This document shows positions 1 to 64,000 of a DNA stretch of 64,000 nt, piece after piece. The DNA comes from Actinomycetota bacterium (GTDB lineage Bacteria > Actinomycetota > Acidimicrobiia > Acidimicrobiales > Ilumatobacteraceae): the NCBI GenBank assembly GCA_009702045.1, contig WLIV01000003.1, positions 131,591-195,590 on the forward strand, read 5' to 3'. A program made the position numbers and the translations under genes. Each line of letters starts with the position of its first letter. Position 1 is the stretch's first letter. Below the pieces are notes generated by a model. It was not told where the DNA came from. It did not search any database and was given only the letters and a program-made list of their open reading frames with translations.

Positions 1-1
1 C

Positions 2-961
2 CTCAACGACGGGCAATCCAGCGGAGATGCCCTGCGCTCGACGACGGCGCTCGCTCGTCGCGCCGACGAGTTGGGCTACACCCGGTTCTGGGTTGCCGAG
101 CACCACAACATGCCCAGCGTCGCGTGCACCGCGCCGACAGTGCTGATGGCGCACCTCGCCGCCAACACTCAGCACATCCGCGTCGGGTCCGGTGGCGTGA
201 TGCTGCCCAACCATGCGCCACTGGTGGTGGCCGAACAGTTCGCGCTGATCGAGAGCCTCTACCCAGGCCGAGTGGACGTCGGTATCGGTCGCGCACCGGG
301 CAGCGATCAGCACACGGCGATGGCCCTGCGACGATCACGTGATCTGCTCGGCGCCGACGACTTTCCGCGCGACCTGCTCGACCTGATGGGTCTGCTCGGC
401 GACCCGCGCGGCGAGCACGGCCTGTGGCAGAACTTCCGCGCCACACCGGCCCCGACCTCGATGCCGTCGGTGTTCCTGCTGGGGTCCAGCGGCTACAGCG
501 CGCAACTGGCCGCGCACCTCGGGCTGCCGTTCGGCTTCGCCCATCACTTCGACATGGGCGGCACGATGGAGGCCGTCGAGCGTTACCGCCGCGACTTTCG
601 TCCGTCGTCGGTGCTCGCCGAGCCGTACCTGATCATCACCGCCAACGTGCTGGCCGCCGACACCAAGGACGAGGCCGAATGGCACGCCTTGCCGGCGCGG
701 CTCACCACGCTTGGGCGCCGCACCGGTCGGTTCATCCGCTTGCCCTCACCGCAGGATGCCTCGGTGCACCCCGACATGGCCGAGGCCAATCGCCTGCCGA
801 CCAGCCGCGTGGTCGGTGCCGCCGCCGACGTTGTGGCCGAGTTGCTGGCGCTGGCCAGTCGCACGGGTGCCGACGAGTTGATGGTCACTTCGGTGGCCTA
901 CGACCTCGACGCGCGAGTGCGGAGCATCGAGCTACTCGCCGAGGCCTGGGCACTCGCCTGA
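2..961 (+). CDS. LLM-class flavin-dependent oxidoreductase (5' end outside window)
   Basis: The frame is open from base 2, so the start codon and roughly the first 15-25 residues lie left of the window; 319 residues are visible. The motifs GYTRFWVAEHHNMP, GGVMLPNHAPLVVAEQF and GRVDVGIGRAPGSD are those of the luciferase-like monooxygenase superfamily, MsnO8 subgroup (single-subunit, bacterial-luciferase fold, TIM barrel, FMN-dependent by family). The substrate cannot be told from sequence. It converges with the radical SAM gene, with 8 bases between the stops. The first TTG that could act as a start (71) lies inside the conserved N-terminal helix, so it is not the true start. Confidence 0.88.
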   Translation, partial: LNDGQSSGDALRSTTALARRADELGYTRFWVAEHHNMPSVACTAPTVLMAHLAANTQHIRVGSGGVMLPNHAPLVVAEQFALIESLYPGRVDVGIGRAPGSDQHTAMALRRSRDLLGADDFPRDLLDLMGLLGDPRGEHGLWQNFRATPAPTSMPSVFLLGSSGYSAQLAAHLGLPFGFAHHFDMGGTMEAVERYRRDFRPSSVLAEPYLIITANVLAADTKDEAEWHALPARLTTLGRRTGRFIRLPSPQDASVHPDMAEANRLPTSRVVGAAADVVAELLALASRTGADELMVTSVAYDLDARVRSIELLAEAWALA

Positions 962-969
962 ATGCAGCG

Positions 970-2148
970 TCAGGCTGCTGGTATGTAGGCGCAGGCTGGA
1001 TCTTCGGCCAGCGGATCGCCAGTCGACGCGTAGGCCCGCGACCGCGAACCGCCACACAACTCGCTGTAGTCGCACGTCCCGCACTTGCCACCGAACTCCG
1101 CCGCCCGGATCTGCTGCAGCAGTGGGTGGTCGCGATAGACGTCGACGATGTCGTGGGTGCGTACGTTGCCGAGCACGATCGGCAAGAAGCCCGCTGGCGT
1201 GATGTCGCCCGTGGCCGAGACGAACACGATGCCACGGCCGTCGCGGGTGCCCTTCGTGTGTGCCTTCGATTCTGTCGTCGGCGGGCCGAGCTGTTGCACC
1301 AGATCAGCGGCGAGCCGTCCGTACAGCGCTCCGGTCGGGCCGGTGCGTCCGTCTTCGCGCCACCGCACGACGCGTCGGAACATCGGCCCCTCAACGGTGC
1401 GCACGATGAAGCCGTAGCGCGACGCGTCGTAGAGGAACTGGCAGACATCCTCGTTCTCGTCCGGGCCGAGTTCGAGCATCGAGCTCCCCCGGCCGACATT
1501 GACGAGGAAGAACACCTCCCAGATCGCTGCGCCGTGGTCGTGCACGATGCGCGCGATCTCCGGCAGTTCGTGGACGTTGTCGGAGGTGACCACGGTGTTC
1601 ACCTGAACGACGAAGCCGTGGGCGCGCATTCGGTCGAGTGCGGAGATGGTGGCGGGGAAGTGACCGTTGATGCCGCGCAGACCTTCGTGCGTGGCTGGCG
1701 ATGCGCCGTCGAGGCTGAGCGAGGCCACCTTCACACCGGCGGTGCGCAACTGCTCGAGCCGCTCGTCGGTCAGCAGCGGCGTCACGCTGGGGGCGAGTGC
1801 CACGTGCACACCTACGTCTCGCGAGTGCTCAACGAGCTGGTCGAGATCGGCGCGCATCAGCACATCGCCACCGGTGATGATCAGGATTGGCGACGGCTTG
1901 CCGAACGCAGACAGCGAGTCGATGAAGCGCAACGACTCGGCCGTCGACAGTTCCCCAGGTACCGGGGTGGCCTGCGCCTCTGCACGGCAGTGGCGACAGG
2001 CGAGTCCACACGCTCGCGTGGATTCCCAGAAGACCAGAATCGGTCGACGGTCTAGGTCGACACCGCCGGTGGCGGCAGTGTGCGAGTGCATCGGGTGGTT
2101 CACAACAGCTCGGACGGTACCGGTGCTCTCCGCCACCCGGTAGGGCAC
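970..2148 (-). CDS. Radical SAM/SPASM protein, TIGR04053-like
   Basis: 392 residues. The radical SAM cluster motif is Cys47-x3-Cys51-x2-Cys54 (ACGLACRHCRAEA), so the protein should reductively cleave S-adenosylmethionine with a [4Fe-4S] cluster. A C-terminal SPASM-like region carries further cysteines (GKCGTCDYSELCGG, then a last Cys near residue 387) for auxiliary clusters. The overall pattern, including LVFWESTRACG-type entry and ITGGDVLMR, matches the TIGR04053 family seen near haem or peptide-modification genes, but no small precursor peptide is evident beside it here. The GTG at 2148 is chosen because AGGAAGG stands about 8 bases upstream; an internal ATG at 2091 is the alternative. Confidence 0.87.
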   Translation of the reverse strand: MPYRVAESTGTVRAVVNHPMHSHTAATGGVDLDRRPILVFWESTRACGLACRHCRAEAQATPVPGELSTAESLRFIDSLSAFGKPSPILIITGGDVLMRADLDQLVEHSRDVGVHVALAPSVTPLLTDERLEQLRTAGVKVASLSLDGASPATHEGLRGINGHFPATISALDRMRAHGFVVQVNTVVTSDNVHELPEIARIVHDHGAAIWEVFFLVNVGRGSSMLELGPDENEDVCQFLYDASRYGFIVRTVEGPMFRRVVRWREDGRTGPTGALYGRLAADLVQQLGPPTTESKAHTKGTRDGRGIVFVSATGDITPAGFLPIVLGNVRTHDIVDVYRDHPLLQQIRAAEFGGKCGTCDYSELCGGSRSRAYASTGDPLAEDPACAYIPAA

Positions 2149-2201
2149 GACGCCCCTTCCTGCCTTCCCGCAGCCGCCCCTCGCTGCCGCCCCATCTCAG
2201 C

Positions 2202-2254
2202 GTCTGTGTCGCGGGCTTGACCTCCACCGTCGATCGTCAGTCCGCGACATAGAC
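2202..2254. repeat. Imperfect palindrome, copy 1 of an intergenic element
   Basis: Two arms (2202-2221 and 2236-2254) pair with two mismatches and a one-base bulge around a 14-base loop. The core ATGTCGCGG-n-CTGAC is shared with the perfect hairpin at 16861-16913. It sits in a divergent promoter interval, so it is not a terminator for either neighbour. Confidence 0.6.
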
Positions 2255-2265
2255 GGGGTGAGGGC

Positions 2266-2271
2266 TACGGT
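2266..2271 (+). promoter_or_regulatory. -10 box (TACGGT) of a probably leaderless mRNA
   Basis: TACGGT ends 6 bases before the ATG at 2278, which has no convincing Shine-Dalgarno sequence. The spacing would put the transcription start at or next to the start codon. Confidence 0.45.
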
Positions 2272-2277
2272 CGGGGG

Positions 2278-2805
2278 ATGGATCCGATGGTTGAGGCGCT
2301 CATTGAGCATTACGGCATGACGCCACTGCCGGTGGAAGAGACCTATTTCGTCAGTACATGGCGCAGTACCGCCGAGATGCCAGACGGTGGTCCGATCGGG
2401 ACGGCGATGATCGGGCTGTACGCAGCCGAGCCCTCCAGCCGGTCGTTGTTCCACCGCTTGAGCTTCGACGAGACGTGGCACTTCTACGGTGGCGACCCGA
2501 TCCGACTGGTGCTGCTGCACCCGGATGGCACGTCCGAGGACGTGGTGATGGGTCCCGATGTGCTGGCCGGCCAACGAGTGCAGTACGTCCTCTCGGCGGG
2601 GGTGTGGCAGGCCGGTGAATTGGTCGCGGGCGGCCGGTGGGCATTGTTCGGTTGCACACTCGCCCCGGGTTTCACCGGTACGTGCTTCGAAGGCGGTCAC
2701 GCCGGTGAGTTACTTCAGTCGTACCCGAGTCGGTCCGACGACATCGTCCGACTGGCCATCGCCGACGATCATGAGACAGCGATGCCCGACGGCTTCGCGC
2801 CGTGA
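2278..2805 (+). CDS. DUF985 cupin-superfamily protein
   Basis: 175 residues covering a full cupin_5/DUF985 domain. Family landmarks are FHRLSFDETWHFYGGDP, DVLAGQRVQYVLSAGVWQAG and FGCTLAPGFTGTCFEGG; His and Glu residues in FHRL...ETWHFY are the usual metal-ligand positions of the cupin barrel. DUF985 relatives include sugar or nucleotide-sugar epimerase-like proteins, but function here is unknown. The stop overlaps the start of the MFS gene (GTGA), so the two are translationally coupled, which hints that this protein acts on a small molecule that the transporter exports. Confidence 0.88.
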   Translation: MDPMVEALIEHYGMTPLPVEETYFVSTWRSTAEMPDGGPIGTAMIGLYAAEPSSRSLFHRLSFDETWHFYGGDPIRLVLLHPDGTSEDVVMGPDVLAGQRVQYVLSAGVWQAGELVAGGRWALFGCTLAPGFTGTCFEGGHAGELLQSYPSRSDDIVRLAIADDHETAMPDGFAP

Positions 2806-4061
2806 GTCGCGCCCGCGGCGCTGCACGCACCACGTTCCTGTCGCTCCGCACGCGCAACTTTCGTCTGTTCTTCTTCGGTCAACTGATCTCGCAGATCGGG
2901 AACTGGCTGACGATGATCGCGCTCACGCTGCTGGTGCTGCACGCCACCAAGAGCGGTGTCGCTGTCGGTGGCCTCGTGGCCTGCCAATACGGTCCGATCC
3001 TTCTGCTCGGCGCGTACGGCGGGCTGATCGCCGACCGATCCGACAAGCGGGTGTTGCTGGTCATCACCCAGACGCTGCAGATGGCCCAGTCGTTCACGCT
3101 CGCGACGCTGGCGTTCATGGATCACCCGCCGCTGATGGCCTTCTACATCACCTCCCTCGCCGGTGGGATCATCCTCGCGTTCGACAACCCGGCGCGCCGC
3201 TCGTTCGTCTCCGAGATCGTGCCGCCCGCGCAGATGTCCAACGCGGTCACCCTGAACACGGCACTGATGACATCGTCCCGCATCTTCGGGCCGGCACTCG
3301 CCGGCGTGCTGGTGGTGACCGCCGGGTACGCCTGGACGTTCATGATCGATGCGCTCTCGTACGTCGCCGCCATTGGCGGATACCTGCTGATGCGCAAGGG
3401 TGAGCTGTTCCCGGTGCCCAAGAGCGTGCGCGCCAAGGGTCAGGTACGCGAGGGCGTGCGGTATGTGAGGACCGTCCGCGAGCTGTATGTGCCGATGGTG
3501 ATGGTGACGATCATCGGCATCTTCACGTTCAACTTCTCGGTCACGCTCCCGCTGTTCGTGACGCACTCGTTGCGCGGCAGCGATGGCACCTACACGATCG
3601 TCTACGCAGTGCTCAGCGTCGGCTCACTGGCGGCAGCGTTGAGGGCCGCTCACCGTCTGTCGCCCGGGGTCGAACACGTCGTGCGCGGGGCCTTCCTGTT
3701 CGGTGCGGCAATGCTGCTGTTCTCGCTGACGCCGAACCTGTTGAGCGCCTTCCCAACGGCGCTGTTCGTCGGCTTCGCCAGCATCATGTTCATGACCAGC
3801 GCGACGGCGATCGTGCAGGTGCGCGCCGACCCCGCGATGCGCGGTCGGGTGCTGGCATTGCAGGCCATCGTGCTGATCGGTACCACCCCGATCGGTGGCC
3901 CATTACTGGGCTGGGCGTGCGATCAGTTCGGCGCGCGGTACGGCGTGGCGATCGGCGGGGTGGGCGCAGTCGCCGCGGGTGTCTGGGGTCGCGCCGAATG
4001 TCGTCGTCCACTCCACGCTGACGACCCAACCGGTGCCGTCGGGTCGGTGGTCTCAGCCTGA
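2802..4061 (+). CDS. MFS transporter, EntS/MFS_3-like exporter
   Basis: 419 residues, mostly hydrophobic, with about 12 predicted membrane helices. The loop GGLIADRSDKRVLL between helices 2 and 3 is the MFS motif A, and NPARRSFVSEIVPP is characteristic of the MFS_3 group (enterobactin exporter EntS, macrolide exporter types). It should use the proton gradient to export a small molecule; no substrate is evident. The GTG start overlaps the DUF985 stop by four bases. It converges with the NTF2-like gene, leaving 9 bases. Confidence 0.88.
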   Translation: MSRARGAARTTFLSLRTRNFRLFFFGQLISQIGNWLTMIALTLLVLHATKSGVAVGGLVACQYGPILLLGAYGGLIADRSDKRVLLVITQTLQMAQSFTLATLAFMDHPPLMAFYITSLAGGIILAFDNPARRSFVSEIVPPAQMSNAVTLNTALMTSSRIFGPALAGVLVVTAGYAWTFMIDALSYVAAIGGYLLMRKGELFPVPKSVRAKGQVREGVRYVRTVRELYVPMVMVTIIGIFTFNFSVTLPLFVTHSLRGSDGTYTIVYAVLSVGSLAAALRAAHRLSPGVEHVVRGAFLFGAAMLLFSLTPNLLSAFPTALFVGFASIMFMTSATAIVQVRADPAMRGRVLALQAIVLIGTTPIGGPLLGWACDQFGARYGVAIGGVGAVAAGVWGRAECRRPLHADDPTGAVGSVVSA

Positions 4062-4070
4062 CGCTCGCGC

Positions 4071-4535
4071 CTACTGCAGCGGGATCCCGCTGGTATCGCC
4101 TTCGGCGCGCGGGCCGAACAGACGCCGGTCGCCGACAGCGATGGCGAGGTCGTTGATCGACGCTTCCCGGCGGCGCATGTAGCCGAGGTCGTCGAACTCC
4201 CAATTCTCGTTGCCATACGACCGCCACCACTGCCCGGCGTCGTCGTGCCACTCGTACTGGAAGCGAACTGCAATCCGATTGCCCTGGTAGGCCCACAGGT
4301 CTTTGCGCAGTACGTACTCGTGCTCGCGCTGCCACTTGCCCTGGAGGAACGCGATGATCTCGTCGCGTCCTTTCACGAACTCGCCGCGGTTACGCCACTC
4401 GGAGTCCACTGTGTACGCGCCAGCGACACGCTCGGGATCCTTGGTGTTCCACGCGTTCTCCGCCATCAACACCTTCTGGCGGGCGGCCGCTTCGTCGAAC
4501 GGGGGCAATGGGGCGCGGGGCGGGATCTCGGTCAC
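4071..4535 (-). CDS. DUF1348, NTF2-like family protein
   Basis: 154 residues matching the DUF1348 branch of the NTF2/SnoaL-like fold across the whole length: [58 protein letters not shown] and [16 protein letters not shown]. These are small alpha+beta cone proteins with a central cavity, some binding ligands and some enzymatic; function is not assigned for this branch. It is monocistronic, flanked by a convergent transporter and by the end of the YHYH/oxidase operon 23 bases upstream. Confidence 0.85.
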
Positions 4536-4558
4536 GAGCGTTCACCCTAGAGAATCCG

Positions 4559-5296
4559 TCACCCGGCGGTGACCGTTGCTCGCCACAGGATCGTGTTGTC
4601 GATCTTGAGATCACCCGACCAGATCAGTGCGGCAGCGGGCGACCAGGTGATCGTGTCGTATCCCTCCTTCGGACCCACCTCGGCGGCCGTGTACTGGATG
4701 GCCGCGGTCCAGGCGCTGTCGTCGAACGTCGGCGACGTCCAGTCGGCGGGCTCGGGGGTGATCTCGTGCTGGCAGTCGGTGCTCGGGTTGGCGGACGACA
4801 GGCAGTCGGTGTTCAGCGGGGCGCGATGCACGACCAGGCCGCGCCACCCAGTGGTGGTGGTGGCGACCACCTTGCCGGTTGACGTGTCGGTGATCTGGGC
4901 GATGAACCCGCCGTCGCCCATCTGCTGGCGGGCGGTGCCGATGTACTCGAGGCCGCTGTCGTCCTGCTTGAAGTCCTTCGTCACCATTGCGATCGTCAGC
5001 GGGTAGGTGGCGGTGAACGTGATGGTCTCCGCGTTGAATGACCGCTCGGTGGTGATCGGCACGCTGTCCTCACCGACCAGTTCGCCATTGACGTACAGCG
5101 AGAACCAGTTGTCGGCCCACACCTCGGCGGTGAACGTGACGGGTGCCGGTGCCGGTGCCGGTGCCGGTGCGGTGGAGGTGGTGGCTGGGGCTGCGGTCGT
5201 CGGCACGGATGCAGCCGCGGTCGACACAGCACTCGACCCGTCGTCAGAACAGGCAACGAGTAGCAAGAGGGGCAAGAAGGGTAGGACGCGCTTCAT
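4559..5296 (-). CDS. Unknown lipoprotein, last gene of the YHYH/multicopper oxidase operon
   Basis: 245 residues. The N-terminus FLPLLLLVACSDD is a lipoprotein signal with Cys16 as the lipidated residue, followed by a Thr/Ala-rich spacer and an Ala-Pro repeat. The mature domain (about 60-245) contains WADNWFSLYVNGELVG, reminiscent of jelly-roll modules appended to extracellular proteins, and several Trp-rich strands; I do not recognise a named family. The ATG overlaps the stop of the YHYH gene upstream (ATGA), so it is co-translated with it. Expected on the outer face of the cell membrane. Confidence 0.8.
   Translation of the reverse strand: MKRVLPFLPLLLLVACSDDGSSAVSTAAASVPTTAAPATTSTAPAPAPAPAPVTFTAEVWADNWFSLYVNGELVGEDSVPITTERSFNAETITFTATYPLTIAMVTKDFKQDDSGLEYIGTARQQMGDGGFIAQITDTSTGKVVATTTTGWRGLVVHRAPLNTDCLSSANPSTDCQHEITPEPADWTSPTFDDSAWTAAIQYTAAEVGPKEGYDTITWSPAAALIWSGDLKIDNTILWRATVTAG
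5142..5170. repeat. GGTGCC hexanucleotide tandem repeat (about 4.8 copies)
   Basis: In-frame repeat coding the Ala-Pro linker of the lipoprotein. A six-base unit cannot shift frame, so slippage would only change linker length. Confidence 0.8.
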
Positions 5297-6312
5297 CGGG
5301 TGTAGGTCTCCTTGGTAACGGTGCCATCGGGGGCGGTGAACGTGAAAGCGACGGACGAGCCCTGCACGGTGTAGTCGACTGCGCCAAGCGTGCCGCCCAG
5401 CGAGTACTCCAGTCGATACGAGTCGGTGGAAGGCGAGGAGAAGCCGGTGATCACAGCGCCCTTCAACGGACTGCCGGCCTCGCGGAACGCGCGGGTGATC
5501 GGTTGTGGTTCCACCTGGTCGGTGGCGTTGGCGACGCCGACGAGGCCACCGTTGATGTAGGGGTACGTCGTGGTGCCGTGGTAGTGGTACGTGCCATCAG
5601 CGCCGACGTGGCCGTTGTACTCGTCGAGCGTCGCGACTGGTGAGCCGTCGGGCTCTGTCGAGCCGTAGATCGGGTAGCCGTCGAGCGCGTACGCGATCGG
5701 CTTCCCCGCGCCGACGATCTCCTCTAGGTACAGCGGCGCCACGTGGTAGTGGTAGTCGTCGGCCCGGCCTGAGTGGCCACCCCACTCGTCGAGTTCACCG
5801 GCGAGGAAAGCATCGTCGCCGCGGTTGTTGAGCGCGTTGAAGATCGGCACACCGTCGACAGCGATCGCGATGGCACCGCGGAACAGGCCGGTGCGCGCGG
5901 AGATCGGCGTGTTGGCCATCGCCGGGGTGGTGGGGAACCGCCATGCGTTCGCCCCGGTGTACGGCTGGGGCAGCGGCACCTGCTGCTGCCAACTGACGAT
6001 GCCCACCATTGCGTTGTGCGTGGGCATGCCGTTGCTTTCCACCAGCCAGTAGTCGCCCTCGACGAACGCACGCACGGTGTCGGCGAACGCATCGAACCCG
6101 GGCAGCGTGGTGAGCGACGCGATCGTGTCCGCTGAACCAGCGCCAGTCGTGGTTGACGCGACAGAACCGGTTGACCTACATGCGGCCAACAGGATCGCGC
6201 CCAGCCCGAGGCCACCCGCGCGCAGCATGGCGCGTCGGTCGAGCATCGGCCCAGGAGCGTGAGGGTGCACATGGTCGTGCGGATGCGTGTGCGGGTGCAC
6301 GTGGTCCGTCAT
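5293..6312 (-). CDS. YHYH-domain Tat lipoprotein with alternating-His leader
   Basis: 339 residues. The mature part is a YHYH protein (PF14240 type): DDYHYHVAPLYLEE, AYALDGYPIYGS and GTYHYHGTTTYPYING give the paired Tyr-His-Tyr-His signatures. The N-terminus is odd: eight His at every second position (residues 4-18), then RR at 26-27 and LGLGAILLAAC with Cys45, that is a twin-arginine-type lipoprotein signal behind a metal-binding-like leader. The ATG at 6312 overlaps the stop of the upstream PEBP gene (ATGA), which supports this start over Met23. The His/Tyr-rich folds suggest metal binding, but the biochemical role of YHYH proteins is not established. Confidence 0.88.
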   Translation of the reverse strand: MTDHVHPHTHPHDHVHPHAPGPMLDRRAMLRAGGLGLGAILLAACRSTGSVASTTTGAGSADTIASLTTLPGFDAFADTVRAFVEGDYWLVESNGMPTHNAMVGIVSWQQQVPLPQPYTGANAWRFPTTPAMANTPISARTGLFRGAIAIAVDGVPIFNALNNRGDDAFLAGELDEWGGHSGRADDYHYHVAPLYLEEIVGAGKPIAYALDGYPIYGSTEPDGSPVATLDEYNGHVGADGTYHYHGTTTYPYINGGLVGVANATDQVEPQPITRAFREAGSPLKGAVITGFSSPSTDSYRLEYSLGGTLGAVDYTVQGSSVAFTFTAPDGTVTKETYTR

Positions 6313-6884
6313 CAGGTCAATCCCGTCCGGTCGTAGGTGACATCGAGGGTTGCGCTGCTCAGTACCAGGCCGTTCAGCGCGTCCAGCAGCACGGCACGGG
6401 TGACGGTCGACGGGTCGCCCAACGTCGGCTGCGCGGAGAGGGCGTAGACGGTGAACGTGTAGACCTTGGTGCCGGGGCCCTTCGAGCACGGTGGTGCGTA
6501 CTCGGTGCGCCCATTGACGCTGTTCGTCCCGACCGTCGCCGAGGGCACGGCACCAGCATCGAGGTGTTCGATGGTTGCATCCATCCCGTACACGACCCAG
6601 TACCAGTGTGTGTCACCCGGGCCGGGCACGTGGTGCATCACGACCGCATACCCGACCGTGCCCGCGGGTGCGCCACTCCACGCGAGCGGCGGTGTGCTCG
6701 ACGACCCGTCGCAGGTGAACTCGATCGGCAACGTGCCGTCCTGTTGCATCACCGGGCTGGTCAGCAGAAACGCCGACGGTGCGGTGGTCGGCGACGCGGT
6801 GATCGGCGACGCGGAGGAGGGTCCCGCCGACGAGCACCCGGCCACCAACGCCACTGCGAGCCCGCACCACCACCGGCGAATCAC
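6312..6884 (-). CDS. YbhB/YbcL-type PEBP lipoprotein
   Basis: 190 residues. Lipoprotein signal LAVALVAGCSS with Cys17, then a phosphatidylethanolamine-binding-protein (Raf-kinase-inhibitor-like) domain: IEFTCDGSSSTPPLAWSGAP, HHVPGPGDTHWYWVVYGMD and GPGTKVYTFTVYAL. The conserved ligand pocket residues (Asp in FTCDG, His in THW) are present. Bacterial YbhB/YbcL proteins have no firm function. It overlaps by four bases the oxidase gene upstream and the YHYH gene downstream, so its product is probably made in fixed ratio with them and acts at the outer membrane face. Confidence 0.88.
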   Translation of the reverse strand: MIRRWWCGLAVALVAGCSSAGPSSASPITASPTTAPSAFLLTSPVMQQDGTLPIEFTCDGSSSTPPLAWSGAPAGTVGYAVVMHHVPGPGDTHWYWVVYGMDATIEHLDAGAVPSATVGTNSVNGRTEYAPPCSKGPGTKVYTFTVYALSAQPTLGDPSTVTRAVLLDALNGLVLSSATLDVTYDRTGLT

Positions 6885-8473
6885 TTCGGCACCACCAGGA
6901 ACTGGCCCATCAGCCCCTCGTCTTCGTGGTTGGCCATGTGGCAGTGATACATGAACGGGTGATCGTTGCTGGCGTAGTCCTCGAACTTGGCGATGAACGT
7001 GACCTGCTCGTTGATCTGGACGTAGCAGGTGTCCTTCCAGCCCTTCTCGTACCCGGGCACTGGCCCGGTGCTGCGCTCGACGATCGCGAACTGCACATCG
7101 TGGATGTGGAACGAATGGCCGAAGATCTGACCGTTCTGGATGTTCCAGGCCTCGACGGTGTCGAGCACGACCCGCTCGTTGATCGTGTTCATGTCGAAGC
7201 CGCTGTTGTTGAACGTGAACGGACTGCCAGGCCCGTTGTCGGTGATCTCAATGGTCCGCTCGTTCGTTGCGTCAGCTGCCGACCACAACGCGTTGCTCGT
7301 CAGCTTCGTGGGCAGCGATGTGACGCCGTCGGCTCTCGAGGCGATGACGTTGATCCGCAGGATGTCGAACGTGGTGTTGTTCAGCAGGCTGCCGAACGCA
7401 CCGGTGGTGGCGGATTCTGAGCCCGGGTAGCCGAGGCTGTAGCCGCCGTTAAAGGACTGCATGGTGAGGTCCGAGCCGACGGCATCGGCGCCGAGGTCGA
7501 CGATGATCTCGTAACGCTCGCCGGGCACCATCGTCAGTCGAGACACCTCGACCGGGGCATCGACCAACCCACCGTCGGTGGCGATCACCCAGAACTTCCG
7601 GTCGTCGGCGAACCCGAGGGTGTACGCACGCTCGATCTCGCCGTTGAGGATGCGGAACCGCACCAGCTGCGCCGGCAGGTTCACTTCGGCCGACATCGTG
7701 CCGTTGGTCAACATGTAGTCGCCGTAGATGCCGGTCGTCTCGATCGCGTTGTCCGTGCCGAACTTGCGGCTGGTAAGAATCAGCGGGATGTCGTCCACGC
7801 CATACGTGCGCGGTAGTGCGAGTGCCGATTCGATGTCGTCCTGCACGATGATGAACCCGCCGGCGCCGAGATTCAGCTGCTTCCAGGTCAGTTCGTGGGC
7901 GTGCGGGTGATACCAGTACGTGGAGGCGTTGTTCATCACTTCGAATGTCGCCGACCACGCACAGCCGGGGTCGATGACCTGCATCGGCCCACCGTCCATC
8001 TCTGCCGGCAGGTGCACACCGTGCCAGTGGGTGGTGGTCTCCTCGTCGAGCGAGTTGGTGACGGTGATGCCCACCGTGTCGCCCTTGGTCATGATCAGCG
8101 TTGGCCCCCAGAACGAGGCGCCGTTGTAGCCGATGGTGTCGGTGGGCGCGCCGTCGAAGAACTGCACGGTGGACGGCGCGAGAGCCAGGTCGAACTTCGT
8201 GCCCGTCAACGTCGGCGGGATCCACAACAAGTTGAACCCCTGGGTGCTCACTGAAGCGTCGACGGCCACCTCCTGCAGCACGGCGGCGCTGGTGTCGGTG
8301 GTGATCGAGTAGCAGGCGTTCGAGTCGGTGGTGTGCGTGCTGACGTCGGTGGCGCCCGAGTTCGTCGTCGACTTGGACGACGAAGTGCAGGCCGCGAGTG
8401 CGAGCGCGGCGCCTCCGAACAGGAATTGGCGGCGACCCAGGGTGGGCCGGGTGAGGGGTGTCGTGTCGTGCAT
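6881..8473 (-). CDS. Multicopper oxidase, Tat-exported lipoprotein
   Basis: 530 residues. The signal RRQFLFGGAALALAAC (RR 14-15, Cys29) predicts folded export by Tat and lipid anchoring. Four copper-site segments are complete: HWHGVHLPAEMDGGP, WYHPHAHELTWKQ, HSFHIHDVQFAIVE and YHCHMANHEDEGLM, the last giving the type-1 Cys, flanking His and axial Met. The three-cupredoxin layout resembles CueO, SufI or bilirubin-oxidase-like enzymes, oxidising a metal ion or phenol with O2 reduction. No Met-rich insert of the CueO kind is obvious. It lies between a YHYH gene (3-base gap) and the PEBP gene (4-base overlap). Confidence 0.93.
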   Translation of the reverse strand: MHDTTPLTRPTLGRRQFLFGGAALALAACTSSSKSTTNSGATDVSTHTTDSNACYSITTDTSAAVLQEVAVDASVSTQGFNLLWIPPTLTGTKFDLALAPSTVQFFDGAPTDTIGYNGASFWGPTLIMTKGDTVGITVTNSLDEETTTHWHGVHLPAEMDGGPMQVIDPGCAWSATFEVMNNASTYWYHPHAHELTWKQLNLGAGGFIIVQDDIESALALPRTYGVDDIPLILTSRKFGTDNAIETTGIYGDYMLTNGTMSAEVNLPAQLVRFRILNGEIERAYTLGFADDRKFWVIATDGGLVDAPVEVSRLTMVPGERYEIIVDLGADAVGSDLTMQSFNGGYSLGYPGSESATTGAFGSLLNNTTFDILRINVIASRADGVTSLPTKLTSNALWSAADATNERTIEITDNGPGSPFTFNNSGFDMNTINERVVLDTVEAWNIQNGQIFGHSFHIHDVQFAIVERSTGPVPGYEKGWKDTCYVQINEQVTFIAKFEDYASNDHPFMYHCHMANHEDEGLMGQFLVVPK

Positions 8474-8476
8474 GGC

Positions 8477-9472
8477 TCAGGCCACCTTCGTGCCGTGGAA
8501 GCAACCGATGAAATAGGGGAACTCGTAGGTCGCCGAGTAGTGGTACGTGGTGACCACCTCACCGTCCAGCAGGATCGGCGACGTCCGCCCGTGGCACTCG
8601 TCGAGGTCGGCATTGGTCGGTAGGTCGCCATTGGCGGAGCGCTCGGCCACGATCGGGTAGCCGTCGTATGCGAAGCCCACAACTGTGGAGGCACCGGTAC
8701 TCGCGTCACGAACGCAGGACGGGATGTCGTGGTAGTGGTAGACGCCCGTCTGCTGCGGGTGACCGTCGCACTGATCCTGTGTCTCGTAGGCCACCGCATC
8801 GCGGTTCCGTTCATCCACCGGGGCGAACAGCGCCACGCCATTGCGCAGCACACCGATCGCACCCTTGCTGAGACATGTTGGGGTCGCACCGGCGGTCGGG
8901 GTCACCGGCAGCGACACCGACAATGCACTCTCGCCGATCGTGTTCGGGTTGCGGTCGTAGTTGAATGCCGGGTCGTCGGCGGCCACGGGGAAGGTGCCGG
9001 TCACATTGCCGACTGGCAGGCCATTCGAGGCGATCACCCGCAGGTCGCCCTCGACAGTCTCGCTGTACTGGGCCATCGGCCAGTCGAGCGCGCCTTGTAC
9101 CGACACCTTCTGGGTGAGGTCCCACGTGCCCGCAACTTCGTCCAGCCACGGGCCCGCCTTGAACGCTCCGCCCCCGTTCGGGTTGCCGCTGTCACACACG
9201 TAGAGGTTCCCGACTGCTGCGCCGGTGGTGCTGACATGCGGTGTGCCGATCGGCAGCGTGGTCAGGTCGGCGGCAGGCCCGACCCACGTGTTGACGATCG
9301 TGCCGTCCGCGGCGGTGGTCGTCGACGAACTGTCGGTGGCGAGTGTGGAGGTATCCGGTGACGTGTCTGCGGTCGTCGATGCGACGGTGGTGGACGACGC
9401 ATCAGGAGTGCTGCCGCAGGCCGTGAGGGCGAAAGCGGCGACGGCCAGGACGAGGGGTACGGGGGATCGCAT
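8477..9472 (-). CDS. YHYH-domain lipoprotein, first gene of the oxidase operon
   Basis: 331 residues from the ATG at 9472. The signal LVLAVAAFALTACGS gives Cys19; a long Ser/Thr/Asp-rich spacer follows, then a YHYH domain with TGVYHYHDIPSC, VVGFAYDGYPIVAE and VTTYHYSATYEFPYFIGC. It shares only the domain core with the other YHYH protein of the operon (5293-6312) and has a conventional Sec lipoprotein signal rather than Tat. Being promoter-proximal, it is separated by 84 bases from the divergent response regulator, a layout typical of a target operon and its own regulator. Confidence 0.87.
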   Translation of the reverse strand: MRSPVPLVLAVAAFALTACGSTPDASSTTVASTTADTSPDTSTLATDSSSTTTAADGTIVNTWVGPAADLTTLPIGTPHVSTTGAAVGNLYVCDSGNPNGGGAFKAGPWLDEVAGTWDLTQKVSVQGALDWPMAQYSETVEGDLRVIASNGLPVGNVTGTFPVAADDPAFNYDRNPNTIGESALSVSLPVTPTAGATPTCLSKGAIGVLRNGVALFAPVDERNRDAVAYETQDQCDGHPQQTGVYHYHDIPSCVRDASTGASTVVGFAYDGYPIVAERSANGDLPTNADLDECHGRTSPILLDGEVVTTYHYSATYEFPYFIGCFHGTKVA

Positions 9473-9493
9473 GGCGGCACCGTACGCAACGCA

Positions 9494-9537
9494 CCTCACG
9501 GTTGGCTGAGGACGCGTCCTCAGGATTCCCTCAGGAA
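9494..9537. promoter_or_regulatory. Divergent operator: 18-bp palindrome plus CCTCAGGA direct repeats
   Basis: CTGAGGACGCGTCCTCAG at 9506-9523 is a perfect 18-bp palindrome. CCTCAGGA occurs at 9518-9525 and again at 9529-9536, exactly 11 bp (one helical turn) apart, and a related CCTCACGG is at 9494. Tandem half-sites one turn apart are the usual binding pattern of OmpR/PhoB-type regulators, and such a regulator begins at 9557. The overlap with both promoters suggests joint control and autoregulation; binding is inferred. Confidence 0.6.
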
Positions 9538-9544
9538 GCACGCC

Positions 9545-9550
9545 TAGTCT
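9545..9550 (+). promoter_or_regulatory. -10 box (TAGTCT) for the two-component operon
   Basis: TAGTCT ends 6 bases before the ATG at 9557, suggesting a leaderless transcript. The direct repeats lie just upstream of or over the expected -35 region. Confidence 0.45.
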
Positions 9551-9556
9551 CGTGGC

Positions 9557-10279
9557 ATGTCGGAGGTCAACGAGCGCCCCCATGTGCGGTTGGTGGTGGT
9601 GGAGGACGACGAGTCCATCCGCGAACTGCTCGCCGCCGGGCTGCGTTTCGCCGGCTACGACGTGCGCACGGTGGCCGACGGTGGCGCCGCACTCGACCTG
9701 CTCGCTGCGCAGGATGCCGACCTCGTGGTGCTCGATGTCAACCTGCCCGTGATCGACGGCTTCGAGGTGTGCCGCCGCCTGCGCGCCGCCGGCGACGATG
9801 TGCCGGTCATCTTCCTCACGGCCCGTCGCGAAACTGGCGACCTACGCGCTGGCTTCGGGGGCGGCGGTGACGATTACCTGACCAAACCGTTCAGCCTGGA
9901 CGAGTTGACGTTTCGCATCGAGGCCGTCCTCCGACGCGCCGGTGCCCGTGGTGCCCGTGGCGCGGTGGCGTCCCGCCTGGTCTGCGGGCGCGTCGAACTC
10001 GACGAGGCGACGCATCAGGTGTGGAGTGCGGGCGACGAGGTGCAACTCACCCCCACCGAGTTCCGCCTGTTGCGCACACTGCTCGTCAATGTCGATCATG
10101 TGCTGACGCGCATGCAGATTCTCGACCTCGTGTGGGACTATGACTTCGAAGGCGACTGGCAGATCATCGAGACGTACGTCAGCAGCTTGCGGAAGAAGAT
10201 CGAGATCGGGGATGCCGCCCGCATCGTCCACACCGTTCGCGGCATCGGTTACGTCGCTCGTCGTCCGGGCCTGGCATGA
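9557..10279 (+). CDS. OmpR/PhoB-family response regulator
   Basis: 240 residues. Receiver domain about 10-122 with acidic pocket Asp17/Asp18, phosphoacceptor Asp60 (VVLDVNLPVIDG), Thr in FLTARR and Lys in YLTKPF; winged-helix output domain about 140-236 (LTPTEFRLLRTLL, TYVSSLRKKIE, VRGIGYVARRP). The stop overlaps the histidine kinase start (ATGA). Divergent placement from the YHYH/multicopper oxidase operon suggests that operon as its target, perhaps in response to copper or another extracytoplasmic cue. Confidence 0.95.
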   Translation: MSEVNERPHVRLVVVEDDESIRELLAAGLRFAGYDVRTVADGGAALDLLAAQDADLVVLDVNLPVIDGFEVCRRLRAAGDDVPVIFLTARRETGDLRAGFGGGGDDYLTKPFSLDELTFRIEAVLRRAGARGARGAVASRLVCGRVELDEATHQVWSAGDEVQLTPTEFRLLRTLLVNVDHVLTRMQILDLVWDYDFEGDWQIIETYVSSLRKKIEIGDAARIVHTVRGIGYVARRPGLA

Positions 10280-11667
10280 GTCTGCGGCTGCGGCTCACCC
10301 TCGGTATCGCGCTCGTACTGGCCGTGTCCCTCGGCCTGCTGGGCTACGGCGTGGTCCAGTCAACGCGCGCTGACGCGCTGGCCATCGTCCGCCGGCAGGT
10401 CGAGCGTTCGCTCTCCGTGCGCGCCAACTCGCCGCCTCCGCCGGTCGGCACCGACAGACCGGATTCCGACACTCGTGGGCGGGCGACGGCGCACTTCGTG
10501 ATCGCTGCGGACGGCACGATCCGCGTGACGGAGCCGGCCGGGCCGCCCAGCGACCCGACCCCAGTGCCCCACCTCTCCGCCGCTGACATTGCAAGGCTGC
10601 AATCAGGTGACGCGGTGACGGTCGACGCGGTCGACGGCAGCCTGCGCTATCTCGTGCTCGCCGAACGTACGAGCACTGGCGACTACGAGGTGCAGGCCGG
10701 CCCGCTTGTCGACATCGACGCGACGATCGACTCGTTGGTGCGGCGCTTGTTGGCCGGCGCGCTGATCACACTCGTGCTTGCCGCAGCCGCCGTGATCGCA
10801 GTGTTGCGCCACGGCCTCAAACCACTGCGCAAGGTCATCGCCACTGCCGATGCAGTTGCTGCTGGCGAACGCGAACTGCGCATCCCCACCGACGAGGGCC
10901 CTACCGAGATCCGTCACTTGGCGGCAGCTCTGGACCACATGCTGCAGAACCAGAGAACTGCGTTGCAGTCGAAGGAGGAGAGCGAGCAGCGATTGCGCCA
11001 CTTCATCTCGGACGCATCGCACGAACTGCAGACCCCGATCACGTCGGTCCTCGGGTGGGTGGAACTGCACCGCAAGGGTGCCCTCGACGCGGCGGGCAGC
11101 GTCGCCGCGATGGAGCGCATCGAGGCCGAGAGCCGACGCATGTCGGCCTTGGTGGACGAGTTGTTGCTGCTGGCGCGCCTCGATGAGCAGCGGCCGTTGC
11201 AGCTCGCTCCCACCGATCTCAGCGCCATTGCTGCCGATGCAGTCACGGACGCCAGTGCGGTCGAACCAACTCGCCCGATCACCCTCGAGGTGTCCGGGGC
11301 CGTAATGGTCATGGGGGATGCCGCACGTCTCCGACAGGTCATCGACAACCTGTTGCGCAACGTGCGGGTGCACACCCCGACAGGCGCAGCGGCCACCGTG
11401 CGGGTGTCGATCGAGGGATCGACTGCCGTGGTGACCGTATGCGATTCCGGGCCGGGTATCGACTCAGAGTCGTTGCCCCACGTCTTCGACCGCTTCTGGC
11501 GCCGTGATTACTCACGGACGCGTGCGACGGGTGGTGCCGGACTCGGCCTCGCGATCGTGGCTGCGCTTGTCGCCGCGCACGGCGGATCGGTCTCGGCCGC
11601 CAACCTGTCCAGCGGTGGGGCAGCGTTCACCTGTGCGCTGCCGCTTGCGGAGCCCATCGCTCCCTGA
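10276..11667 (+). CDS. Membrane sensor histidine kinase partner of the OmpR-type regulator
   Basis: 463 residues. Helix 1 spans about 5-25 and helix 2 about 155-178, enclosing an extracytoplasmic sensor of roughly 130 residues with no His/Cys/Met-rich metal site that I can see. HAMP follows, then the H-box SDASHELQTP with His249, N-box DNLLRNVRVHTP, G1 VCDSGPGI, F-box FDRFWRR and G2 GGAGLGLAIV, all intact. It autophosphorylates on His249 and passes phosphate to the regulator encoded in the overlapping upstream gene. Confidence 0.94.
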   Translation: MSLRLRLTLGIALVLAVSLGLLGYGVVQSTRADALAIVRRQVERSLSVRANSPPPPVGTDRPDSDTRGRATAHFVIAADGTIRVTEPAGPPSDPTPVPHLSAADIARLQSGDAVTVDAVDGSLRYLVLAERTSTGDYEVQAGPLVDIDATIDSLVRRLLAGALITLVLAAAAVIAVLRHGLKPLRKVIATADAVAAGERELRIPTDEGPTEIRHLAAALDHMLQNQRTALQSKEESEQRLRHFISDASHELQTPITSVLGWVELHRKGALDAAGSVAAMERIEAESRRMSALVDELLLLARLDEQRPLQLAPTDLSAIAADAVTDASAVEPTRPITLEVSGAVMVMGDAARLRQVIDNLLRNVRVHTPTGAAATVRVSIEGSTAVVTVCDSGPGIDSESLPHVFDRFWRRDYSRTRATGGAGLGLAIVAALVAAHGGSVSAANLSSGGAAFTCALPLAEPIAP

Positions 11668-11741
11668 GTGGACCAAGGCCACTGTGCGTGCGTGGCGAAG
11701 TAGTGCACGCTGGAGGCACAACCACAGGACGGAGGGTCACC

Positions 11742-13172
11742 ATGAACCCGACCGGTACGTGCCATGAGTGCGGTGCACCATTCCTTCCCGGCGCACCCTC
11801 GTGCACACAGTGCGGCGCTGCACTGGCTTCGATGGCGCCGCCAACCCCGCCAGCTCCGCTGCCGCCAGGCGCGCCGCCGCCACCACCGCCGGGGGCTATG
11901 CCGATGATGTCCGTCGGGCAGGTCGGGGTGCAGCGGAACAACTCGTCGCTGATCGCTGGCGCGCTGCTCGCAGTCATCGCCCTGGTCGGGATCGGCGTGA
12001 TCCTGCTCAACCGAGGCAGCGACAGCACCAACAAGGGCACCACCTCGGTCACGACGAACGCGACCGGTGATGGCACCGACCCGTCGACCCTGGGCCAGGG
12101 TGAGGTACTGCTTGAGCCGGTGAACGTGCCCACCGCGAACCCGTTCACCGACGATCAGCGCACCACCGTCGAGACACAGCCGACGGTGTCGCTGCCCGAC
12201 CTCCCGATCCCGTCCACGTCGTCGACGCTGGCGGCCGGCCAAGTGCCGCTGCCGCAGGTGTCGGGCGCGCAGCCCGGTCTGTACGGCGGAACGCGCAACA
12301 ACCAGGTGTGCGACAAGCAGCAGATGATCGTCTTCCTCGAGACGCACGCCGACAAGGCGGCGGCGTGGGCTGGTGTGCAGGGGATCGCCGTCGGCGACAT
12401 TCGCACCTACATCACCGCGCTGACGCCGGTGATCCTGACGTACGACACGCGGGTGACGAACCACGGGTTCAAGAACGGCGTGGCCTACGCGCACCCATCG
12501 GTGCTGCAGGCGGGTACGGCAGTGTTGGTCGACGAGTACGGCATCCCGCGAGCGAAGTGCTCGTGCGGTAACCCGCTGTCGCCGCCCATCCCGCTGACGG
12601 TGCCGCCGATCTACGTCGGACCTCAGTGGCCGACGTTCACGCCGACGACAGTGATCGTGGTCATCCAAACCGTGGTGGTCGTGGAGGGTTTCACGATCGT
12701 CGACGTCACCACGGGCGATCTGATCGTACGCCCGGTGGGCGCCAACCCCGACACTCCCGACCTGGCCACCGGTGACATCCGCGTCACCCTCAGCTGGGGC
12801 GATTCGGCTGACCTTGACCTGCAGGTCACCGACCCCGAGGGCGCCGCTGTCAACTATGACTTCCCCACCAGCGCGAGTGGTGGCCAACTCGATGTCGACG
12901 CGAATTCAGGGTGCAATGAAGCGCTCAGCGAGCCGGCTGAGAACATCATCTGGCCGGAGACCGGACCAAACGGTCAATACATCGTTCAGGTCGCTCTCTA
13001 CAGCGAGTGCAGCTCGCCAGTTGCTCACCCGTTCCTGCTGCAGGTGTTCGTGGGCGGACAGCCTGTCGCAGTGCAGGTGGGCGGCGACGATGGTGTCTTC
13101 GCCGCGTCGGACGGCTCCGGCACGCTGTCGTCGAGCGTGCCGGCGATGTACTTCTCCTTCACTCGTGGCTAA
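11742..13172 (+). CDS. Zinc-ribbon / DUF6777 membrane-anchored protein with YfaP-like C-terminus
   Basis: 476 residues from the ATG at 11742, which has GGAGGG 5 bases upstream. Order: zinc ribbon CHECG...CTQCG (residues 6-24), Pro-rich linker, one membrane helix about 68-88, Ser/Thr-rich spacer, a DUF6777 domain about 180-300 (GLYGGTRNNQVCDKQQ, VQGIAVGDIRTYI, KCSCGNPLSPPI) and a C-terminal YfaP-like domain (LSWGDSADLDLQVTDPEG). Topology would leave the zinc ribbon in the cytoplasm and the rest outside. DUF6777 occurs in actinobacterial surface proteins, some fused to kinases; function unknown. Confidence 0.85.
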   Translation: MNPTGTCHECGAPFLPGAPSCTQCGAALASMAPPTPPAPLPPGAPPPPPPGAMPMMSVGQVGVQRNNSSLIAGALLAVIALVGIGVILLNRGSDSTNKGTTSVTTNATGDGTDPSTLGQGEVLLEPVNVPTANPFTDDQRTTVETQPTVSLPDLPIPSTSSTLAAGQVPLPQVSGAQPGLYGGTRNNQVCDKQQMIVFLETHADKAAAWAGVQGIAVGDIRTYITALTPVILTYDTRVTNHGFKNGVAYAHPSVLQAGTAVLVDEYGIPRAKCSCGNPLSPPIPLTVPPIYVGPQWPTFTPTTVIVVIQTVVVVEGFTIVDVTTGDLIVRPVGANPDTPDLATGDIRVTLSWGDSADLDLQVTDPEGAAVNYDFPTSASGGQLDVDANSGCNEALSEPAENIIWPETGPNGQYIVQVALYSECSSPVAHPFLLQVFVGGQPVAVQVGGDDGVFAASDGSGTLSSSVPAMYFSFTRG

Positions 13173-13246
13173 CCGGCCGTCCGGGCGGTGTCATTGGGCG
13201 CAGGGTTTGACCCGACCTGCCTCGAATATGCGAGTATTTCCTCAAG

Positions 13247-14242
13247 ATGAACGAGCATCTACTTGAAGTAGTGGAAGCGATGCCGGATGGCGTCGTCATT
13301 GTCAACACCGACGGCGAAATCGTGTTGGTCAATCGCGAGGTGGAACGTCTGCTCGGCTATCCGCGGGCGGAATTGTTGGGCAACAAGGTGGAGATGTTGC
13401 TCGCCCCGGAACTGGCCGATGTTCACGCCGGTCACCGTGAAGGGTTCCTGCAGGCCTCCCGGCGACGGGCGATGGGCCGCGGGCTCGATCTCAGCGCGCG
13501 CCGTTCCGACGGCAGCATGTTCCCGGTGGAGATCTCGCTCGCGCCCGCTCAGGTGGCGGGCGACCCGGTGGTGATCGCCACGATTCGAGACGTCACCGCC
13601 GACCGGCTGGCCGACGCCGAGTTGGCCGAGGCACATCAGCGCGTCCTCCTGGCAGAAGACCACGAGCGCATCGCCCGCGATCTGCACGACACCGTGATCC
13701 AGCGACTGTTCGCCGCCGGTCTCAGCTTGCAAAGCGTTCTCCCTGTCGTCCCCGACAACGCGAAGGTGAAGATCGAACGGATTCTCGACGATCAGGACGA
13801 CGCGATTCGCGAACTACGTACGGCGATCTTCGGATTGTCCAGCAAACGCGCTGCAGGCCGCACCATTCGAGTGGTCGTCAACCAACTGGTCGACGATGTC
13901 GGACGGGTGCTCGGTTTCCGGCCGACACTGCACTTCAATGGCGTCCTCGACAGCATCGACTCGGAGGTCACCGACGAAGTGGCTGCCGTGGTGCGCGAAG
14001 CGCTCAGCAACGTCGCCCGTCACTCGCATGCTCGCAAGGTTGAGGTGTCACTCAGCCATGTGGGCGAGCGGTTGGCCGTGGTGATCGCCGACGACGGCGC
14101 AGGTATCCCCAGCAGTCATCGCCTTGGCAGTGGACTGCTGAACATGCACGATCGTGCTGCGCGCCTCAACGGCACGTGCACGGTGACCTCGGGCGAAGGT
14201 GCCGGCACCACCGTGCGCTGGCAGGTTCCTGTCGGTAGCTGA
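13247..14242 (+). CDS. Soluble PAS sensor histidine kinase (HisKA_3)
   Basis: 331 residues, no membrane helix. PAS domain about 5-120 (MPDGVVIVNTDGEIVLVN), short linker, HisKA_3 with RIARDLHDTVIQRLF and phosphoacceptor His147, then an HATPase_c domain (REALSNVARHSHA, IADDGAGIP, GSGLLNMHDRA). This matches the catalytic core of DosS/DevS-type kinases but with one PAS domain instead of two GAF domains, so a redox or ligand cue is possible. The NarL-type regulator gene converges from the other strand 5 bases away, and the pair probably works together despite opposite orientation. Confidence 0.9.
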   Translation: MNEHLLEVVEAMPDGVVIVNTDGEIVLVNREVERLLGYPRAELLGNKVEMLLAPELADVHAGHREGFLQASRRRAMGRGLDLSARRSDGSMFPVEISLAPAQVAGDPVVIATIRDVTADRLADAELAEAHQRVLLAEDHERIARDLHDTVIQRLFAAGLSLQSVLPVVPDNAKVKIERILDDQDDAIRELRTAIFGLSSKRAAGRTIRVVVNQLVDDVGRVLGFRPTLHFNGVLDSIDSEVTDEVAAVVREALSNVARHSHARKVEVSLSHVGERLAVVIADDGAGIPSSHRLGSGLLNMHDRAARLNGTCTVTSGEGAGTTVRWQVPVGS

Positions 14243-14247
14243 CCCGC

Positions 14248-14904
14248 TCAGCTGGCGCGGCCGACGCCAGCCCTCACGGCAAAGACGGCGGCTTCGGTGC
14301 GACGGCTCATGCCCAGCTTCATCAGCATGTTGGACACGTAGTTCTTGACCGTCTTTTCGGCGAGGTGCAGTTCGGTGCCGATCTGGCGGTTCGTGGCACC
14401 TTCGGCGATCAGGTCGAGAATGCGCCGCTCTTGCGGGGTGAGCTTCGCGAGCCGCTCATCTTCCTCGCTGGGGTTGCGCAGCCGGTGCAGCACCTTGGCC
14501 GTGACGGTGGGGTCGAGCAGTGACTCACCACGGGCGACGCGGCGGATGCCAGCGATGAGGTCGTTGCCGCGAATCTGCTTCAGCACGTAGCCGGATGCGC
14601 CGGCCATGATGGCCTCGAACAAGGCGTCGTCGTCACTGAACGAGGTGAGCATCAGACACGCCAGACCTGGCAGCTGGCTGCGCACCTCACGGCACACCTC
14701 CACGCCACTGCCGTCGGGCAGACGCACATCGAGCACGGCAACGTGCGGACGGACTGCGGGAATCCGCTGGATTGCCTCGGCAGCGGTGGAGGCCTCGCCG
14801 ACGACTTCGATATCGGGTTCGCTCTCGAGCAGCTCACGCACCCCGCGCCGAACGATCTCGTGATCGTCGAGCAGGAATACCTGGATAACGGGGTTCTGCT
14901 CCAT
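14248..14904 (-). CDS. NarL/DevR-family response regulator
   Basis: 218 residues. Receiver domain with Asp13/Asp14 and phosphoacceptor Asp59 (AVLDVRLPDGSG), then a LuxR-type helix-turn-helix: LTPQERRILDLIAEGATN, IGTELHLAEKTVKNYVSN. The helix ETVKNY/EKTVKNYVS and the tail are close to the DosR/DevR group, which controls hypoxia or dormancy genes in other actinobacteria. The partner is most likely the PAS kinase that ends 5 bases away on the opposite strand. Which genes it controls is not visible here. Confidence 0.92.
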   Translation of the reverse strand: MEQNPVIQVFLLDDHEIVRRGVRELLESEPDIEVVGEASTAAEAIQRIPAVRPHVAVLDVRLPDGSGVEVCREVRSQLPGLACLMLTSFSDDDALFEAIMAGASGYVLKQIRGNDLIAGIRRVARGESLLDPTVTAKVLHRLRNPSEEDERLAKLTPQERRILDLIAEGATNRQIGTELHLAEKTVKNYVSNMLMKLGMSRRTEAAVFAVRAGVGRAS

Positions 14905-14971
14905 GGGGAGCTATTGGAACACATGTGAGGGATGCTTGTCAGGGTCCTTCGTCACATTCTCGCCAGCGCCG

Positions 14972-14977
14972 TACAAT
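14972..14977 (+). promoter_or_regulatory. -10 box (TACAAT) of a leaderless map transcript
   Basis: TACAAT ends 7 bases before the GTG at 14985. No Shine-Dalgarno sequence precedes that GTG, and the good -10 match decides the start over upstream in-frame codons. Confidence 0.6.
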
Positions 14978-14984
14978 CTCATCC

Positions 14985-15965
14985 GTGCCCGTGTCCCAAC
15001 CCCCTGCCGTGTTGCCTCAGGCCAACGACACCTGCTGGTGCGGCAGCGGTCGCAAGTACAAGCGGTGCCACAAGCCGACGGAGGGCCGCGTGCTGCAGGG
15101 TGAGATCAGCCCGATGCGCTCCGTGCCCGACAACATCGCCAAACCGTCGTACGCCCTCACGGGTGTCGTCGAGCGCTGGGCCGAGCCACGCGTCAAGACA
15201 CCCGAGACCATCGAGCGTATGCGTCACGCCGGTGTCGTGGCCTCCGAGATTCTCACGCTGGCGGGCGAGATGGTGCGCCCCGGAATCACCACCGACGACA
15301 TTGATGTTTTCGTGCACGAGCTCACCATCGAGCGTGGCGCCTACCCCAGCCCGCTGAATTATCACGGCTACCCGAAGAGCGTGTGTACCAGCGTCAATGA
15401 AGTGATCTGCCATGGCATCCCCGACAGCCGGGTGCTACTGGACGGCGACATCATCAACCTCGACGTCACCGCCTACATCGGTGGCGTTCACGGCGACACG
15501 AACGCGACGTTCTTCGTCGGCGACGTCGACCCCGTCAGTCGCAACCTGGTGAAAGTCACCGAGGAGTGCACGTGGTACGGCATCGAGGCCGTCGTGCCCG
15601 GTCGTCCCATCAGCGATATCGGCAAGGCCATCGAGCAGCACGCCAAGAAGCACAAGATGGGCGTTGTCCGGGCGTTCATCGGCCATGGTCTCGGCGAACA
15701 GTTCCACACCGATATCCAGGTGCTGCACTACTACGACGAGTCGGCGTCGATGATCATGCGCCCCGGGATGACGTTCACGATCGAACCGATGATCACGCTC
15801 GGCGGCTGGCAGCACCGGATGGTGTTCGATGACGATTGGACTGCGGTGACCGCCGACGGCAAGCGCACTGCCCAGTTCGAGCACACGGTGCTGGTCACCG
15901 ACGACGGTGTCGAGGTGCTCACCGCGCCAGGCTCGGTCACCCCCTCCGCGCCCTGGCGTCGCTGA
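14985..15965 (+). CDS. map: Type I methionine aminopeptidase with N-terminal SEC-C motif
   Basis: 326 residues. An N-terminal SEC-C zinc motif (CWCGSGRKYKRCH) precedes the pita-bread fold that removes the initiator Met from new proteins. All five metal ligands are visible: the two Asp in LDVTAYIGGVHGDTNATF, His234 in GHGLGEQFH, Glu in FTIEPM and Glu in QFEHTV; the substrate-side His is in YHGYPKSVC. The SEC-C extension probably aids ribosome docking, as in actinobacterial MetAP1c. It is transcribed alone, from a promoter inside the gap after the response regulator. Confidence 0.94.
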   Translation: MPVSQPPAVLPQANDTCWCGSGRKYKRCHKPTEGRVLQGEISPMRSVPDNIAKPSYALTGVVERWAEPRVKTPETIERMRHAGVVASEILTLAGEMVRPGITTDDIDVFVHELTIERGAYPSPLNYHGYPKSVCTSVNEVICHGIPDSRVLLDGDIINLDVTAYIGGVHGDTNATFFVGDVDPVSRNLVKVTEECTWYGIEAVVPGRPISDIGKAIEQHAKKHKMGVVRAFIGHGLGEQFHTDIQVLHYYDESASMIMRPGMTFTIEPMITLGGWQHRMVFDDDWTAVTADGKRTAQFEHTVLVTDDGVEVLTAPGSVTPSAPWRR

Positions 15966-16010
15966 CAGGTCAGCTCCGCTGGTGAGCGACGACCTCACAC
16001 AAGGAATCCG

Positions 16011-16841
16011 ATGACCACACCCGTGTTCGAACGTCTGGACACTGACCGCTTTCAGCCCACCGACTTCGCCCGCGGACCGTGGGATCCGCGTGCCATGCAT
16101 GGCGGGGCCCCATCGGCGTTGTTGGCGGGTGTGCTCGAGGCGGCGTTGGCCGACCCGAACGACCCGCTGCCGATGCACCCGTCGCGGCTGACGATCGACC
16201 TCGAACGGCCGGTCGGCATCGTGCCGCTCACTGTGAACGCGCGGGTGGTGCGAAGTGGCAAGAAGGTGCGCATTGCCGAGGCTGAGGTGTTCGACGACAG
16301 TGGCACCCGCCTGGCCCGCGCGACGTTGCTCGGGGTGCGCACCACTCCACAACCGCTCGACCTCGCGGATGGCGTCATCACGACCGTGGGCACACCGCCA
16401 CCAGCACGTCCGATCGGTGATGGCGGTCTGGCCGGATCACCGTTCGCGGGAGTCACCGGCGGCCCGTTGTTCCATTCGCACGCAGTCGAGCACTGCTTCG
16501 TGCGCGGTGAGTTCGGCGGCCTCGGTCCGGGCACCGACTGGATTCGCTTCGTCGTACCGGTGGTCGGCGGAGAGGTGACCACCCCCTTGCAGCGTGTCGC
16601 TGGGGCGTGCGACTTCGGCAACGGCATCAGCGCTGCTCTGCCGCCCGGCTGGATCTTCATCAACCCCGACCTCACCATCACCCTGCAGCGCCTACCCGTC
16701 GGCGAGTGGGTGTGCCTCGACGCGGTGACGCTGTTCGGCACGAACGGCTACGGCAGCGCCGAGTCCGAGTTGTGGGACGAGGATGGACATCGCCTCGGCC
16801 GCAGCATCCAGAACCTCCTCATCGAACCCCCGCCCACCTGA
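16011..16841 (+). CDS. Acyl-CoA thioesterase-like protein (double hotdog)
   Basis: 276 residues. The N-terminal half (RGPWDPRAMHGGAPSALLAG, SRLTIDLERPVGIVPL, RVVRSGKKVRIAEAEV) and the C-terminal half (WIFINPDLTITLQRLPVGEW) are two hotdog folds as in thioesterase-superfamily family 4HBT_3 (TesB-like). The central HGGAPSAL motif is the CoA-binding segment. It probably hydrolyses acyl-CoA; acyl length is unknown. AAGGA lies 8 bases before the ATG. A very strong hairpin follows the gene. Confidence 0.87.
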   Translation: MTTPVFERLDTDRFQPTDFARGPWDPRAMHGGAPSALLAGVLEAALADPNDPLPMHPSRLTIDLERPVGIVPLTVNARVVRSGKKVRIAEAEVFDDSGTRLARATLLGVRTTPQPLDLADGVITTVGTPPPARPIGDGGLAGSPFAGVTGGPLFHSHAVEHCFVRGEFGGLGPGTDWIRFVVPVVGGEVTTPLQRVAGACDFGNGISAALPPGWIFINPDLTITLQRLPVGEWVCLDAVTLFGTNGYGSAESELWDEDGHRLGRSIQNLLIEPPPT

Positions 16842-16860
16842 CTGCGCCCCGTTTCCAGCC

Positions 16861-16913
16861 GTTCATGTCGCGGGGCTGACCCCGAAATCTGCGGTCAGCC
16901 CCGCGACATGAAC
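16861..16913. terminator. Perfect 21-bp-stem hairpin between convergent genes
   Basis: Arms 16861-16881 and 16893-16913 are perfectly complementary around an 11-base loop. It lies between the thioesterase (+) and methyltransferase (-) stops, so it can end transcription from both sides. There is no U tract. The arm sequence is related to the palindrome at 2202-2254, so it may also be a copy of a dispersed element. Confidence 0.75.
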
Positions 16914-16936
16914 CGGGTGTTCTGGCGGAAGCCGGC

Positions 16937-18121
16937 TCAGGGGAGCGGGATGCTGGCGAGGAGGCGGGGGTTGAGGCGGACCGCATTGGCGGACAGGCCG
17001 CTGCCGGCAGCGTGATGGCGCACCCATTCGAGTGCGGCGTCGGACTCCAGCACCGACAGCACCCGCTCGGGTTGCCCGGTGGTGCAGGTGATCACCGGGA
17101 CGGAGGGCAGCCACTCGCCGCGCACATCGTGTACGGCCTCGATCACCTTCGTCTGGTTGGCGATGAGGATCTTGGGCACGAGTCGTTCGCCCGCCCAGCG
17201 TTGCAGCGCAGGGGACAACCGGTCGAGCGCCACACGCGGCGCGGCGTACTGCTGCTTGGCGAAGCGCACCGGCCGTTCGCCCCAGCGGCACACGCCCGGG
17301 TCGATCAGCCCGCTGGTGACGAGGGGCGGGCCGTCCATGTCGTCGCCGACGGCACCGACCAACCCGTAGTACTGGTCGCGGAAGTCGACGGTGAAGCGGG
17401 CGATGTCGCCCAGCACCGGGCCGTCGTGCGCAGCCATGGAAGTACCGGCGAGTAGTCCGCTCCACGAGGCGGGCATGTCCATCGGCGCCACCACGTCGAA
17501 CGACGGTCCGAACGCTCGCCGCACCGGCCCCGGCGCGCCACCGACCTCCCACACGCCAGCCCACACGCGCACGTTGGCGTCGAACATCAACGTCGGCGAC
17601 CACCACATCCAGCGCAGCGCGGCAGCACCGTCGACTGTCGCACGGATGGCCGCTGCGTCGCGGGCCGACAACAACGACTGGGGGAGGACCAGCCCGACGC
17701 GGCCGCCCGGTCGGGCGAGGCGCACCGCAAGCGCGAGAAACTCGGCGGCGGCGTCGGCGTACGGTCCGCCACCGAACTGCGAGCGACCACCGCGTGTCGT
17801 GACCCGCGAAAGTTGGTTGAGGAACGGGGGGTTGCCGATGACGACGTCGAACTGCTGCCCGCCCCAGTCGCGGCTCAGCGAGTCGTCGTGCACGAAGCCA
17901 CCGCCGGCCGCCGTGGCCGCATCGATGTCGACGCCCGTCTGCTCCGGTAGCGCCGTAGCGCGCAGGAATCGGCCGTCCCCGCAGGCCGGGTCGAGCACCG
18001 TGCGCGCCCCCGCGAACAGGGTCTCGCGCACCACCGCTTCCACCAACGATGCAGGGGTGTACCACGCTCCGAGTTGCTTGCGCGTGGCCGGCCCCGCGGT
18101 GCCACGTTGGGGATCGCTCAC
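16937..18121 (-). CDS. Solitary N6-type DNA methyltransferase
   Basis: 394 residues from the GTG at 18121. [15 protein letters not shown] is the YTP motif that opens N6-adenine methylases of the HsdM/Eco57I class; [13 protein letters not shown] is SAM-binding motif I and [13 protein letters not shown] is catalytic motif IV (NPPF). The C-terminal about 150 residues ([37 protein letters not shown]) look like a target-recognition region. No restriction endonuclease, specificity subunit or phage-defence gene adjoins it, so it appears to be an orphan methylase. It diverges from coaA with 24 bases between the starts. Confidence 0.85.
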
Positions 18122-18131
18122 GCGGTCAGCG

Positions 18132-18137
18132 TAGGGT
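18132..18137 (+). promoter_or_regulatory. -10 box (TAGGGT) for coaA, probably leaderless
   Basis: TAGGGT ends 8 bases before the GTG at 18146; no ribosome-binding site precedes it. It lies within the 24-base gap to the divergent methyltransferase start, so the two promoters overlap. Confidence 0.5.
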
Positions 18138-18145
18138 TTCACCTC

Positions 18146-19099
18146 GTGACGTCCTCGGACTCCAGTGGAGCCGCCGCCCGCTATCTCTCCTTCGAGCGCG
18201 ACCAGTGGGCCGCGCTCCGTGCCGCAACGCCGCTGACGCTCAGCGCGGACGACCTCGAGTCGCTGCGCGGCATCAACGAACGCATCGACCTCGAGGAGGT
18301 AGCGGCGATCTACTTGCCGCTCACCCGGCTGCTCAACCTGTACGTCGCGGCCACCCAGAACCTGCACAAGGCATCGGCCGCGTTCCTCGGCACGCTTGCC
18401 CCGAAGGTGCCGTACGTGATCGGCGTGGCCGGCAGCGTCGCCGTCGGCAAGAGCACCTTTGCTCGTGTGCTGCAGACACTTCTTGCCCGTTGGCCGGATC
18501 ACCCGAAGGTCGATCTCGTCACCACCGACGGCTTCCTGCACCCCAACCGGGTGTTGGAAGAGCGTGGCATCATGAACCGCAAGGGCTTCCCGGAGAGCTA
18601 CGACACTCGCCGCCTGCTGCAGTTCCTGCGCGACCTGAAGAGCGGCGCAGAAGAGGCGACGGCTCCGGTGTACAGCCATGTGGTGTACGACATCGTCGAG
18701 GGCGAGCAGGTGATGGTGCGCCGGCCCGACATCGTCATCGTCGAGGGTCTCAACATGTTGCAGGTCGGCTCACCCGACGGCAGCGCGGTCAATGAGTTCG
18801 TCAGCGACTACTTCGACTTCTCGATCTACATCGATGCGGATGTGAATGACATCGAGGAGTTCTACGTGCGTCGCTTCCTGACGCTGTACGAGACGGTGTT
18901 CCAAGACTCTGAGAGTTTCTTCCGGCACTACGCACACCTCACTCGCACGGAGGCTGAGCAGGAAGCCCGACGTATCTGGCGCGAGATCAACGGCAAGAAC
19001 CTGCGCGAGAACATCGAGCCCACCAAGGCGCGTGCCAGCCTGATGCTGAACAAGGGCCGCGACCATCGCGTGACGTGCGTCAAGCTGAGGCGCCTGTGA
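18146..19099 (+). CDS. coaA: Type I pantothenate kinase
   Basis: 317 residues. Phosphorylates pantothenate, the first step of coenzyme A synthesis. The Walker A loop is GSVAVGKS (residues 96-103); [23 protein letters not shown] and EGLNMLQ are CoaA hallmarks. Length is normal for the family. The GTG at 18146 fits the start of the conserved region and a -10 box just upstream. It overlaps the following lipoprotein gene (GTGA). Confidence 0.95.
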
Positions 19100-19620
19100 G
19101 GCGTGTCGCCACGCTGATGGTGGTCGGCGCAATGGCACTGGGCGCGTGCGGCGGCGACAGCGAAGCCAAGGTGCAGCCGTACGACCACGCGCCCGTCCCG
19201 GCGGTGCCCGACCACACACACGAGGTTGTCGCGGTGGGCGCGCAGGCCGACGGTGACTACTGGGCAACAGCCACGGGAAGCGACACTCTCGCTGGCACGG
19301 TGTCGTTCACGTTGGTGCAGGTCTTCTTCGGACCAGCGTGCACGGCGGCGTTGGGGGTCGATCAATGCGATGGCGACATGGGTGTGAAGTCTGAGCCGAC
19401 CCTGACGGTGACGGCCACGGCGGCGAACCTGATGAGCATCAGCGTGGTCGCCGCCAACCGGCAGAACTACGCCGTCCCCGGCTCGGAGTTGGCGTCGCTC
19501 GTCGGCGGCAACCCACCCGGGGCGCAGGCTCCCGCCGAGTACACCTACCAGCAGTTCCCATTCCTGGTGACCGTGGAAGGTGGCGTCGTCACCGAGGCCC
19601 ACCAGATCTGGATGCCCTAA
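19096..19620 (+). CDS. Small secreted lipoprotein, unknown
   Basis: 174 residues. Signal [18 protein letters not shown] gives Cys at about residue 17. The mature part has [29 protein letters not shown] and several Thr/Val-rich strands, probably a beta-rich fold; no family recognised. The GTG overlaps the coaA stop, so it is translated from the coaA message, though a link to CoA synthesis is not implied. A repeat-rich 158-base gap follows. Confidence 0.75.
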
Positions 19621-19631
19621 CCCCCCCACAC

Positions 19632-19775
19632 GGTGCGAGTGCCTGGGCCCCGGCCCGAGTGCCAGAGCGCGCCCGAGTGCTACGTGACACCCGGGGTGTC
19701 ACTCCCCACTCGGGTGCGCATGTGCCACTCGCACCGGGGGCCTGGCACTCGCACCGGGGGCCTGGCACTCGCACC
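19632..19775. repeat. Block of GAGTGCC / GGCACTC direct and inverted repeats
   Basis: The gap between the lipoprotein and HAD genes carries three forward cores (19637, 19657, 19675) and, inverted, GGCACTCGCACC at 19744-19755 and 19764-19775 with a near copy at 19724. The right half is a 20-bp tandem repeat, and GGTGCGAGTGCC at 19632-19643 is the exact reverse complement of its core. It can fold into alternative hairpins between two convergent genes and may terminate both. Confidence 0.75.
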
Positions 19776-19778
19776 GGG

Positions 19779-20468
19779 TTAGGGGAGGGTGAGCCAGGCC
19801 GGGAGGTCGGCGATCGAGGCCAGGTCGGCGAAGTGCTCGTCGTGCTCGACGTGTTCGAGTTCCCACAGCAACGGGTATGGGACGTGCACGGCCGTACCAC
19901 CGAGGGCCATCACCGGCAGGATGTCGCTGCGCACGCTGTTGCCCACCATGCACACGCGGGTGGGGTCGACGCCCATACGAGCGAACACTCGGGCATACGT
20001 GCCGGGGTCTTTCTCGAGCAGGATCTCGACATGCTCGAAATGGTGGGCGAGGCCACTGGTCTGCACCTTGTGTGTCTGGTGGACGAGGTCGCCCTTGGTG
20101 ATCAGCGCCAGTGGGTAGTGGCGCCCGACCAGAGTGAGCACCTCGGAAACGTTCGACAGCAGACGCACCGGCTCGGTGAGGTGAGCTCGGATCATCTCCA
20201 TCAGCTGAGCGATGACCTCGATGGGCACTGCGCCGTCGGTGATGGAGATCGCCGCTTCGACAGCGGACAAGCCGAACGCCTTCACGCCATAGCCGAGCAC
20301 CGAGAGGTTCTTGCGCTCCACGGCGGTGAGCGCGGCTCTCACGTCGATGCCCTCAGGTGCGTACGGGGCAACGAGATCCACGAAGCGCAGTTCGCCGGCG
20401 GTGAAGCGATCCTCGCTGTGCCACAGCGTGTCGTCTGCGTCGAACGCGATGATGTCGAACGATCTCAC
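19779..20468 (-). CDS. HAD-superfamily hydrolase
   Basis: 229 residues from the GTG at 20468. Motif I FDADDTLWHSED carries the nucleophile and acid/base Asp pair; motif II is LITKGD; motif III and IV are ILLEKDPGTYARVF and MVGNSVRSDILPVMALGG. A C1-type helical cap lies between motifs I and II. It is probably a small-molecule phosphatase. It ends a three-gene operon with an HTH protein and a thiamine-binding-family protein, so a phosphorylated vitamin intermediate is a reasonable guess but not shown. Confidence 0.88.
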   Translation of the reverse strand: MRSFDIIAFDADDTLWHSEDRFTAGELRFVDLVAPYAPEGIDVRAALTAVERKNLSVLGYGVKAFGLSAVEAAISITDGAVPIEVIAQLMEMIRAHLTEPVRLLSNVSEVLTLVGRHYPLALITKGDLVHQTHKVQTSGLAHHFEHVEILLEKDPGTYARVFARMGVDPTRVCMVGNSVRSDILPVMALGGTAVHVPYPLLWELEHVEHDEHFADLASIADLPAWLTLP

Positions 20469-20476
20469 TGCAGGCC

Positions 20477-20842
20477 TCAGCGGTGCAGCGCGTTGAGGTA
20501 GTTGTAGACAGTGATGCGGCTGACGCCCATCGCATCGGCGACATCCTCCACCGCGCGACGCAGGATGAACGCTCCCCGATCGTCGAGCAGGCGGATGGCC
20601 TTCTGTTTCTCTTCGCGACTGAGCGTGGGGAGCGGAGCGCCCATCTCGCGCTCCACGGCCTCGATCAGACGGTCGAGTGCGCCGTGCAACGGTGCTGGCC
20701 GGACGGCGGCGATCACGGCGCCCTCCCACCGCAGCGGCAGATCTCCCGGTTCACGGTCTTCGGCGGCGACGAGTGATGCACCCAGTGCCTCGACGATCGG
20801 CTTCACCGAGAGCACCAGTGGATGGCGCGGCAGTTTGTTCAC
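20477..20842 (-). CDS. Short HTH regulator (HTH_22, YheO-like C-terminus)
   Basis: 121 residues. The C-terminal half, LSREEKQKAIRLLDDRGAF then AVEDVADAMGVSRITVYNY, is the HTH_22 domain known from YheO/DauR regulators. The PAS-like ligand domain that normally precedes it is absent; instead there are about 70 residues with LPLRWEGAVIAAVRPAPLHG. Its ATG overlaps the stop of the thiamine-binding-family gene upstream, and the HAD gene follows after 8 bases, so it may control its own operon. Confidence 0.83.
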   Translation of the reverse strand: MNKLPRHPLVLSVKPIVEALGASLVAAEDREPGDLPLRWEGAVIAAVRPAPLHGALDRLIEAVEREMGAPLPTLSREEKQKAIRLLDDRGAFILRRAVEDVADAMGVSRITVYNYLNALHR

Positions 20843-21090
20843 GCCGGCGTCTCCGTGCCAGAGATCCGCTCAGCGTGCAGGCTGACGTGCGTGGCTCCGT
20901 GGGCAAATGCCTGCGCCAAGATGGCCCCCGACACCTCGGCGACGTTCAGCGGGCTGACGACGACCGACGATCCGAACGGCCCGAACTCGACGACCAATCC
21001 CAGTGCCTCCACGGCCTGGATCGCGGCGGTGACGTGCGGACCCGGTTTGCCCTCGTGGAAGGGCTCGATCGTGAACTCCAGCAGCAGCAC
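20839..21090 (-). CDS. Thiamine-binding (MTH1187/YkoF-type) family protein
   Basis: 83 residues. LLLEFTIEPFHEGKPGPHV, a central GLVVEFGPFG and a final ferredoxin-like strand match the Thiamine_BP/DUF77 (MTH1187) family, a small fold that binds thiamine or related ligands as oligomers. The GTG at 21090 has TACCAT 7 bases upstream on the minus strand. It starts the operon with the HTH and HAD genes. Confidence 0.8.
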   Translation of the reverse strand: MLLLEFTIEPFHEGKPGPHVTAAIQAVEALGLVVEFGPFGSSVVVSPLNVAEVSGAILAQAFAHGATHVSLHAERISGTETPA

Positions 21091-21097
21091 GCTTGCG

Positions 21098-21103
21098 ATG
21101 GTA
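21098..21103 (-). promoter_or_regulatory. -10 box (TACCAT) for the thiamine-binding/HTH/HAD operon
   Basis: On the minus strand TACCAT ends 7 bases before the GTG at 21090, again fitting a leaderless mRNA. It lies directly after the stop of the oxidoreductase gene. Confidence 0.45.
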
Positions 21104-21108
21104 GCGAG

Positions 21109-22797
21109 TCAGCCGGGGTGTTGGTCCCGTCGCTGGCGGAGCGACTGCACGCGCTCGGCTCGCTTGGCCCGCAACTGCGCTCCGCGGCTGTACTCCAACG
21201 GGTCGAATGGGTCCGGGTCGGCGGGGACCGAGGCAGGGTCGACCAGCTGGGTACCCATGTACATCTCCACGATCAGCGGCCGGTCGAGGATCTTGCTCGC
21301 GCAGAACACCCCACCGGTGACGGCACCGGCGATGCCGTGGCCCGACGTCGTGTTCGCGCCGACGACCCACAGCCCCTCGATCTCGGTGCGGTGGTCGGGC
21401 CGGTCGTCACCCACCTGATCGGGGGAGTGCATATAGCCGTAACTGGTACCGCCGCTGCTGTGCGTGTAGCGCTCGTGCGACAGCGTCGTGGCGGTCTCGA
21501 CATGCACGATGTGGTCGCGGAACGGCCCCAGCACGGTCTCGGCGGCGTCGATCAGCCGGTCCTGCAGTTCCTGTTTGCGTGCCCGGTAGGCCGGGTTACG
21601 GCGATAGAGCTCGCCATCCGTCGGGCCGCTGTCGACGCCCCAGAACTCGTAGCCGCGCGGTGCCAGCGTCATGATCTGGAAGTTCGTGTGGCCAGGCGGG
21701 CATAGCTCGTGGTTGTCGGGGTCCTTGCGCGAGGCGAGTGCGATGTAGGCGAAGGGCACCTGGCTGTCGGGCAGGTGGCCCTCATCGAGTTCGGCGTACA
21801 ACTCGTCGGTGCGGTAGTCGGGGAACACGAAGTAGTTGGTGTTCGGCCCGTCGAGCATCGTGTCGACGACCACGTACGTGCACACCAGGCCGAGCGTCAT
21901 CTGCGCCTGCTGGGCCCATGCCAACGTTGCTGGCAACACATGCTCGCGGCCCACGAGGTGGTTGATCGTGCGACGGTAGTCGGCGTTGCTGACCACGATC
22001 GGGGCGCGCAGTTCGCTGCCATCCTCCAGTCGCACGCCACGCGCGGCGCCACGCTCGATGATCACGCGGTCCACGGGAGCCAGCGTGCGCACCTCGCCGC
22101 CACAGGCCTCGATCACCTGGATCAGCCGGGCGGCGATCATCTGACCGCCACCTTCCGGGTAGAACGCGCCGCTCATGTAGTGATGGATGATCCCGGCGTG
22201 CATCGCGACCGCCGTCTGCTGCGGCCCACCGGCGTACAGGCCGCTCCAGTGGTCGATCGTCGCACGCACCTTGTCGGAGAGTTCGCTCTCGTCGAACAAC
22301 TCACTCAGCGGGCGACGCGCCCACAACTCGAACGTAGGACGCTCGCCACCGAAGACATCGCGGCTCTCCTCGGCCACCTTGCGCAGGGTCTGCACGCACC
22401 GCTCGACGCCGGCCTTCTCGGCGGGGAACTGCTCGACGAGGCGCTGCTCGTATTCGTCCCAACCGGCGGGCACGCGGAACGTGAAGTCGGGGAAGTGCAG
22501 CGTGTCGAACCCGTCTGCGTCGAGCGGGCGGAACTGCAGTCGGTCGCCGATGCCGAGGCTGGCGAAGATCGTGGGGAACAGCCCGCCCGGTTGGCACTCG
22601 CCGATGTAGTGCACCCCGACGTCGAACTCGTACCAGTCGTCACCGTGATGGCGCCGGAACACCTGAGTGTTGCCACCGGCGACGTCGTGGCGCTCGAGCA
22701 CCAGCACCCGCTTGCCTGTGCTCCCGAGGCAGGCGGCGGTGGTGAGCCCGCCCGGCCCCGATCCGACGACGATCGCATCCCACGACTCGGTTGTCAT
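21109..22797 (-). CDS. Phytoene-desaturase/carotenoid-isomerase-like FAD oxidoreductase
   Basis: 562 residues from the ATG at 22797. The dinucleotide site VVGSGPGGLTTAACL (GxGxxG) and LERHDVAGGNT are followed by FDVGVHYIGE, YPEGGGQMIAARL and the C-terminal FAD signature GLWVVGANTTSGHGIAGAV. This is the amine-oxidase/phytoene-desaturase superfamily, nearest to CrtI/CrtISO and retinol-saturase-like members. No carotenoid synthesis genes adjoin it, so the substrate is open. It starts 10 bases after the meaA stop and is probably co-transcribed with it. Confidence 0.87.
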   Translation of the reverse strand: MTTESWDAIVVGSGPGGLTTAACLGSTGKRVLVLERHDVAGGNTQVFRRHHGDDWYEFDVGVHYIGECQPGGLFPTIFASLGIGDRLQFRPLDADGFDTLHFPDFTFRVPAGWDEYEQRLVEQFPAEKAGVERCVQTLRKVAEESRDVFGGERPTFELWARRPLSELFDESELSDKVRATIDHWSGLYAGGPQQTAVAMHAGIIHHYMSGAFYPEGGGQMIAARLIQVIEACGGEVRTLAPVDRVIIERGAARGVRLEDGSELRAPIVVSNADYRRTINHLVGREHVLPATLAWAQQAQMTLGLVCTYVVVDTMLDGPNTNYFVFPDYRTDELYAELDEGHLPDSQVPFAYIALASRKDPDNHELCPPGHTNFQIMTLAPRGYEFWGVDSGPTDGELYRRNPAYRARKQELQDRLIDAAETVLGPFRDHIVHVETATTLSHERYTHSSGGTSYGYMHSPDQVGDDRPDHRTEIEGLWVVGANTTSGHGIAGAVTGGVFCASKILDRPLIVEMYMGTQLVDPASVPADPDPFDPLEYSRGAQLRAKRAERVQSLRQRRDQHPG

Positions 22798-22807
22798 GGC
22801 ACCAGTC

Positions 22808-24766
22808 TTACGACGAACGGTGGGCGGCGGCGAGATGGGCGACGTCGTCCATGATCTTGGCCAGTTGGAAGTCCTTCGGCGTGTAGACCGCAGCGACGCC
22901 GGCATCGAGCAAACGCTGGCGGTCGGCCTCGGGGATGATGCCGCCAACCACGACCGGTGTGTCGAGACCGATCGCCCGCAGACCGTCGACGACGGCGGGC
23001 ACGAGTGACAGGTGCGATCCGGAGAGGATGGAGAGGCCGACCACATCGGGGTCTTCGTCGCGGGCGCTGGCCACGATCTGCTCGGGCGTGAGGCGGATAC
23101 CGCTGTAGACGACTTCCATACCGGCATCGCGGGCTGCGACGGCGATTTGCTCGGCACCGTTGCTGTGTCCGTCGAGCCCCGGTTTGGCGACGAGGAATCG
23201 TGGCGGGCCGCCGACCATCGTCTTCACGTACTCGGCCACGGCCGCCAGCTCTCCGACGCGGCGACCGACCGCAGCGTTCACACCAGTCGGTGCCCGGAAT
23301 TCGCCGAACACATCGCGCAACACTGCCGACCATTCCCCCGTCGTGCCACCGACCTTGGCCAGCACGATCGATGGATCGACGATGTTGGTGCCGTCGATTG
23401 CCGCCGCGCGCAGTGCGTCGAGCGCCGACTGCACCGCGCTGTTGTCGCGTTCGGCGCGCCAGCGGGCGACCTCGGTCTTCAACTGTGCTTCGATCGCCGG
23501 GTCGATGGTGAGGATGTTGCCCGGTGTGTCGAGCGGCGAGGGTTCGGTCTCGGTGAACGCGTTCACACCCACCACCAACTGGTCGCCGGATTCGATACGA
23601 CGCGTCCGCTCGGCCATCGAACGTACGAGGCGACCCTTCAGCTCGTCGACCGCAGCGAACGCGCCACCCAACGACAGCACGTCCTGCAGTTCGACCCACG
23701 CGGCGTCGCGCAGTTCGGTGGTCTTGGCCTCGATCACGGTGCTGCCGTCGAACAGGTCGCCGTACTCAAGTAGATCGGTCTCGAACGCCAGCACCTGCTG
23801 CATCCGCAACGACCACTGCTGATCCCACGGGCGCGGCAACCCCAGCGCCTCGTTCCACGCCGGCAACTGCACACTGCGTGCTCGTGCCCGCTTGGAGAGC
23901 GTGACCGCCAACATCTCCAACACGATGCGCTGGATGTTGTTCTCCGGTTGCGCCTCGGTCAGGCCCAACGAGTTGACCTGCACCCCGTAGCGAAAGCGGC
24001 GAGCCTTGTCGTCGGTGATGCCGTAGCGCTCAAGACCGATGCGGTCCCACAGCTCGCTGAACGCCCGCAGCTTGCAGATCTCCTCCACGAAACGGATGCC
24101 AGCGTTGACGAAGAACGAGATGCTGGCGAACACCTGGGCGAACTGCTCAGGCGGCACCTGACCGCTATCGCGCACTGTGTCCAACACATCGATCGCTGTC
24201 GCCAGCGAGAACGCGATCTCCTGCACCGGTGTCGCGCCAGCTTCCTGCAGGTGGTAACTGCACACGTTCATCGGGTTCCACTTCGGCGCGTGCTGTGCGC
24301 ACCAGGCCACCATGTCGACGATCAACCGTCGCGACGGTGCCGGCGGGAAGATGTACGTGCCGCGCGACAGATACTCCTTGACGATGTCGTTCTGGGTCGT
24401 ACCCCGCAGCGCGCTCGACGGCACACCTTGCTCGTCGGCATTCGCGACGTACAACGCGAACAACCAGGCAGCCGGAGCGTTGATGGTCATCGACGTGTTC
24501 ATCTGCCCCGGCGGAATATCACGCAATAACGCACGCATATGACCCAGGTGCACCACCGGTACACCCACCTTGCCGACCTCGCCATGGGCCAACACATGAT
24601 CTGGGTCGTACCCGGTCTGCGTCGGCAAGTCGAACGCGATCGACAGACCCGTCTGCCCCTTGGCCAAGTTCGTGCGATACAACTCGTTCGACGCCTCGGG
24701 GGAGGAATGCCCCGAGTACGTTCGCATCAACCAGGGTTCGTCTCGTTGCCGTTCGTCCCTCGTCAT
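22808..24766 (-). CDS. meaA: MeaA-type (ethylmalonyl-CoA) adenosylcobalamin mutase
   Basis: 652 residues from the ATG at 24766. The N-terminal mutase domain has WLMRTYSGHSSPEASNELY, NLAKGQTGLSIAFDLPTQTG and NPMNVCSYHLQEAGATP, diagnostic of MeaA/Ecm rather than classic methylmalonyl-CoA mutase. The C-terminal B12 domain has LDGHSNGAEQIAV (DxHxxG with the cobalt-ligating His) and SILSGSHLSLVP. It rearranges ethylmalonyl-CoA (or isobutyryl-type) to methylsuccinyl-CoA, a step of the ethylmalonyl-CoA pathway; crotonyl-CoA reductase and other partners are not in this window. ATG 24766 is preferred to GTG 24784 because TAACAAT sits just upstream. Confidence 0.93.
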   Translation of the reverse strand: MTRDERQRDEPWLMRTYSGHSSPEASNELYRTNLAKGQTGLSIAFDLPTQTGYDPDHVLAHGEVGKVGVPVVHLGHMRALLRDIPPGQMNTSMTINAPAAWLFALYVANADEQGVPSSALRGTTQNDIVKEYLSRGTYIFPPAPSRRLIVDMVAWCAQHAPKWNPMNVCSYHLQEAGATPVQEIAFSLATAIDVLDTVRDSGQVPPEQFAQVFASISFFVNAGIRFVEEICKLRAFSELWDRIGLERYGITDDKARRFRYGVQVNSLGLTEAQPENNIQRIVLEMLAVTLSKRARARSVQLPAWNEALGLPRPWDQQWSLRMQQVLAFETDLLEYGDLFDGSTVIEAKTTELRDAAWVELQDVLSLGGAFAAVDELKGRLVRSMAERTRRIESGDQLVVGVNAFTETEPSPLDTPGNILTIDPAIEAQLKTEVARWRAERDNSAVQSALDALRAAAIDGTNIVDPSIVLAKVGGTTGEWSAVLRDVFGEFRAPTGVNAAVGRRVGELAAVAEYVKTMVGGPPRFLVAKPGLDGHSNGAEQIAVAARDAGMEVVYSGIRLTPEQIVASARDEDPDVVGLSILSGSHLSLVPAVVDGLRAIGLDTPVVVGGIIPEADRQRLLDAGVAAVYTPKDFQLAKIMDDVAHLAAAHRSS

Positions 24767-24784
24767 TCGTCCATTGTTACCCAC

Positions 24785-24805
24785 GGGTAGCGAGCCCCGC
24801 TACCC
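24785..24805. terminator. Hairpin between aat and meaA
   Basis: GGGTAGCG (24785-24792) pairs perfectly with CGCTACCC (24798-24805) around a 5-base loop, placed after the aat stop and just before meaA, both minus strand. There is no T tract, so efficiency is uncertain. Confidence 0.5.
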
Positions 24806-24822
24806 CAGCCCTGCCAGGGCGC

Positions 24823-25476
24823 TCAGCAGGTGGCGGCGGCGACGCGGCGGAGGTAGTCGGTGCGCGAGATGTCGACGACGCCGAGGGTGGCGAGGTGATC
24901 GGTGGTCCACTGCACATCGAACAGTTGGCCACCCGTCTCGCGCAGCCACTGCACTGCGGCCGCGACGGCGACCTTTGACGCGTCGGTGCCGGCGGGTGGG
25001 TCGGCGTGGAACATCGACTCACCGGCGAACAGACCCTTGATGCGCACGCCGTACAGGCCACCCACCAGCACCTCGTCGCGGAACACCTCGATGCTGTGGG
25101 CCCAGCCCATCTCGTGCAGTCGGCCGTAGGCGGCGATGAACTCGTCGTTGATCCACCCATGCGGGCGGCGCGGATCGCCACAGCGGCGCATCACGTCGGT
25201 GAAGCAAGTGTCGAGACGCACCTCGAAGCGGCTGAGCGACCTACTCAGCGACCGCGAGACGTGCAGCCCGTCGAGCGGCAGGATGCCCCGTGGGTCAGGC
25301 GACCACCACCCGATCCGGCGTGTGCCGAGGGGCATGGGGAACAGCCCGCCTCGGTATGCAGCCAGCAGCGTGCCCGGCTCGAGATCGGCGCCGACGGCCA
25401 CCAGACCGTGCTCGTCAGCGACCGCGGGAGACGGAAGTCGCCACCGTGTCGGTTCGGGTTCGATCAGCTGCTTCAC
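24823..25476 (-). CDS. aat: Leucyl/phenylalanyl-tRNA-protein transferase
   Basis: 217 residues, usual for the family. It adds Leu or Phe to the N-terminus of proteins bearing basic N-termini, marking them for ClpS/ClpAP-type degradation (N-degron pathway). Diagnostic segments are LLAAYRGGLFPMPL, GWWSPDPRGILPL, WINDEFIAAYGRLHEMGWAHS, GLFAGESMFH and LFDVQWTTDHLATLG. GTG start at 25476 with an AAGGTGG sequence upstream. It diverges from fhaA across 59 bases. Confidence 0.95.
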   Translation of the reverse strand: MKQLIEPEPTRWRLPSPAVADEHGLVAVGADLEPGTLLAAYRGGLFPMPLGTRRIGWWSPDPRGILPLDGLHVSRSLSRSLSRFEVRLDTCFTDVMRRCGDPRRPHGWINDEFIAAYGRLHEMGWAHSIEVFRDEVLVGGLYGVRIKGLFAGESMFHADPPAGTDASKVAVAAAVQWLRETGGQLFDVQWTTDHLATLGVVDISRTDYLRRVAAATC

Positions 25477-25519
25477 GCCCCCACCTTCGCGCGCACCCCT
25501 CTGTATCGTGATCGACCAC

Positions 25520-25525
25520 TAACCT
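25520..25525 (+). promoter_or_regulatory. -10 box (TAACCT) for the fhaA-pbpA operon
   Basis: TAACCT ends 10 bases before the fhaA ATG, giving an expected untranslated leader of only a few bases; there is no Shine-Dalgarno sequence. Confidence 0.4.
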
Positions 25526-25535
25526 GCACGTCGTC

Positions 25536-26198
25536 ATGGGTTTGCAGTCGTTCGAGAATGGTTTGGAGCGTATGGTCGAGGGCGTGTTTTCTCGCGGTTC
25601 AACTCCCAGCATCCGGCCGGTCGAACTCGGCCGACGCCTTCTGCGCGAAATGGATGACCATCGCAGTGTCGACGTCAAGGGTCGGCGGATCGTCCCCAAC
25701 GAGTTCCTGTACCGCCTCAACAATGTCGACCTCGAAGGGTTCGCCGACATCGAACAGGCCTTGCACACCGAACTGTGCGAGACCGCTCGCGAATACGCGC
25801 GGGCCGAGGGGTACCACTTCATGGGCCCAGTGGTGGTGCTGATGGAGATCGACGACACGCTGAAGGCGGGACGTTTCACCATCAGCAGTCGTATGAAGGA
25901 ATCTGGTGGCGGCGTGGGTGCGGGTGCGCTGGTGCACGCCGACGGCACTCGCCTTGCGCTGGGCCAGCAGCTGATCAGCATCGGCCGACTGCCCGAATGC
26001 ACCATCCCCGTGGCCGACACCAATGTCAGCCGCCGACACTGCGAGATCCGTCCTGCAGGTTCGGCGTTCGTGGTCGTCGATCTCGGCAGCACCAACGGCA
26101 CCAAGGTGAACGGTGTGCGCATCCAGGGTGAGCAGGCACTCGCCGACGGCGACGTCGTGAGCGTGGGCAGCTTCACCCTGCGCTTCGAGGCCTCGTGA
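25536..26198 (+). CDS. fhaA: FhaA: DUF3662 plus FHA domain
   Basis: 220 residues. The N-terminal DUF3662 domain (about 1-115: FENGLERMVEGVFSRG, RIVPNEFLYRLN) is followed by a short linker and an FHA phosphothreonine-binding domain (ISIGRLPECTIPVADTNVSR, DLGSTNGTKVNGVRI). The mycobacterial homologue is over 500 residues because of a long Gly/Pro-rich linker; that linker is essentially absent here. In mycobacteria FhaA binds phosphorylated MviN and regulates peptidoglycan synthesis. First gene of the fhaA-fhaB-pstP-rodA-pbpA run. Confidence 0.93.
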   Translation: MGLQSFENGLERMVEGVFSRGSTPSIRPVELGRRLLREMDDHRSVDVKGRRIVPNEFLYRLNNVDLEGFADIEQALHTELCETAREYARAEGYHFMGPVVVLMEIDDTLKAGRFTISSRMKESGGGVGAGALVHADGTRLALGQQLISIGRLPECTIPVADTNVSRRHCEIRPAGSAFVVVDLGSTNGTKVNGVRIQGEQALADGDVVSVGSFTLRFEAS

Positions 26199-26716
26199 GC
26201 GACGCGCAGCTCAACGTCCTCAACTACGCCCTCCTTGCGCTGATCTACCTCTTCTTCGCGCGAGTGCTCTGGGCGGTCTGGAGCGAGGTGCGCGGACCGC
26301 AGCTCGGCCGGCATCCTCAGCCGGTCGGCCATGCCCGTGTCGATGCCACCAATCCGGGTCTCGCCGGGGCGCCCCTCCCCCCTGTCGTCACCACGTTGCC
26401 GGCCCGCACGCGTTCGAAACGGGGTATCCCGTCGCGCCTGGTGGTGCTGCAGCCAAAGGTGCGCAAAGGCGCCGCCTACCCGATCGGCTTGGAGATCACG
26501 CTCGGACGTGCCACCTCGTGTGCCATCGGCCTCCCTGACGACACGTTCGCCTCGCAGCTACACGCTCGCGTGTTCCGCCGCGACGGCGAGGTGTGGGCCG
26601 AAGACCTGGGCAGCACGAACGGCACCCACGTCAACGGCGGCCGTCTGACCACCGCCCACATGCTCTCGATCGGCGATCGGGTACAGATCGGCAGCACGAT
26701 CTTCGAGGCACAGTGA
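26195..26716 (+). CDS. fhaB: FhaB: membrane-anchored FHA protein
   Basis: 173 residues. One N-terminal helix (LNYALLALIYLFFARVLWAV) anchors a cytoplasmic FHA domain with ITLGRATSCAIGLPDDTFAS and DLGSTNGTHVNG. The FHA fold reads phosphothreonine, by synteny the sites made by PknB. The GTG overlaps the fhaA stop (GTGA). Same size and layout as FhaB/FipA of mycobacteria, which acts at the division site. Confidence 0.93.
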   Translation: MSDAQLNVLNYALLALIYLFFARVLWAVWSEVRGPQLGRHPQPVGHARVDATNPGLAGAPLPPVVTTLPARTRSKRGIPSRLVVLQPKVRKGAAYPIGLEITLGRATSCAIGLPDDTFASQLHARVFRRDGEVWAEDLGSTNGTHVNGGRLTTAHMLSIGDRVQIGSTIFEAQ

Positions 26717-26723
26717 GGCAACC

Positions 26724-27794
26724 GTGGGACAGCTGACATCCACACCCGCCCTCGCGTGGGGTGCCGCCACGGACGTGGGTCGCGTGCGCACCGAGAACGA
26801 GGATGCGTTCGTCACCGAGCCGATGATCTTCGTCGTCGCCGACGGGATGGGCGGCCATCAGGCCGGCGAAGTCGCCAGTGCAATCGCTGCCACGACGTTG
26901 CGCGATCGTCTCTCTGAAGGCGCCCCGTCCGTCGACGTTGCCGAGGCCGCCGTGGTCGAGGCCAACGCGGCCATCTTCCAAGCGGCGCACCACAATCTCG
27001 ATCAGCGCGGAATGGGTACCACCATCACCGCGATCGTGGTGTTGGCCGATGAAGGCAGCGGGGCGCGGTTGGCGGTATTGAACGTCGGCGACAGCCGCAC
27101 GTACGTGCTGCGCAATGGTCGCCTGCGGCGGGTGACGATCGACCACAGCTACGTGCAGGAACTGGTGTCCACCGGACACATCACCGAGGCCGAGGCCCGC
27201 AACCATCCACGACGCAACATCGTCACCCGCGCGCTCGGTATCGAGTCGAACGTACGCGTCGACAAGTTCGTGCTGCCGTTCGTGCGCGGCGATCGTTTCG
27301 TGCTCTGCAGCGATGGTCTGGTGGACGAAGTCGATGATGAGGAGATCGCAGCAGTGCTGGCGATCCACGCGTCCCCGCAGGCCGCTGCCGAGGGTCTGGT
27401 TGCAGCGGCAAACCACAATGGCGGTCGCGACAACGTCACCGTCGTGGTGGTCGACTCGTTGGAAGGTGCAGCGCCGCCGCCCGACTCGTCCGATCTCGAG
27501 CTCGACCTCGCGTGGGGCGAGACCCAGCAGCCTGCTCGCCTCATTGACGCCGAGGGAGGCGCAGCCGAGATCGCTGAACCTGCGGTACCGCCCGATGCCC
27601 TCGACGCACTCGCCGCGGCTCCGCCGGCCGCTGCTGAGCGCCGCCGGTTCACCAAGGGAATGCTGCTGTTCGCCATCAGCCTGGCGGCCATCATCGTGCT
27701 GACGGTGACGCTGTTGCTGGTAGTTGGCCACGACTCCCAGGAGGCGCCGCCGACGACCAATACGAGCTCCAGTCCCAACACGACTGGCGGATGA
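26724..27794 (+). CDS. pstP: PP2C-type protein phosphatase PstP
   Basis: 356 residues. The catalytic domain (about 1-245) shows the PPM metal motifs: TDVGRVRTENEDAF, VADGMGGHQAGEVAS, LNVGDSRTYVLRNG, LCSDGLVDEVDDEE and GRDNVTVVVVD. A membrane helix about 312-334 leads to a very short extracytoplasmic tail; mycobacterial PstP has a larger outer domain. It should reverse PknB phosphorylation of FHA and cell-wall proteins. Starts 7 bases after fhaB. Confidence 0.95.
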   Translation: MGQLTSTPALAWGAATDVGRVRTENEDAFVTEPMIFVVADGMGGHQAGEVASAIAATTLRDRLSEGAPSVDVAEAAVVEANAAIFQAAHHNLDQRGMGTTITAIVVLADEGSGARLAVLNVGDSRTYVLRNGRLRRVTIDHSYVQELVSTGHITEAEARNHPRRNIVTRALGIESNVRVDKFVLPFVRGDRFVLCSDGLVDEVDDEEIAAVLAIHASPQAAAEGLVAAANHNGGRDNVTVVVVDSLEGAAPPPDSSDLELDLAWGETQQPARLIDAEGGAAEIAEPAVPPDALDALAAAPPAAAERRRFTKGMLLFAISLAAIIVLTVTLLLVVGHDSQEAPPTTNTSSSPNTTGG

Positions 27795-27798
27795 CACG

Positions 27799-29202
27799 AT
27801 GACGCAGCCGTCGCCGCTCGCGGCAGCTCGCCGTCGCAGCGAGCTCGGCCTCGTGCTGATGGCAGCAGGAATCAGCGCGGTCGGCTACGTGCTCGCATCG
27901 TTCGGCAAGAACGCGACGATGCCGGCGACGATCGTGCCGTTCCTCGTCGCGTTGTTGGCGATGCTGATCGCTGCCAATGTCGCCACACGGTTCCTGGCGC
28001 GCGGTGCGGACGCCACGCTGTTGCCGATCGCGGTGTTGCTACACGGCATCGGGTACGTGATGATCGCGCGGCTCAGCGACCGTCGTGCTGCGCTGCAGAC
28101 GACGTGGTCGTTCATCGCCGTTGTGGCCTTCGTGGCCACGCTGTTGCTCGTGCAACGGCCGCCCGACCTCGCTCGCTACAAGTGGACGTTTCTCTTCCTC
28201 GGTGCGGGCGCGCTCATGGCACCGTTGGTACCGGGGCTCGGCACCAGCGTCGGTGGCGCCCGCATCTGGGTGTCGATCGGGCCGATCCACATCCAGCCGG
28301 GTGAGTTTGCCAAGATCGCCTTGGCGCTGTTCTTCGCGGCCTATCTCGCGGACACGCGCGAACTGATCGCTGCTGGTACCCGCAAGCTCGGTCCGTTGCG
28401 CATCCCTGAGATGCGCTATCTGCTGCCCATCACGGGGGCGTGGGCATTCGCCGTGGCCGTGATGGTGGCCGAGAAGGACCTCGGTTCTGCATTGCTGTTC
28501 TTCACGTTGTTCACCGTGATGATGTGGGTTGCCACCGAACGGGCCGTGTTCATGGTGCTCGGTGTGTTGTTGTTTGCCCTCGCGGCCTACATCGCATGGC
28601 GGTTGTTCCCTGTGGTGCGGCTGCGGGTCGATCTCTGGCGCAACCCCTGGAGTCAGTACGAGGGCAAGGGCTATCAACCAGCGCAGGCGATGTACGCGTT
28701 CGCCAACGGTGGCGTGGGCGGCACGGGGCTCGGATTGGGCAGCCCCAACAAGATTCCCGCAGCGAGCACCGACTACGTGTACGCCGCGATCGGTGAGGAG
28801 CTGGGCCTTGTCGGCGCCACTGCGATCATCATCGCCTTCCTGCTGTTGCTGGGTGCTGGACTGCGGATCGCTGTACGCGCCGAGCGAGCGTTCGAGAAGT
28901 TGCTCGCGACTGGCCTCACCACGATCATCGCGATGCAGGCATTCATCATCATCGGTGGTGTGTTGCGGCTGATTCCGCTCACGGGTATCACGCTTCCGTT
29001 CGTCAGCTATGGCGGTAGCAGTCTGTTGTCGAACTATGTGCTGCTGGCGATCCTGCTGCGCATCAGCGATTCAGGCGCCCGCCAACGCGGCGAGGTGCCC
29101 GACGAATTGACGATCAGCGAGCGACTCGAGGCCCGTCGTTTGCGACTCACGACGGTGAGTGAACGGCCGGGCGAGCAGCCGGGCGAGCAGGTGGGCGCGT
29201 GA
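27799..29202 (+). CDS. rodA: SEDS glycosyltransferase RodA/FtsW
   Basis: 467 residues from the ATG at 27799, five bases after the pstP stop. About 12 membrane helices; SEDS landmarks are GGARIWVSIGPIHIQPGEFAK, NKIPAASTDYVYAAIGEELG and GITLPFVSYGGSSLLSNY. It polymerises lipid II glycan strands, working with the transpeptidase encoded next (GTGA overlap). Synteny with pbpA assigns it to the RodA (elongation/polar growth) role rather than FtsW. Confidence 0.95.
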   Translation: MTQPSPLAAARRRSELGLVLMAAGISAVGYVLASFGKNATMPATIVPFLVALLAMLIAANVATRFLARGADATLLPIAVLLHGIGYVMIARLSDRRAALQTTWSFIAVVAFVATLLLVQRPPDLARYKWTFLFLGAGALMAPLVPGLGTSVGGARIWVSIGPIHIQPGEFAKIALALFFAAYLADTRELIAAGTRKLGPLRIPEMRYLLPITGAWAFAVAVMVAEKDLGSALLFFTLFTVMMWVATERAVFMVLGVLLFALAAYIAWRLFPVVRLRVDLWRNPWSQYEGKGYQPAQAMYAFANGGVGGTGLGLGSPNKIPAASTDYVYAAIGEELGLVGATAIIIAFLLLLGAGLRIAVRAERAFEKLLATGLTTIIAMQAFIIIGGVLRLIPLTGITLPFVSYGGSSLLSNYVLLAILLRISDSGARQRGEVPDELTISERLEARRLRLTTVSERPGEQPGEQVGA

Positions 29203-30689
29203 ACCGTCAGATCCGAAAGCTCGTCGCCGGTCTGCTGGTGCTGTACGTGTTGCTGTTCGCAGCGTTGAACTTCACCCAGGTTGTCCGCAAGGACGCCCTC
29301 GATGCCGATCCGAAGAACAATCGCCAGACGATCCGCGACTTCAACCGACCTCGCGGTGAGATCATCACAGCCGATGGGGCGGTGGTGGCCCAGAGCGTGG
29401 CGTCGGTCGGTGACGACCAGTACAAGTACCAGCGCACATATCCCAGCGGGGATCTGTTCAGCGGCGTCACTGGTTACTACACGTACGCATTCGGCAGCAC
29501 GCAACTGGAGCGCACACAGACGGATGTGTTGATGGGCGACACCCGATCGCAGAAGGTGCAGTCGGTCTTTGGCGGGTCGGACAACACCGGCAAGGTGCAG
29601 CTGACGTTGCGGGCCGACGTGCAGCAGGCGGCTGCCGATGCGCTGGGCACACGCGAGGGTTCGGTGGTGGTGATGGACCCCACCACCGGGGCAATCATCG
29701 CGATGGTCAGCTACCCGCGCTACGACGCCAACGCTGTCGCCACGCACGACACGAAGAAGGCTGAGGACGTGCTGAACTTCCTCGGTGCGTACCCCGGTAA
29801 GCCGTTGTTGAACAACGCGTACCAGGAGAACTACATGCCTGGATCCAGCTTCAAGATCATCACCACGGGGATCGCGTTGGAGGACGGTGTCGCCACGCTC
29901 GACCGCACCTGGCCCAACGAGACACAGTGGGTGCCGCCGCAGACCAACGACCCGATCCAGAACTACTCGGGTCATGTCTGCGGTGGCGCGATGGCCGAGG
30001 TGTTCTATCGCAGCTGCAACATCCCGTTCGCCCAACTCGCCTCCGAACTCGGGCCGGAGAAGATGACCAACGGTGTGCGCGCGTGGGGCATCGGCGAGAA
30101 GGTGCCGATCGACCTGCCGGGTGCAGCATCCAGCTCGTTCTGCGGCAACGTGTCGCCGTGCGACGCGTCGTTCTTCAAGCGCCAACTGCCGTTGCTCGCG
30201 ATCGGCGGATTCGGCCAGGGGAACACGTTGATGGTGCCGTTGCAGATGTGCATGGTGGCGTCCACTGTTGCCAACGGTGGACGGATGATGAAGCCCTACG
30301 TTGTCGACGCGACGCTCGACCACGACGGCAGGGTGCTGCAGCGCAGTTCGCCGACCGTGTGGAAGACACCGATCGGAGCGGGTACCGCGGCGACATTGAA
30401 CACGTTGATGGTGGGTGTGGTGAACGAGGGCACCGGCAAGCCGATGCAGCTGGCGAACGGGGTACAGGCGGCGGCCAAGACCGGCACCGCGCAACTGAAC
30501 GCCACGGGTCAGCCACAACGTTCGCATGCGTGGATCGTCGGCTTCGCTCCTGCCGCGGCGCCGCGGTACGCGATTGCCGTCATGCTGAAGGGCACCACCG
30601 ACGAGATCAGCGCGGGTACCGGCGGGCGCCTCGCCGGGCCTATCGCCAAGCGGGTCCTGGACTTCCTGTTCGCAAGCGAACACACATGA
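29199..30689 (+). CDS. pbpA: Class B penicillin-binding protein PbpA
   Basis: 496 residues. N-terminal anchor about 6-25, then the transpeptidase domain with the active-site tetrad SSFK (Ser216-Lys219), SCN (272-274) and KTG (427-429). It lacks the PBP-dimer domain, as in mycobacterial PbpA. It crosslinks peptidoglycan made by the RodA protein encoded upstream, with overlapping start and stop codons. A 94-base gap with a weak hairpin separates it from pknB. Confidence 0.95.
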   Translation: MNRQIRKLVAGLLVLYVLLFAALNFTQVVRKDALDADPKNNRQTIRDFNRPRGEIITADGAVVAQSVASVGDDQYKYQRTYPSGDLFSGVTGYYTYAFGSTQLERTQTDVLMGDTRSQKVQSVFGGSDNTGKVQLTLRADVQQAAADALGTREGSVVVMDPTTGAIIAMVSYPRYDANAVATHDTKKAEDVLNFLGAYPGKPLLNNAYQENYMPGSSFKIITTGIALEDGVATLDRTWPNETQWVPPQTNDPIQNYSGHVCGGAMAEVFYRSCNIPFAQLASELGPEKMTNGVRAWGIGEKVPIDLPGAASSSFCGNVSPCDASFFKRQLPLLAIGGFGQGNTLMVPLQMCMVASTVANGGRMMKPYVVDATLDHDGRVLQRSSPTVWKTPIGAGTAATLNTLMVGVVNEGTGKPMQLANGVQAAAKTGTAQLNATGQPQRSHAWIVGFAPAAAPRYAIAVMLKGTTDEISAGTGGRLAGPIAKRVLDFLFASEHT

Positions 30690-30690
30690 T

Positions 30691-30712
30691 GTGCCGACGA
30701 CTCATGCGGCAC
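30691..30712. terminator. Weak hairpin between pbpA and pknB
   Basis: GTGCCG (30691-30696) pairs with CGGCAC (30707-30712) around 10 bases, right after the pbpA stop. A TAACCT (30748-30753) and a GAGAGG ribosome-binding site (30773-30778) then precede pknB, so pknB may have its own promoter with partial attenuation from upstream. Confidence 0.3.
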
Positions 30713-30783
30713 GACTTCGGTGACCCCACTTCCACAAGCCCTGTCGGTAACCTCAGTGAGCGATTCGGCCAAGAGAGGCAGCA

Positions 30784-32874
30784 GTGACCGGTAAGCCAGA
30801 GCGGACGGTACTCAACGACCGCTACGAGATTCAGCAGCGCATCGGACGCGGCGGTATGGCCGACGTGTTCCTCGCGCGCGATCTCTTGCTCGACCGGCCC
30901 GTCGCCATCAAGGTGCTGTTCCCCGAGTTTGCGATCGACCCGAACTTCGTCGAGCGTTTCCGCCGCGAAGCGCAGTCGGCCGCCAACCTCAACCACCCGA
31001 ACATCGTCGGCGTGTACGACTGGGGTCAATACGCGAACACGTACTTCATGGCGATGGAGTACGTGCAGGGTCGCACGCTCGCCGACATCCTGCGCGCCAA
31101 CGGGCACGTGAACTCGCATCAGGCGGCCGAGATCGCCAGCGAGGTTGCCGCAGCGCTCGGGTTCGCGCATCGCAATGGTGTCGTGCATCGCGACATCAAG
31201 CCGGCCAACATCCTCATCGGCACCGGCGGTCAGGTGAAGGTTGCCGACTTCGGCATCGCGCGTGCGATGAACGCACCCACCGAGAGCAACCTCACGCAAG
31301 CCGGGTCGGTGATGGGCACCGCCACGTACTTCTCTCCCGAGCAGGCGCAGGGCGCGCAACCCGACCCGCGCAGCGATCTGTACTCGCTGGGCATCGTGCT
31401 CTACGAGATGATCGCCGGCCGCCCTCCGTTCAGCGGCGAGAACCCAGTCAGCATCGCCTACAAGCAGGTGCACGAGCTACCGCAACCGCTGAATCAACTC
31501 GTGGCCGATGTGCCCAAGTCGTTCGAAGCGATCGTCGCCAAACTGTTGTCCAAACGTCCTGAGGTGCGCTATCCCACGGCCGAGGCGGTACGCGACGACC
31601 TGCGCCGCTTCCGCAGCGGTGAACCAGTGATGGCGCTGGCCGCAGTCATGGGCGCGGCCGCGGCCGCCGGCAACGGCAACGGCAACGGAGCAACTGTCGG
31701 ACCGAACACCGGGTCCACCACTGCCGTGCCGCGAACCACCGCCAACCCGCAGACGGCGCCGCAACCACGCGCTGCGCAGGCCATCGGCACCGTCGCGATG
31801 CCGCGTACGGACGGCGTGCCCCAGCAGGGCGGCCGCGGCGGCCAGTACCCCGACCAGCGCCCACGGGGTGCGATGGGCGGCGGCCTCTATGCCGTCATCG
31901 GCTTCTTCGCGCTCGTTGCGCTGGTGGTCGGCGGCATCGTGCTGTTCAACGTGTTATCGAAGGACAGCCAGCCCAGCAGCTTCGGTATGCCCGATGTCGT
32001 CAACCAGCAACTCGACGTCGGCACACAGGCGCTCACCGACAAGGGCCTCAAAGTCACGTCGGTGAAGGAGGTCAACGCCAAGTTCTCGAAGGGCGCGATC
32101 GTGCGCACCGACCCGTTGTCGGGTGTGGTCGTGCAGCGCGGTCAAACCGTCACGGTGTACTTCAACCCGGCCGACACACCGTTCAAGTTGCCCGACCTCG
32201 GGCACATCAAGCAGCAGGATGCGATCGACACGCTCACGGGTCTCGGCCTCACTGTCGACCCGACGATCATCACCGAAACCACCCCCGGTTACGACCCGGG
32301 CACGGTCGTGCGCACCGACCCGGCAGCGGGCACTCAGGTCAGCCAGGGCGACACCGTGAAGATCGTGATCTCCGCCGCGCCGGGCGATGCGGTGGTGCCC
32401 TCAACGGCGGCCATGACCCAGGCCTCGGCCAAGACCTTGCTGGAAGGCACCGACTACGGCTTCGTCGTCACCGTGACACCCGAGGCCAGTGGCACCGTGC
32501 CCGCCGGTACGGTCACCCGCACCGACCCGCCGGCCACCACGTTGGCCAAGAAGGGCGACCCGATCACGTTGTACGTCTCCAGCGGTCCAGCCCCGGTGAC
32601 GGTGCCCCCGGTGGCCGGCCTCACCGAGGCTGCCGCTCGCGGCCAACTGCTCTCGGTCGGTCTGCAAGCGCAGGTGGTGTATCAGGATGTTCCCGCCGGC
32701 AACGCGTCAGATGGCCATGTGATCTCACAGACCCCGTCCTCACCGACTCCGGTACCGTTGGGCAGCACCGTGAAGTTGATCGTCGGCCGTGCCGTGGCAG
32801 CCACCACGACCACGGCGTCACCGACGACGACGGTGGCGCCAGCGACCACGACGACGCAGCCGACGACGCCCTGA
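30784..32874 (+). CDS. pknB: Ser/Thr protein kinase PknB with four PASTA domains
   Basis: 696 residues. Kinase domain about 14-280 with GRGGMADVF loop, Lys43 (AIKVLF), HRDIKPAN with catalytic Asp137 and DFGIARAM; a Gly/Ala/Pro-rich juxtamembrane stretch; one membrane helix about 366-389; then four PASTA repeats (from SFGMPDVVNQ, FKLPDLGHIK, AVVPSTAAM and VTVPPVAGL) that sense muropeptides or lipid II; and a Thr-rich tail. It controls growth and division through FHA and cell-wall targets. PknA, normally its neighbour in actinobacteria, is missing from this cluster. Confidence 0.96.
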   Translation: MTGKPERTVLNDRYEIQQRIGRGGMADVFLARDLLLDRPVAIKVLFPEFAIDPNFVERFRREAQSAANLNHPNIVGVYDWGQYANTYFMAMEYVQGRTLADILRANGHVNSHQAAEIASEVAAALGFAHRNGVVHRDIKPANILIGTGGQVKVADFGIARAMNAPTESNLTQAGSVMGTATYFSPEQAQGAQPDPRSDLYSLGIVLYEMIAGRPPFSGENPVSIAYKQVHELPQPLNQLVADVPKSFEAIVAKLLSKRPEVRYPTAEAVRDDLRRFRSGEPVMALAAVMGAAAAAGNGNGNGATVGPNTGSTTAVPRTTANPQTAPQPRAAQAIGTVAMPRTDGVPQQGGRGGQYPDQRPRGAMGGGLYAVIGFFALVALVVGGIVLFNVLSKDSQPSSFGMPDVVNQQLDVGTQALTDKGLKVTSVKEVNAKFSKGAIVRTDPLSGVVVQRGQTVTVYFNPADTPFKLPDLGHIKQQDAIDTLTGLGLTVDPTIITETTPGYDPGTVVRTDPAAGTQVSQGDTVKIVISAAPGDAVVPSTAAMTQASAKTLLEGTDYGFVVTVTPEASGTVPAGTVTRTDPPATTLAKKGDPITLYVSSGPAPVTVPPVAGLTEAAARGQLLSVGLQAQVVYQDVPAGNASDGHVISQTPSSPTPVPLGSTVKLIVGRAVAATTTTASPTTTVAPATTTTQPTTP

Positions 32875-32878
32875 CGCG

Positions 32879-33454
32879 TCAGCTGGCGCGGGCGAGGAAG
32901 TTGCGCAGCAGGTCGTGACCTGCGCCGGTGAGGATGCTCTCCGGGTGGAACTGCACACCCTCGATCGGCAATGTGCGATGGCGCACGCCCATCACGATGT
33001 CGCCGCAGCGGGCGGTGACTTCCAGACAGGCAGGCATCGTTGCCGGGTCGATCACCAGGCTGTGGTAGCGCGTGGCAGTGAGTGGGTTGGGGAGCCCGGC
33101 GAACACGCCCAATCCAGAGTGCTCGACCGGTGACGTCTTGCCGTGCATCAGGCTGGGTGCCCGCACGATCGCTCCGCCGAACACGTGGCCGATGGCCTGG
33201 TGGCCCAGGCACACACCCAGCAGTGGGGTACCGAGTTCCGCGAAGGCGGGGATCGCGGCGCAGATGATGCCTGCGTCCTCCGGGCGGCCGGGCCCGGGTG
33301 AGAGCAGCACGGCGTCGGGCGCCAGCGCGACGGCCTCCGCGACGGTGAGTTGATCGTTGCGGACCACGAGGGGCTCGGCGCCCAGCTCACCCAGGTACTG
33401 GACCAAGTTGTAGACGAAGCTGTCGTAGCTGTCGATCACGAGCACCCGAGGCAT
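32879..33454 (-). CDS. pabA: Anthranilate/aminodeoxychorismate synthase glutaminase subunit
   Basis: 191 residues. Class I glutamine amidotransferase: nucleophile Cys in [13 protein letters not shown] and the His-Glu pair in [10 protein letters not shown]-terminal [13 protein letters not shown] is the TrpG/PabA signature. It supplies ammonia from glutamine for para-aminobenzoate or anthranilate synthesis; the large subunit is not in this window. The ATG at 33454 fits the conserved N-terminus. Convergent to pknB with 4 bases between stops, the same position it holds beside pknB and crgA in mycobacteria. Confidence 0.93.
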
Positions 33455-33483
33455 TCCGCAAGCCTTGCCGCTCGACGGAGGCA

Positions 33484-33511
33484 TTGTCGAATGCATTGTG
33501 AGGCCTACACT
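33484..33511 (+). promoter_or_regulatory. crgA promoter: TTGTCG-N16-TACACT, leaderless
   Basis: -35-like TTGTCG at 33484-33489 and -10 TACACT at 33506-33511 are 16 bases apart; the crgA GTG follows the -10 box by 7 bases, with no ribosome-binding site. Confidence 0.6.
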
Positions 33512-33518
33512 GTCGCCC

Positions 33519-33839
33519 GTGGCTCCCCCGAAACGTAAGACAACCGGTCGCATCACGCCCAAGGGCACCAAGCCGGGGCAGGTCACTGCAATGGCCAGGG
33601 AGGCCGCGCACCACGACAGCTCCATCTCGCAGTCGTCGCGCTACACCCCGCCGACGCCCAAGGAGTACTACGAGAGCCCGAAGTGGATCCCGATCATGAT
33701 GGCCGTGTTCATCGGCCTCGGTGTCGTGTCGATCATTCTGCGCTACGTGGTGCCAGCGTTCGAGAACACCAATACTCCGGTGCTCATCGGCCTGGTGTTC
33801 ATGCTTGCTGGGTTGTTCACCGCCACCAAGTGGCGATAG
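33519..33839 (+). CDS. crgA: Cell division inhibitor/scaffold CrgA
   Basis: 106 residues from the GTG at 33519. A basic, Pro-rich cytoplasmic N-terminus leads to [20 protein letters not shown] and a second helix [18 protein letters not shown] ending in TKWR: two membrane helices, the CrgA layout. CrgA tethers FtsZ, FtsI, FtsQ and others at the septum in actinobacteria. Its place next to pabA and pknB repeats the mycobacterial order. Confidence 0.94.
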
Positions 33840-33895
33840 CCGCCTTCGGGAGGCCTGTGTACGAACGGCTTACACGGCTGTAGTTACGCCACTGT

Positions 33896-33917
33896 CTGTC
33901 CACAGGCTGGGGATAAC
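33896..33917. other. DnaA-box-like inverted pair downstream of crgA
   Basis: CTGTCCACA (33896-33904) matches the actinobacterial DnaA box TTGTCCACA at 8 of 9 bases, and GTTATCCCC on the other strand (33909-33917) is a weaker second box. The location is meaningful because the pknB-crgA region lies near oriC in mycobacteria. A pair alone is not an origin. Confidence 0.3.
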
Positions 33918-34184
33918 TCACTCGAAGATGGGTGCCACCACGGTCATGTCTTCGAGACAATGGCGCGGCGGCGGCGGGTCTTCATCCGGGGCCAACAACA
34001 TCTTCAGCTCCAGCCCGCACACGGTGCAGCGGTAGCGGACGTTGATCTTGCGCATCTCACCCGCCGGTGGCGGTGCCGGCAGCGGAGTGGTGAAGCTGCG
34101 CAGCATTCCGATACCGGTTTTCCACAGGACCCATCCACCGAGGATGCCGAGGCCGAGCCAGATGATGGTGGAGAACGCAGGCAC
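33918..34184 (-). CDS. Small one-helix membrane protein with CxxC
   Basis: 88 residues from the GTG at 34184. N-terminal helix STIIWLGLGILGGWVLW, a Pro-rich linker, then YRCTVCGLELKML and a later Cys in PPRHCLEDM, suggesting a small zinc site or redox pair on the cytoplasmic side. No family recognised; short zinc-finger-like membrane proteins of this build are common in actinobacteria. AGGATA on the plus strand (TATCCT on the minus) 6 bases before the GTG supports this start. Confidence 0.72.
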   Translation of the reverse strand: MPAFSTIIWLGLGILGGWVLWKTGIGMLRSFTTPLPAPPPAGEMRKINVRYRCTVCGLELKMLLAPDEDPPPPRHCLEDMTVVAPIFE

Positions 34185-34190
34185 GAGTGC

Positions 34191-34196
34191 AGGATA
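34191..34196 (-). promoter_or_regulatory. -10 box (TATCCT) for the small CxxC membrane protein
   Basis: On the minus strand TATCCT ends 6 bases before the GTG at 34184, fitting a leaderless mRNA from within the gap after the thiolase gene. Confidence 0.45.
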
Positions 34197-34213
34197 GTGC
34201 CTCCCCGCGCTGC

Positions 34214-35383
34214 TCAGCCCAGGCGTTCGATGAGCGTCGCGTTGGCCATGCCGCCGCCCTCGCACATCGTCTGCAGGCCGTAACGTCCGCCGGTGCGCTC
34301 GAGTTCGCACAGCAGCGTGGTCATCAGCCGGGCGCCGCTGGCGCCGAGCGGGTGACCCAGCGCGATCGCTCCACCGTTGACATTCACCTTCTCCATGTCG
34401 GGGTGCAGTTCCTTCTCCCAGGCCAGCACGACCGACGCGAACGCCTCGTTGATCTCGACCAGGTCGATGTCGTCGATCGTCAGACCGGCACGGGCGAGGA
34501 TCTTCTTCGTCGCTGGGATCGGGGCGGTGAGCATCATCCGCGGGTCGGCGCCGGCCAGCGAGAAGTTGACGAAGCGAGCACGCGGCGTGAGGCCCAACTG
34601 CTTGGCCTTCTCCTCGCTCATGATCAGCATCGCCGACGCGCCGTCAGTGATCTGCGATGAGTTGCCGGCCGTGACGCGGCCGCCCTCTTCGACCGTGCGG
34701 AACGCTGGCTTCAACGCGCCGAGGCTCTCCCGGGTGGTGTCGCGCAGGCCCTCGTCCTGGGTGACCATCGAACCGTCGGCCCCGATGAGCGGCAGGATCT
34801 CCCGCTCGAAGCGACCTTCGTCGGTGGCACGGCGGGCGTATGCCTGCGAGCGCACGCCGAAGCCGTCGAGATCGTCGCGGGTGAGGCCCCACTTGTCGGC
34901 GATCAGTTCGGCGGAGATGCCCTGTGGCACCAGGCCACCATGGGGGGCGTAGCGCGCGCCGACGGCCGGGCCGAACGGGAAGCCGAACTTGCCATCAGCC
35001 ATCGACGAACCCATCGGCACGCGGGTCATCACTTCCACACCGGCGGCAACCACGATGTCGTACGCGCCGGCGATGACGCCCTGCGCTGCGAAGTGAGCGG
35101 CTTGCTGGCTGCTCCCGCACTGGCGATCGATGGTGGTGCCCGGCACATCCTCGGGCCACCCGGCCGCGAGCACTGCATTGCGGCCGATGTTGGTGGACTG
35201 CTCACCCACCTGCATCACGCAGCCCATGATCACATCGTCGATCAGGCCGGGGTCGATACCTGTGCGCTGCTGCAGCGCCTTCAGGGTCTCGGCCGCCAGG
35301 TCGACCGGATGCCAGTCCTTGAGCTTGCCGTTGCGACGGCCGAGGGGGGTACGAATAGCGTCGACGATGACTGCCGTGATCAT
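34214..35383 (-). CDS. Acetyl-CoA acyltransferase (thiolase)
   Basis: 389 residues from the ATG at 35383, with GGAG upstream. The nucleophile Cys is in TTIDRQCGSSQQAAHFAAQ, the His in GGAIALGHPLGASGAR and the second Cys in TMCEGGGMANATL; NEAFASVVLAW is the NEAF motif. It can cleave 3-ketoacyl-CoA or condense acetyl-CoA; the family pattern fits FadA/steroid-type thiolases that act in degradation. It lies 74 bases downstream of marR on the same strand. Confidence 0.93.
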   Translation of the reverse strand: MITAVIVDAIRTPLGRRNGKLKDWHPVDLAAETLKALQQRTGIDPGLIDDVIMGCVMQVGEQSTNIGRNAVLAAGWPEDVPGTTIDRQCGSSQQAAHFAAQGVIAGAYDIVVAAGVEVMTRVPMGSSMADGKFGFPFGPAVGARYAPHGGLVPQGISAELIADKWGLTRDDLDGFGVRSQAYARRATDEGRFEREILPLIGADGSMVTQDEGLRDTTRESLGALKPAFRTVEEGGRVTAGNSSQITDGASAMLIMSEEKAKQLGLTPRARFVNFSLAGADPRMMLTAPIPATKKILARAGLTIDDIDLVEINEAFASVVLAWEKELHPDMEKVNVNGGAIALGHPLGASGARLMTTLLCELERTGGRYGLQTMCEGGGMANATLIERLG

Positions 35384-35457
35384 GGGTGCTCCTTGCGCAG
35401 GCGAACCCCCTGATTCTGTCGAATCTGACGTCCGCTCCTGGCATCGGAACCTGCGCG

Positions 35458-35892
35458 TCAGGCGAGCTTGCTCCAGACACGTTGGAGAGCGGCGATGTCG
35501 GTGTCCGTGAGTCGCTGTGCGAAGTGCTGCTGCACCATCCGCCGGTAGGTGATGTTCGCATCGCGCCACGCGTAGCGGCCGTTGTTGGTCAACGACACCG
35601 TGACGGCCCGACGATCGTCGGGCAGCGGTGTGTGCTTGCGCTTGAGGTAACCGTCGTCGGTCATCCGGTCGAGACGCCGCGACAAGCTGGACGGCACCTC
35701 ATCGAGCACTTCGCGCAGTTCGTGCACCCGCATCGAGCCACCCGCCGCGCGTACGGCGGTGAGCACATCGAACCACGTCAGCGGTAGGTCGTGCTCGTCC
35801 ATCAGCGTCTGTTCGATCTTGCGTTGCAGACCGGTGGAGACAGTGCAGAACTGACGCCACAGCGCGATGCGCTCGGCATCCAACCGGGGCAT
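35458..35892 (-). CDS. MarR-family transcriptional regulator
   Basis: 144 residues. Winged-helix core: DLPLTWFDVLTAVRAAGG, MRVHELREVLDEVPSSLSRR (recognition helix) and KRKHTPLPDDRRAVTVSLT (wing). MarR proteins repress nearby genes and release DNA on binding small, often phenolic, ligands. It begins directly after the stop of the aminotransferase gene with no gap, so the two share an mRNA, and the downstream thiolase may be a target as well. Confidence 0.92.
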   Translation of the reverse strand: MPRLDAERIALWRQFCTVSTGLQRKIEQTLMDEHDLPLTWFDVLTAVRAAGGSMRVHELREVLDEVPSSLSRRLDRMTDDGYLKRKHTPLPDDRRAVTVSLTNNGRYAWRDANITYRRMVQQHFAQRLTDTDIAALQRVWSKLA

Positions 35893-37131
35893 CTAGTTGG
35901 TGGCCTTCAGCGCGGCGCCGAATGCGGCGAGGGCGAGTGCGATCTCACGTTCACTGACCACGAGGGGCGGCATCCAGCGCAGGACCTTGCCGTAGGTGCC
36001 GGCGTTCATCAGGATCAGATGTCCCTCCTCGAGGCAGTGCTTGATGACCGCAGCGACGCGGGCGGCATCGTCGAACTCGGTGCCCACCATCAACCCAAGT
36101 CCGCGCACCTGGGTGATGGTGGGGTAGTCGCGTTGCAGTTCGCGGATACCCGCCTGCAGCTGCTCACCACGTGCGTTGACGTTGGCCAGAAAGGCGGGGT
36201 CGGTCATCAGCTCGATCGTCGCCAGCGCCGCTGCGCAGCCCATCGGATTGCCGCCGTAGGTTCCGCCATGGCTGCCCTTGGGCCACTTGTCGTCGAGCTC
36301 GCGGCGGGTACCCAGCGCGGCGAACGGGAAGCCACTGGCGATGCCCTTCGCCATGCAGATGATGTCGGGTTCGATGCCGTAATGCTCGACCGCGAACATC
36401 CGGCCGGTACGACCGAACCCGCTCTGCACCTCGTCGGCGATGAACAGGATGCCGTGCTGTCGACAACGCTCGACGAGCCCATGGATGAACGCTGCCGGAG
36501 CCGGAATGTACCCGCCCTCGCCGAGGACAGGTTCGAGGATGACCGCAGCGGTCTCCTCGGGTGCGGTCATCGACTTCAGTAGATGATCGAAACCCCAGAG
36601 GGCCTTCGCCACCTCGGCGTCCTGGTCCGCGGCGAGCGGGTCGGGGTACGGCGCCACGAACACACCGGCAGGCAGCGGGGCATGGCCGGCGCGATAACCG
36701 GTCTTGCTGGTGGTCATCGCCATTGCCAGGTGTGTGCGGCCGTGGAAGCTGCCACTGAACACCACGGTGTGCGGACGCTTGGCGGCCTGCTTGGCCAACT
36801 TGACGGCGGCTTCGGTGATCTCGGCGCCGGAGTTGGCGAAGAAGAACGTGTCGATCGAGCCGGGCGTCAGTTCGGCCAACTTCGCCGCGAGCGGTTCCAG
36901 CAGGTCGTGGCGAAACACATTGACCTGCGCGTGGATGAACCGCTGAGCCTGAGCCGCGATTGCTGCGGCGATCTTCGGGTGCGCGTGGCCGGTGGAGTTC
37001 ACTGCGATGCCGGCGGCGAAGTCGAGGTACTCCTCGCCCGTGGTCGTGGTGACCCAGCAACCCTTACCGTGTGAGACCTCGAGCGGGGTGACGGAGAACC
37101 ACACCCCCGAGAGGTGCGACGTCGTGGTCAT
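35893..37131 (-). CDS. Class III PLP aminotransferase, GabT-like
   Basis: 412 residues. PLP-binding Lys262 lies in ICMAKGIASGFPFAALG; upstream FIADEVQSGFGRTG carries the cofactor-binding Asp, and FFANSGAEITEAAVKLAK plus VVFSGSFHGRTH are group-III landmarks. The best guess is an omega-amino-acid transaminase such as 4-aminobutyrate transaminase. It heads an operon with marR; TAGGCT 6 bases before the ATG suggests a leaderless message. Confidence 0.92.
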   Translation of the reverse strand: MTTTSHLSGVWFSVTPLEVSHGKGCWVTTTTGEEYLDFAAGIAVNSTGHAHPKIAAAIAAQAQRFIHAQVNVFRHDLLEPLAAKLAELTPGSIDTFFFANSGAEITEAAVKLAKQAAKRPHTVVFSGSFHGRTHLAMAMTTSKTGYRAGHAPLPAGVFVAPYPDPLAADQDAEVAKALWGFDHLLKSMTAPEETAAVILEPVLGEGGYIPAPAAFIHGLVERCRQHGILFIADEVQSGFGRTGRMFAVEHYGIEPDIICMAKGIASGFPFAALGTRRELDDKWPKGSHGGTYGGNPMGCAAALATIELMTDPAFLANVNARGEQLQAGIRELQRDYPTITQVRGLGLMVGTEFDDAARVAAVIKHCLEEGHLILMNAGTYGKVLRWMPPLVVSEREIALALAAFGAALKATN

Positions 37132-37137
37132 GGCGTC

Positions 37138-37143
37138 AGCCTA
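37138..37143 (-). promoter_or_regulatory. -10 box (TAGGCT) for the aminotransferase-marR operon
   Basis: On the minus strand TAGGCT ends 6 bases before the ATG at 37131; no Shine-Dalgarno sequence is present. Confidence 0.5.
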
Positions 37144-37222
37144 GAACTCGCAGCACGGTGCCATCCGCGCCAACCGCGCAGTGAGAGTCGAAGGTCCCTG
37201 ACCTGCTGTGAACCGCCGGTCC

Positions 37223-37228
37223 CATACT
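37223..37228 (+). promoter_or_regulatory. -10 box (CATACT) for the Fn3-like lipoprotein
   Basis: CATACT ends 6 bases before the ATG at 37235. It lies in the 103-base divergent gap to the aminotransferase. Confidence 0.4.
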
Positions 37229-37234
37229 GAGACT

Positions 37235-37864
37235 ATGACTGACACTTGGTCGAGGAAGTTGGCGGCCGCAGTTGTCGTGGCTGCAGCGCTCGCCGCGTGC
37301 TCGTCCTCACACGACGGGTTGGCGACCACGACCGTGGCGTCGGAATCGTCGTCGTCGACCACATCGGTCGTCGACGGCTCGACAACAACAACGACGTCGG
37401 CGCCACCGGTGACCGACGCGGCGACTGTACCGGTCTCGGCGACTCCAGCGCCCGCTACCACGACAGCCGGGCCGCGACCGGGCGCCGTCACCATCGTGTC
37501 GGCCGGCAGTAGCGGTGGCTCCGGTGAGATCGAGGTCATCTGGAACGCGGCGGTCGGCGCCGAGATCTATCGCGTGTATCGCGCCACCGCTGTCGGCGGG
37601 CCGTTCATCATCGTGGCGACGGTCAACATCGTCACCGGCGATGCCACGGTGCACAGTGGCGTCGTGAACGTCTACGGCGACAGCCAGAACTTCTGGCCGC
37701 GCCCCTATCACGGCACTGGTATGTCGGCCACGTTCCACTACGTCGAGCTCGACATCGGCGGTGGGCCGCACATCTACTACCGCGTCGTCGCGTTCAACAG
37801 CAACGGGCACGGTCCTACGGGCGCCACCGTGTGCGCGCAGATCTACAGTCAACCGGCCTGCTGA
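37235..37864 (+). CDS. Secreted lipoprotein with fibronectin-III-like domain
   Basis: 209 residues. Signal LAAAVVVAAALAACSSS gives a lipidated Cys near residue 23, followed by a long Ser/Thr/Val spacer. The C-terminal about 130 residues (VIWNAAVGAEIYRVYRATAVG, YYRVVAFNSNGHGP) have the Trp...Tyr-x-Val-Tyr-Arg and final Asn-Ser-Asn-Gly pattern of Fn3 folds, with an insertion. It is probably a surface binding module; partner unknown. It converges with the ferredoxin reductase gene. Confidence 0.78.
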   Translation: MTDTWSRKLAAAVVVAAALAACSSSHDGLATTTVASESSSSTTSVVDGSTTTTTSAPPVTDAATVPVSATPAPATTTAGPRPGAVTIVSAGSSGGSGEIEVIWNAAVGAEIYRVYRATAVGGPFIIVATVNIVTGDATVHSGVVNVYGDSQNFWPRPYHGTGMSATFHYVELDIGGGPHIYYRVVAFNSNGHGPTGATVCAQIYSQPAC

Positions 37865-37870
37865 GCAGCC

Positions 37871-39100
37871 TCAGGTGGCGGTGAGTTCGGCGGCCTTGGC
37901 GAGCGCTGTGTCCCAGCTGGCGCGTTCGGCGAGCAGCGCGCGAAAGGGCATCACCATGCGCGGCAGGCCGACACCGAGGACCCCGCGGAGTCGGCCACCG
38001 TGGCCGTACAGCGCAGCGAACTTGCCGTCGGTGCTGCCGGTGAACACGTGCACTTCGTCGTCGCCGTGGGCGCGACCGATGAACTGGATGCGGCTGTCGA
38101 ACTGATCGCTCCAGAAGAACGGCACCGACTCGAACGGCGTGCCGGCCTCGCCACGCGTCCAGGCCAGCAGGTTCGCCGCCGCGGCAGCGCCTTGTTCAGC
38201 CGCGTTGGTCCAGTGCTCGACGCGCATCAGCATGTCGTCGTCGCCAGCGAACGCGCCGTTGGGCCAACGCGCCAGATCGCCCGCCGCGTAGACGCCAGGC
38301 ACACCCGCGTTCAGCGTTGCATCGCACACCACACCGTCCTGCAACTGCAGGCCACTGCCGATCAGCCAGTCGGTGTTGGTGGCGACACCGATGCCGACGA
38401 TGACGACATCGGCCGGTACGACCTCACCGTCGTCGAGCAGCACACCGCTGACGCGGCCAGCACCCTGCAGGCCGGCGACCCGCACACCGCAGCGCAGGGT
38501 CACACCGTTGCGTGCATGCACTGCGGCGACAGCGGTGCCCATTTCGGATCCAAGGCCACGTACCAGCGGCGTGGGTAGCCCTTCCAGCACGGTGACCGCG
38601 CAGCCGCGCTGACGCGCCGTCGCAGCGACCTCGAGACCGATGAACCCGGCACCGATGACAACGACACGCGCTGTGCCATCAGCGATGAGGTCGCGCAGCG
38701 TCAGCGATTCAGCCAGCGTGCGCAGGGTGACGACCCCGGAGAGGTCCGGCTGCCCCGGCAGCCGTCGGGGTGACGCGCCCGTGGCGATGACGAGACCGTC
38801 GTACGCGACCTCCGTACCGTCGGCCAACGCCACCACATTCCGGTCGGTGTGGAGTGCTGTGGCCCGTACACCGAGGCGCAGATCCAGCGACAGCGATGCG
38901 AAGTCGTCGGCGCCGCGTAGGCGAATGCGCTCGGCATCCCACTCACCAGCGAGCACCTTCTTCGACAACGGCGGCCGGTCGTAAGGGATCTCTGCTTCAT
39001 CGCCGACGAGCGTGATGCGCCCGTCGTACCCCTCCATACGCAACGTCTCACAGGCCCGTAAACCGGCAAGGGAAGCACCGACCACGACAACTGACTTCAT
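37871..39100 (-). CDS. FAD-dependent ferredoxin reductase (rhodocoxin/BenC-like)
   Basis: 409 residues. FAD site VVVVGASLAGLRACETLR, then PYDRPPLSKKVLAG, NAD site VVVIGAGFIGLEVAATAR, and GVYAAGDLARWPNG: the layout of ferredoxin-NAD(P) reductases serving cytochrome P450 or Rieske oxygenases. No ferredoxin or oxygenase gene adjoins it. It begins one base after the pectinacetylesterase-like gene ends and is probably in the same transcript. Confidence 0.92.
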   Translation of the reverse strand: MKSVVVVGASLAGLRACETLRMEGYDGRITLVGDEAEIPYDRPPLSKKVLAGEWDAERIRLRGADDFASLSLDLRLGVRATALHTDRNVVALADGTEVAYDGLVIATGASPRRLPGQPDLSGVVTLRTLAESLTLRDLIADGTARVVVIGAGFIGLEVAATARQRGCAVTVLEGLPTPLVRGLGSEMGTAVAAVHARNGVTLRCGVRVAGLQGAGRVSGVLLDDGEVVPADVVIVGIGVATNTDWLIGSGLQLQDGVVCDATLNAGVPGVYAAGDLARWPNGAFAGDDDMLMRVEHWTNAAEQGAAAAANLLAWTRGEAGTPFESVPFFWSDQFDSRIQFIGRAHGDDEVHVFTGSTDGKFAALYGHGGRLRGVLGVGLPRMVMPFRALLAERASWDTALAKAAELTAT

Positions 39101-39101
39101 G

Positions 39102-40256
39102 TCAGGCGGCCTTGCAGTCGCCGCTGCAGTGCACGTCGGCGATCGGCTGCGCGGTGATCAGGTCGGTGACCCAGTCGACGAACAGCGTGCCGTTGACGGT
39201 CTCGGTGTAGAACGTGTTCGAGTGCAGCACCGTGTGTGTTTCGCCGGGAGCGATGTAGCTGTAGAGCTGGATACCGCTGGCCTCGATCTGCTGCTCGTTG
39301 GTGTCGATCAACTGCACCAGATTTTCGGCAGCCACGCCGGCCAGCGCCGCGAACGCAGTCTGCGTGTGGTCGAAGGCGTAATCGTGGCGAGCGAACGTGA
39401 TCGTCGGATCGTGCTTGCCGGCTTGTACGAACAGACCCGGCAGGCTCCATTGCTCGGGGGTGAGGCCGACAGTCGTCGGCCACTTGGGCACGGCGTTCAT
39501 CGTGCCCCACTGGGCGCCGATGGTGGAGTTCATCACCGGCACATCGGGGTAGGCGCCGGAACCATCGGCCAGCACGGTGAGCTTGGCGGTGGGCATCAGG
39601 TCGTGAGCCAGACCTGCGTACAGCGGCGTCGGGACCGAGCCGGCGCTCTCGCCGGCGACCACGATCTGGGTGGCGTCGGGGAACAACTCGGCCATCTTCG
39701 CCAATGCGGTGGTGCCGTTGATGTAGCCGTTGTGGTGCACGACGACGCCATCGCCGTAGTCGGTGGTGGCGTTGCCGATGTGCACATCGCCCGTGCAGTA
39801 CGGCACGAACACCATCGAGTAGTTGGCGAACGGGTTCTTCGGGTTGGTGAAGTCGAAGATGCCCTCACCGTCGGTCATCCCACCGTCGTGACCGACGGTG
39901 CGCTTGAAGGTGTCGCTGCCCGGAGCGCAGGTGTCCTTGCTGAAGCACGCGCCGCCGCCTTCGAGGAAGAACAGCACCTTGTTCGGATCGGCCTTGCGGA
40001 CGAAGTACGTGAACCCGCTGCCGTCGCTGCACATGCAGTCGGCAGGTGCGGTGATGGACTCCCACTTGCTGGCGCCCGTCGTGGGTGCGTCGGTGCTCGG
40101 TGCGTCGGACGCGGGTGCTGCGTCAGCGCTGATCACCGTGGTGTCACTCAACGCGGGCGTCGAGGAGGTAGTCGTGTCGTTGCTGCATGCGGCGAGCACG
40201 CCGCACACAACGCCGAATGCCATCAGGGTCCGCAACCTCTTGTTCACACGCGTCAT
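39102..40256 (-). CDS. Pectinacetylesterase-family lipoprotein
   Basis: 384 residues. Signal LMAFGVVCGVLAACSND gives Cys24, then a Ser/Thr/Asp-rich spacer. The catalytic alpha/beta-hydrolase part has FFLEGGGACFSKDTC, the nucleophile elbow VVAGESAGSVPTPL and an ETHTVLHSNTFY segment with the His; this matches the PAE/Notum family. It should deacylate an extracellular carbohydrate or lipid-modified substrate at the cell surface. TACGCT 7 bases before the ATG on the minus strand marks a probable leaderless promoter. Confidence 0.88.
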   Translation of the reverse strand: MTRVNKRLRTLMAFGVVCGVLAACSNDTTTSSTPALSDTTVISADAAPASDAPSTDAPTTGASKWESITAPADCMCSDGSGFTYFVRKADPNKVLFFLEGGGACFSKDTCAPGSDTFKRTVGHDGGMTDGEGIFDFTNPKNPFANYSMVFVPYCTGDVHIGNATTDYGDGVVVHHNGYINGTTALAKMAELFPDATQIVVAGESAGSVPTPLYAGLAHDLMPTAKLTVLADGSGAYPDVPVMNSTIGAQWGTMNAVPKWPTTVGLTPEQWSLPGLFVQAGKHDPTITFARHDYAFDHTQTAFAALAGVAAENLVQLIDTNEQQIEASGIQLYSYIAPGETHTVLHSNTFYTETVNGTLFVDWVTDLITAQPIADVHCSGDCKAA

Positions 40257-40263
40257 GCCGGCG

Positions 40264-40269
40264 AGCGTA
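40264..40269 (-). promoter_or_regulatory. -10 box (TACGCT) for the pectinacetylesterase-like gene
   Basis: On the minus strand TACGCT ends 7 bases before the ATG at 40256. It lies in the 34-base gap after the AttH-like gene. Confidence 0.45.
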
Positions 40270-40290
40270 CCGTTCCCGCCCGGTCGGCTG

Positions 40291-41307
40291 TCAGTCGTCG
40301 AGCGCGATCGGTACCCCGTCGACCATCAGGTCGTGGAACTCGCACATACCGGCGCCGGGCCGGCCGTCGATCACCCAGGCGGTCGGTGACTTGACGATAC
40401 GCAACGTTGCTTCCTTGCCGTCCGGCCCGGGTTGGCGGTGTCGCAGCGGCACCCAGTCCTGCGGTGTGCCAGTGGCGTGCCAGACCCGTGCACCAGAACG
40501 GATGGTGACTTCGGTGCCGAGCAGTTCGTAGTTCGGCGCGTCGGCGTAGGTGTTGTGCATCTCGAAGTCGTCGACGATGAAGAACTCACCGTCTTGCCAC
40601 ACACAGCCGCTGCGGGTCTTCTTCGTCGGTCCGACGGCGCGGGTGAGCAGGAACCCGAAGTCGTCGTCGACCATGCCGATCAGCCATCGCAGGTAGATCT
40701 TGGCGTGCCAGTTGCGCGGCCCCCATGAGTGGTCCTTGCCGCCCACGCCGTTCACCTGGAACACGCGGTCGCCCACCTTCACCGTGCCTTCGCACCGGCA
40801 CAGGTGTTGGTAGTGGTAGTTGGCCTGCCCGGGCAGGAAGATCAGGTGGTGCTGGTCTTGGTCCTGGCCCATCACCGAGCCGAGGCCGAACGAGGTGACC
40901 TTCAGGTTGATGTGTGCGGTAGCGCGCGGGGCGGTCTTGAACGCAACACCTGGTTCGGTGAGCACCCACGGATCGTCGAGCAACATCAGCGGTCCGTGGT
41001 AGTGCACGGCCGTTTCCTGGAAGGGCTCGACCACGTCCCACGACTGGTTGCCCGATGTCAGCGTGTTGGCCTCGATGACTGCCCGCTCGAAGTAGAACGC
41101 TGTCGTACGTGGCCTGCCATCCTCGCCCGGAAGGTTGATCGCGACGGACATCTCGGCGCGCCCTTCGTTCGGTCGGTTGCCGATTCGCAGCCATCCACCA
41201 ACACCTGTCTCGGTGTCGAAGAAGTCGATGTAGCGACTCTCGTTCCAGTTGCTCTCGGGGCCGACGTCGTGGACACCTTCGTCCTCGGGGCGTAGCAGTT
41301 CACCCAT
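40291..41307 (-). CDS. AttH/CrtC-like (DUF7064-type) protein
   Basis: 338 residues from the ATG at 41307. Trp-rich beta structure with GGWLRIGNRPNEGRAEM, a double YHYQHLCRCEGTVKVGD segment and the motif VGGKDHSWGPRNW, which is typical of the lipocalin-like AttH/CrtC (hydroxyneurosporene synthase) fold and of related DUF7064 proteins found in steroid and terpenoid catabolic clusters. Enzymatic role is unknown. The start lies 8 bases inside the end of the acyl-CoA dehydrogenase gene, so it is the last gene of that operon. Confidence 0.82.
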   Translation of the reverse strand: MGELLRPEDEGVHDVGPESNWNESRYIDFFDTETGVGGWLRIGNRPNEGRAEMSVAINLPGEDGRPRTTAFYFERAVIEANTLTSGNQSWDVVEPFQETAVHYHGPLMLLDDPWVLTEPGVAFKTAPRATAHINLKVTSFGLGSVMGQDQDQHHLIFLPGQANYHYQHLCRCEGTVKVGDRVFQVNGVGGKDHSWGPRNWHAKIYLRWLIGMVDDDFGFLLTRAVGPTKKTRSGCVWQDGEFFIVDDFEMHNTYADAPNYELLGTEVTIRSGARVWHATGTPQDWVPLRHRQPGPDGKEATLRIVKSPTAWVIDGRPGAGMCEFHDLMVDGVPIALDD

Positions 41308-42259
41308 GGTGTGTTGCCAGCGTGAGTTGAGGTGTCCGTGGCACCACGGAGTGCGCGACGAGATGTTCGCCGAGTAGACGGGTGAGATCGTCGGGGTGGC
41401 CCAGCAGACCCAGCCACGACTGGCCGCGCCGGATGAGCGTGTGGAACCCGTGCTCGGCGGTGAACGCAATACCGCCGTGCACCTGGTGGCAATGTGTCGC
41501 AGCCAGCCGCGACGCCTTCGTGGCCAGGCACAGCGCAGCAATCGACGACCACTCGTCGTCGTCGCCCCACGCGGTAGCGGTGCCAGCGCGCGCGGCAGTG
41601 ATCGCGACATGCACGTCGGCGAGGCGGTGCTTCACGGTCTGGAACGAACCGATCGGACGGCCGAACTGCTGGCGCACCTTCACGTACTCGGTGGCATCGT
41701 GCAACATGCGTGCGGCCAGACCGGCGAGTGCGGACGCAAGCGCCCGACGACCGATGGCCAGCGCGGCGGCCCACTGCTGGGCACTGGCCACCACGGGGCC
41801 GCTGGGTACCAACCCGCTGACCTTGCGCAGACCGAGGGTGGGGTCGCCGACGCCCGTGGCGTGCACGAACAGCGAGCCTGCGGGCAGCTGCACCACACCT
41901 GCGGCGGTGGGCACGAACAGCGTGTCACCGTCGCTGCCCGGCTCCAGCAGGCCGTTGACCGCGAGGTCGGAGCCAGCCGCCACACCCGGCCACGCGGGCG
42001 TGGTGCCGCGGGCCAGTGGCGGCAGCACCACGGTGCCGGTGAGGCCCAAGGCCTGCGCGAGCACGACGCCGAGCAACGGCGCTGCTGCTGCGGCGTGGCC
42101 GACCTCGTCGGCCAACACGGTGACCGCAGCCGCGGCCTCTGCGTCGTACAGGTCGGCCCACCCCATGTTCACGAGGTCGGTCGCGAAGGTGGCAGGTGTG
42201 CAGTGAGCCACCAGGTGCTGCACCGACGTGCGCACCAGGTCCAGTTCGTTGGAGTCCAT
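41300..42259 (-). CDS. Short acyl-CoA dehydrogenase-like subunit
   Basis: 319 residues, about 60-70 shorter than a standard acyl-CoA dehydrogenase. The C-terminal helical domain is clear (ALAGLAARMLHDATEYVKVR, FGRPIGSFQTVKHRLADVHV, HQVHGGIAFTAEHGFHTLI), while the N-terminal and middle domains are reduced. Such short FadE proteins form heterotetramers with a full-length partner in mycobacterial steroid catabolism (ChsE-type alpha2beta2). The full-length partner candidate starts 3 bases upstream in the same operon. Confidence 0.88.
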   Translation of the reverse strand: MDSNELDLVRTSVQHLVAHCTPATFATDLVNMGWADLYDAEAAAAVTVLADEVGHAAAAAPLLGVVLAQALGLTGTVVLPPLARGTTPAWPGVAAGSDLAVNGLLEPGSDGDTLFVPTAAGVVQLPAGSLFVHATGVGDPTLGLRKVSGLVPSGPVVASAQQWAAALAIGRRALASALAGLAARMLHDATEYVKVRQQFGRPIGSFQTVKHRLADVHVAITAARAGTATAWGDDDEWSSIAALCLATKASRLAATHCHQVHGGIAFTAEHGFHTLIRRGQSWLGLLGHPDDLTRLLGEHLVAHSVVPRTPQLTLATHHG

Positions 42260-42262
42260 TGT

Positions 42263-43438
42263 CTACTTCCCCCTCGGCAGGCCCAGCAGGCGCTCGGCTA
42301 CCAGATCGCGTTGCACCTCGGCGGCACCGCCGTAGATGGTGGTGATGCGTGTGTACGACCACCGCCGCCGCCAGCGTTCGGCCGCCTCGGTGTCATCGAG
42401 CTCGAGCGCCGGCCACAGCACGTTGCGCGCCGTGTCGGTGATGGTCTGCTCGGCGACACCCAGCAGCAGCTTGTCGATGGAGATACCCGGGCCGAGTGCG
42501 GCGCCCGAATCCAGCAGGCCCAAGGTGGGCCCCGCTTGCGACCGCAACGCGAAGATCGCCAGGTAGGCCTCGCCGATCGCTGTGGTGTGCGCAGCCGCGG
42601 CGACCGGATCGGCCTGATGCAGCACCTCCTGCAGATGCGTGTGCATCTCCGCCTGCCGCTTCCAGGCGTATGCGCCACGTTCGTACTGCAGCAGGTACAT
42701 CACCACTTCCCACCCGGCGCCTTCAGGCCCGACCAGTCGATCGAGCGGCACGAACACGTCGTCGAAGAACAGTTCGGACACATCGTCGCGGTGGGTCTCG
42801 CACATCGTGGGCACCATCGTCACGCCGGGGCTGTCAAGGTCGACCCACAGCATGCTGAGGCCGCGGTGGCCGTTGTCGTTGGTGCGGGCGAGCACGCAGC
42901 AACGCTTGGAGATGCTGCCGTAACTGCTCCACATCTTCTGGCCACTCAGCACGAAACCGGGGCCGTTCGGGCCATCGGTGGGCACCGCTTTGCAACGCAG
43001 GCCTCCCAGGTCGCTGCCGGCCTCCGGCTCGGAGAAGCCTTGACACCACACCTCGTCGCCCGCGATCGCCGCGGGCAGGTGCTGGGCGGCGAGTTCGGGT
43101 GCGTACTTCACCAGCATCGGACCCATGATCTCAATCGTGGCCAGCAGGTCGGGGAACGTGTAGCCGGCCGCCGCGAACTCCTCCATCAACTCCGCACGCA
43201 TGACGGCGCTGCCGCCGAGGCCACCAACCTCGACCGGCCAGCCCAGGCGCGTCCACCCTGCCTCGCACAACATCCGCTGCAGTGGTCGCACATGGGTGTA
43301 CATCTGCGGGATGTCGCCCACGATTTCGTGACGGTACGGCTGCAGTTCGGCCTCGTGGTCGCGCAGCCACGTGCGGATCGCCACACGCAACGCGGGGAGG
43401 TCGGCGTGTGGGTCGGCGATCTGGGGGGATGAGGTCAT
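42263..43438 (-). CDS. Acyl-CoA dehydrogenase, FadE-type
   Basis: 391 residues from the ATG at 43438. FAD-contact segments GFSEPEAGSDLGGLRCKAVP and VLSGQKMWSSYGS are standard. At the C-terminus YGGAAEVQRDLVAERLL has Gly where medium-chain enzymes carry the catalytic Glu (YEG), so the base must come from elsewhere, as in the long-chain or ChsE-like subclasses. Overlaps the molybdopterin oxidoreductase stop (ATGA) and is followed 3 bases later by the short partner. Substrate unknown, probably a bulky or branched acyl-CoA. Confidence 0.92.
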   Translation of the reverse strand: MTSSPQIADPHADLPALRVAIRTWLRDHEAELQPYRHEIVGDIPQMYTHVRPLQRMLCEAGWTRLGWPVEVGGLGGSAVMRAELMEEFAAAGYTFPDLLATIEIMGPMLVKYAPELAAQHLPAAIAGDEVWCQGFSEPEAGSDLGGLRCKAVPTDGPNGPGFVLSGQKMWSSYGSISKRCCVLARTNDNGHRGLSMLWVDLDSPGVTMVPTMCETHRDDVSELFFDDVFVPLDRLVGPEGAGWEVVMYLLQYERGAYAWKRQAEMHTHLQEVLHQADPVAAAAHTTAIGEAYLAIFALRSQAGPTLGLLDSGAALGPGISIDKLLLGVAEQTITDTARNVLWPALELDDTEAAERWRRRWSYTRITTIYGGAAEVQRDLVAERLLGLPRGK

Positions 43439-45444
43439 GAGGGCTCCAGGACTTTGAGCGTCACGGGGGTGCCCGACATCTGCGGCATACCCGTGAACTG
43501 ATCGAGATCGTCGGCGCTGATCAGCTGGTTGACGTTCGTGTGCGCCCAGCCGTGCGGCACCGACACCGTTCCCACCATGTTGGCATCCGTCACCCTCACC
43601 CTCGCGCTCAGTGTGCCAACTGCGGACGACAGCTCGACCAACTGTCCGTCGTGGATGGACAACGCTGCGGCGTCGGTCGGGTGCAGCCACGCGGTGCTGT
43701 CGTCACCGTCGCGGTACCTCTGCGAGTTCTGGTGTCGCAGTTGGCGGCGCGGGGTCAACAGCATGCTCGTGCACGGCTGGTAGGTGCGCAGTTGCTCGAC
43801 CAGCGCAGCAGGCGCGAGATCCCACACACCGTCAGGTAAGCGCGACTGCACCCAGTTGTAGTGCGCGTCGTCGGTCAGTACCGGGCCGTCGGCGGCGCGG
43901 AGCGCGCGCAGTACCTCGGGGTCGCGCGTCGTCAGGTCGAGGACTGCGTCGGCATCCATCGTCGCCGGGTCGATGCCGGTGCCGAACACGTGCAGACCCA
44001 GTGCCGCCCCCATCTGTTCCAGGGCCCTCCACGACGCGACCCGACCTGGGTGTGCGTGCACCACGGCAGGGGTGTACTGGTCGTACACCCGATTGGCGAA
44101 CATGTCGAGCGGCAGCACGTCGGGTCGCTCCAGCTGGTCGTGGCAAGCGATGACGTGCGTGGCCAGCTCGGCGGTCTCGGTGCGGTCGACCTCCAGCACC
44201 ACCAGCGTGGGGAGTGCCTGCAGCGCAGCCGTGACGCGTGGTGTGTCGGGCAGGCAGGTGATGGCGTTGGCGCCGAAGATCACCAACGCCTGCAAGCGAC
44301 CGGACTCGATTTCTTCGGGGATCACCGATGCCGGCCATTCACCGTTGAGGCGCAGAATGTCGGGATGCGCGGTGGGGCCCGGTTGATCGAGGCGCACGCG
44401 CGGCAGCCGCTCGCGGCGGTCGATCCGCGTCCGGTAGCCGGGGTTGAACCACATCCCACCTGGCGTGTCGAACGAGCCGGTCACGATCATCAGCGCCCAG
44501 GCGAACCACTCGAGGAAGTTCCCCACGGGTGACATCGAGGCGCCAGTGCCGGTGATGACGGCGAGCCGCCCGGCGCGGCGCACCGACGCTGCCAGCGCCG
44601 TCAACTGTTCGTCGGTCACCCCGGTGAGCTCGCTGGTGGTGTGTAGGTCGAAGGGTGCCACTGCGGCGCGTAACGCGGTGAGGTTCACTGTGGTGGCGGC
44701 GAGGGTGGCAGCGTCGAGGCCGTAGCCGCCTTCCAGCACGTCACGGACCAGGAAGCCGAGCACTGCGTGGTCGGTTCCGGGCCGGGCGGGAACGTGGTTG
44801 CCTGCCAACCGGGCGGTCTCGGTGAACCGCGGGTCGATCACGTACACCTCGCCGCGGGCCACCGCGTCGCGGATGCGTTGCACCGGGTTGGCGAAACCCG
44901 TGGACTGGCCGTGTGACACGAGTGGGTTCGAGCCGACCAACAACATCAGGGTGCCCAGTTCGTCGGGATGCGGCACGAGCGCCGTGCTGCCCGCCATCAC
45001 AGCCGACACGTACGTCTTGGCCACCGAATCCACCGAGGCGGTGCTGTAGATCTGCGGTGTGCCCAGCCCCGCCTTCAGGCGCGCGAACGCGTACACGCCC
45101 GCCGGATCGATGAACGCTCCCGAGCCCATGAAGAAGCCCACGGACTGGACGCCGTGTTGCGCTGCCGTCGCGGCGAGTGCCTCTGCCGCGGCGGAGATGG
45201 CATCGTGCGCCGGGGTGGTCATCAGAGTGCCCTCGCGGCGCACGAGCGAGGACGTCAGGCGGTGTGGGCTGTGGTGGGCATCGGCCAGCGCGCGCCCCTT
45301 GGGGCACACGTAGCCCTGTGAGATGGGATGGTCGGGGTCGCCGCTGATCTTCACCACCCGGTCGCCGTCAGGCCCGTGCTCAACCTCCGCGAGGATGCCG
45401 CAGTTGGCGATGCAGATACGGCAGAAGCTACGTACCACGGTCAT
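43435..45444 (-). CDS. Molybdopterin oxidoreductase, DMSO-reductase family
   Basis: 669 residues. [4Fe-4S] ligands are Cys8-x2-Cys11-x3-Cys15 and Cys47 (VCPKGRAL). Central cofactor-binding domains (TLMLLVGSNPLVSHGQ, VITGTGASMSP, LVIFGANAITCLPDTP) and a C-terminal MopB domain (LLTPRRQLRHQNS, VSVPHGWAHTNVNQL) are complete. There is no Tat signal, so it acts in the cytoplasm. No electron-transfer subunit adjoins it. As first gene of the dehydrogenase operon it may hydroxylate or dehydrogenate the same catabolic intermediate. Confidence 0.92.
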   Translation of the reverse strand: MTVVRSFCRICIANCGILAEVEHGPDGDRVVKISGDPDHPISQGYVCPKGRALADAHHSPHRLTSSLVRREGTLMTTPAHDAISAAAEALAATAAQHGVQSVGFFMGSGAFIDPAGVYAFARLKAGLGTPQIYSTASVDSVAKTYVSAVMAGSTALVPHPDELGTLMLLVGSNPLVSHGQSTGFANPVQRIRDAVARGEVYVIDPRFTETARLAGNHVPARPGTDHAVLGFLVRDVLEGGYGLDAATLAATTVNLTALRAAVAPFDLHTTSELTGVTDEQLTALAASVRRAGRLAVITGTGASMSPVGNFLEWFAWALMIVTGSFDTPGGMWFNPGYRTRIDRRERLPRVRLDQPGPTAHPDILRLNGEWPASVIPEEIESGRLQALVIFGANAITCLPDTPRVTAALQALPTLVVLEVDRTETAELATHVIACHDQLERPDVLPLDMFANRVYDQYTPAVVHAHPGRVASWRALEQMGAALGLHVFGTGIDPATMDADAVLDLTTRDPEVLRALRAADGPVLTDDAHYNWVQSRLPDGVWDLAPAALVEQLRTYQPCTSMLLTPRRQLRHQNSQRYRDGDDSTAWLHPTDAAALSIHDGQLVELSSAVGTLSARVRVTDANMVGTVSVPHGWAHTNVNQLISADDLDQFTGMPQMSGTPVTLKVLEPS

Positions 45445-45466
45445 GCGCGCCCCCCGGTGCGGTCTG

Positions 45467-45482
45467 TTGACGAACTCGTCAG
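45467..45482. promoter_or_regulatory. TTGAC-N6-GTCA operator in divergent promoter
   Basis: TTGACGAACTCGTCAG contains the palindrome TGACGAACTCGTCA (6-bp arms, 2-base centre). It lies between the molybdopterin oxidoreductase and acyl-CoA synthetase starts. A site of the same architecture is at 50944-50961 before the SDR gene. TetR-type binding is inferred. Confidence 0.45.
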
Positions 45483-45552
45483 CTAGGTGTCCGGGAACTT
45501 ACCCCGGCGACGACCTCACTGGTAACTTCACACCCTGACGCAAGGGGGCCAG

Positions 45553-46968
45553 TTGGAAACCTGGAACGATCTGTTCCGCAAGTATTGGGTGGGTTCGTCC
45601 GCCCCTGCGGTCGTGACCTCCGACTTCATCTGGTCGGGCGATCAACTGGCTCGCCGTGCCGGTGGCGCGTCGAACTGGCTCGACGGGCTGGGCTTCACGC
45701 ACGGTCAGCCGGTGCCGATGGTGATCGACGAGTCGGCCGATGCCATCGCGCTCGCCGTGGGGGCCACGCTGTCGGGCCGCGTGCCGGCACCGCTCGGCAC
45801 CAAGTTGCCGGCCACAGACCTCGCGGCGGCGATCGCCAACCTGGGCGCCACGGTGATCGTGGCCGAGGAGAAAACGGCCGAACTGTGCCGTGCCGCGGCG
45901 GCGCTGATTGGCGCGTCGGTCGCCGTCATGCCAGCGTTCCCCGAGGCTGAGATTCCGAACGTGGTGGTGGGGCCCGACGAGGTGGCGCTGATCATCCATA
46001 CCTCTGGCACCACCGGGTTGCCCAAGCCCATCCCCGCCACGCACGAGCGGCTCTGCCAGCGCATCCGCATCTACACCACCACGATGGGCATCGGCCCCGG
46101 CGACCGCTACTGCTCGGCCTCGCCGTTCTCGCACACCGCTGGTGTGGCGATGACCTACACGGTGTTGGCCGTGGGCGCCGGCGTGGTGCCGCAGGACTGG
46201 TTCAGCATCGACAAGTGGCGCGAGGCCGGTCGTCTCGGTGTCACGTTCGCGCTGCTGGTACCCACGATGATCGACATCCTGTTGTCGGCCGGAGCGCTGG
46301 CCGATGTGCAACCCAAGGCGTTGCAGTACGGCGCATCGCCGATCCATCCCGAGACACTGGAGGCGGCGCTACGCGCGCTCCCGAACACGCGCTTCGTGCA
46401 GATCTTCGGCCAGACCGAGGTCAGCCCGATCTGCTGCCTCTCGCACGAGGACCACATGTTGGCGATCAACGGCCGACCCGAACTGCTGACCACCGTCGGT
46501 AAGCCCGTGCTCGATGTCGAGTTGAAGGTGGAGCACCCGGACAGCGAGGGCATCGGGCAGCTGATCCTGCGCTCACCGCACGCCTACGTGGTCGACGACG
46601 ACGGGTGGCGGCGCACGGGCGACTTCGGCCGCATCGACGACGAGGGTTACGTGACGCTCAGCGGGCGGGTCAACGACAAGATCGTGCGCGGCGGCGAGAA
46701 CATCTATCCCGTCGAGGTCGAGACTGCGCTGATCTCGCACCCGGCCGTGCGCGAGGCCGCAGTCGTGGGCGCACCCGACCGCCGCTACGGCGAGATCGTC
46801 AAAGCCGTCGTGGTGCTGGATGACACCCAGCCTGCTCCGACGGTGGAGGAGCTGCAGCTCCATGTGCGCAACTTGCTGGCCCATTTCAAGACGCCCGCCA
46901 TCGTGTTGTTCGCCGACGAGTTGCCGCGCAACGCCAGCGGCAAGGTCCTGCGCCGGAAGCTGATCTGA
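45553..46968 (+). CDS. Acyl-CoA synthetase (AMP-forming)
   Basis: 471 residues. ANL superfamily: P-loop LIIHTSGTTGLPKPIP, A5 region IFGQTEVSP, A7/A8 RRTGDFGRIDDEGYVTLSGR and GGENIYPVEVE, and the C-terminal lysine in NASGKVLRRKL. It activates a carboxylic acid to its CoA thioester. The TTG start at 45553 has AAGGGGG 4-5 bases upstream. It is divergent from the oxidoreductase/dehydrogenase operon and overlaps the phosphotransferase gene (TGATG), so it probably feeds the same pathway. Confidence 0.93.
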   Translation: METWNDLFRKYWVGSSAPAVVTSDFIWSGDQLARRAGGASNWLDGLGFTHGQPVPMVIDESADAIALAVGATLSGRVPAPLGTKLPATDLAAAIANLGATVIVAEEKTAELCRAAAALIGASVAVMPAFPEAEIPNVVVGPDEVALIIHTSGTTGLPKPIPATHERLCQRIRIYTTTMGIGPGDRYCSASPFSHTAGVAMTYTVLAVGAGVVPQDWFSIDKWREAGRLGVTFALLVPTMIDILLSAGALADVQPKALQYGASPIHPETLEAALRALPNTRFVQIFGQTEVSPICCLSHEDHMLAINGRPELLTTVGKPVLDVELKVEHPDSEGIGQLILRSPHAYVVDDDGWRRTGDFGRIDDEGYVTLSGRVNDKIVRGGENIYPVEVETALISHPAVREAAVVGAPDRRYGEIVKAVVVLDDTQPAPTVEELQLHVRNLLAHFKTPAIVLFADELPRNASGKVLRRKLI

Positions 46969-48017
46969 TGAGCGACACCGACGCGCTACCCGGTATCGAC
47001 CACGCGCCTGTGGAGGCCTGGATCACCGCCCACGTGGCCGGGCTCACGCCGCCGCTGAAGTTCTCGCTGATCTCCGGCGGGCACAGCAACATCACCTATT
47101 TCGTCGACGACTCCGCCGGCTGGGGCGCCGTGCTGCGCCGCCCGCCGTTGGGCAGCAAGGGCGGCAACGCGCACAACATGGCGCGCGAGTACATGGTGAT
47201 CGCCGCACTCGCGGGTTCGCCGGTGCCGGTGCCAGCAGCATTGGCGCTGTGCGAGGACGAGGCCGTCAACGGGTCGCCGTTCTATGTGATGGGTCGCTGC
47301 GCCGGCCGGGTGGTGGAGAACCCGGAGACCGTCGCCGAGTTCTTCCCCTCCCTGTCGTCACGTCGCCGCGCCGGCGAGCAGATCGTCGACGTGATGGCGG
47401 CGATGCACATGGTCGACATCGACTCGGTCGGCCTCGGCGACGCTGCGCGCCGAGAGGGTTTCCTCGATCGTCAGCTCAAGCGCCTCACCGGCGTGTGGGA
47501 ACAGAACAAGACCCGCGAGCTACCGGTGATGGAGACGCTGCGCGAGCGCTTGGTGGCACTCAAGCCCGAGCAGTTGGCGACTGGCATCGTGCACAGCGAC
47601 TACCGCATGGGCAACGTGATGTTCACCGCCGATGGCACGCTCAGCGGCGTACTCGACTGGGAGCTGTGGACGCTCGGCGACCCGCTGGCCGACCTCGCGT
47701 TCTTGCTGAACAACTGGGACGAACCTGACGATGACGCCCCGCAGGTGCTGATGCAGCTGCCGCCCACGCGTGCCCCCGGTTTCCCCACCCGCGCGGAAGT
47801 GCTGGCTCGCTACGCCGCGGCCACGGGCTTCGACGTCTCGGGTATCGAGTACTACCGCGCCTTCCAGCACTGGAAGATCGCAATCATCGCCGAGGGCGTC
47901 AAGCGCCGCTACGAGCAGGGCAACATGGCCAACCAGGACGTCGACTTCGAACACCTGTCCAACCGGGTCGTCACCATGGCCGAGTTGGCGACCGCCCACC
48001 TCGACCGCCTGGGGTAG
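46968..48017 (+). CDS. ACAD10-type aminoglycoside-phosphotransferase-fold kinase
   Basis: 349 residues. APH-fold kinase: SLISGGHSNITYFV (nucleotide loop), catalytic TGIVHSDYRMGNVMF and metal-binding VLDWELWTLGDPLADLAF. The sequence is of the ACAD10/11 N-terminal kinase group, which phosphorylates 4-hydroxyacyl-CoA so that it can enter beta-oxidation. Its overlap with the acyl-CoA synthetase and nearness to two acyl-CoA dehydrogenases fit that role. Confidence 0.88.
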   Translation: MSDTDALPGIDHAPVEAWITAHVAGLTPPLKFSLISGGHSNITYFVDDSAGWGAVLRRPPLGSKGGNAHNMAREYMVIAALAGSPVPVPAALALCEDEAVNGSPFYVMGRCAGRVVENPETVAEFFPSLSSRRRAGEQIVDVMAAMHMVDIDSVGLGDAARREGFLDRQLKRLTGVWEQNKTRELPVMETLRERLVALKPEQLATGIVHSDYRMGNVMFTADGTLSGVLDWELWTLGDPLADLAFLLNNWDEPDDDAPQVLMQLPPTRAPGFPTRAEVLARYAAATGFDVSGIEYYRAFQHWKIAIIAEGVKRRYEQGNMANQDVDFEHLSNRVVTMAELATAHLDRLG

Positions 48018-48032
48018 CTCCTCCGTTTCCGG

Positions 48033-48054
48033 CTGGTACCATTTCCGGTACCAG
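48033..48054. promoter_or_regulatory. Operator of the yefM-yoeB operon
   Basis: CTGGTACC and GGTACCAG form a perfect 8-bp inverted repeat around ATTTCC, 16 bases before the antitoxin ATG. YefM-type antitoxins bind palindromes with a GTAC core and the toxin acts as co-repressor. Confidence 0.6.
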
Positions 48055-48070
48055 TTGAAGAGGAGGCGCT

Positions 48071-48316
48071 ATGGCGATCACCGCCAGCGAGGCCCGCAAA
48101 AACCTGTTCCCGCTGATCCAGCAGGTGAACGACGACCGCAACCCGGTGGAGATCACGTCCAAGGGCGGCGACGCCGTGCTGCTCTCGCTCGCCGACTACC
48201 AAGCGCTGGAGGAGACGGCTCATCTCCTGCGTTCGCCGGCCAACGTACGGCGCCTGCTGGAGAGCCTCGATCAGGCCCGCGCCGGCAAGGTGCAGGCGCA
48301 CACGCTCGATCGCTGA
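48071..48316 (+). CDS. yefM: YefM/Phd-family antitoxin
   Basis: 81 residues. AITASEARKNLFPLIQQVND and EITSKGGDAVLLSLADYQAL are the DNA-binding PhdYeFM fold; the rest is the flexible toxin-wrapping tail (LRSPANVRRLLESLDQA). AGGAGG stands 4 bases before the ATG. It neutralises the YoeB toxin encoded 9 bases downstream and represses the operon through the palindrome just upstream. Confidence 0.93.
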   Translation: MAITASEARKNLFPLIQQVNDDRNPVEITSKGGDAVLLSLADYQALEETAHLLRSPANVRRLLESLDQARAGKVQAHTLDR

Positions 48317-48325
48317 GGCACCCGC

Positions 48326-48583
48326 ATGCGGTTGGTGTTCACACCGAACGGCTGGGAGGACTACGTCTTCTGGCAGACCTCCGACCGGGCGATGCTGAAG
48401 CGGATCAACCGCCTGCTCGACGACATCGTGCGCGACCCGTTCGACGGCATCGGCAAGCCCGAGCAGTTGCGCCACGCGTTGGCCGGCGCATGGTCGCGCC
48501 GCATCGACGATGAGCACCGCCTCGTGTACCTGGTCGACGGCGACGACGTGGTCGTCCTGCAGGCCCGCTACCACTACGGCTGA
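48326..48583 (+). CDS. yoeB: YoeB/Txe-family mRNA interferase toxin
   Basis: 85 residues, the full family length. [60 protein letters not shown] and the final ARYHYG are all present; the catalytic Glu (in KPEQL), Arg, His and terminal Tyr residues of YoeB are intact. It cleaves mRNA at the ribosomal A site. The pair with YefM appears functional. Confidence 0.94.
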
Positions 48584-48729
48584 GTGCTGCCTCTTGCGCA
48601 GAGCGCACAGAACTGGCATTCTGCTCGGCCTGTCCGAACGGGCCGCAGCGCGGAACTGCCGATCTGGACACCTGAGGGGAACCAGGTTCGGCTCGAATCC
48701 CGTCGGGCGCACCACTCGAAGTCGCGAGT

Positions 48730-49287
48730 TCAGGGCCAGCCCGGTCGAGGTTGGGGGTGGTATTTCGGCACATGGTTGCGAAGCGGCCGACCTGATGTCC
48801 TCCACAGCCATTCCAGAGTCCAAACTGAGAGAATCGGGATCGTCAGGATCGGCCACAGCGCAGCGATACCCGCATCGGACCAGAGCATGGCGAACAACCC
48901 CGCCAGCGTGAGCGCCGCGAGGAACCAGTAGCAGCTGATACCCAGGACATGGCGCCAAAGCGGACGAGCCAGTGACGGGTTGACCGCTTGATGCCGAGCG
49001 GCATAGCAGACACTCAACACGGCAGCGAGTAGGAACGCAGCGGGCAGGAAGTAGGCCCAGTCCTGCTGATGCTCCACCCATGCCTGCTGTCCGTATGTGA
49101 AACGGCAGGCAACGGTCGGCGGAAACCACGAGCGACCGACCTGCTGAACGCTGTCGAAGTCATCCATGACGAAGTAACTGCACCCGGCCGGTCCACCGCT
49201 CCACACTTCGGCCGCTCCGATCAGGCCCAGCGCGGATAACACCGCCGCCGGGACCCACCGCAGGCGACTCCAGAGCTTCTGAGTCAT
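48730..49287 (-). CDS. Hypothetical four-helix membrane protein
   Basis: 185 residues. Predicted helices near 10-28 (VPAAVLSALGLIGAAEVW), 78-96 (AYFLPAAFLLAAVLSVCY), 112-132 and 138-158; a Cys-containing extracytoplasmic loop (residues 30-75) carries CSYFVMDDF and ACRFTYGQQ, perhaps a disulphide. No family recognised. It is the only minus-strand gene of the small accessory block and is flanked by a 14-bp direct repeat. TAGGGT 6 bases before the ATG suggests its own leaderless promoter. Confidence 0.7.
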   Translation of the reverse strand: MTQKLWSRLRWVPAAVLSALGLIGAAEVWSGGPAGCSYFVMDDFDSVQQVGRSWFPPTVACRFTYGQQAWVEHQQDWAYFLPAAFLLAAVLSVCYAARHQAVNPSLARPLWRHVLGISCYWFLAALTLAGLFAMLWSDAGIAALWPILTIPILSVWTLEWLWRTSGRPLRNHVPKYHPQPRPGWP

Positions 49288-49293
49288 GCCGCA

Positions 49294-49299
49294 ACCCTA
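49294..49299 (-). promoter_or_regulatory. -10 box (TAGGGT) for the four-helix membrane protein
   Basis: On the minus strand TAGGGT ends 6 bases before the ATG at 49287; identical to the coaA -10 box. Confidence 0.45.
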
Positions 49300-49416
49300 A
49301 GCGCCATTGATCGGTAACTGAAGTCGATCCAGCGTGTTGGAGATGTACGGCCAGGCTGACCGTCCAGAACTGCCGATCTGCTTGCATCCCGCTGGATGCC
49401 AAGTCAGGGTGATGTC

Positions 49417-49656
49417 GTGACAATCTCAATCGGCTCACGCGTGAAGGTTCGCCGCGATCCTGACTTTGGTCCAGGTCCGTGGCCCGCGGAACCGACGGCG
49501 ACAGTCATCGGTCCGCCGCAAGTGGTCGAGGGTCGAAACGGCGCGCTGACGACTTACTGGGTTGAGTTCGACGAGCCGCAAACTGACGCCGATGGAGATG
49601 GCCCGTACGCCACATCGCAGGTGCTCGAGAAGTACCTCGAACTGGAGGGCGCTTAG
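49417..49656 (+). CDS. Small SH3-like hypothetical protein
   Basis: 79 residues from the GTG at 49417, which has AGGGTGA 4 bases upstream; an ATG at 49396 in the same frame would add 7 residues. It is beta-rich: ISIGSRVKVRRDPDFGPGPW, TATVIGPPQVVEG and TYWVEFDEPQTDADGDGP suggest a small barrel similar to SH3 or KOW-like modules, ending in an acidic helix. No family is recognised. Function unknown; the next gene begins 19 bases later. Confidence 0.55.
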   Translation: MTISIGSRVKVRRDPDFGPGPWPAEPTATVIGPPQVVEGRNGALTTYWVEFDEPQTDADGDGPYATSQVLEKYLELEGA

Positions 49657-49675
49657 CACCGATCCGCCGTTCTGG

Positions 49676-50020
49676 GTGCTGGACAAGGGCGGTCACCTCG
49701 GGCAATCTGCACCGGTGGGCAGCGGCAAGGACACCACTATCGAAATGTTGCTGTCACGTCTGCGCGAGGACCTTGGGACCGATGCCTTCGACGTCGTGGA
49801 TCACTGGGCTACCGACCGATACGCCGTCGGGGTCGCCCGACCAGCCGATCACCGGTTCCTGGTGTACATCTCCACCGACCTACCCGAACGCAGCGAGTAC
49901 GCCTATCAGGTCGAGCGCCCGCCGAGCGGCGGGGAGATGCCGTACGAAGCCGATCCCATGGTGGACGTTGCCACATACAACGAGCTGCTCAACGCTGTGC
50001 GAGCTCACCTGACGCCGTAG
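49676..50020 (+). CDS. Hypothetical protein, immunity-like size and composition
   Basis: 114 residues if started at the GTG 49676; GTG 49715 is the alternative. The conserved-looking part is TIEMLLSRLREDLGTDAFDV, VARPADHRFLVYISTD and MVDVATYNELLNAVRAHL, an acidic alpha/beta protein. Its small acidic fold and neighbourhood of toxin-antitoxin genes resemble immunity or antitoxin proteins, but no family is recognised. A short hairpin (from 50021) follows the stop directly. Confidence 0.5.
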   Translation: MLDKGGHLGQSAPVGSGKDTTIEMLLSRLREDLGTDAFDVVDHWATDRYAVGVARPADHRFLVYISTDLPERSEYAYQVERPPSGGEMPYEADPMVDVATYNELLNAVRAHLTP

Positions 50021-50046
50021 TGCATACCTGCCGATAGGCGTGGATG
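50021..50046. repeat. Border repeat copy 1 (GCATACCTGCCGATAGG)
   Basis: GCATACCTGCCGATAGG follows the stop of the upstream gene and forms a small hairpin (CCT...AGG within GCAT...ATGC). The same sequence, one base shorter, recurs at 50563-50578 after the next gene. Confidence 0.5.
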
Positions 50047-50061
50047 CGGCACCCAAGACAG

Positions 50062-50102
50062 CGTCAACAGATGTTGACGGAGGGCTCGACCTGTCGTAGC
50101 CT
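50062..50102 (+). promoter_or_regulatory. Promoter and operator of the decayed toxin-antitoxin locus
   Basis: -35 TTGACG (50074-50079), 17-base spacer, -10 TAGCCT (50097-50102), then 6 bases to the GTG. The inverted repeat CGTCAAC-AGAT-GTTGACG (50062-50079) overlaps the -35 box, as expected for autoregulation by the antitoxin. Confidence 0.6.
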
Positions 50103-50108
50103 GTTGTC

Positions 50109-50292
50109 GTGGACGTCGAGCCAGCAGCACGAAAGCACGGCGTCGACGACGATGACATGTCCCACGCAATTCGACATCACTGGCGAGCCTTCGAGACCGA
50201 CGATCCGGCGGTCACGATGTTCATAGGGCGTCGCCGTCATCCACGCGATGCCGGCCAGAGGCAAGTTCCTGAAGGGGTGGTGGAGGAAATGA
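50109..50292 (+). pseudogene. Frameshifted BrnT-like toxin gene
   Basis: From the GTG the frame reads ARKHGVDDDDMSHAIRHHW and ends its toxin-like part at TMFIG near 50228. The +1 frame then gives GVAVIHAMPARGKFLKGW and stops at 50292. Both pieces match the two ends of a small toxin-like family (DUF4258/BrnT-like, from memory) whose C-terminus is IHAMPAR-x-KFL. The middle segment (about 15 residues with an ENLLE/LEVGV-type strand) is missing, so a deletion with a frame change has broken the gene. The +1-frame stop overlaps the antitoxin ATG (ATGA), confirming the original operon. Confidence 0.75.
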
Positions 50293-50549
50293 GTACAACA
50301 CGAGCAGCACGAACAAAGGCTCTCGAAGCGTGGGCCGACACGGTCGAACCAGGAGACCTGGTGGTCGCTGACACCCAGTCGCTACGCGCGATCGCCGAGC
50401 TCGCCGAACAGCGCGGAGACCTCGATGCGGCCTTGGCCGAGGCCATTCGTTCTGCTCGGCGCGCCCATCGGTCGTGGTCGGAGATCGGCGCAATGTTGGG
50501 TGTCTCGAAGCAGGCAGCCCAGAGGAAGTACTCGAAGGTCGCCGTATAG
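50289..50549 (+). CDS. HTH antitoxin-like protein of the decayed locus
   Basis: 86 residues from the ATG at 50289 (GGAGG two bases upstream, overlapping the old toxin stop). The N-terminal helices (KALEAWADTVEPGDLVVADT) lead to a helical repeat and a C-terminal helix-turn-helix, SWSEIGAMLGVSKQAAQRKY, as in the Trp-repressor-like HTH proteins that accompany this toxin type. It appears intact although its toxin is broken. An upstream in-frame GTG at 50109 would fuse it to toxin remnants, which is unlikely to be the native product. Confidence 0.72.
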   Translation: MSTTRAARTKALEAWADTVEPGDLVVADTQSLRAIAELAEQRGDLDAALAEAIRSARRAHRSWSEIGAMLGVSKQAAQRKYSKVAV

Positions 50550-50942
50550 CCGACGCGCCACGCATACCTGCCATAGGTGCGGCTTCGAGCTGCGGGTGCG
50601 CCTCCTGCGACGCAGGACCCACACGCTGCAGCCACGGGACTCGGCCTGTGCTCTTGGTGGTCGCTTCCTGGGGACGGTTCCCAGGAACCGCCCCACCTGC
50701 CCGATCAGCGGTGCACCACGGCGTGTCGCAGATCGGCCCCCTCCCGTTCATGTCACACACCGACGACGGAAGCACGAGGCCAGCGTGTGACCAGACCGCG
50801 TGATTCGCGAGTTCGAGCCACGAATGGCTGCCGAAATGCGCTGGACGCAGCGGTGGGGCCTTCTGAATTGTCGCTGTGCACACGAGTGGGAGGGCGCTGT
50901 CGGCGTTGGCGGGTGACGGAGCAGCGTCTGGGTTGAGCGATC
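50550..50942. other. Gene-free interval with repeats and a hairpin
   Basis: No reading frame here has convincing coding character. It holds the second border repeat (50563-50578, ACCT-GCCAT-AGGT hairpin), and a strong hairpin at 50670-50694 (CGGTTCC/GGAACCG plus GGGG/CCCC with a one-base bulge). It may be eroded remains of an accessory insertion. Confidence 0.5.
50670..50694. terminator. Strong hairpin in the gene-free interval
   Basis: GGGG-A-CGGTTCC pairs with GGAACCG-CCCC around two bases. No T tract; it lies about 120 bases after the antitoxin gene and could end that transcript. Confidence 0.4.
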
Positions 50943-50962
50943 GTTTGACGCTTCTGTCAAAC
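50943..50962. promoter_or_regulatory. Operator GTTTGAC-N6-GTCAAAC upstream of the SDR gene
   Basis: Perfect 7-bp inverted repeat around GCTTCT, 36 bases before the SDR start. Same TTGAC-N6-GTCA architecture as the site at 45467-45482; typical of TetR-family operators in acyl-CoA catabolism. Confidence 0.55.
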
Positions 50963-50998
50963 TGTTCCCCGCACATCTGAGTACAGGGAGACGTCATC

Positions 50999-51892
50999 GT
51001 GGGAATGCTCGACGGAAGAGTGGTCATCGTCACCGGCGGTGGCCGCGGCCTGGGCCGCGCGCACTGCATCGAGCTGGCACGCGCCGGCGCGACGGTCGTG
51101 GTCAACGACCTCGGTGTCGGCATCCGCGGTGAGTCGACGGAAGAGTCGCCGGCCGAGCAGGTGGTCGCCGAGATCACGGGCATGGGCGGCACCGCCATCG
51201 CCGACGGCACCTCGGTGACCGACTTCGAGGGGATGGGCGCACTCGTGGCCCGCACGGTCGAGCAGTTCGGCGACCTCCACGGTGTCGTCAACAACGCCGG
51301 CTTCCTGCGCGACCGCATGCTGGCCGCGATGAGCGAGGACGAGTTCGACGCGATCATCGCCGTGCACCTGAAGGGCACGTTCAACCTCACTCGCCACGCG
51401 TGCACCTACTGGCGCGACGCGAAGAAGGCTGGCAAGAAGGTCAGCGGGCGCATCGTCAGCACCACCTCGGGCGCCGGGCTGTTCGGCAACGTCGGTCAGG
51501 TCAACTACGGCTCGGCCAAATCGGGTATCGCCACGATGATGTTGCTCACCGCCCTGGAGATGGAGCGCTATGGCGTCACCGCCAACGCCGTCTCGCCGAT
51601 CGCTGCCACCCGCATGCTCGCCACCGTCGGCCGCGAAGCCGACGAGAGCGGCGCATGGGACAAGCTCGACCCGGCCAACATGTCGCCCGTCGTCGCCTGG
51701 CTGGTCAGCGAAGAGGCCGGTTGGTTCAGCGGCCAAGTGCTGCGGGTCGATGGCAACGTCGTCAGCCGCGTGCAGACCTGGACCATCGCCGAGAGTTTCA
51801 ACAGCAAGTCCGGCGAAGCCGTCACCATCGAAGAAGTCGGCCTCGGTCTGCGCAAGATGCTCGGCGCCGCTCCCCGCGGCCTCGGCGGCTGA
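50999..51892 (+). CDS. Short-chain dehydrogenase, MFE-2/HSD17B4-like
   Basis: 297 residues. NAD(P) site VTGGGRGLGRAH, NNAG in GVVNNAGFLRDR, catalytic Ser...Tyr-x3-Lys in IVSTTSGAGLFG and QVNYGSAKSG. Sequence style (VVVNDLGVGIRGESTEESPA) is that of the hydroxyacyl-CoA dehydrogenase domain of peroxisomal multifunctional enzyme type 2, so it probably oxidises a 3-hydroxyacyl-CoA. GTG at 50999 has GGGAGA about 10 bases upstream; an ATG 6 bases later is the alternative. The operator upstream ties it to the acyl-CoA module at 40-48 kb. Confidence 0.92.
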   Translation: MGMLDGRVVIVTGGGRGLGRAHCIELARAGATVVVNDLGVGIRGESTEESPAEQVVAEITGMGGTAIADGTSVTDFEGMGALVARTVEQFGDLHGVVNNAGFLRDRMLAAMSEDEFDAIIAVHLKGTFNLTRHACTYWRDAKKAGKKVSGRIVSTTSGAGLFGNVGQVNYGSAKSGIATMMLLTALEMERYGVTANAVSPIAATRMLATVGREADESGAWDKLDPANMSPVVAWLVSEEAGWFSGQVLRVDGNVVSRVQTWTIAESFNSKSGEAVTIEEVGLGLRKMLGAAPRGLGG

Positions 51893-51951
51893 TCGCACAC
51901 CACCCAGGTATTCGCGGGAACCACACCCGACGCGCGTGACGTCCAAGGCCA

Positions 51952-51967
51952 CGCAGTTCATACTGCG
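51952..51967. promoter_or_regulatory. Inverted repeat over the promoter of the alpha-2-macroglobulin gene
   Basis: CGCAGT-TCAT-ACTGCG lies 17 bases before the ATG; it contains CATACT, a possible -10 box. GAGGGAG (51970-51976) is the ribosome-binding site. Confidence 0.35.
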
Positions 51968-51984
51968 AACGAGGGAGTCATGAC

Positions 51985-54900
51985 ATGAGACGAGTGCGGG
52001 TTCGTCGGTACACAGCGCTGTTGGTGGCGGTCGGTCTGTTCGCCGCCGCCTGCGACGATGGCCATTCACCGCAGACGTCGTCAACGGTGACGGCCAATGA
52101 CACCTGGTCGGCTGGAGCGCCGCGCTTGTTCGGTCTGCACTTGTCGGAAGGCACCGCCCAGACGGGCGCCACAGCGACGACACCAGTCGTCACTGGCGAC
52201 GACCTATCGGCACAGCGCTTGCGCGAGATCCTGGCGCTGCTGCCCGAGTTCCTCACTGGTGCGACGCTGCAGCAGCAGTTCAACTGGCCAACCCAGACGA
52301 CGCCGCCGCCGCGGGCCGGTCGCACGCTCGAAATCGTCTTCCCGCCGGGTGAGACCACACCTCCCGACACCGTGCCCACCGGCGCGCTGCACGTGCTGCG
52401 CCATCAACCCGACGGTGCCGTGCCGATCGCCCCGTACCTGTCGATCACGTTCGACCAACCGATGGTGCCGGTCACCACGGTCGGCCAACTGGATGCCGCC
52501 GCCGTGCCGGTGAGGCTGACCCCCGCCGTACCCGGACACTGGCAATGGATCGGCACTCGCACACTGCGCTTCGACGCCACGAGCGACACCGTCGATCGTC
52601 TGCCGATGGCCACCACGTTCATCGTCGAGGTTCCCAAGGGTACGAAGTCGGCCACCGGAGGAGTGCTTGCACAGGCGGTGACGTTCACGTTCACCACGCC
52701 GCCGCCCACCGTCGTATCGCTCAGCCCGCAGGCCGAGAGCCTGCCGCTCGACCAGGTGTTCATCGCCGCCTTCGACCAACGTGTCGACCCGGCCGCAGTG
52801 TTGGCCACTGTGCACCTGCAGGCGAACGGCAAGGACGTGCCGGTGCGTGTGGCGACCGCCGCCGAGATCGCCGCCGACGACACGGCGCGCATGATCAGCG
52901 AGTCCACCGAGGCTGGTCGCTGGGTCGCGTTCCGGGCAACGGAGAAATTGTCCACCGACGCTGCGCTCACCATCGTCATCGGTCCCGGAACCCCCTCGGC
53001 GGAGGGCCCCGCCACCACTGCGACGGCGGCCACGTTCCACGCCCGCACCTATGCACCGCTGCGGATCCAGGAGACGAACTGTTCCTCGGGCGACCAGTGC
53101 CCTCCCGGTAGTCAGATCTACGTGCAGTTCAACAACGTGCTCGACGTGCTGCACAGCGACGTCGCCAAGGTCGTGGTGTCGCCCGCATTGGCCGGTATGC
53201 AGGTCTCGTTGCAGGGCGGCACGATGGTCATCGGCGGCAGCACACTCGGCCGCACCACGTACGAGATCTCCGTCCCGGCGTCGTTCACCGACTTGTACGG
53301 GCAGACGCTCGGCAGCGACACCAAGGTGAAGGTGTCCATCGGTTCGGCGGCGCCGTCGATCCAACAGTTCCAGCCGATCACCACGCTCGATCCGTTCGCC
53401 ACCGCACAGCAACTCTCGGTGTTGACGGTCAATCACGACACGCTCCGTGTGCGGGTGTTCGCTGCTGACCCGGCGAAGTTCGCTGAGTACGCGCGCTATG
53501 CCAGCGCTCGTGATGCACAAGGTGTGCAGTTGCCCGGTTGGGCGGTGCTGTCCGACGCCACGCTCAGCGTGAAGAACACCAAGGACGCGGCGGTTGTCAC
53601 CGACATCGACCTCTCCGGCGTGCTGCACGGTGCGGCCGGACAGGTGATCGTGCTCGTTGAGCCGGTGCCGAACGTCGCTCCGAACTCGAACGACTACTGG
53701 CAGAACCGGCCGGCGCTGACGTGGGTGCAGAGCACCACATTCGGCGTTGATGTGTTGGCCGACGCGACGAGCGCCTACGTGTGGGCCACCGACCTGCGCA
53801 CGGGTACACCGGTCCAAGGTGTGTCCGTTCGCTACGCCGCCGGTGCTGCCGTCACCACCGATGCGCAGGGTCAGGCGACACTGTCGTTGCCGACGACAGT
53901 GCCCGACGACGGGTACGGCGTGGTCGTCGCCACTGTCGGCGACAAGACCGCGATCATGCAGGTGAACGCTGTCCGCCAGACGCTGCGCGACCAGGCGCGT
54001 TGGTACGTGTTCGACGACCGGCAGGTCTACCAACCGGGCGAGACGATGCGGGTCAAGGGGTGGGTGCGGCGGCTGACGGTGAGCGGTGCCGCCGACCTGG
54101 TGTCGCTGCGCGCCGGCGACACCATCGACTACATCGTCACCGACGCATACGGCAACCAGATCCTGAAGGGCACCACCAAAGTGCGCGGACTGGGTGGCTT
54201 CGACCTGTCGCTCGCCATCCCCGCGACTGCCGACCTCGGCCAGGCGTTCTTGCAGTTGTCGCTGCACGGCGAAGCTGCGCTGGATTCGGCCGACTACTCG
54301 CATCAGTTCCAGATCCAGCAATACCGCCGACCCGAGTTCGAGGTCACCACGCGGGCCGAGAGTGAAGGCCCGTACGTCAGCACCACGCCCGCCACGTTGG
54401 CGGCGACGGGCACGTACTACGCTGGCGGCCCACTGGCGTCCTCGTCGGTCGACTGGTTGGTCACCACCACCGCCGCGACCTACGCCCCTCCGGGCTGGAC
54501 CGACTTCACGTTCGGCATCTGGGCACCGTGGTGGAACGTACCCGACATGCGCGAAATGGCCACGAGCGGAATGGTCAGCGACTCCATGCCGTGCTGCGGC
54601 CCTACGGGCGAGAGTCAGGTGGCGCAGTACCACGGCACCACCGACGCGTCGGGAACGCACTATCTGCAACTCGGGTTCGAGGGTGCCGACGGTGCACTGC
54701 CCGATCTGCCGGTGTCGGTGAGCGCGCAGGCGACGGTCACTGATGTGAACCGTCAGGCCTGGAGCGACACCACCGCGATGTTGGTGCATGCGGCCGACCG
54801 TTACGTCGGGTTGCGATCCACGCGTACGTTCGTCCGCCAGGGCGATCCGCTCACCGTCGAAGCGGTCGTGACCGGGATCGACGGTGGCGTGCAGTCCGGT

Positions 54901-57900
54901 GTGGCGTTCGACATCGTCGCCGGCAAGGTTGAGTCGAAGTACGTGAACGGCACTTGGACCGAGGTCGTCGTCGACCCGCAGACGTGCCACGTCACCTCGT
55001 CGTCGGCGCCCTCGTCGTGCAACTTCGACACCGCCGTCGGCGGCCAGTACAAGGTGACCGCAGTGGTCGCCGGCAGCGCGGGAGGGCACAACCGCAGCGA
55101 GCTCACCACCTGGGTGAGCGGGGCCGAGAGCCAGCCCACCCGTGGTGTCGAACAGGGTGTGCTGACGGTCGTGCCCGACAAGGCGACGTACGCCGCTGGT
55201 GACACCGCCGAGCTGCTGGTGCAGGCACCGTTCGCGATGGGCGAAGGTTTGCTGACGGTGGTCCGCAACGGTGTGCGCAGCACGCAGCGGTTCACCGTCG
55301 TCAGCGGCAGCGCTGTGGTGCGGGTGCCCGTCTCCGAAGCCGACGTCCCGCAACTGACGCTCGGTGTGGAAGTGGTTGGTGCCACCACGCGCACAGCCGA
55401 CGACGGCACTGCCCTGCCCGATGCGCCACAGCGCCCCGCGTACGCGGTGGGGTCGTTGGTGCTGTCGGTGCCGCCAGTGTCGCGCACGCTCACCGTCACG
55501 GCAGTGCCGCGTCAGACCGAACTCGCCCCTGGCGGATCGACAGCGATCGATGTGAAGGTCACCGACGCCAAGGGTGCGCCAGTGCAGGGTGCTGAGTTCG
55601 CCGTCGTCGTCGTCGACGAGGCGGTGCTTGCGTTGTCGGGCTACCAGCTCACCGACCCGCTCGGCCTGTTCTACGGGGCCACGTGGGACTCGCTCACCAC
55701 GGCATTCGCCCGTTCGCAGATCGCGCTCGTCGATCCGGCCAGCCTCGAGCGTTCGAACGGCAACGACGGTGGCAGCCTTAACTCAGAGGTGTCGCCGAGC
55801 CCGGATGACCAGTACACGTCCACCACCACTGGCGCCGCGTCCCCCGACGCGTCGGGTGGCGACAGCTCGGGTGGCGGGAAGGGTTCGACCACGAAGCCGG
55901 TCGCTGTGCGCTCGAACTTCGATGCGCTGGCGCTGTTCCAGCCGACAGTTTCTACCGGTGCCGACGGCACCGCGTCCGTCGATGTCACGTTGCCCGACAG
56001 CCTCACCCGCTACCGCGTGATGGTGGTCGCGGTCAGTGGCGCCGATCGCTTCGGCAGCGCCGAATCGAACATCACCGCCCGCCTGTCGCTGGCGGTGCGG
56101 CCGTCGGCCCCGCGGTTCGCGAACTACGGCGACTCGTTCGAGCTGCCGGTCGTGCTGCAGAACCAGACGAACGCAGCGATGTCCGTCGACGTCGTGCTGG
56201 AGACCGCCAACCTGGCACCCGGCGCCCCGAAGGGCACCACGGTCACCGTGCCTGCCAATGGCCGCGTGGAGGTGCGCTTCCCGGTGACGACGGTGCAGGC
56301 CGGCACCGCAGCGTTCCGCGTCACGGCGGTCAGCGGCGAGATATCCGACTCGGCGACGGTGGAACTGCCGGTCTACACGCCGGCGACCTCCGAGGCCTTC
56401 GCCACCTATGGCACCGTGGACTCCGGCGCCGTCGACCAACCGCTGGTCGCTCCCACCGGTGTGATCCCGCAGTTCGGCGGGCTTCAGGTCAGCACGTCGT
56501 CGACCTCGTTGCAGGCGCTCACCGACGCGGTGCTGTACATCGTGCAGTACCCGTACGAGTCCAGCGACGGCCGGGCCACCCGCATCATGTCGATCGCCGC
56601 ACTGCGCAAGGTGCTCACGGCGTTCGACACGCAAGGGATGCCCACCGCAGCAGCGATCGACGCTGCGGTGAAGGCCGATATCGCCGGTCTCGTCGCGATG
56701 CAGAACGACGATGGCGGGTTCCCGTGGTGGCGCAAAGGCGACACCTCCGAACCGTTCGATTCGGTACAGGTCGCGCACGCGCTGACGGTTGCCAAGGCCG
56801 AGGGGTACCTCGTACCTCGCGACCTCTACGACCGGGTGATGAACCACATCGCCAACATCGAGTCGTACATCCCGTCGACGTACGGGCAACACGAACGCGA
56901 CACGATCAGCGCCTACGCGCTGTGGGTGCGTTCGCTGGCAGGTGCGGGCGATACCGCGAAGGCCGAGCAGCTGTACCGCAACCGCAAGGCCGACCTGTCG
57001 GTCGACGCGCTCGCATGGCTCTGGACCGCGGTGGGCAGCGGTGCGATGAAGACCGAGATCGCGCGCACGATCAGTAACCGCGCTGTCGAGACCGCAGCCG
57101 CCGCCAACTTCACCACCGGCTACGACGATGGTTCGTACTTGGTGATGCAGAGCGATCGGCGTACCGACGGCATCGTGCTGGACGCGCTGATCGCCAACGA
57201 TCCGCGCAGCGACCTGATCCCCAAGGTGGTCACCGGGCTGTTGGCCGACAAAGTGCGCGGTAGGTGGGACAACGTGCAGGAGAACTCGTTCATCCTGCTC
57301 GCGCTCAAGCGCTACTACGACGTGTTCGAGACGCAGACACCATCGTTCGTTGCCCGCGTGTGGCTGGGCGCACGGTTCGCCGGTGAGCACACGTTCGAGG
57401 GACGCCAGACCGACCGGGTGAACCTCAGCATCCCGATGTCCGACGTGGTGGCCTCGGGCAACTCGAGTCTGATCGTGTCGAAGTCCGGTGCCGGTCGGCT
57501 GTACTACCGCATCGGCCTGACATACGCGCCTAGCGACCTCACGCTGTCACCGCTCGACCGTGGCTTCACCGTCACCCGCACCTACGAAGCAGTCGACGAC
57601 CCGAAGGACGTCACTCAGGATGCGAACGGAACGTGGCGCATCAAGGCCGGAGCTCGCGTGCGCGTGAGGTTGTCGATGGTGGCCGAGAGTCAGCGCACAC
57701 ACGTCGCACTCATCGACCCGCTGCCCGCCGGCCTGGAGAGCCTCAACCCCGCGCTGGCGGTCACCCAGTCGGTGCCGTCCAACTCACCGGTGAGCACCGA
57801 GGACATGTACTGGTGGTGGGGGCAGTGGTACCAGCACGAGCAACTGCGCAGTGACCGCACCGAGGCGTTCACCACGTTGCTGGCCGCAGGTGTGTACTCG

Positions 57901-58023
57901 TACGAGTACATCGCTCGCGCCACCACGCTGGGCACGTTCGTGGTGCCGCCCACCCGCGCCGAGGAGATGTACGCCCCGGAGACCTTCGGCCGCTCCGGCA
58001 CCGACAAGGTCGTGGTCGGCTGA
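51985..58023 (+). CDS. Giant alpha-2-macroglobulin-family lipoprotein lacking the thioester
   Basis: 2012 residues. Signal LLVAVGLFAAACDDG gives lipidated Cys23. N-terminal Ig/MG-like repeats (LSITFDQPMVPVTTVGQLDA) lead to MG domains (WYVFDDRQVYQPGETMRVKG), the VVVVDEAVLALSGYQLTDPL segment, the A2M core (SNFDALALFQPTVSTGADG) and a helical TED-like domain (DGGFPWWRKGD), then a receptor-type C-terminus. Where A2Ms have YGCxEQ this protein reads YPYESSDGR (Glu1525), so no thioester can form. Bacterial A2Ms are periplasmic or surface protease traps; this one must act by another mechanism. No pbpC gene adjoins it. Confidence 0.92.
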   Translation: MRRVRVRRYTALLVAVGLFAAACDDGHSPQTSSTVTANDTWSAGAPRLFGLHLSEGTAQTGATATTPVVTGDDLSAQRLREILALLPEFLTGATLQQQFNWPTQTTPPPRAGRTLEIVFPPGETTPPDTVPTGALHVLRHQPDGAVPIAPYLSITFDQPMVPVTTVGQLDAAAVPVRLTPAVPGHWQWIGTRTLRFDATSDTVDRLPMATTFIVEVPKGTKSATGGVLAQAVTFTFTTPPPTVVSLSPQAESLPLDQVFIAAFDQRVDPAAVLATVHLQANGKDVPVRVATAAEIAADDTARMISESTEAGRWVAFRATEKLSTDAALTIVIGPGTPSAEGPATTATAATFHARTYAPLRIQETNCSSGDQCPPGSQIYVQFNNVLDVLHSDVAKVVVSPALAGMQVSLQGGTMVIGGSTLGRTTYEISVPASFTDLYGQTLGSDTKVKVSIGSAAPSIQQFQPITTLDPFATAQQLSVLTVNHDTLRVRVFAADPAKFAEYARYASARDAQGVQLPGWAVLSDATLSVKNTKDAAVVTDIDLSGVLHGAAGQVIVLVEPVPNVAPNSNDYWQNRPALTWVQSTTFGVDVLADATSAYVWATDLRTGTPVQGVSVRYAAGAAVTTDAQGQATLSLPTTVPDDGYGVVVATVGDKTAIMQVNAVRQTLRDQARWYVFDDRQVYQPGETMRVKGWVRRLTVSGAADLVSLRAGDTIDYIVTDAYGNQILKGTTKVRGLGGFDLSLAIPATADLGQAFLQLSLHGEAALDSADYSHQFQIQQYRRPEFEVTTRAESEGPYVSTTPATLAATGTYYAGGPLASSSVDWLVTTTAATYAPPGWTDFTFGIWAPWWNVPDMREMATSGMVSDSMPCCGPTGESQVAQYHGTTDASGTHYLQLGFEGADGALPDLPVSVSAQATVTDVNRQAWSDTTAMLVHAADRYVGLRSTRTFVRQGDPLTVEAVVTGIDGGVQSGVAFDIVAGKVESKYVNGTWTEVVVDPQTCHVTSSSAPSSCNFDTAVGGQYKVTAVVAGSAGGHNRSELTTWVSGAESQPTRGVEQGVLTVVPDKATYAAGDTAELLVQAPFAMGEGLLTVVRNGVRSTQRFTVVSGSAVVRVPVSEADVPQLTLGVEVVGATTRTADDGTALPDAPQRPAYAVGSLVLSVPPVSRTLTVTAVPRQTELAPGGSTAIDVKVTDAKGAPVQGAEFAVVVVDEAVLALSGYQLTDPLGLFYGATWDSLTTAFARSQIALVDPASLERSNGNDGGSLNSEVSPSPDDQYTSTTTGAASPDASGGDSSGGGKGSTTKPVAVRSNFDALALFQPTVSTGADGTASVDVTLPDSLTRYRVMVVAVSGADRFGSAESNITARLSLAVRPSAPRFANYGDSFELPVVLQNQTNAAMSVDVVLETANLAPGAPKGTTVTVPANGRVEVRFPVTTVQAGTAAFRVTAVSGEISDSATVELPVYTPATSEAFATYGTVDSGAVDQPLVAPTGVIPQFGGLQVSTSSTSLQALTDAVLYIVQYPYESSDGRATRIMSIAALRKVLTAFDTQGMPTAAAIDAAVKADIAGLVAMQNDDGGFPWWRKGDTSEPFDSVQVAHALTVAKAEGYLVPRDLYDRVMNHIANIESYIPSTYGQHERDTISAYALWVRSLAGAGDTAKAEQLYRNRKADLSVDALAWLWTAVGSGAMKTEIARTISNRAVETAAAANFTTGYDDGSYLVMQSDRRTDGIVLDALIANDPRSDLIPKVVTGLLADKVRGRWDNVQENSFILLALKRYYDVFETQTPSFVARVWLGARFAGEHTFEGRQTDRVNLSIPMSDVVASGNSSLIVSKSGAGRLYYRIGLTYAPSDLTLSPLDRGFTVTRTYEAVDDPKDVTQDANGTWRIKAGARVRVRLSMVAESQRTHVALIDPLPAGLESLNPALAVTQSVPSNSPVSTEDMYWWWGQWYQHEQLRSDRTEAFTTLLAAGVYSYEYIARATTLGTFVVPPTRAEEMYAPETFGRSGTDKVVVG

Positions 58024-58042
58024 CGCTCGCCCCCCGCACGGG

Positions 58043-58048
58043 TAGTTT
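58043..58048 (+). promoter_or_regulatory. -10 box (TAGTTT) for the LarA-like gene
   Basis: TAGTTT ends 7 bases before the GTG at 58056, which decides this start over the TTG at 58047. Confidence 0.5.
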
Positions 58049-58055
58049 GGCCCAC

Positions 58056-59312
58056 GTGAATTGGGATCAACTCGTGCAGGGGGTGGAGCTGCCGTTCCAC
58101 CCCGACCTCAAGGTGCCCGCGCTCAGCGAGGTGCGCCTGGCGCTGCCCGACCCCGAGCCGCTCGCCGACGTCGAAGCCGCTGCCCGCGCCGATGTGATCG
58201 CCCGCCTGGCCGGGCATGTGACACCGGGGATGACGGTCGCCGTCGGCGGTGGCAGCCGGGGTCTGACCAACCGCGTCGCCCTGCTGCGCGGAGCGATCGC
58301 CGGTCTGCGCGCGCTGGGCGCCGAACCGTTTGTGGTGCCGGCGATGGGTAGCCACGGCGGGGCCAAGGCCGAAGGGCAACTGGCGATGCTGGAGAGCCTC
58401 GGCATCACCGAGGAGTCCGTCGGCGCGGAGATCCGGGCAACGATGGAGACCGTCGAGGTCGCGCGCACACCGGACGGTATGCCGCTGTACCTCGACCGTC
58501 ATGCGGCGGGGGCCGATCGCATCTTCCCCGTGAACCGCATCAAGCCGCACACATGCTTCAAGGGTCCCATCGAGAGCGGCGTCACCAAGATGGCCGTCGT
58601 CGGCTTCGGCAAACAACCGGGTGCCGCGCAGATCCATGCATGCGGCCCGATCGAGATGCGCAACCGCATCCTCAACGGCATCGCCGCGCTGAAGGCCAGT
58701 GGCCGCATTCTCGGCGGGCTCGCGTCCATCGAGGCTGCCAGCGGCGAGGTCGTCAAGGTCGCCGCGCTCACGGGCGACGAGGTCGGCGCGCAGCCGGAGA
58801 TCGACCTCACCGACTACTCCCGTCACCTTGTGCCCGCGCTGCCGTTCCCGCAGATCGACGTGTTGATCATCGACAAGGGTGGCAAGGACATCAGCGGCAC
58901 CACCATGGACCCCAACGTCACGGGGCGTTTCTGGGTTCACGGTCTGGCCGACCTCGCCGAACCTGATGTCAGCACGATTGTGCTGCTGGACATCACGCCC
59001 ATCTCCGCCGGCAACGTGCTGGGCATCGGCTTCGCCGACTTCATTCCCTCATCGATTGCGACGCAGATCGACTGGCACAAGACGTACGTCAACTGCTTCA
59101 CCGCCGGCATCGCTGGCGTGCGCCGAGCGCGTATGCCGATGGTGCTGCCCAGTGAGGAGGATTGCATCAAGGCCGCCCTGTCGATGTGCGGCCGCGCGTT
59201 CGATCAACCCAAGCGCGTGGTGCGCATCGAGAGCACATTGCACCTCACGCGCTGCTGGGTCAGCGATGCACTACTTGGCGAACTTCCCCCGGGCGCCGAG
59301 ATCGTCAGGTGA
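58056..59312 (+). CDS. DUF2088 / LarA-like racemase domain protein
   Basis: 418 residues. The two-domain LarA fold is suggested by TVAVGGGSRGLTNRVALL, PAMGSHGGAKAEGQ (catalytic His position), RIKPHTCFKGPIESGVTKM (second His and the Lys that tethers the nickel-pincer cofactor in LarA) and QIHACGPIEMR. Full-length LarA racemises lactate; the wider family acts on other 2-hydroxyacids. The cofactor genes larB, larC and larE are not in the window. It overlaps the FAD-linked dehydrogenase gene (GTGA), suggesting sequential action on a 2-hydroxyacid. Confidence 0.85.
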   Translation: MNWDQLVQGVELPFHPDLKVPALSEVRLALPDPEPLADVEAAARADVIARLAGHVTPGMTVAVGGGSRGLTNRVALLRGAIAGLRALGAEPFVVPAMGSHGGAKAEGQLAMLESLGITEESVGAEIRATMETVEVARTPDGMPLYLDRHAAGADRIFPVNRIKPHTCFKGPIESGVTKMAVVGFGKQPGAAQIHACGPIEMRNRILNGIAALKASGRILGGLASIEAASGEVVKVAALTGDEVGAQPEIDLTDYSRHLVPALPFPQIDVLIIDKGGKDISGTTMDPNVTGRFWVHGLADLAEPDVSTIVLLDITPISAGNVLGIGFADFIPSSIATQIDWHKTYVNCFTAGIAGVRRARMPMVLPSEEDCIKAALSMCGRAFDQPKRVVRIESTLHLTRCWVSDALLGELPPGAEIVR

Positions 59313-60655
59313 GCACGCTCGTCGCGGCGCTGCGGTCAGTGGTCGGTGACGACCACGTCCTCACCGACTCAGATCTGCGCGCGACGTACGAGACCGACTG
59401 GCTGCGCCAGTGGACCGGCACCACCCCGTGCGTCGTGCGCCCGGGCACGGCGGAGGAAGTGGCAGGTGTGTTGCGCGCCTGCGCCGCCGAGGGTGTGGCC
59501 GTGGTGCCCCAGGGTGGGAACACCGGTCTGGTGGGCGGCAGTGTGCCGCGCCGTGGTGCGGTGCTGCTGTCAACGCAGCGCTTCACCGAGTTGGGCGAGG
59601 TGGACGCACGCGCGATGCAGGTGACCGCTGGCGCCGGAGTAACGATCGAACAGTTGCAGCGGCACGCGCGTGCGGCCGAACTCGACTTCGCCGTGGATTG
59701 GGGCGCACGGGCGACCGCCACGGTCGGCGGTGCGGTGAACACGAACGCGGGCGGATCGCGGGTGGTGCGTTTCGGCACGATGCGTGCGCAGGTGATGGGG
59801 CTGCAGGCGGTGCTCGCCGACGGTTCGGTCATCACCCAGCTGGGCGGTCTGCCGAAGGAGACCGCCGGCCCTTCCATCACCAACCTGCTCGTCGGCAGTG
59901 AGGGGACGCTGGCGATCGTGACGGCCGCCCGCCTCAAGTTGGTGCCGTGGTATCGCCACACGGCCGCCGCGCTGGTGGCGTGCGACTCGTTGGTGCATGC
60001 CGTCGGCCTGCTGCCAAAGCTGCGTCAGCTACCCAGCCTGGACGCGGTGGAGGTGCTGCTGCCCGAGGCGTTGCAGGCGGCCTGCAAACACCTCGGCATG
60101 AAGCCGCCGATCGACCCTGCATCTGCTGGCGCGTTCGTGTTGGTCGACTGTGCGGCGCATCGCGACCCGACCGACGAACTCGCCGGACTGTTGTCGTCCG
60201 AACGGGGCATCCTCGCGGTGGGTGCGCAGCGCGAGCAGTTGTTCACGATCCGCGACCACGTCACCATCGCGATCGGCGCGCTCGGAGTGCCGTTGAAGCT
60301 GGACATCGCGGTGCCAGTGTTGAACCTTGATCGCGTCGTGCGCGCCATCCGTGGCAGCCTTCGTGAACTCGCGCCGAACGCTCGCCTGATCGTGTTCGGC
60401 CACCTCGCCGAAGGCAACCTGCATGTGAACATCCTCGACGCTGGCGATGCCGCAGACGCCTTGAGGCACCTGGTGCTCACCACGGCCATCGACCTCGGCG
60501 GCACAATCAGCGCCGAACACGGCATCGGTGTTGCCAAGACCGAATGGCTGGAACGCCTGAAGGGCCCCGCCCACGTGGCAGCGCTGCGAGCAATCAAACA
60601 CGCACTCGACCCCGCTGGTCTGCTGAACCCCGGCGTCCTGCTGCCCGGGGACTAG
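59309..60655 (+). CDS. FAD-linked 2-hydroxyacid dehydrogenase (GlcD/D-lactate type)
   Basis: 448 residues from the GTG at 59309. PCMH-type FAD domain: VVPQGGNTGLVGGSVPRRG, GVTIEQLQRHARAAELDFAV, NAGGSRVVRFGTMRAQVMGL and NLLVGSEGTLAIVTAARLKL; C-terminal GHLAEGNLHVNIL and AEHGIGVAKTEW complete the FAD_oxidase_C fold. It oxidises a D-2-hydroxyacid such as D-lactate, glycolate or 2-hydroxyglutarate. Start codon lies inside the stop of the LarA-like gene. Its stop overlaps the pyrE stop from the other strand (CTAG). Confidence 0.93.
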   Translation: MSTLVAALRSVVGDDHVLTDSDLRATYETDWLRQWTGTTPCVVRPGTAEEVAGVLRACAAEGVAVVPQGGNTGLVGGSVPRRGAVLLSTQRFTELGEVDARAMQVTAGAGVTIEQLQRHARAAELDFAVDWGARATATVGGAVNTNAGGSRVVRFGTMRAQVMGLQAVLADGSVITQLGGLPKETAGPSITNLLVGSEGTLAIVTAARLKLVPWYRHTAAALVACDSLVHAVGLLPKLRQLPSLDAVEVLLPEALQAACKHLGMKPPIDPASAGAFVLVDCAAHRDPTDELAGLLSSERGILAVGAQREQLFTIRDHVTIAIGALGVPLKLDIAVPVLNLDRVVRAIRGSLRELAPNARLIVFGHLAEGNLHVNILDAGDAADALRHLVLTTAIDLGGTISAEHGIGVAKTEWLERLKGPAHVAALRAIKHALDPAGLLNPGVLLPGD

Positions 60656-61194
60656 CTGCGGCGGGCTTCGGCGGCGTCGAGTTGTGCGCGGGTGAGCAGG
60701 GCGTGCATTTGCAGACCGGCCGCAGTCAGTGCCGAGCCGCCGTCGGGGCTGCGGTCGATGACGCACACCACGTGCTCGACGAGTGCGCCGAGACCGCGCA
60801 GGTCGTTGGTGCTGATGACCACCTGTCCGCCGGTGGTGATGACGTCCTCGATGACGCACACTCGGCGGCCGGCGATCTCGCTGCCCTCGGCCAGCAACGC
60901 AGTGCCGTACTGCTTGGCTTCCTTGCGCACGAACGCGGCGGGCAGACCGGTGTGCAGCGAGAGTGCGGTGGCGAGCGGGATACCGCCCATCTCCAGGCCG
61001 GCCAGCACTTCGGTGTCGGCCGGAATCATCGGCGCCAGCGCCTCGGCGATACGCGCCAGCAGTGCGGGCTGCGCCTCGAAGCGGTACTTGTCGAAGTACT
61101 CGGTGGCGATCTGACCGGAGCGCAGGGTGAACGTGCCGGTCAACCGGGCGACGGTGTTGATCTGATCGGCAAGGGCATCAAGCGGGAGTGACAT
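60652..61194 (-). CDS. pyrE: Orotate phosphoribosyltransferase
   Basis: 180 residues. The PRPP-binding loop VCVIEDVITTGGQVV, the dimer loop VRKEAKQYG and the N-terminal SGQIATEYFDKYRFE are diagnostic. It joins orotate to PRPP in pyrimidine synthesis. It is the last gene of the purA-purB-tesB-pyrE run, 4 bases after the thioesterase gene. Confidence 0.95.
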   Translation of the reverse strand: MSLPLDALADQINTVARLTGTFTLRSGQIATEYFDKYRFEAQPALLARIAEALAPMIPADTEVLAGLEMGGIPLATALSLHTGLPAAFVRKEAKQYGTALLAEGSEIAGRRVCVIEDVITTGGQVVISTNDLRGLGALVEHVVCVIDRSPDGGSALTAAGLQMHALLTRAQLDAAEARRS

Positions 61195-61198
61195 TCAC

Positions 61199-62017
61199 TC
61201 AGTCTTGCGGTTCGCGGGCGTGACGCACCAACGCTTCTTGCGCGACGGTGGCCACGTGGGTGCCGTCCTGTGCGAAGACATGGCCGATCCCCAGCCCCCG
61301 CGCGCCCTGGTACGAGTGCGATGAGATGTCGTACAGGTGCCACTCGTCGGCCTTGAACGGCCGGTGGAACCAGATCGTGTGGTCGAGGCTCGCCGACATC
61401 GTCAGTTCGCTGCCGTTGGCGGCACTGAAGGTGGGGTGGCAGGCGCGCACCGAATCGATCGGCACATCGTCGCTCATGTACGCCAACCAGCAGCGGTGCA
61501 GCAACTCGTCGGCGGGCAGCGCGTCCGTGACCTTCATCCACACGGCCATTCGCCCCGCGCCGTCGCGGAGCGTTCCGCCGAGCTGCGAGCGGTCGATCGT
61601 GCGTCGGTCGAACGTCGTCGTCCACGCATCGCTGACGAGGTGCTCGGGCCCGGGCAGCGTGGTGTCGAAGTGCACGGTCTGTATATCCTCGGTCTGCTCG
61701 GCCACATGGAACGAGGCTTCGAGGTTGAGGATCGCGCCGACTGCCTGGCGGGCGACGACGCGTCGAGTGGCGAAGCTGCGGCCGTTGCGGATGCGGTCGA
61801 CCTCGAAACGAATCGGCTCGGTGTGGTCGCCGCGGCGGATGAAGTACGACCGCAGCGAGTGCACCATCAGCTCGGGCTCAACCGTGGCTGCCGCGGCGCG
61901 CAATGACTGGGCCACGATCTGGCCGCCGAACAGGCCGCCCCACGGGTAATGCGGTCCCTGACCGACGTAGGTGTCGGGGCCATGGGGCTGTAGGTCGAAC
62001 AGTTCGCTGGCGGTCAT
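61199..62017 (-). CDS. tesB: Acyl-CoA thioesterase II
   Basis: 272 residues from the ATG at 62017. Double-hotdog TesB: YPWGGLFGGQIVAQSL, HSLRSYFIRRGDHTEPI, RRVVARQAVGAI and the catalytic Asp in SASLDHTIWFHRPFKADEW; the Thr/Gln partners are also in place. It hydrolyses medium to long acyl-CoAs. It sits between purB (7-base gap) and pyrE, an unusual place for a lipid enzyme, perhaps only sharing a housekeeping promoter. Confidence 0.93.
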   Translation of the reverse strand: MTASELFDLQPHGPDTYVGQGPHYPWGGLFGGQIVAQSLRAAAATVEPELMVHSLRSYFIRRGDHTEPIRFEVDRIRNGRSFATRRVVARQAVGAILNLEASFHVAEQTEDIQTVHFDTTLPGPEHLVSDAWTTTFDRRTIDRSQLGGTLRDGAGRMAVWMKVTDALPADELLHRCWLAYMSDDVPIDSVRACHPTFSAANGSELTMSASLDHTIWFHRPFKADEWHLYDISSHSYQGARGLGIGHVFAQDGTHVATVAQEALVRHAREPQD

Positions 62018-62024
62018 GTGGAGC

Positions 62025-63335
62025 TCAGCCCAAGTGCAATGCGTCGAGCGCGTCGACTCCGCGGCCTGCGTGGCGGATGGCGCGCGAGAGGTCGAACGCG
62101 TCGTCGAGCACGCTGGCCGGCACGGTGACGCGTGGGTCGGCTTCGAGTAAGTCGCGGAACATGCGGTTCTCGTCCCACGAGCGCGAGGCGTTCTCCTGCA
62201 CGATGCGGTAGGCCTCATCGCGCGACAGCCCGGCCTGCACCAGACCCAGGAGTACGGGCTGGCTGAACACCAGGCCGTAGCTGCTGTTCAGGTTGTCGAT
62301 CATTCGCTGCGGGTAGACCTGCAGCCCCTGCAGCAGGCGGTTCATACGGCGCAGCACGTAATACGCCAGCAGCGCACTGTCCGGCAGCACGATGCGCTCA
62401 ACCGAACTGTGCGAGATATCGCGTTCGTGCCACAACGCCACGTCCTGCAGACCAGCCTGCAGGTTGCCGCGCAGCACGCGCGACAGACCGCTGATGGTCT
62501 CGGCGGCGATCGGGTTGCGCTTGTGCGGCATTGCGCTCGAGCCCTTCTGGCCCGGCTTGAATCCCTCCTGCGCCTCGCGCAACTCGGTGCGCTGCAGGTG
62601 GCGCAACTCCACAGCGATGAGCTCCATCGTGGAGCCGACGGAGGCGCACGCGTAGAGGAACTGCGCGTGACGATCACGGGCGATCACCTGGGTGGCGGGC
62701 ACTGCGTGCAGTTCCAACGCCTCCGCGACGTGCTGCTCGATCGCCGGGTCGATGTTGCTGAACGTGCCGACCGCCCCGCTGAGCTTGCACACGGCCACGA
62801 CACGTCGGGCCTCGACGAGCCGAGTGCGATCGCGGTCGACCTGCAGCGCCCACAGTGCAACTTTGGCGCCGAACGTCGTGGGCTCGGCGTGTACGCCGTG
62901 AGTGCGGCCGATCATCACCGTGTCGCGGTGCTCGCGGGCGAGCAGCACGAGCGTGCGCAGTAGTTCGGTGGAGGCTGCGATGAGCAGATCGCACGCGTCG
63001 CGCATCATCCAGCACCATGCGGTGTCGACGACGTCGCTGCTGGTGAGTCCGTAGTGGATCCAGGCGCCGGCGGGTGCACCGATCGCGGCCTGCACCACGT
63101 CGACGAACGCAGCCACGTCGTGGTCGGTGACGGCTTCCCGCGCGCTGACCGCCTCCACGAAGGCCTCGTCGACGATCGGCGACTTCGCTCGGCACGTGCG
63201 CGCATCGTCGGCGGGTACGACTCCCAACGCGGCATGCGCCTCGGTGGCCAGTAGTTCGATCTCCAGATAACGGTCGAAGCGGGCCGTGTCGCTGAAGATG
63301 TTGGCCATCTCGGGAAGGGTGTAGCGAGGGATCAT
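62025..63335 (-). CDS. purB: Adenylosuccinate lyase
   Basis: 436 residues. The fumarase-superfamily signature GSSAMPHKRNPI is present, with HYGLTSSDVVDTAW and GRTHGVHAEPTTFG as the other active-site segments. It acts twice in purine synthesis (SAICAR to AICAR, adenylosuccinate to AMP). It follows purA by 12 bases, so consecutive enzymes of AMP synthesis are co-transcribed. Confidence 0.96.
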   Translation of the reverse strand: MIPRYTLPEMANIFSDTARFDRYLEIELLATEAHAALGVVPADDARTCRAKSPIVDEAFVEAVSAREAVTDHDVAAFVDVVQAAIGAPAGAWIHYGLTSSDVVDTAWCWMMRDACDLLIAASTELLRTLVLLAREHRDTVMIGRTHGVHAEPTTFGAKVALWALQVDRDRTRLVEARRVVAVCKLSGAVGTFSNIDPAIEQHVAEALELHAVPATQVIARDRHAQFLYACASVGSTMELIAVELRHLQRTELREAQEGFKPGQKGSSAMPHKRNPIAAETISGLSRVLRGNLQAGLQDVALWHERDISHSSVERIVLPDSALLAYYVLRRMNRLLQGLQVYPQRMIDNLNSSYGLVFSQPVLLGLVQAGLSRDEAYRIVQENASRSWDENRMFRDLLEADPRVTVPASVLDDAFDLSRAIRHAGRGVDALDALHLG

Positions 63336-63347
63336 TGCAACGTCACC

Positions 63348-64000
63348 TTATTGCCACGTGACATAGCTCTCCCGCTCGGCGCCAGTGCCGACGATGCGGA
63401 CGGGGATACCGACTTCTCGCTCCACCAACTCGATGAGCGCATGCGCACCTGCTGGCAGCGCGTCGACATCCGTGGTGGCGCTGATGTCGGTGAGCCAACC
63501 GGGCAACACCTCATAGATCGGCTGGCCGTCCGCGGTGTAGTCGGTGCACACCTTGATCTCCTCGAACGTGTCGAGTACGTCGAGCTTGGTGAGCGCGAGT
63601 TCGGTGAGACTGTTGATGCGTACGGCCTTGCGCAGCATCACCAGATCGAGCCAACCGCAACGACGACGACGGCCGGTGACCGTGCCGAACTCGCGGCCGA
63701 TCTCGACGAGCTTGTCGCCCAACTCGTCGGTGAGTTCCGTGGGGAACGGGCCACTTCCGACGCGGGTTGAATATGCCTTGGTAATACCGACGATGCGGCT
63801 GAGATACCGCGGGCCGATGCCCGTGCCAACGCAGGCTCCACCGGCGGTGGGGTTCGAGGACGTGACGAACGGATACGTGCCGTGGTCGAGGTCGAGGAAC
63901 GTGGCCTGCGCCCCTTCCAGCAGGAGTGCATCGTCGCGGTCGAGTGCCTCGTGCAGCATTTCCACTGTGTCGGTCACGTACGGAGCGAGACGGGCGCCGA
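63348..64000 (-). CDS. purA: Adenylosuccinate synthetase (5' end outside window)
   Basis: The C-terminal about 217 residues are visible and the frame stays open to the window edge. [53 protein letters not shown] and [18 protein letters not shown] are PurA landmarks, including the Arg-Val-Gly-Ser-Gly-Pro switch region. It makes adenylosuccinate from IMP, aspartate and GTP, the substrate of the enzyme encoded next. Confidence 0.95.

Follow-up and report, generated by a model that had tools for sequence, protein, structure and literature searches.

A widely conserved YHYH-PEBP-lipoprotein core within a five-gene lipoprotein operon of an Ilumatobacteraceae genome

Several described systems offer points of comparison for the operon reported here. 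In the available text of PMC7824862, YHYH is predicted to be a hydrolase with a zinc site of three histidines and one aspartate, and phage copies, according to the same text, frequently carry tail or concanavalin-like lectin domains in the same protein. The operon shares with those phage-tail proteins the Pfam family and a conserved His triad and Asp, but here a putative lectin-type protein is encoded adjacently, and YHYH2, the YHYH protein beside it, belongs to a lipoprotein subfamily set apart from phage YHYH by its PEBP partner, extra invariant His residues, a beta extension at the C-terminus and a His-rich segment at the export signal. Likewise, the multicopper oxidase (MCO) resembles CueO in its Cu-oxidase domains, aligned copper ligands and Tat export, whereas it is a lipoprotein, sits in a different operon context and scores 344.4 bits against the NCBIfam CueO equivalog, below the cut-off of 525. 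The operon's PEBP protein (PF01161, 73 bits against a cut-off of 24) has the PEBP fold of the bacterial proteins YbhB, YbcL and 3n08 by profile (match to 3n08, E 1e-25), but it is a lipoprotein, its pocket motifs are replaced, and at other loci it forms one protein with YHYH2 or with the CBM67-like partner; we know of no firm role for bacterial PEBP proteins. CBM67, calcium-dependent as far as the available part of its description goes, shares a predicted jelly-roll fold and an Asp-Asn pair with the fifth lipoprotein, which differs in being free-standing, without a catalytic domain, with residues after 217 outside the match and with sugar binding that is putative. Lastly, the divergent regulator and kinase were compared with the copper two-component systems CopRS and CusRS, and both miss the NCBIfam subfamily cut-offs.

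Layout of the operon

Within the window, by which we mean the whole 64,000-nucleotide stretch analysed, the gene order, strands and coordinates given in a first-pass annotation hold on re-reading (Table 1), and so does the distance of 84 bases (9473-9556) that it gave between the divergent starts of YHYH1 and the regulator. It had assigned lipoprotein signals to all five products, and by eye we read a signal and lipobox Cys at the N-terminus of 5/5, with twin arginines in the signals of MCO and YHYH2. Its account of the junctions was right about the 4-base overlaps (MCO/PEBP, 6881-6884; YHYH2/fifth lipoprotein, 5293-5296) and the 3-base gap between YHYH1 and MCO (8474-8476), but left out a 1-base overlap of PEBP and YHYH2 at 6312. 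A Pfam scan of the operon and the pair returned YHYH twice, three Cu-oxidase domains and PBP/PEBP, together with receiver and winged-helix domains in the regulator and HAMP/HisKA/HATPase in the kinase, which makes the pair OmpR-type. YHYH1 and YHYH2, with 84.2 and 42.9 bits against PF14240 (Pfam curated cut-off 25), are the only matches to that family in the genome, which has three matches to Cu-oxidase_3. The DUF1348 gene that follows may be cotranscribed with the operon.

Table 1. Features of the operon and its surroundings, with positions in the window
Feature	Coordinates	Strand	Remarks
DUF1348 / SnoaL-like gene, without lipobox; possible sixth operon gene	4071-4535	-	23-base gap
Fifth lipoprotein: CBM67-like jelly roll (modelled), invariant Asp62-Asn63	4559-5296	-	
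YHYH2: Tat lipoprotein, His-rich segment ahead of twin arginine; conserved-module core	5293-6312	-	
PEBP: PEBP-fold lipoprotein (PF01161), pocket motifs altered, GTG start	6312-6884	-	
MCO: CueO-like Tat-exported lipoprotein multicopper oxidase	6881-8473	-	copper-ligand motifs present
YHYH1: Sec-type lipoprotein, YHYH domain (PF14240)	8477-9472	-	Pfam E 1.6e-23; divergent from regulator
Candidate regulator site, shared promoter region	9506-9536	.	18-base palindrome + 8-base direct repeat
OmpR/PhoB-type response regulator	9557-10279	+	
Sensor histidine kinase (HAMP, HisKA, HATPase)	10276-11667	+	

The copper ligands noted earlier in MCO are borne out, as its four copper-ligand motifs align with CueO structures. 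Against full-length CueO the alignment is interrupted between residues 329-344 and 420, where we presume the Met-rich insert of CueO to lie, and the shorter chains 2yxv and 8r4h align through.

Conservation and residues of the core

The core of YHYH2, PEBP and fifth lipoprotein is conserved over a much broader range than MCO or the regulator pair, with operon and fused forms recurring in many bacterial groups. Of 80 named YHYH2 loci, the best of 547 by similarity, a sample with near-duplicates included and gene calls that are crude ORF picks, 48 contain PEBP and 42 the fifth lipoprotein; 65 have at least one of the two, 25 both and 15 neither, some of the last on long contigs. YHYH2 and PEBP form one open frame in 28 of these 80 loci, the lipoprotein and PEBP are fused in 4, and PEBP lies no more than 207 bases from YHYH2 in 45 of the 48 PEBP-bearing loci. 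Control loci around other YHYH genes contained PEBP in 0/161 and the lipoprotein in 1/161, where 114 of the 161 have 1.5-kb flanks only, the control groups have genomes in common, and L066-L077, retrieved via the lipoprotein, are excluded. In genomes of the family, 8 of 14 YHYH2 loci have all three core genes together, and 12 of the 14 pair YHYH2 with the fifth lipoprotein; the identical 4-base YHYH2-lipoprotein overlap is kept in 12/12 and the identical 1-base PEBP-YHYH2 overlap in 6/8. Two Loktanella plasmids carry the order YHYH2-PEBP-lipoprotein-YHYH, and the record titles of module members name Streptomyces actuosus VRA1, Loktanella salsilacus and Actinobacteria bacterium IMCC26103, so that work on the module is not tied to the window's organism. 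The lipoprotein does not always accompany YHYH2, nor YHYH2 alone: of the 12 Acidimicrobiia-class loci retrieved via this gene (some contigs are short), 7 have none of YHYH, PEBP and MCO beside it, and it lies next to other, non-YHYH2 YHYH genes in three (L066, L074, L075). A Chlorohelix plasmid encodes a PEBP 53% identical to ours, and neither YHYH nor the lipoprotein lies within 6 kb of it. Because the core genes travel together, often fused, across many bacteria, they suggest a joint machine that has so far gone undescribed.

MCO lies outside this module. It adjoins the module at one of the best 80 of 547 loci (L259, beside YHYH2-PEBP) and the fifth-lipoprotein gene in one of three close family orthologues (L152), and none of the three genomes with close MCO orthologues has a YHYH match. 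The first-pass annotation had drawn all five lipoproteins into a single assembly; PEBP, YHYH2 and the fifth lipoprotein do recur together, but since MCO is not in this conserved set, the metal or phenol oxidation proposed there cannot be read as the purpose of the module.

An alignment of YHYH2 from 62 of the 80 loci with the window's protein P0004 (L246 was dropped for a stop in the stretch, others to thin near-duplicates) has H99, H180, H188, H190, H245, D175, D185, D186, D211 and D230 invariant in 63/63 rows. H180, H188, H190, D175, D211 and D230 are also the commonest residues among other YHYH proteins (28 to 39 of 42 rows, from 42 of 60 loci), and the His triad with its Asp (H180, H188, H190, D211) is found in YHYH1 as well. 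We infer that these four correspond to the Zn-site residues predicted in the available text of PMC7824862. His-rich segments on YHYH2 support a link to metal. An H-x-H ahead of the twin arginine occurs in 25 of 31 Tat-type YHYH2 (L067 and L201, the same protein, are both counted), compared with 6 of 189 other ORFs; the six include a YHYH2 that escaped the twin-arginine filter, as L192, L211, L216, L217, L221 and L222 also do. Past the signal core, [A/G]H..H is present in 28 of 40 YHYH2 against 2 of 277 in the comparison set, a descriptive count with a pattern chosen after viewing the sequences and with 7 of 47 YHYH2 rows lacking a recognisable start. In Tat-type YHYH2 the His segment precedes the signal, so it would be absent from the mature protein.

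Comparison of YHYH with the PDB gave no relative by sequence and none by Foldseek at E 0.001; VIA-align returned only a beta-meander that it shares with fatty-acid-binding proteins (Z 7.6 over 65 residues), and we do not claim a new fold. A phage origin of YHYH2 was rejected, as tblastn against a phage collection found no match at E 0.001. BFVD gave one strong match (E 1.9e-7), which lies within a long, unnamed viral protein and fits the presence of YHYH in phages.

The jelly roll of the fifth lipoprotein, once called unrecognised, is recognisable as CBM67-like from its predicted model (pLDDT 88) and from its Asp-Asn alignment. The model matches residues 167-299 of 3w5n (Z 10.8, rmsd 2.7, 125 residues), followed by a Pleurotus lectin (Z 10.5), other rhamnosidases down to 8.1 and CBM60 at 5.9, with a Foldseek E of 4.6e-3 to 3w5m. 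Asp62-Asn63, invariant in 40/40 rows (39 of the 42 lipoprotein loci plus P0005), aligns with an Asp-Asn of 3w5m that we take to be its calcium and sugar residues. In a shiitake lectin relative, according to the available part of its description, an Asp-Asp has the calcium/sugar role. We model this protein as a jelly roll of the calcium-lectin type. The PEBP alignment covers P0003, the window's protein, and 22 of the 48 PEBP loci. In P0003 the Asp-Pro-Asp-x-Pro and His-Arg motifs seen in the PEBP chains matched to it, presumably the pocket motifs, are replaced, which puts its ligand beyond guessing.

Possible functions and the regulator pair

We tentatively favour, at somewhat less than even confidence, a surface-anchored complex built on the three-part module, with YHYH2 as metalloprotein, PEBP, and the CBM67-like protein as glycan holder, to which MCO and YHYH1 were added in this lineage. 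YHYH2 would probably be a metal-dependent hydrolase or binding protein, its metal and catalysis both putative, and would take up metal via the His-rich segment at its export signal. The PEBP-fold partner would sit on YHYH2, and the calcium-lectin-type protein would anchor the complex on glycans. The additions would give this lineage a second YHYH protein alongside a CueO-like copper oxidase, and the divergent OmpR-type pair may tune expression. The papers that we found give YHYH no more than a predicted function, and no PDB relative of it was found; the repeated YHYH-PEBP fusion and the lectin-type partner make the questions of metal, ligand and glycan directly testable.

It is possible, if doubtful, that YHYH2, PEBP and the lectin-type protein make up a surface enzyme system that many bacterial phyla share and that has gone undescribed. 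YHYH2 would then be a new metalloenzyme family whose N-terminal His load a copper-type site or constitute it. PEBP would be a recruited structural partner, the lectin a means of targeting sulfated or phosphorylated glycans, and MCO a source of redox chemistry for the same complex. Same-strand neighbour proteins, which also speak for the favoured complex, include sulfatases (21/98) and metallophosphatases (17/98), raw counts without a base rate from 98 of 103 same-strand ORFs with lengths between roughly 780 and 2,400 bases. The N-terminal His invoked here would be free after signal cleavage in Sec-type proteins and inside the Tat leader in the actinobacterial ones.

Copper detoxification would be the default reading of the operon, and it was demoted to a rival because MCO does not follow the module. 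In this reading, which makes the copper-handling proposal of the first-pass annotation specific, MCO would oxidise Cu(I), copper would be bound and passed on by the lipoproteins of YHYH and PEBP type, and the pair would sense it. The CueO-like MCO with its ligand motifs, its place beside YHYH2-PEBP in L259, the His-rich segments of YHYH2 and a kinase whose top NCBIfam score is to CopS/SilS, though below cut-off (200.3 of 292.55 bits), are consistent with this. We nonetheless consider copper handling unlikely, given the distribution of MCO described above, a regulator whose scores to RpaB, MtrA and PhoB exceed that to CopR (168.8 bits, cut-off 279.2), and a scan of 29 window proteins, out of about 55 ORF picks, that yielded neither a copper transporter nor a chaperone.

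We regard it as rather unlikely that the operon is a partly accidental mixture, in which YHYH1 with the regulator pair and an unrelated MCO moved into the core operon without a joint function. Core and additions are indeed distributed separately, but all five genes touch, MCO adjoins core genes in L152 and L259, and two YHYH genes recur with the lipoprotein in L066, L074, L220, L246, L261 and the Loktanella plasmids; L176 does not decide the matter, because its contig ends 441 bases beyond YHYH1. Metal scavenging, whereby YHYH2 and its His segment would capture scarce Zn, Ni or Cu for a transporter such as HupE/UreJ, could draw on the His segments and on a HupE_UreJ_2-type gene in 4 of the best 80 of 547 loci, but is improbable, as the window's operon has no transporter, HupE is rare, and the lectin-type protein and the sulfatase and phosphatase neighbours are left unexplained.

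As for the control of the favoured complex, the first-pass annotation had proposed that the pair is dedicated to the operon. Locus L176, which has a YHYH1 relative (61% identical) and, in divergent orientation to it, a regulator (72%) and a kinase (62%), hints at this, as does a perfect repeat in the 84-base gap, but the pair adjoins one of 11 YHYH1-relative loci at identities of at least 56% (L176; some contigs end early), and L176 has no such direct repeat. Near the 80 YHYH2 loci, the best of 547, a regulator occurs in 11 and a kinase in 8, raw counts without a base rate that we do not use as evidence. Promoter and terminator scans found nothing. Reading the 8+3+8 repeat as an MprA box was abandoned, a likeness to the mycobacterial site being unsupported. 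A different motif is given in the available part of a C. glutamicum MprA paper. With up to three mismatches the repeat has two sites, a number reached by 10 of 100 shuffles and so not unusual. The gap also holds an 18-base palindrome (9506-9523), and perfect palindromes of that length number three in the window. The 8-base direct repeat itself, at 9518 and 9529 with 11-base spacing, is the sole perfect case in the window, and base shuffles of the gap produced a perfect repeat in 30 of 20,000.

A conserved core within the operon

The operon was confirmed as the first-pass annotation had described it, in gene order, export signals and the divergent pair. Five minus-strand genes occupy 4559-9472, transcribed away from an OmpR-type regulator and its kinase, and their junctions in gene order from YHYH1 are a 3-base gap, then overlaps of 4, 1 and 4 bases. 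Pfam finds YHYH, multicopper oxidase (MCO), PEBP and YHYH domains in the operon, with no match above cut-off in the fifth lipoprotein (hereafter the lipoprotein). Read by eye, all five products have a signal and lipobox Cys, with a twin arginine in the MCO and YHYH2. The two YHYH genes are the only PF14240 matches genome-wide, and the genome has three Cu-oxidase_3 matches. A DUF1348 gene 23 bases downstream of the last gene may lie on the same transcript.

Coordinates of operon genes and of features noted in passing
Sequence	Positions	Strand	Feature
Window	8477-9472	-	YHYH1
Window	6881-8473	-	MCO
Window	6312-6884	-	PEBP
Window	5293-6312	-	YHYH2
Window	4559-5296	-	lipoprotein, CBM67-like
Window	9473-9556		shared promoter region, 84 bases
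Window	9557-10279	+	regulator
Window	10276-11667	+	kinase
Window	11742-13172	+	directly after kinase; DUF6777, weak zinc-ribbon match
Window	970-2148	-	CxxxCxxC protein, candidate radical SAM protein by eye
Window	16937-18679	-	N6 DNA methylase / Eco57I-like methylase
Window	39102-40256	-	Pectinacetylesterase family protein (PF03283)
Window	51985-58023	+	bacterial alpha-2-macroglobulin, 2012 residues, with Big_5 domain
L221	6433-11403		metallophosphatases both sides of YHYH2, then lipoprotein-PEBP fusion
L246	7992-10293		tandem YHYH genes, then lipoprotein gene; regulator/kinase pair upstream
L261 (titled Armatimonadetes)	2453-13447	both	one strand: regulator/kinase; other: sulfatase, phosphatase-like, YHYH2-PEBP fusion, lipoprotein, second YHYH, HupE-like gene
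L285 (Antarctobacter plasmid)	1212-7980		in a row: ATP-binding protein, response regulator, di-heme oxidoreductase, YHYH, patatin
L286 (plasmid)	7487-8134		lipoprotein

What proved most useful is that YHYH2, PEBP and the lectin-type lipoprotein form a conserved module, which shows fusions and His-rich segments and for which the PEBP control is clean. YHYH2 orthologues from the same family are 58-66% identical, in the operon order PEBP-YHYH2-lipoprotein; the three core genes stand together in 8 of 14 family loci (L067, L158-L170), and YHYH2 with the lipoprotein in 12. The 4-base YHYH2/lipoprotein overlap is retained in 12 of 12 family loci and the 1-base PEBP/YHYH2 overlap in 6 of 8, the remaining two being short gaps with starts chosen. 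A scan with the YHYH2 alignment, one genome per species, gave at least 588 stretches, 547 of them confirmed; we took the best 80, which overlap the family set, some contigs being identical (e.g. L194 and L158). Among these best 80 of 547, PEBP is present at 48 loci, the lipoprotein at 42, either at 65, both at 25 and neither at 15. YHYH2 and PEBP share one open frame in 28 of the 80, as do the lipoprotein and PEBP in four (L212, L217, L221, L222). Of three fusion proteins run against Pfam, those of L226 and L259 match PBP and YHYH, and that of L221 matches PBP; the lipoprotein has no Pfam model. Carriers by record title include Actinomycetota, Chloroflexota, Planctomycetota, Verrucomicrobiota, Bacteroidota, Armatimonadota and Acidobacteriota, with several MAG titles seemingly unreliable (Acidimicrobiia-type operon contigs are titled Bifidobacterium breve). 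That all five lipoproteins form one surface assembly, as had been proposed, is strengthened by the conserved operon and fusions for YHYH2, PEBP and the lipoprotein, and not for YHYH1 and the MCO.

Three of six YHYH2-matched plasmid records have the module arrangement, YHYH2-PEBP-lipoprotein-YHYH on two Loktanella plasmids and lipoprotein-YHYH2 on a Rhodobacteraceae plasmid; it is absent from the other three (Persicobacter twice, Antarctobacter). The plasmid lipoprotein (L281, L286) matches the lipoprotein profile and is publicly annotated 'PEBP family protein', perhaps a name carried over from the fusions.

Specificity of the association

Around other YHYH genes, the PEBP profile matched at none of 161 loci (0/29, 0/25, 0/30, 0/30, 0/28 and 0/19 by group) and the lipoprotein profile at one (L126), 114 of these loci having 1.5-kb flanks only and some genomes recurring between groups. 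This is a fair test for PEBP, because at 45 of the 48 PEBP-bearing loci among the best 80 of 547 its gene is no more than 207 bases from YHYH2, and a weaker one for the lipoprotein, because it lies more than 500 bases from YHYH2 in many planctomycete-type loci. YHYH genes as such are widespread, being present in 45 of 296 genomes from the window's class, in 50 of 149 from the class to which the genome of locus L240 belongs and in 66 of 148 from that of L227; against this background, PEBP associates with the YHYH2 subfamily.

The lipoprotein's association with YHYH2 is looser. Searching 296 genomes for it returned 13 strong matches at E 7e-42 or better, one of them in the source genome; of the 12 other loci, four have an adjoining YHYH gene (L066, L067, L074, L075; another YHYH type in three), two have PEBP (L067, L072), and seven have no YHYH, PEBP or MCO in the fetched stretch (L068-L071, L073, L076, L077). 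A 53%-identical PEBP is encoded on a Chlorohelix plasmid, and neither YHYH nor the lipoprotein occurs within 6 kb of it.

Properties of the core proteins

We infer that the lipoprotein binds sugar. Its sequence profile reaches as far as rhamnosidase B (2okx, E 0.0058), and its AlphaFold2 model is confident (mean pLDDT 88), with the CBM67 domain of 3w5n as best VIA-align match (Z 10.8, rmsd 2.7, 125 residues, model 50-217), followed by a Pleurotus ostreatus lectin (10.5), other rhamnosidases (9.7 to 8.1) and CBM60 (5.9 and 5.4); Foldseek gave weaker matches (best E 3.9e-3). All 40 lipoprotein rows have Asp62 and Asn63, which align with the Asp-Asn of 3w5m. CBM67 is calcium-dependent according to PMC4690510 and PMC11512411, the latter giving the matching acidic pair of a shiitake relative as calcium/sugar ligands.

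The YHYH2 model is very confident over 73-339 (ten-residue blocks 90 to 98 from residue 71), and neither a sequence-profile search of the PDB nor Foldseek at 0.001 returned a relative. All 63 YHYH2 rows share H99, H180, H188, H190, H245, D175, D185, D186, D211 and D230. Of these, D175, H180, H188, H190, D211 and D230 are each the most frequent residue at their position in 42 other YHYH rows, too (28 to 39 rows). PMC7824862 describes the YHYH domain of phages as a predicted hydrolase with a predicted Zn site made up of three His and one Asp, and reports that fusions to tail or lectin domains are frequent. YHYH2 is also His-rich next to its export signal: of 31 Tat-type YHYH2, 25 carry H-x-H ahead of the twin arginine, against 6 among 189 other ORFs with a twin arginine (a YHYH2 being one of the six), and [A/G]H..H directly follows the signal core in 28 of 40 Sec-type YHYH2 (those with a recognisable start, of 47) versus 2 of 277 other Sec-like ORFs. 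We infer a metal-loading role for this segment, which in Sec-type proteins would be at the mature N-terminus; in the window's YHYH2 it precedes the twin arginine and so would be expected either to remain in the cell or to be removed together with the signal. In L191, a YHYH2 relative has an extremely His-rich leader in the upstream part of its frame (before 8001), with some 18 His ahead of the twin arginine.

Pfam and the profile search place PEBP clearly in its fold family, with the pocket motifs of YbhB-type members replaced, and the fusions suggest that PEBP is a structural partner. Among the papers listed by a full-text search of the open-licence literature, those that concern the YHYH family by title are phage papers and a diatom survey, and no paper there paired YHYH with 'phosphatidylethanolamine-binding'; as far as that literature shows, the module is undescribed.

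Oxidase, regulators and other neighbours

An oxidation or copper-handling role for the whole operon, also proposed initially, is weakened, as an MCO adjoins YHYH2-PEBP in one (L259) of the best 80 of 547 loci. The enzyme is CueO-like, scoring under the CueO equivalog cut-off, and aligns in one piece with shorter CueO chains, its copper-ligand motifs kept. Close orthologues occur in three other genomes of 200 family genomes searched; one adjoins a lipoprotein gene (L152), and the fetched stretches around the others (L151, 9.1 kb; L153, 10.3 kb) have no module genes. None of these three genomes has a YHYH match (G383 and G394 listed with none, G342 absent from the 65 listed positive). Among 14 module genomes searched whole, an MCO relative at E 1e-30 turned up in four, and in the fetched stretches that of L259 alone is near module genes. 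L259 also has sulfatase, PhoD-like phosphatase and HupE genes on the same strand.

L176 again pairs a YHYH1 gene with the regulator and kinase, and is the only one of 11 loci with YHYH1 relatives of at least 56% (L066, L079, L080, L081, L090, L091, L094, L155, L172, L175, L176) to have the pair, some contigs ending close by; a pair of lower similarity (46% and 30%) adjoins other YHYH genes in L171. In the shared promoter region lie a palindrome of 18 bases and a perfect 8-base repeat spaced at 11 bases, the only such repeat in the window; 30 of 20,000 shuffles of the region yield one. The repeat is not in L176, and its count in a 3-mismatch search was not unusual.

Same-strand neighbours of module loci (n=98 proteins, raw counts) include Sulfatase 21 times, Metallophos 17 and HupE_UreJ_2 3. 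Planctomycetes are rich in sulfatases. One sulfatase type occurs in 12 loci, that of L226 and 11 others 54-70% identical in alignment, and directly precedes a YHYH2-PEBP fusion in eight (L226, L233, L236, L237, L238, L241, L262, L270). L212 and L222 resemble, by similarity only, the metallophosphatase-flanked arrangement of L221. The di-heme oxidoreductase of L285 is another redox enzyme adjoining a YHYH gene.
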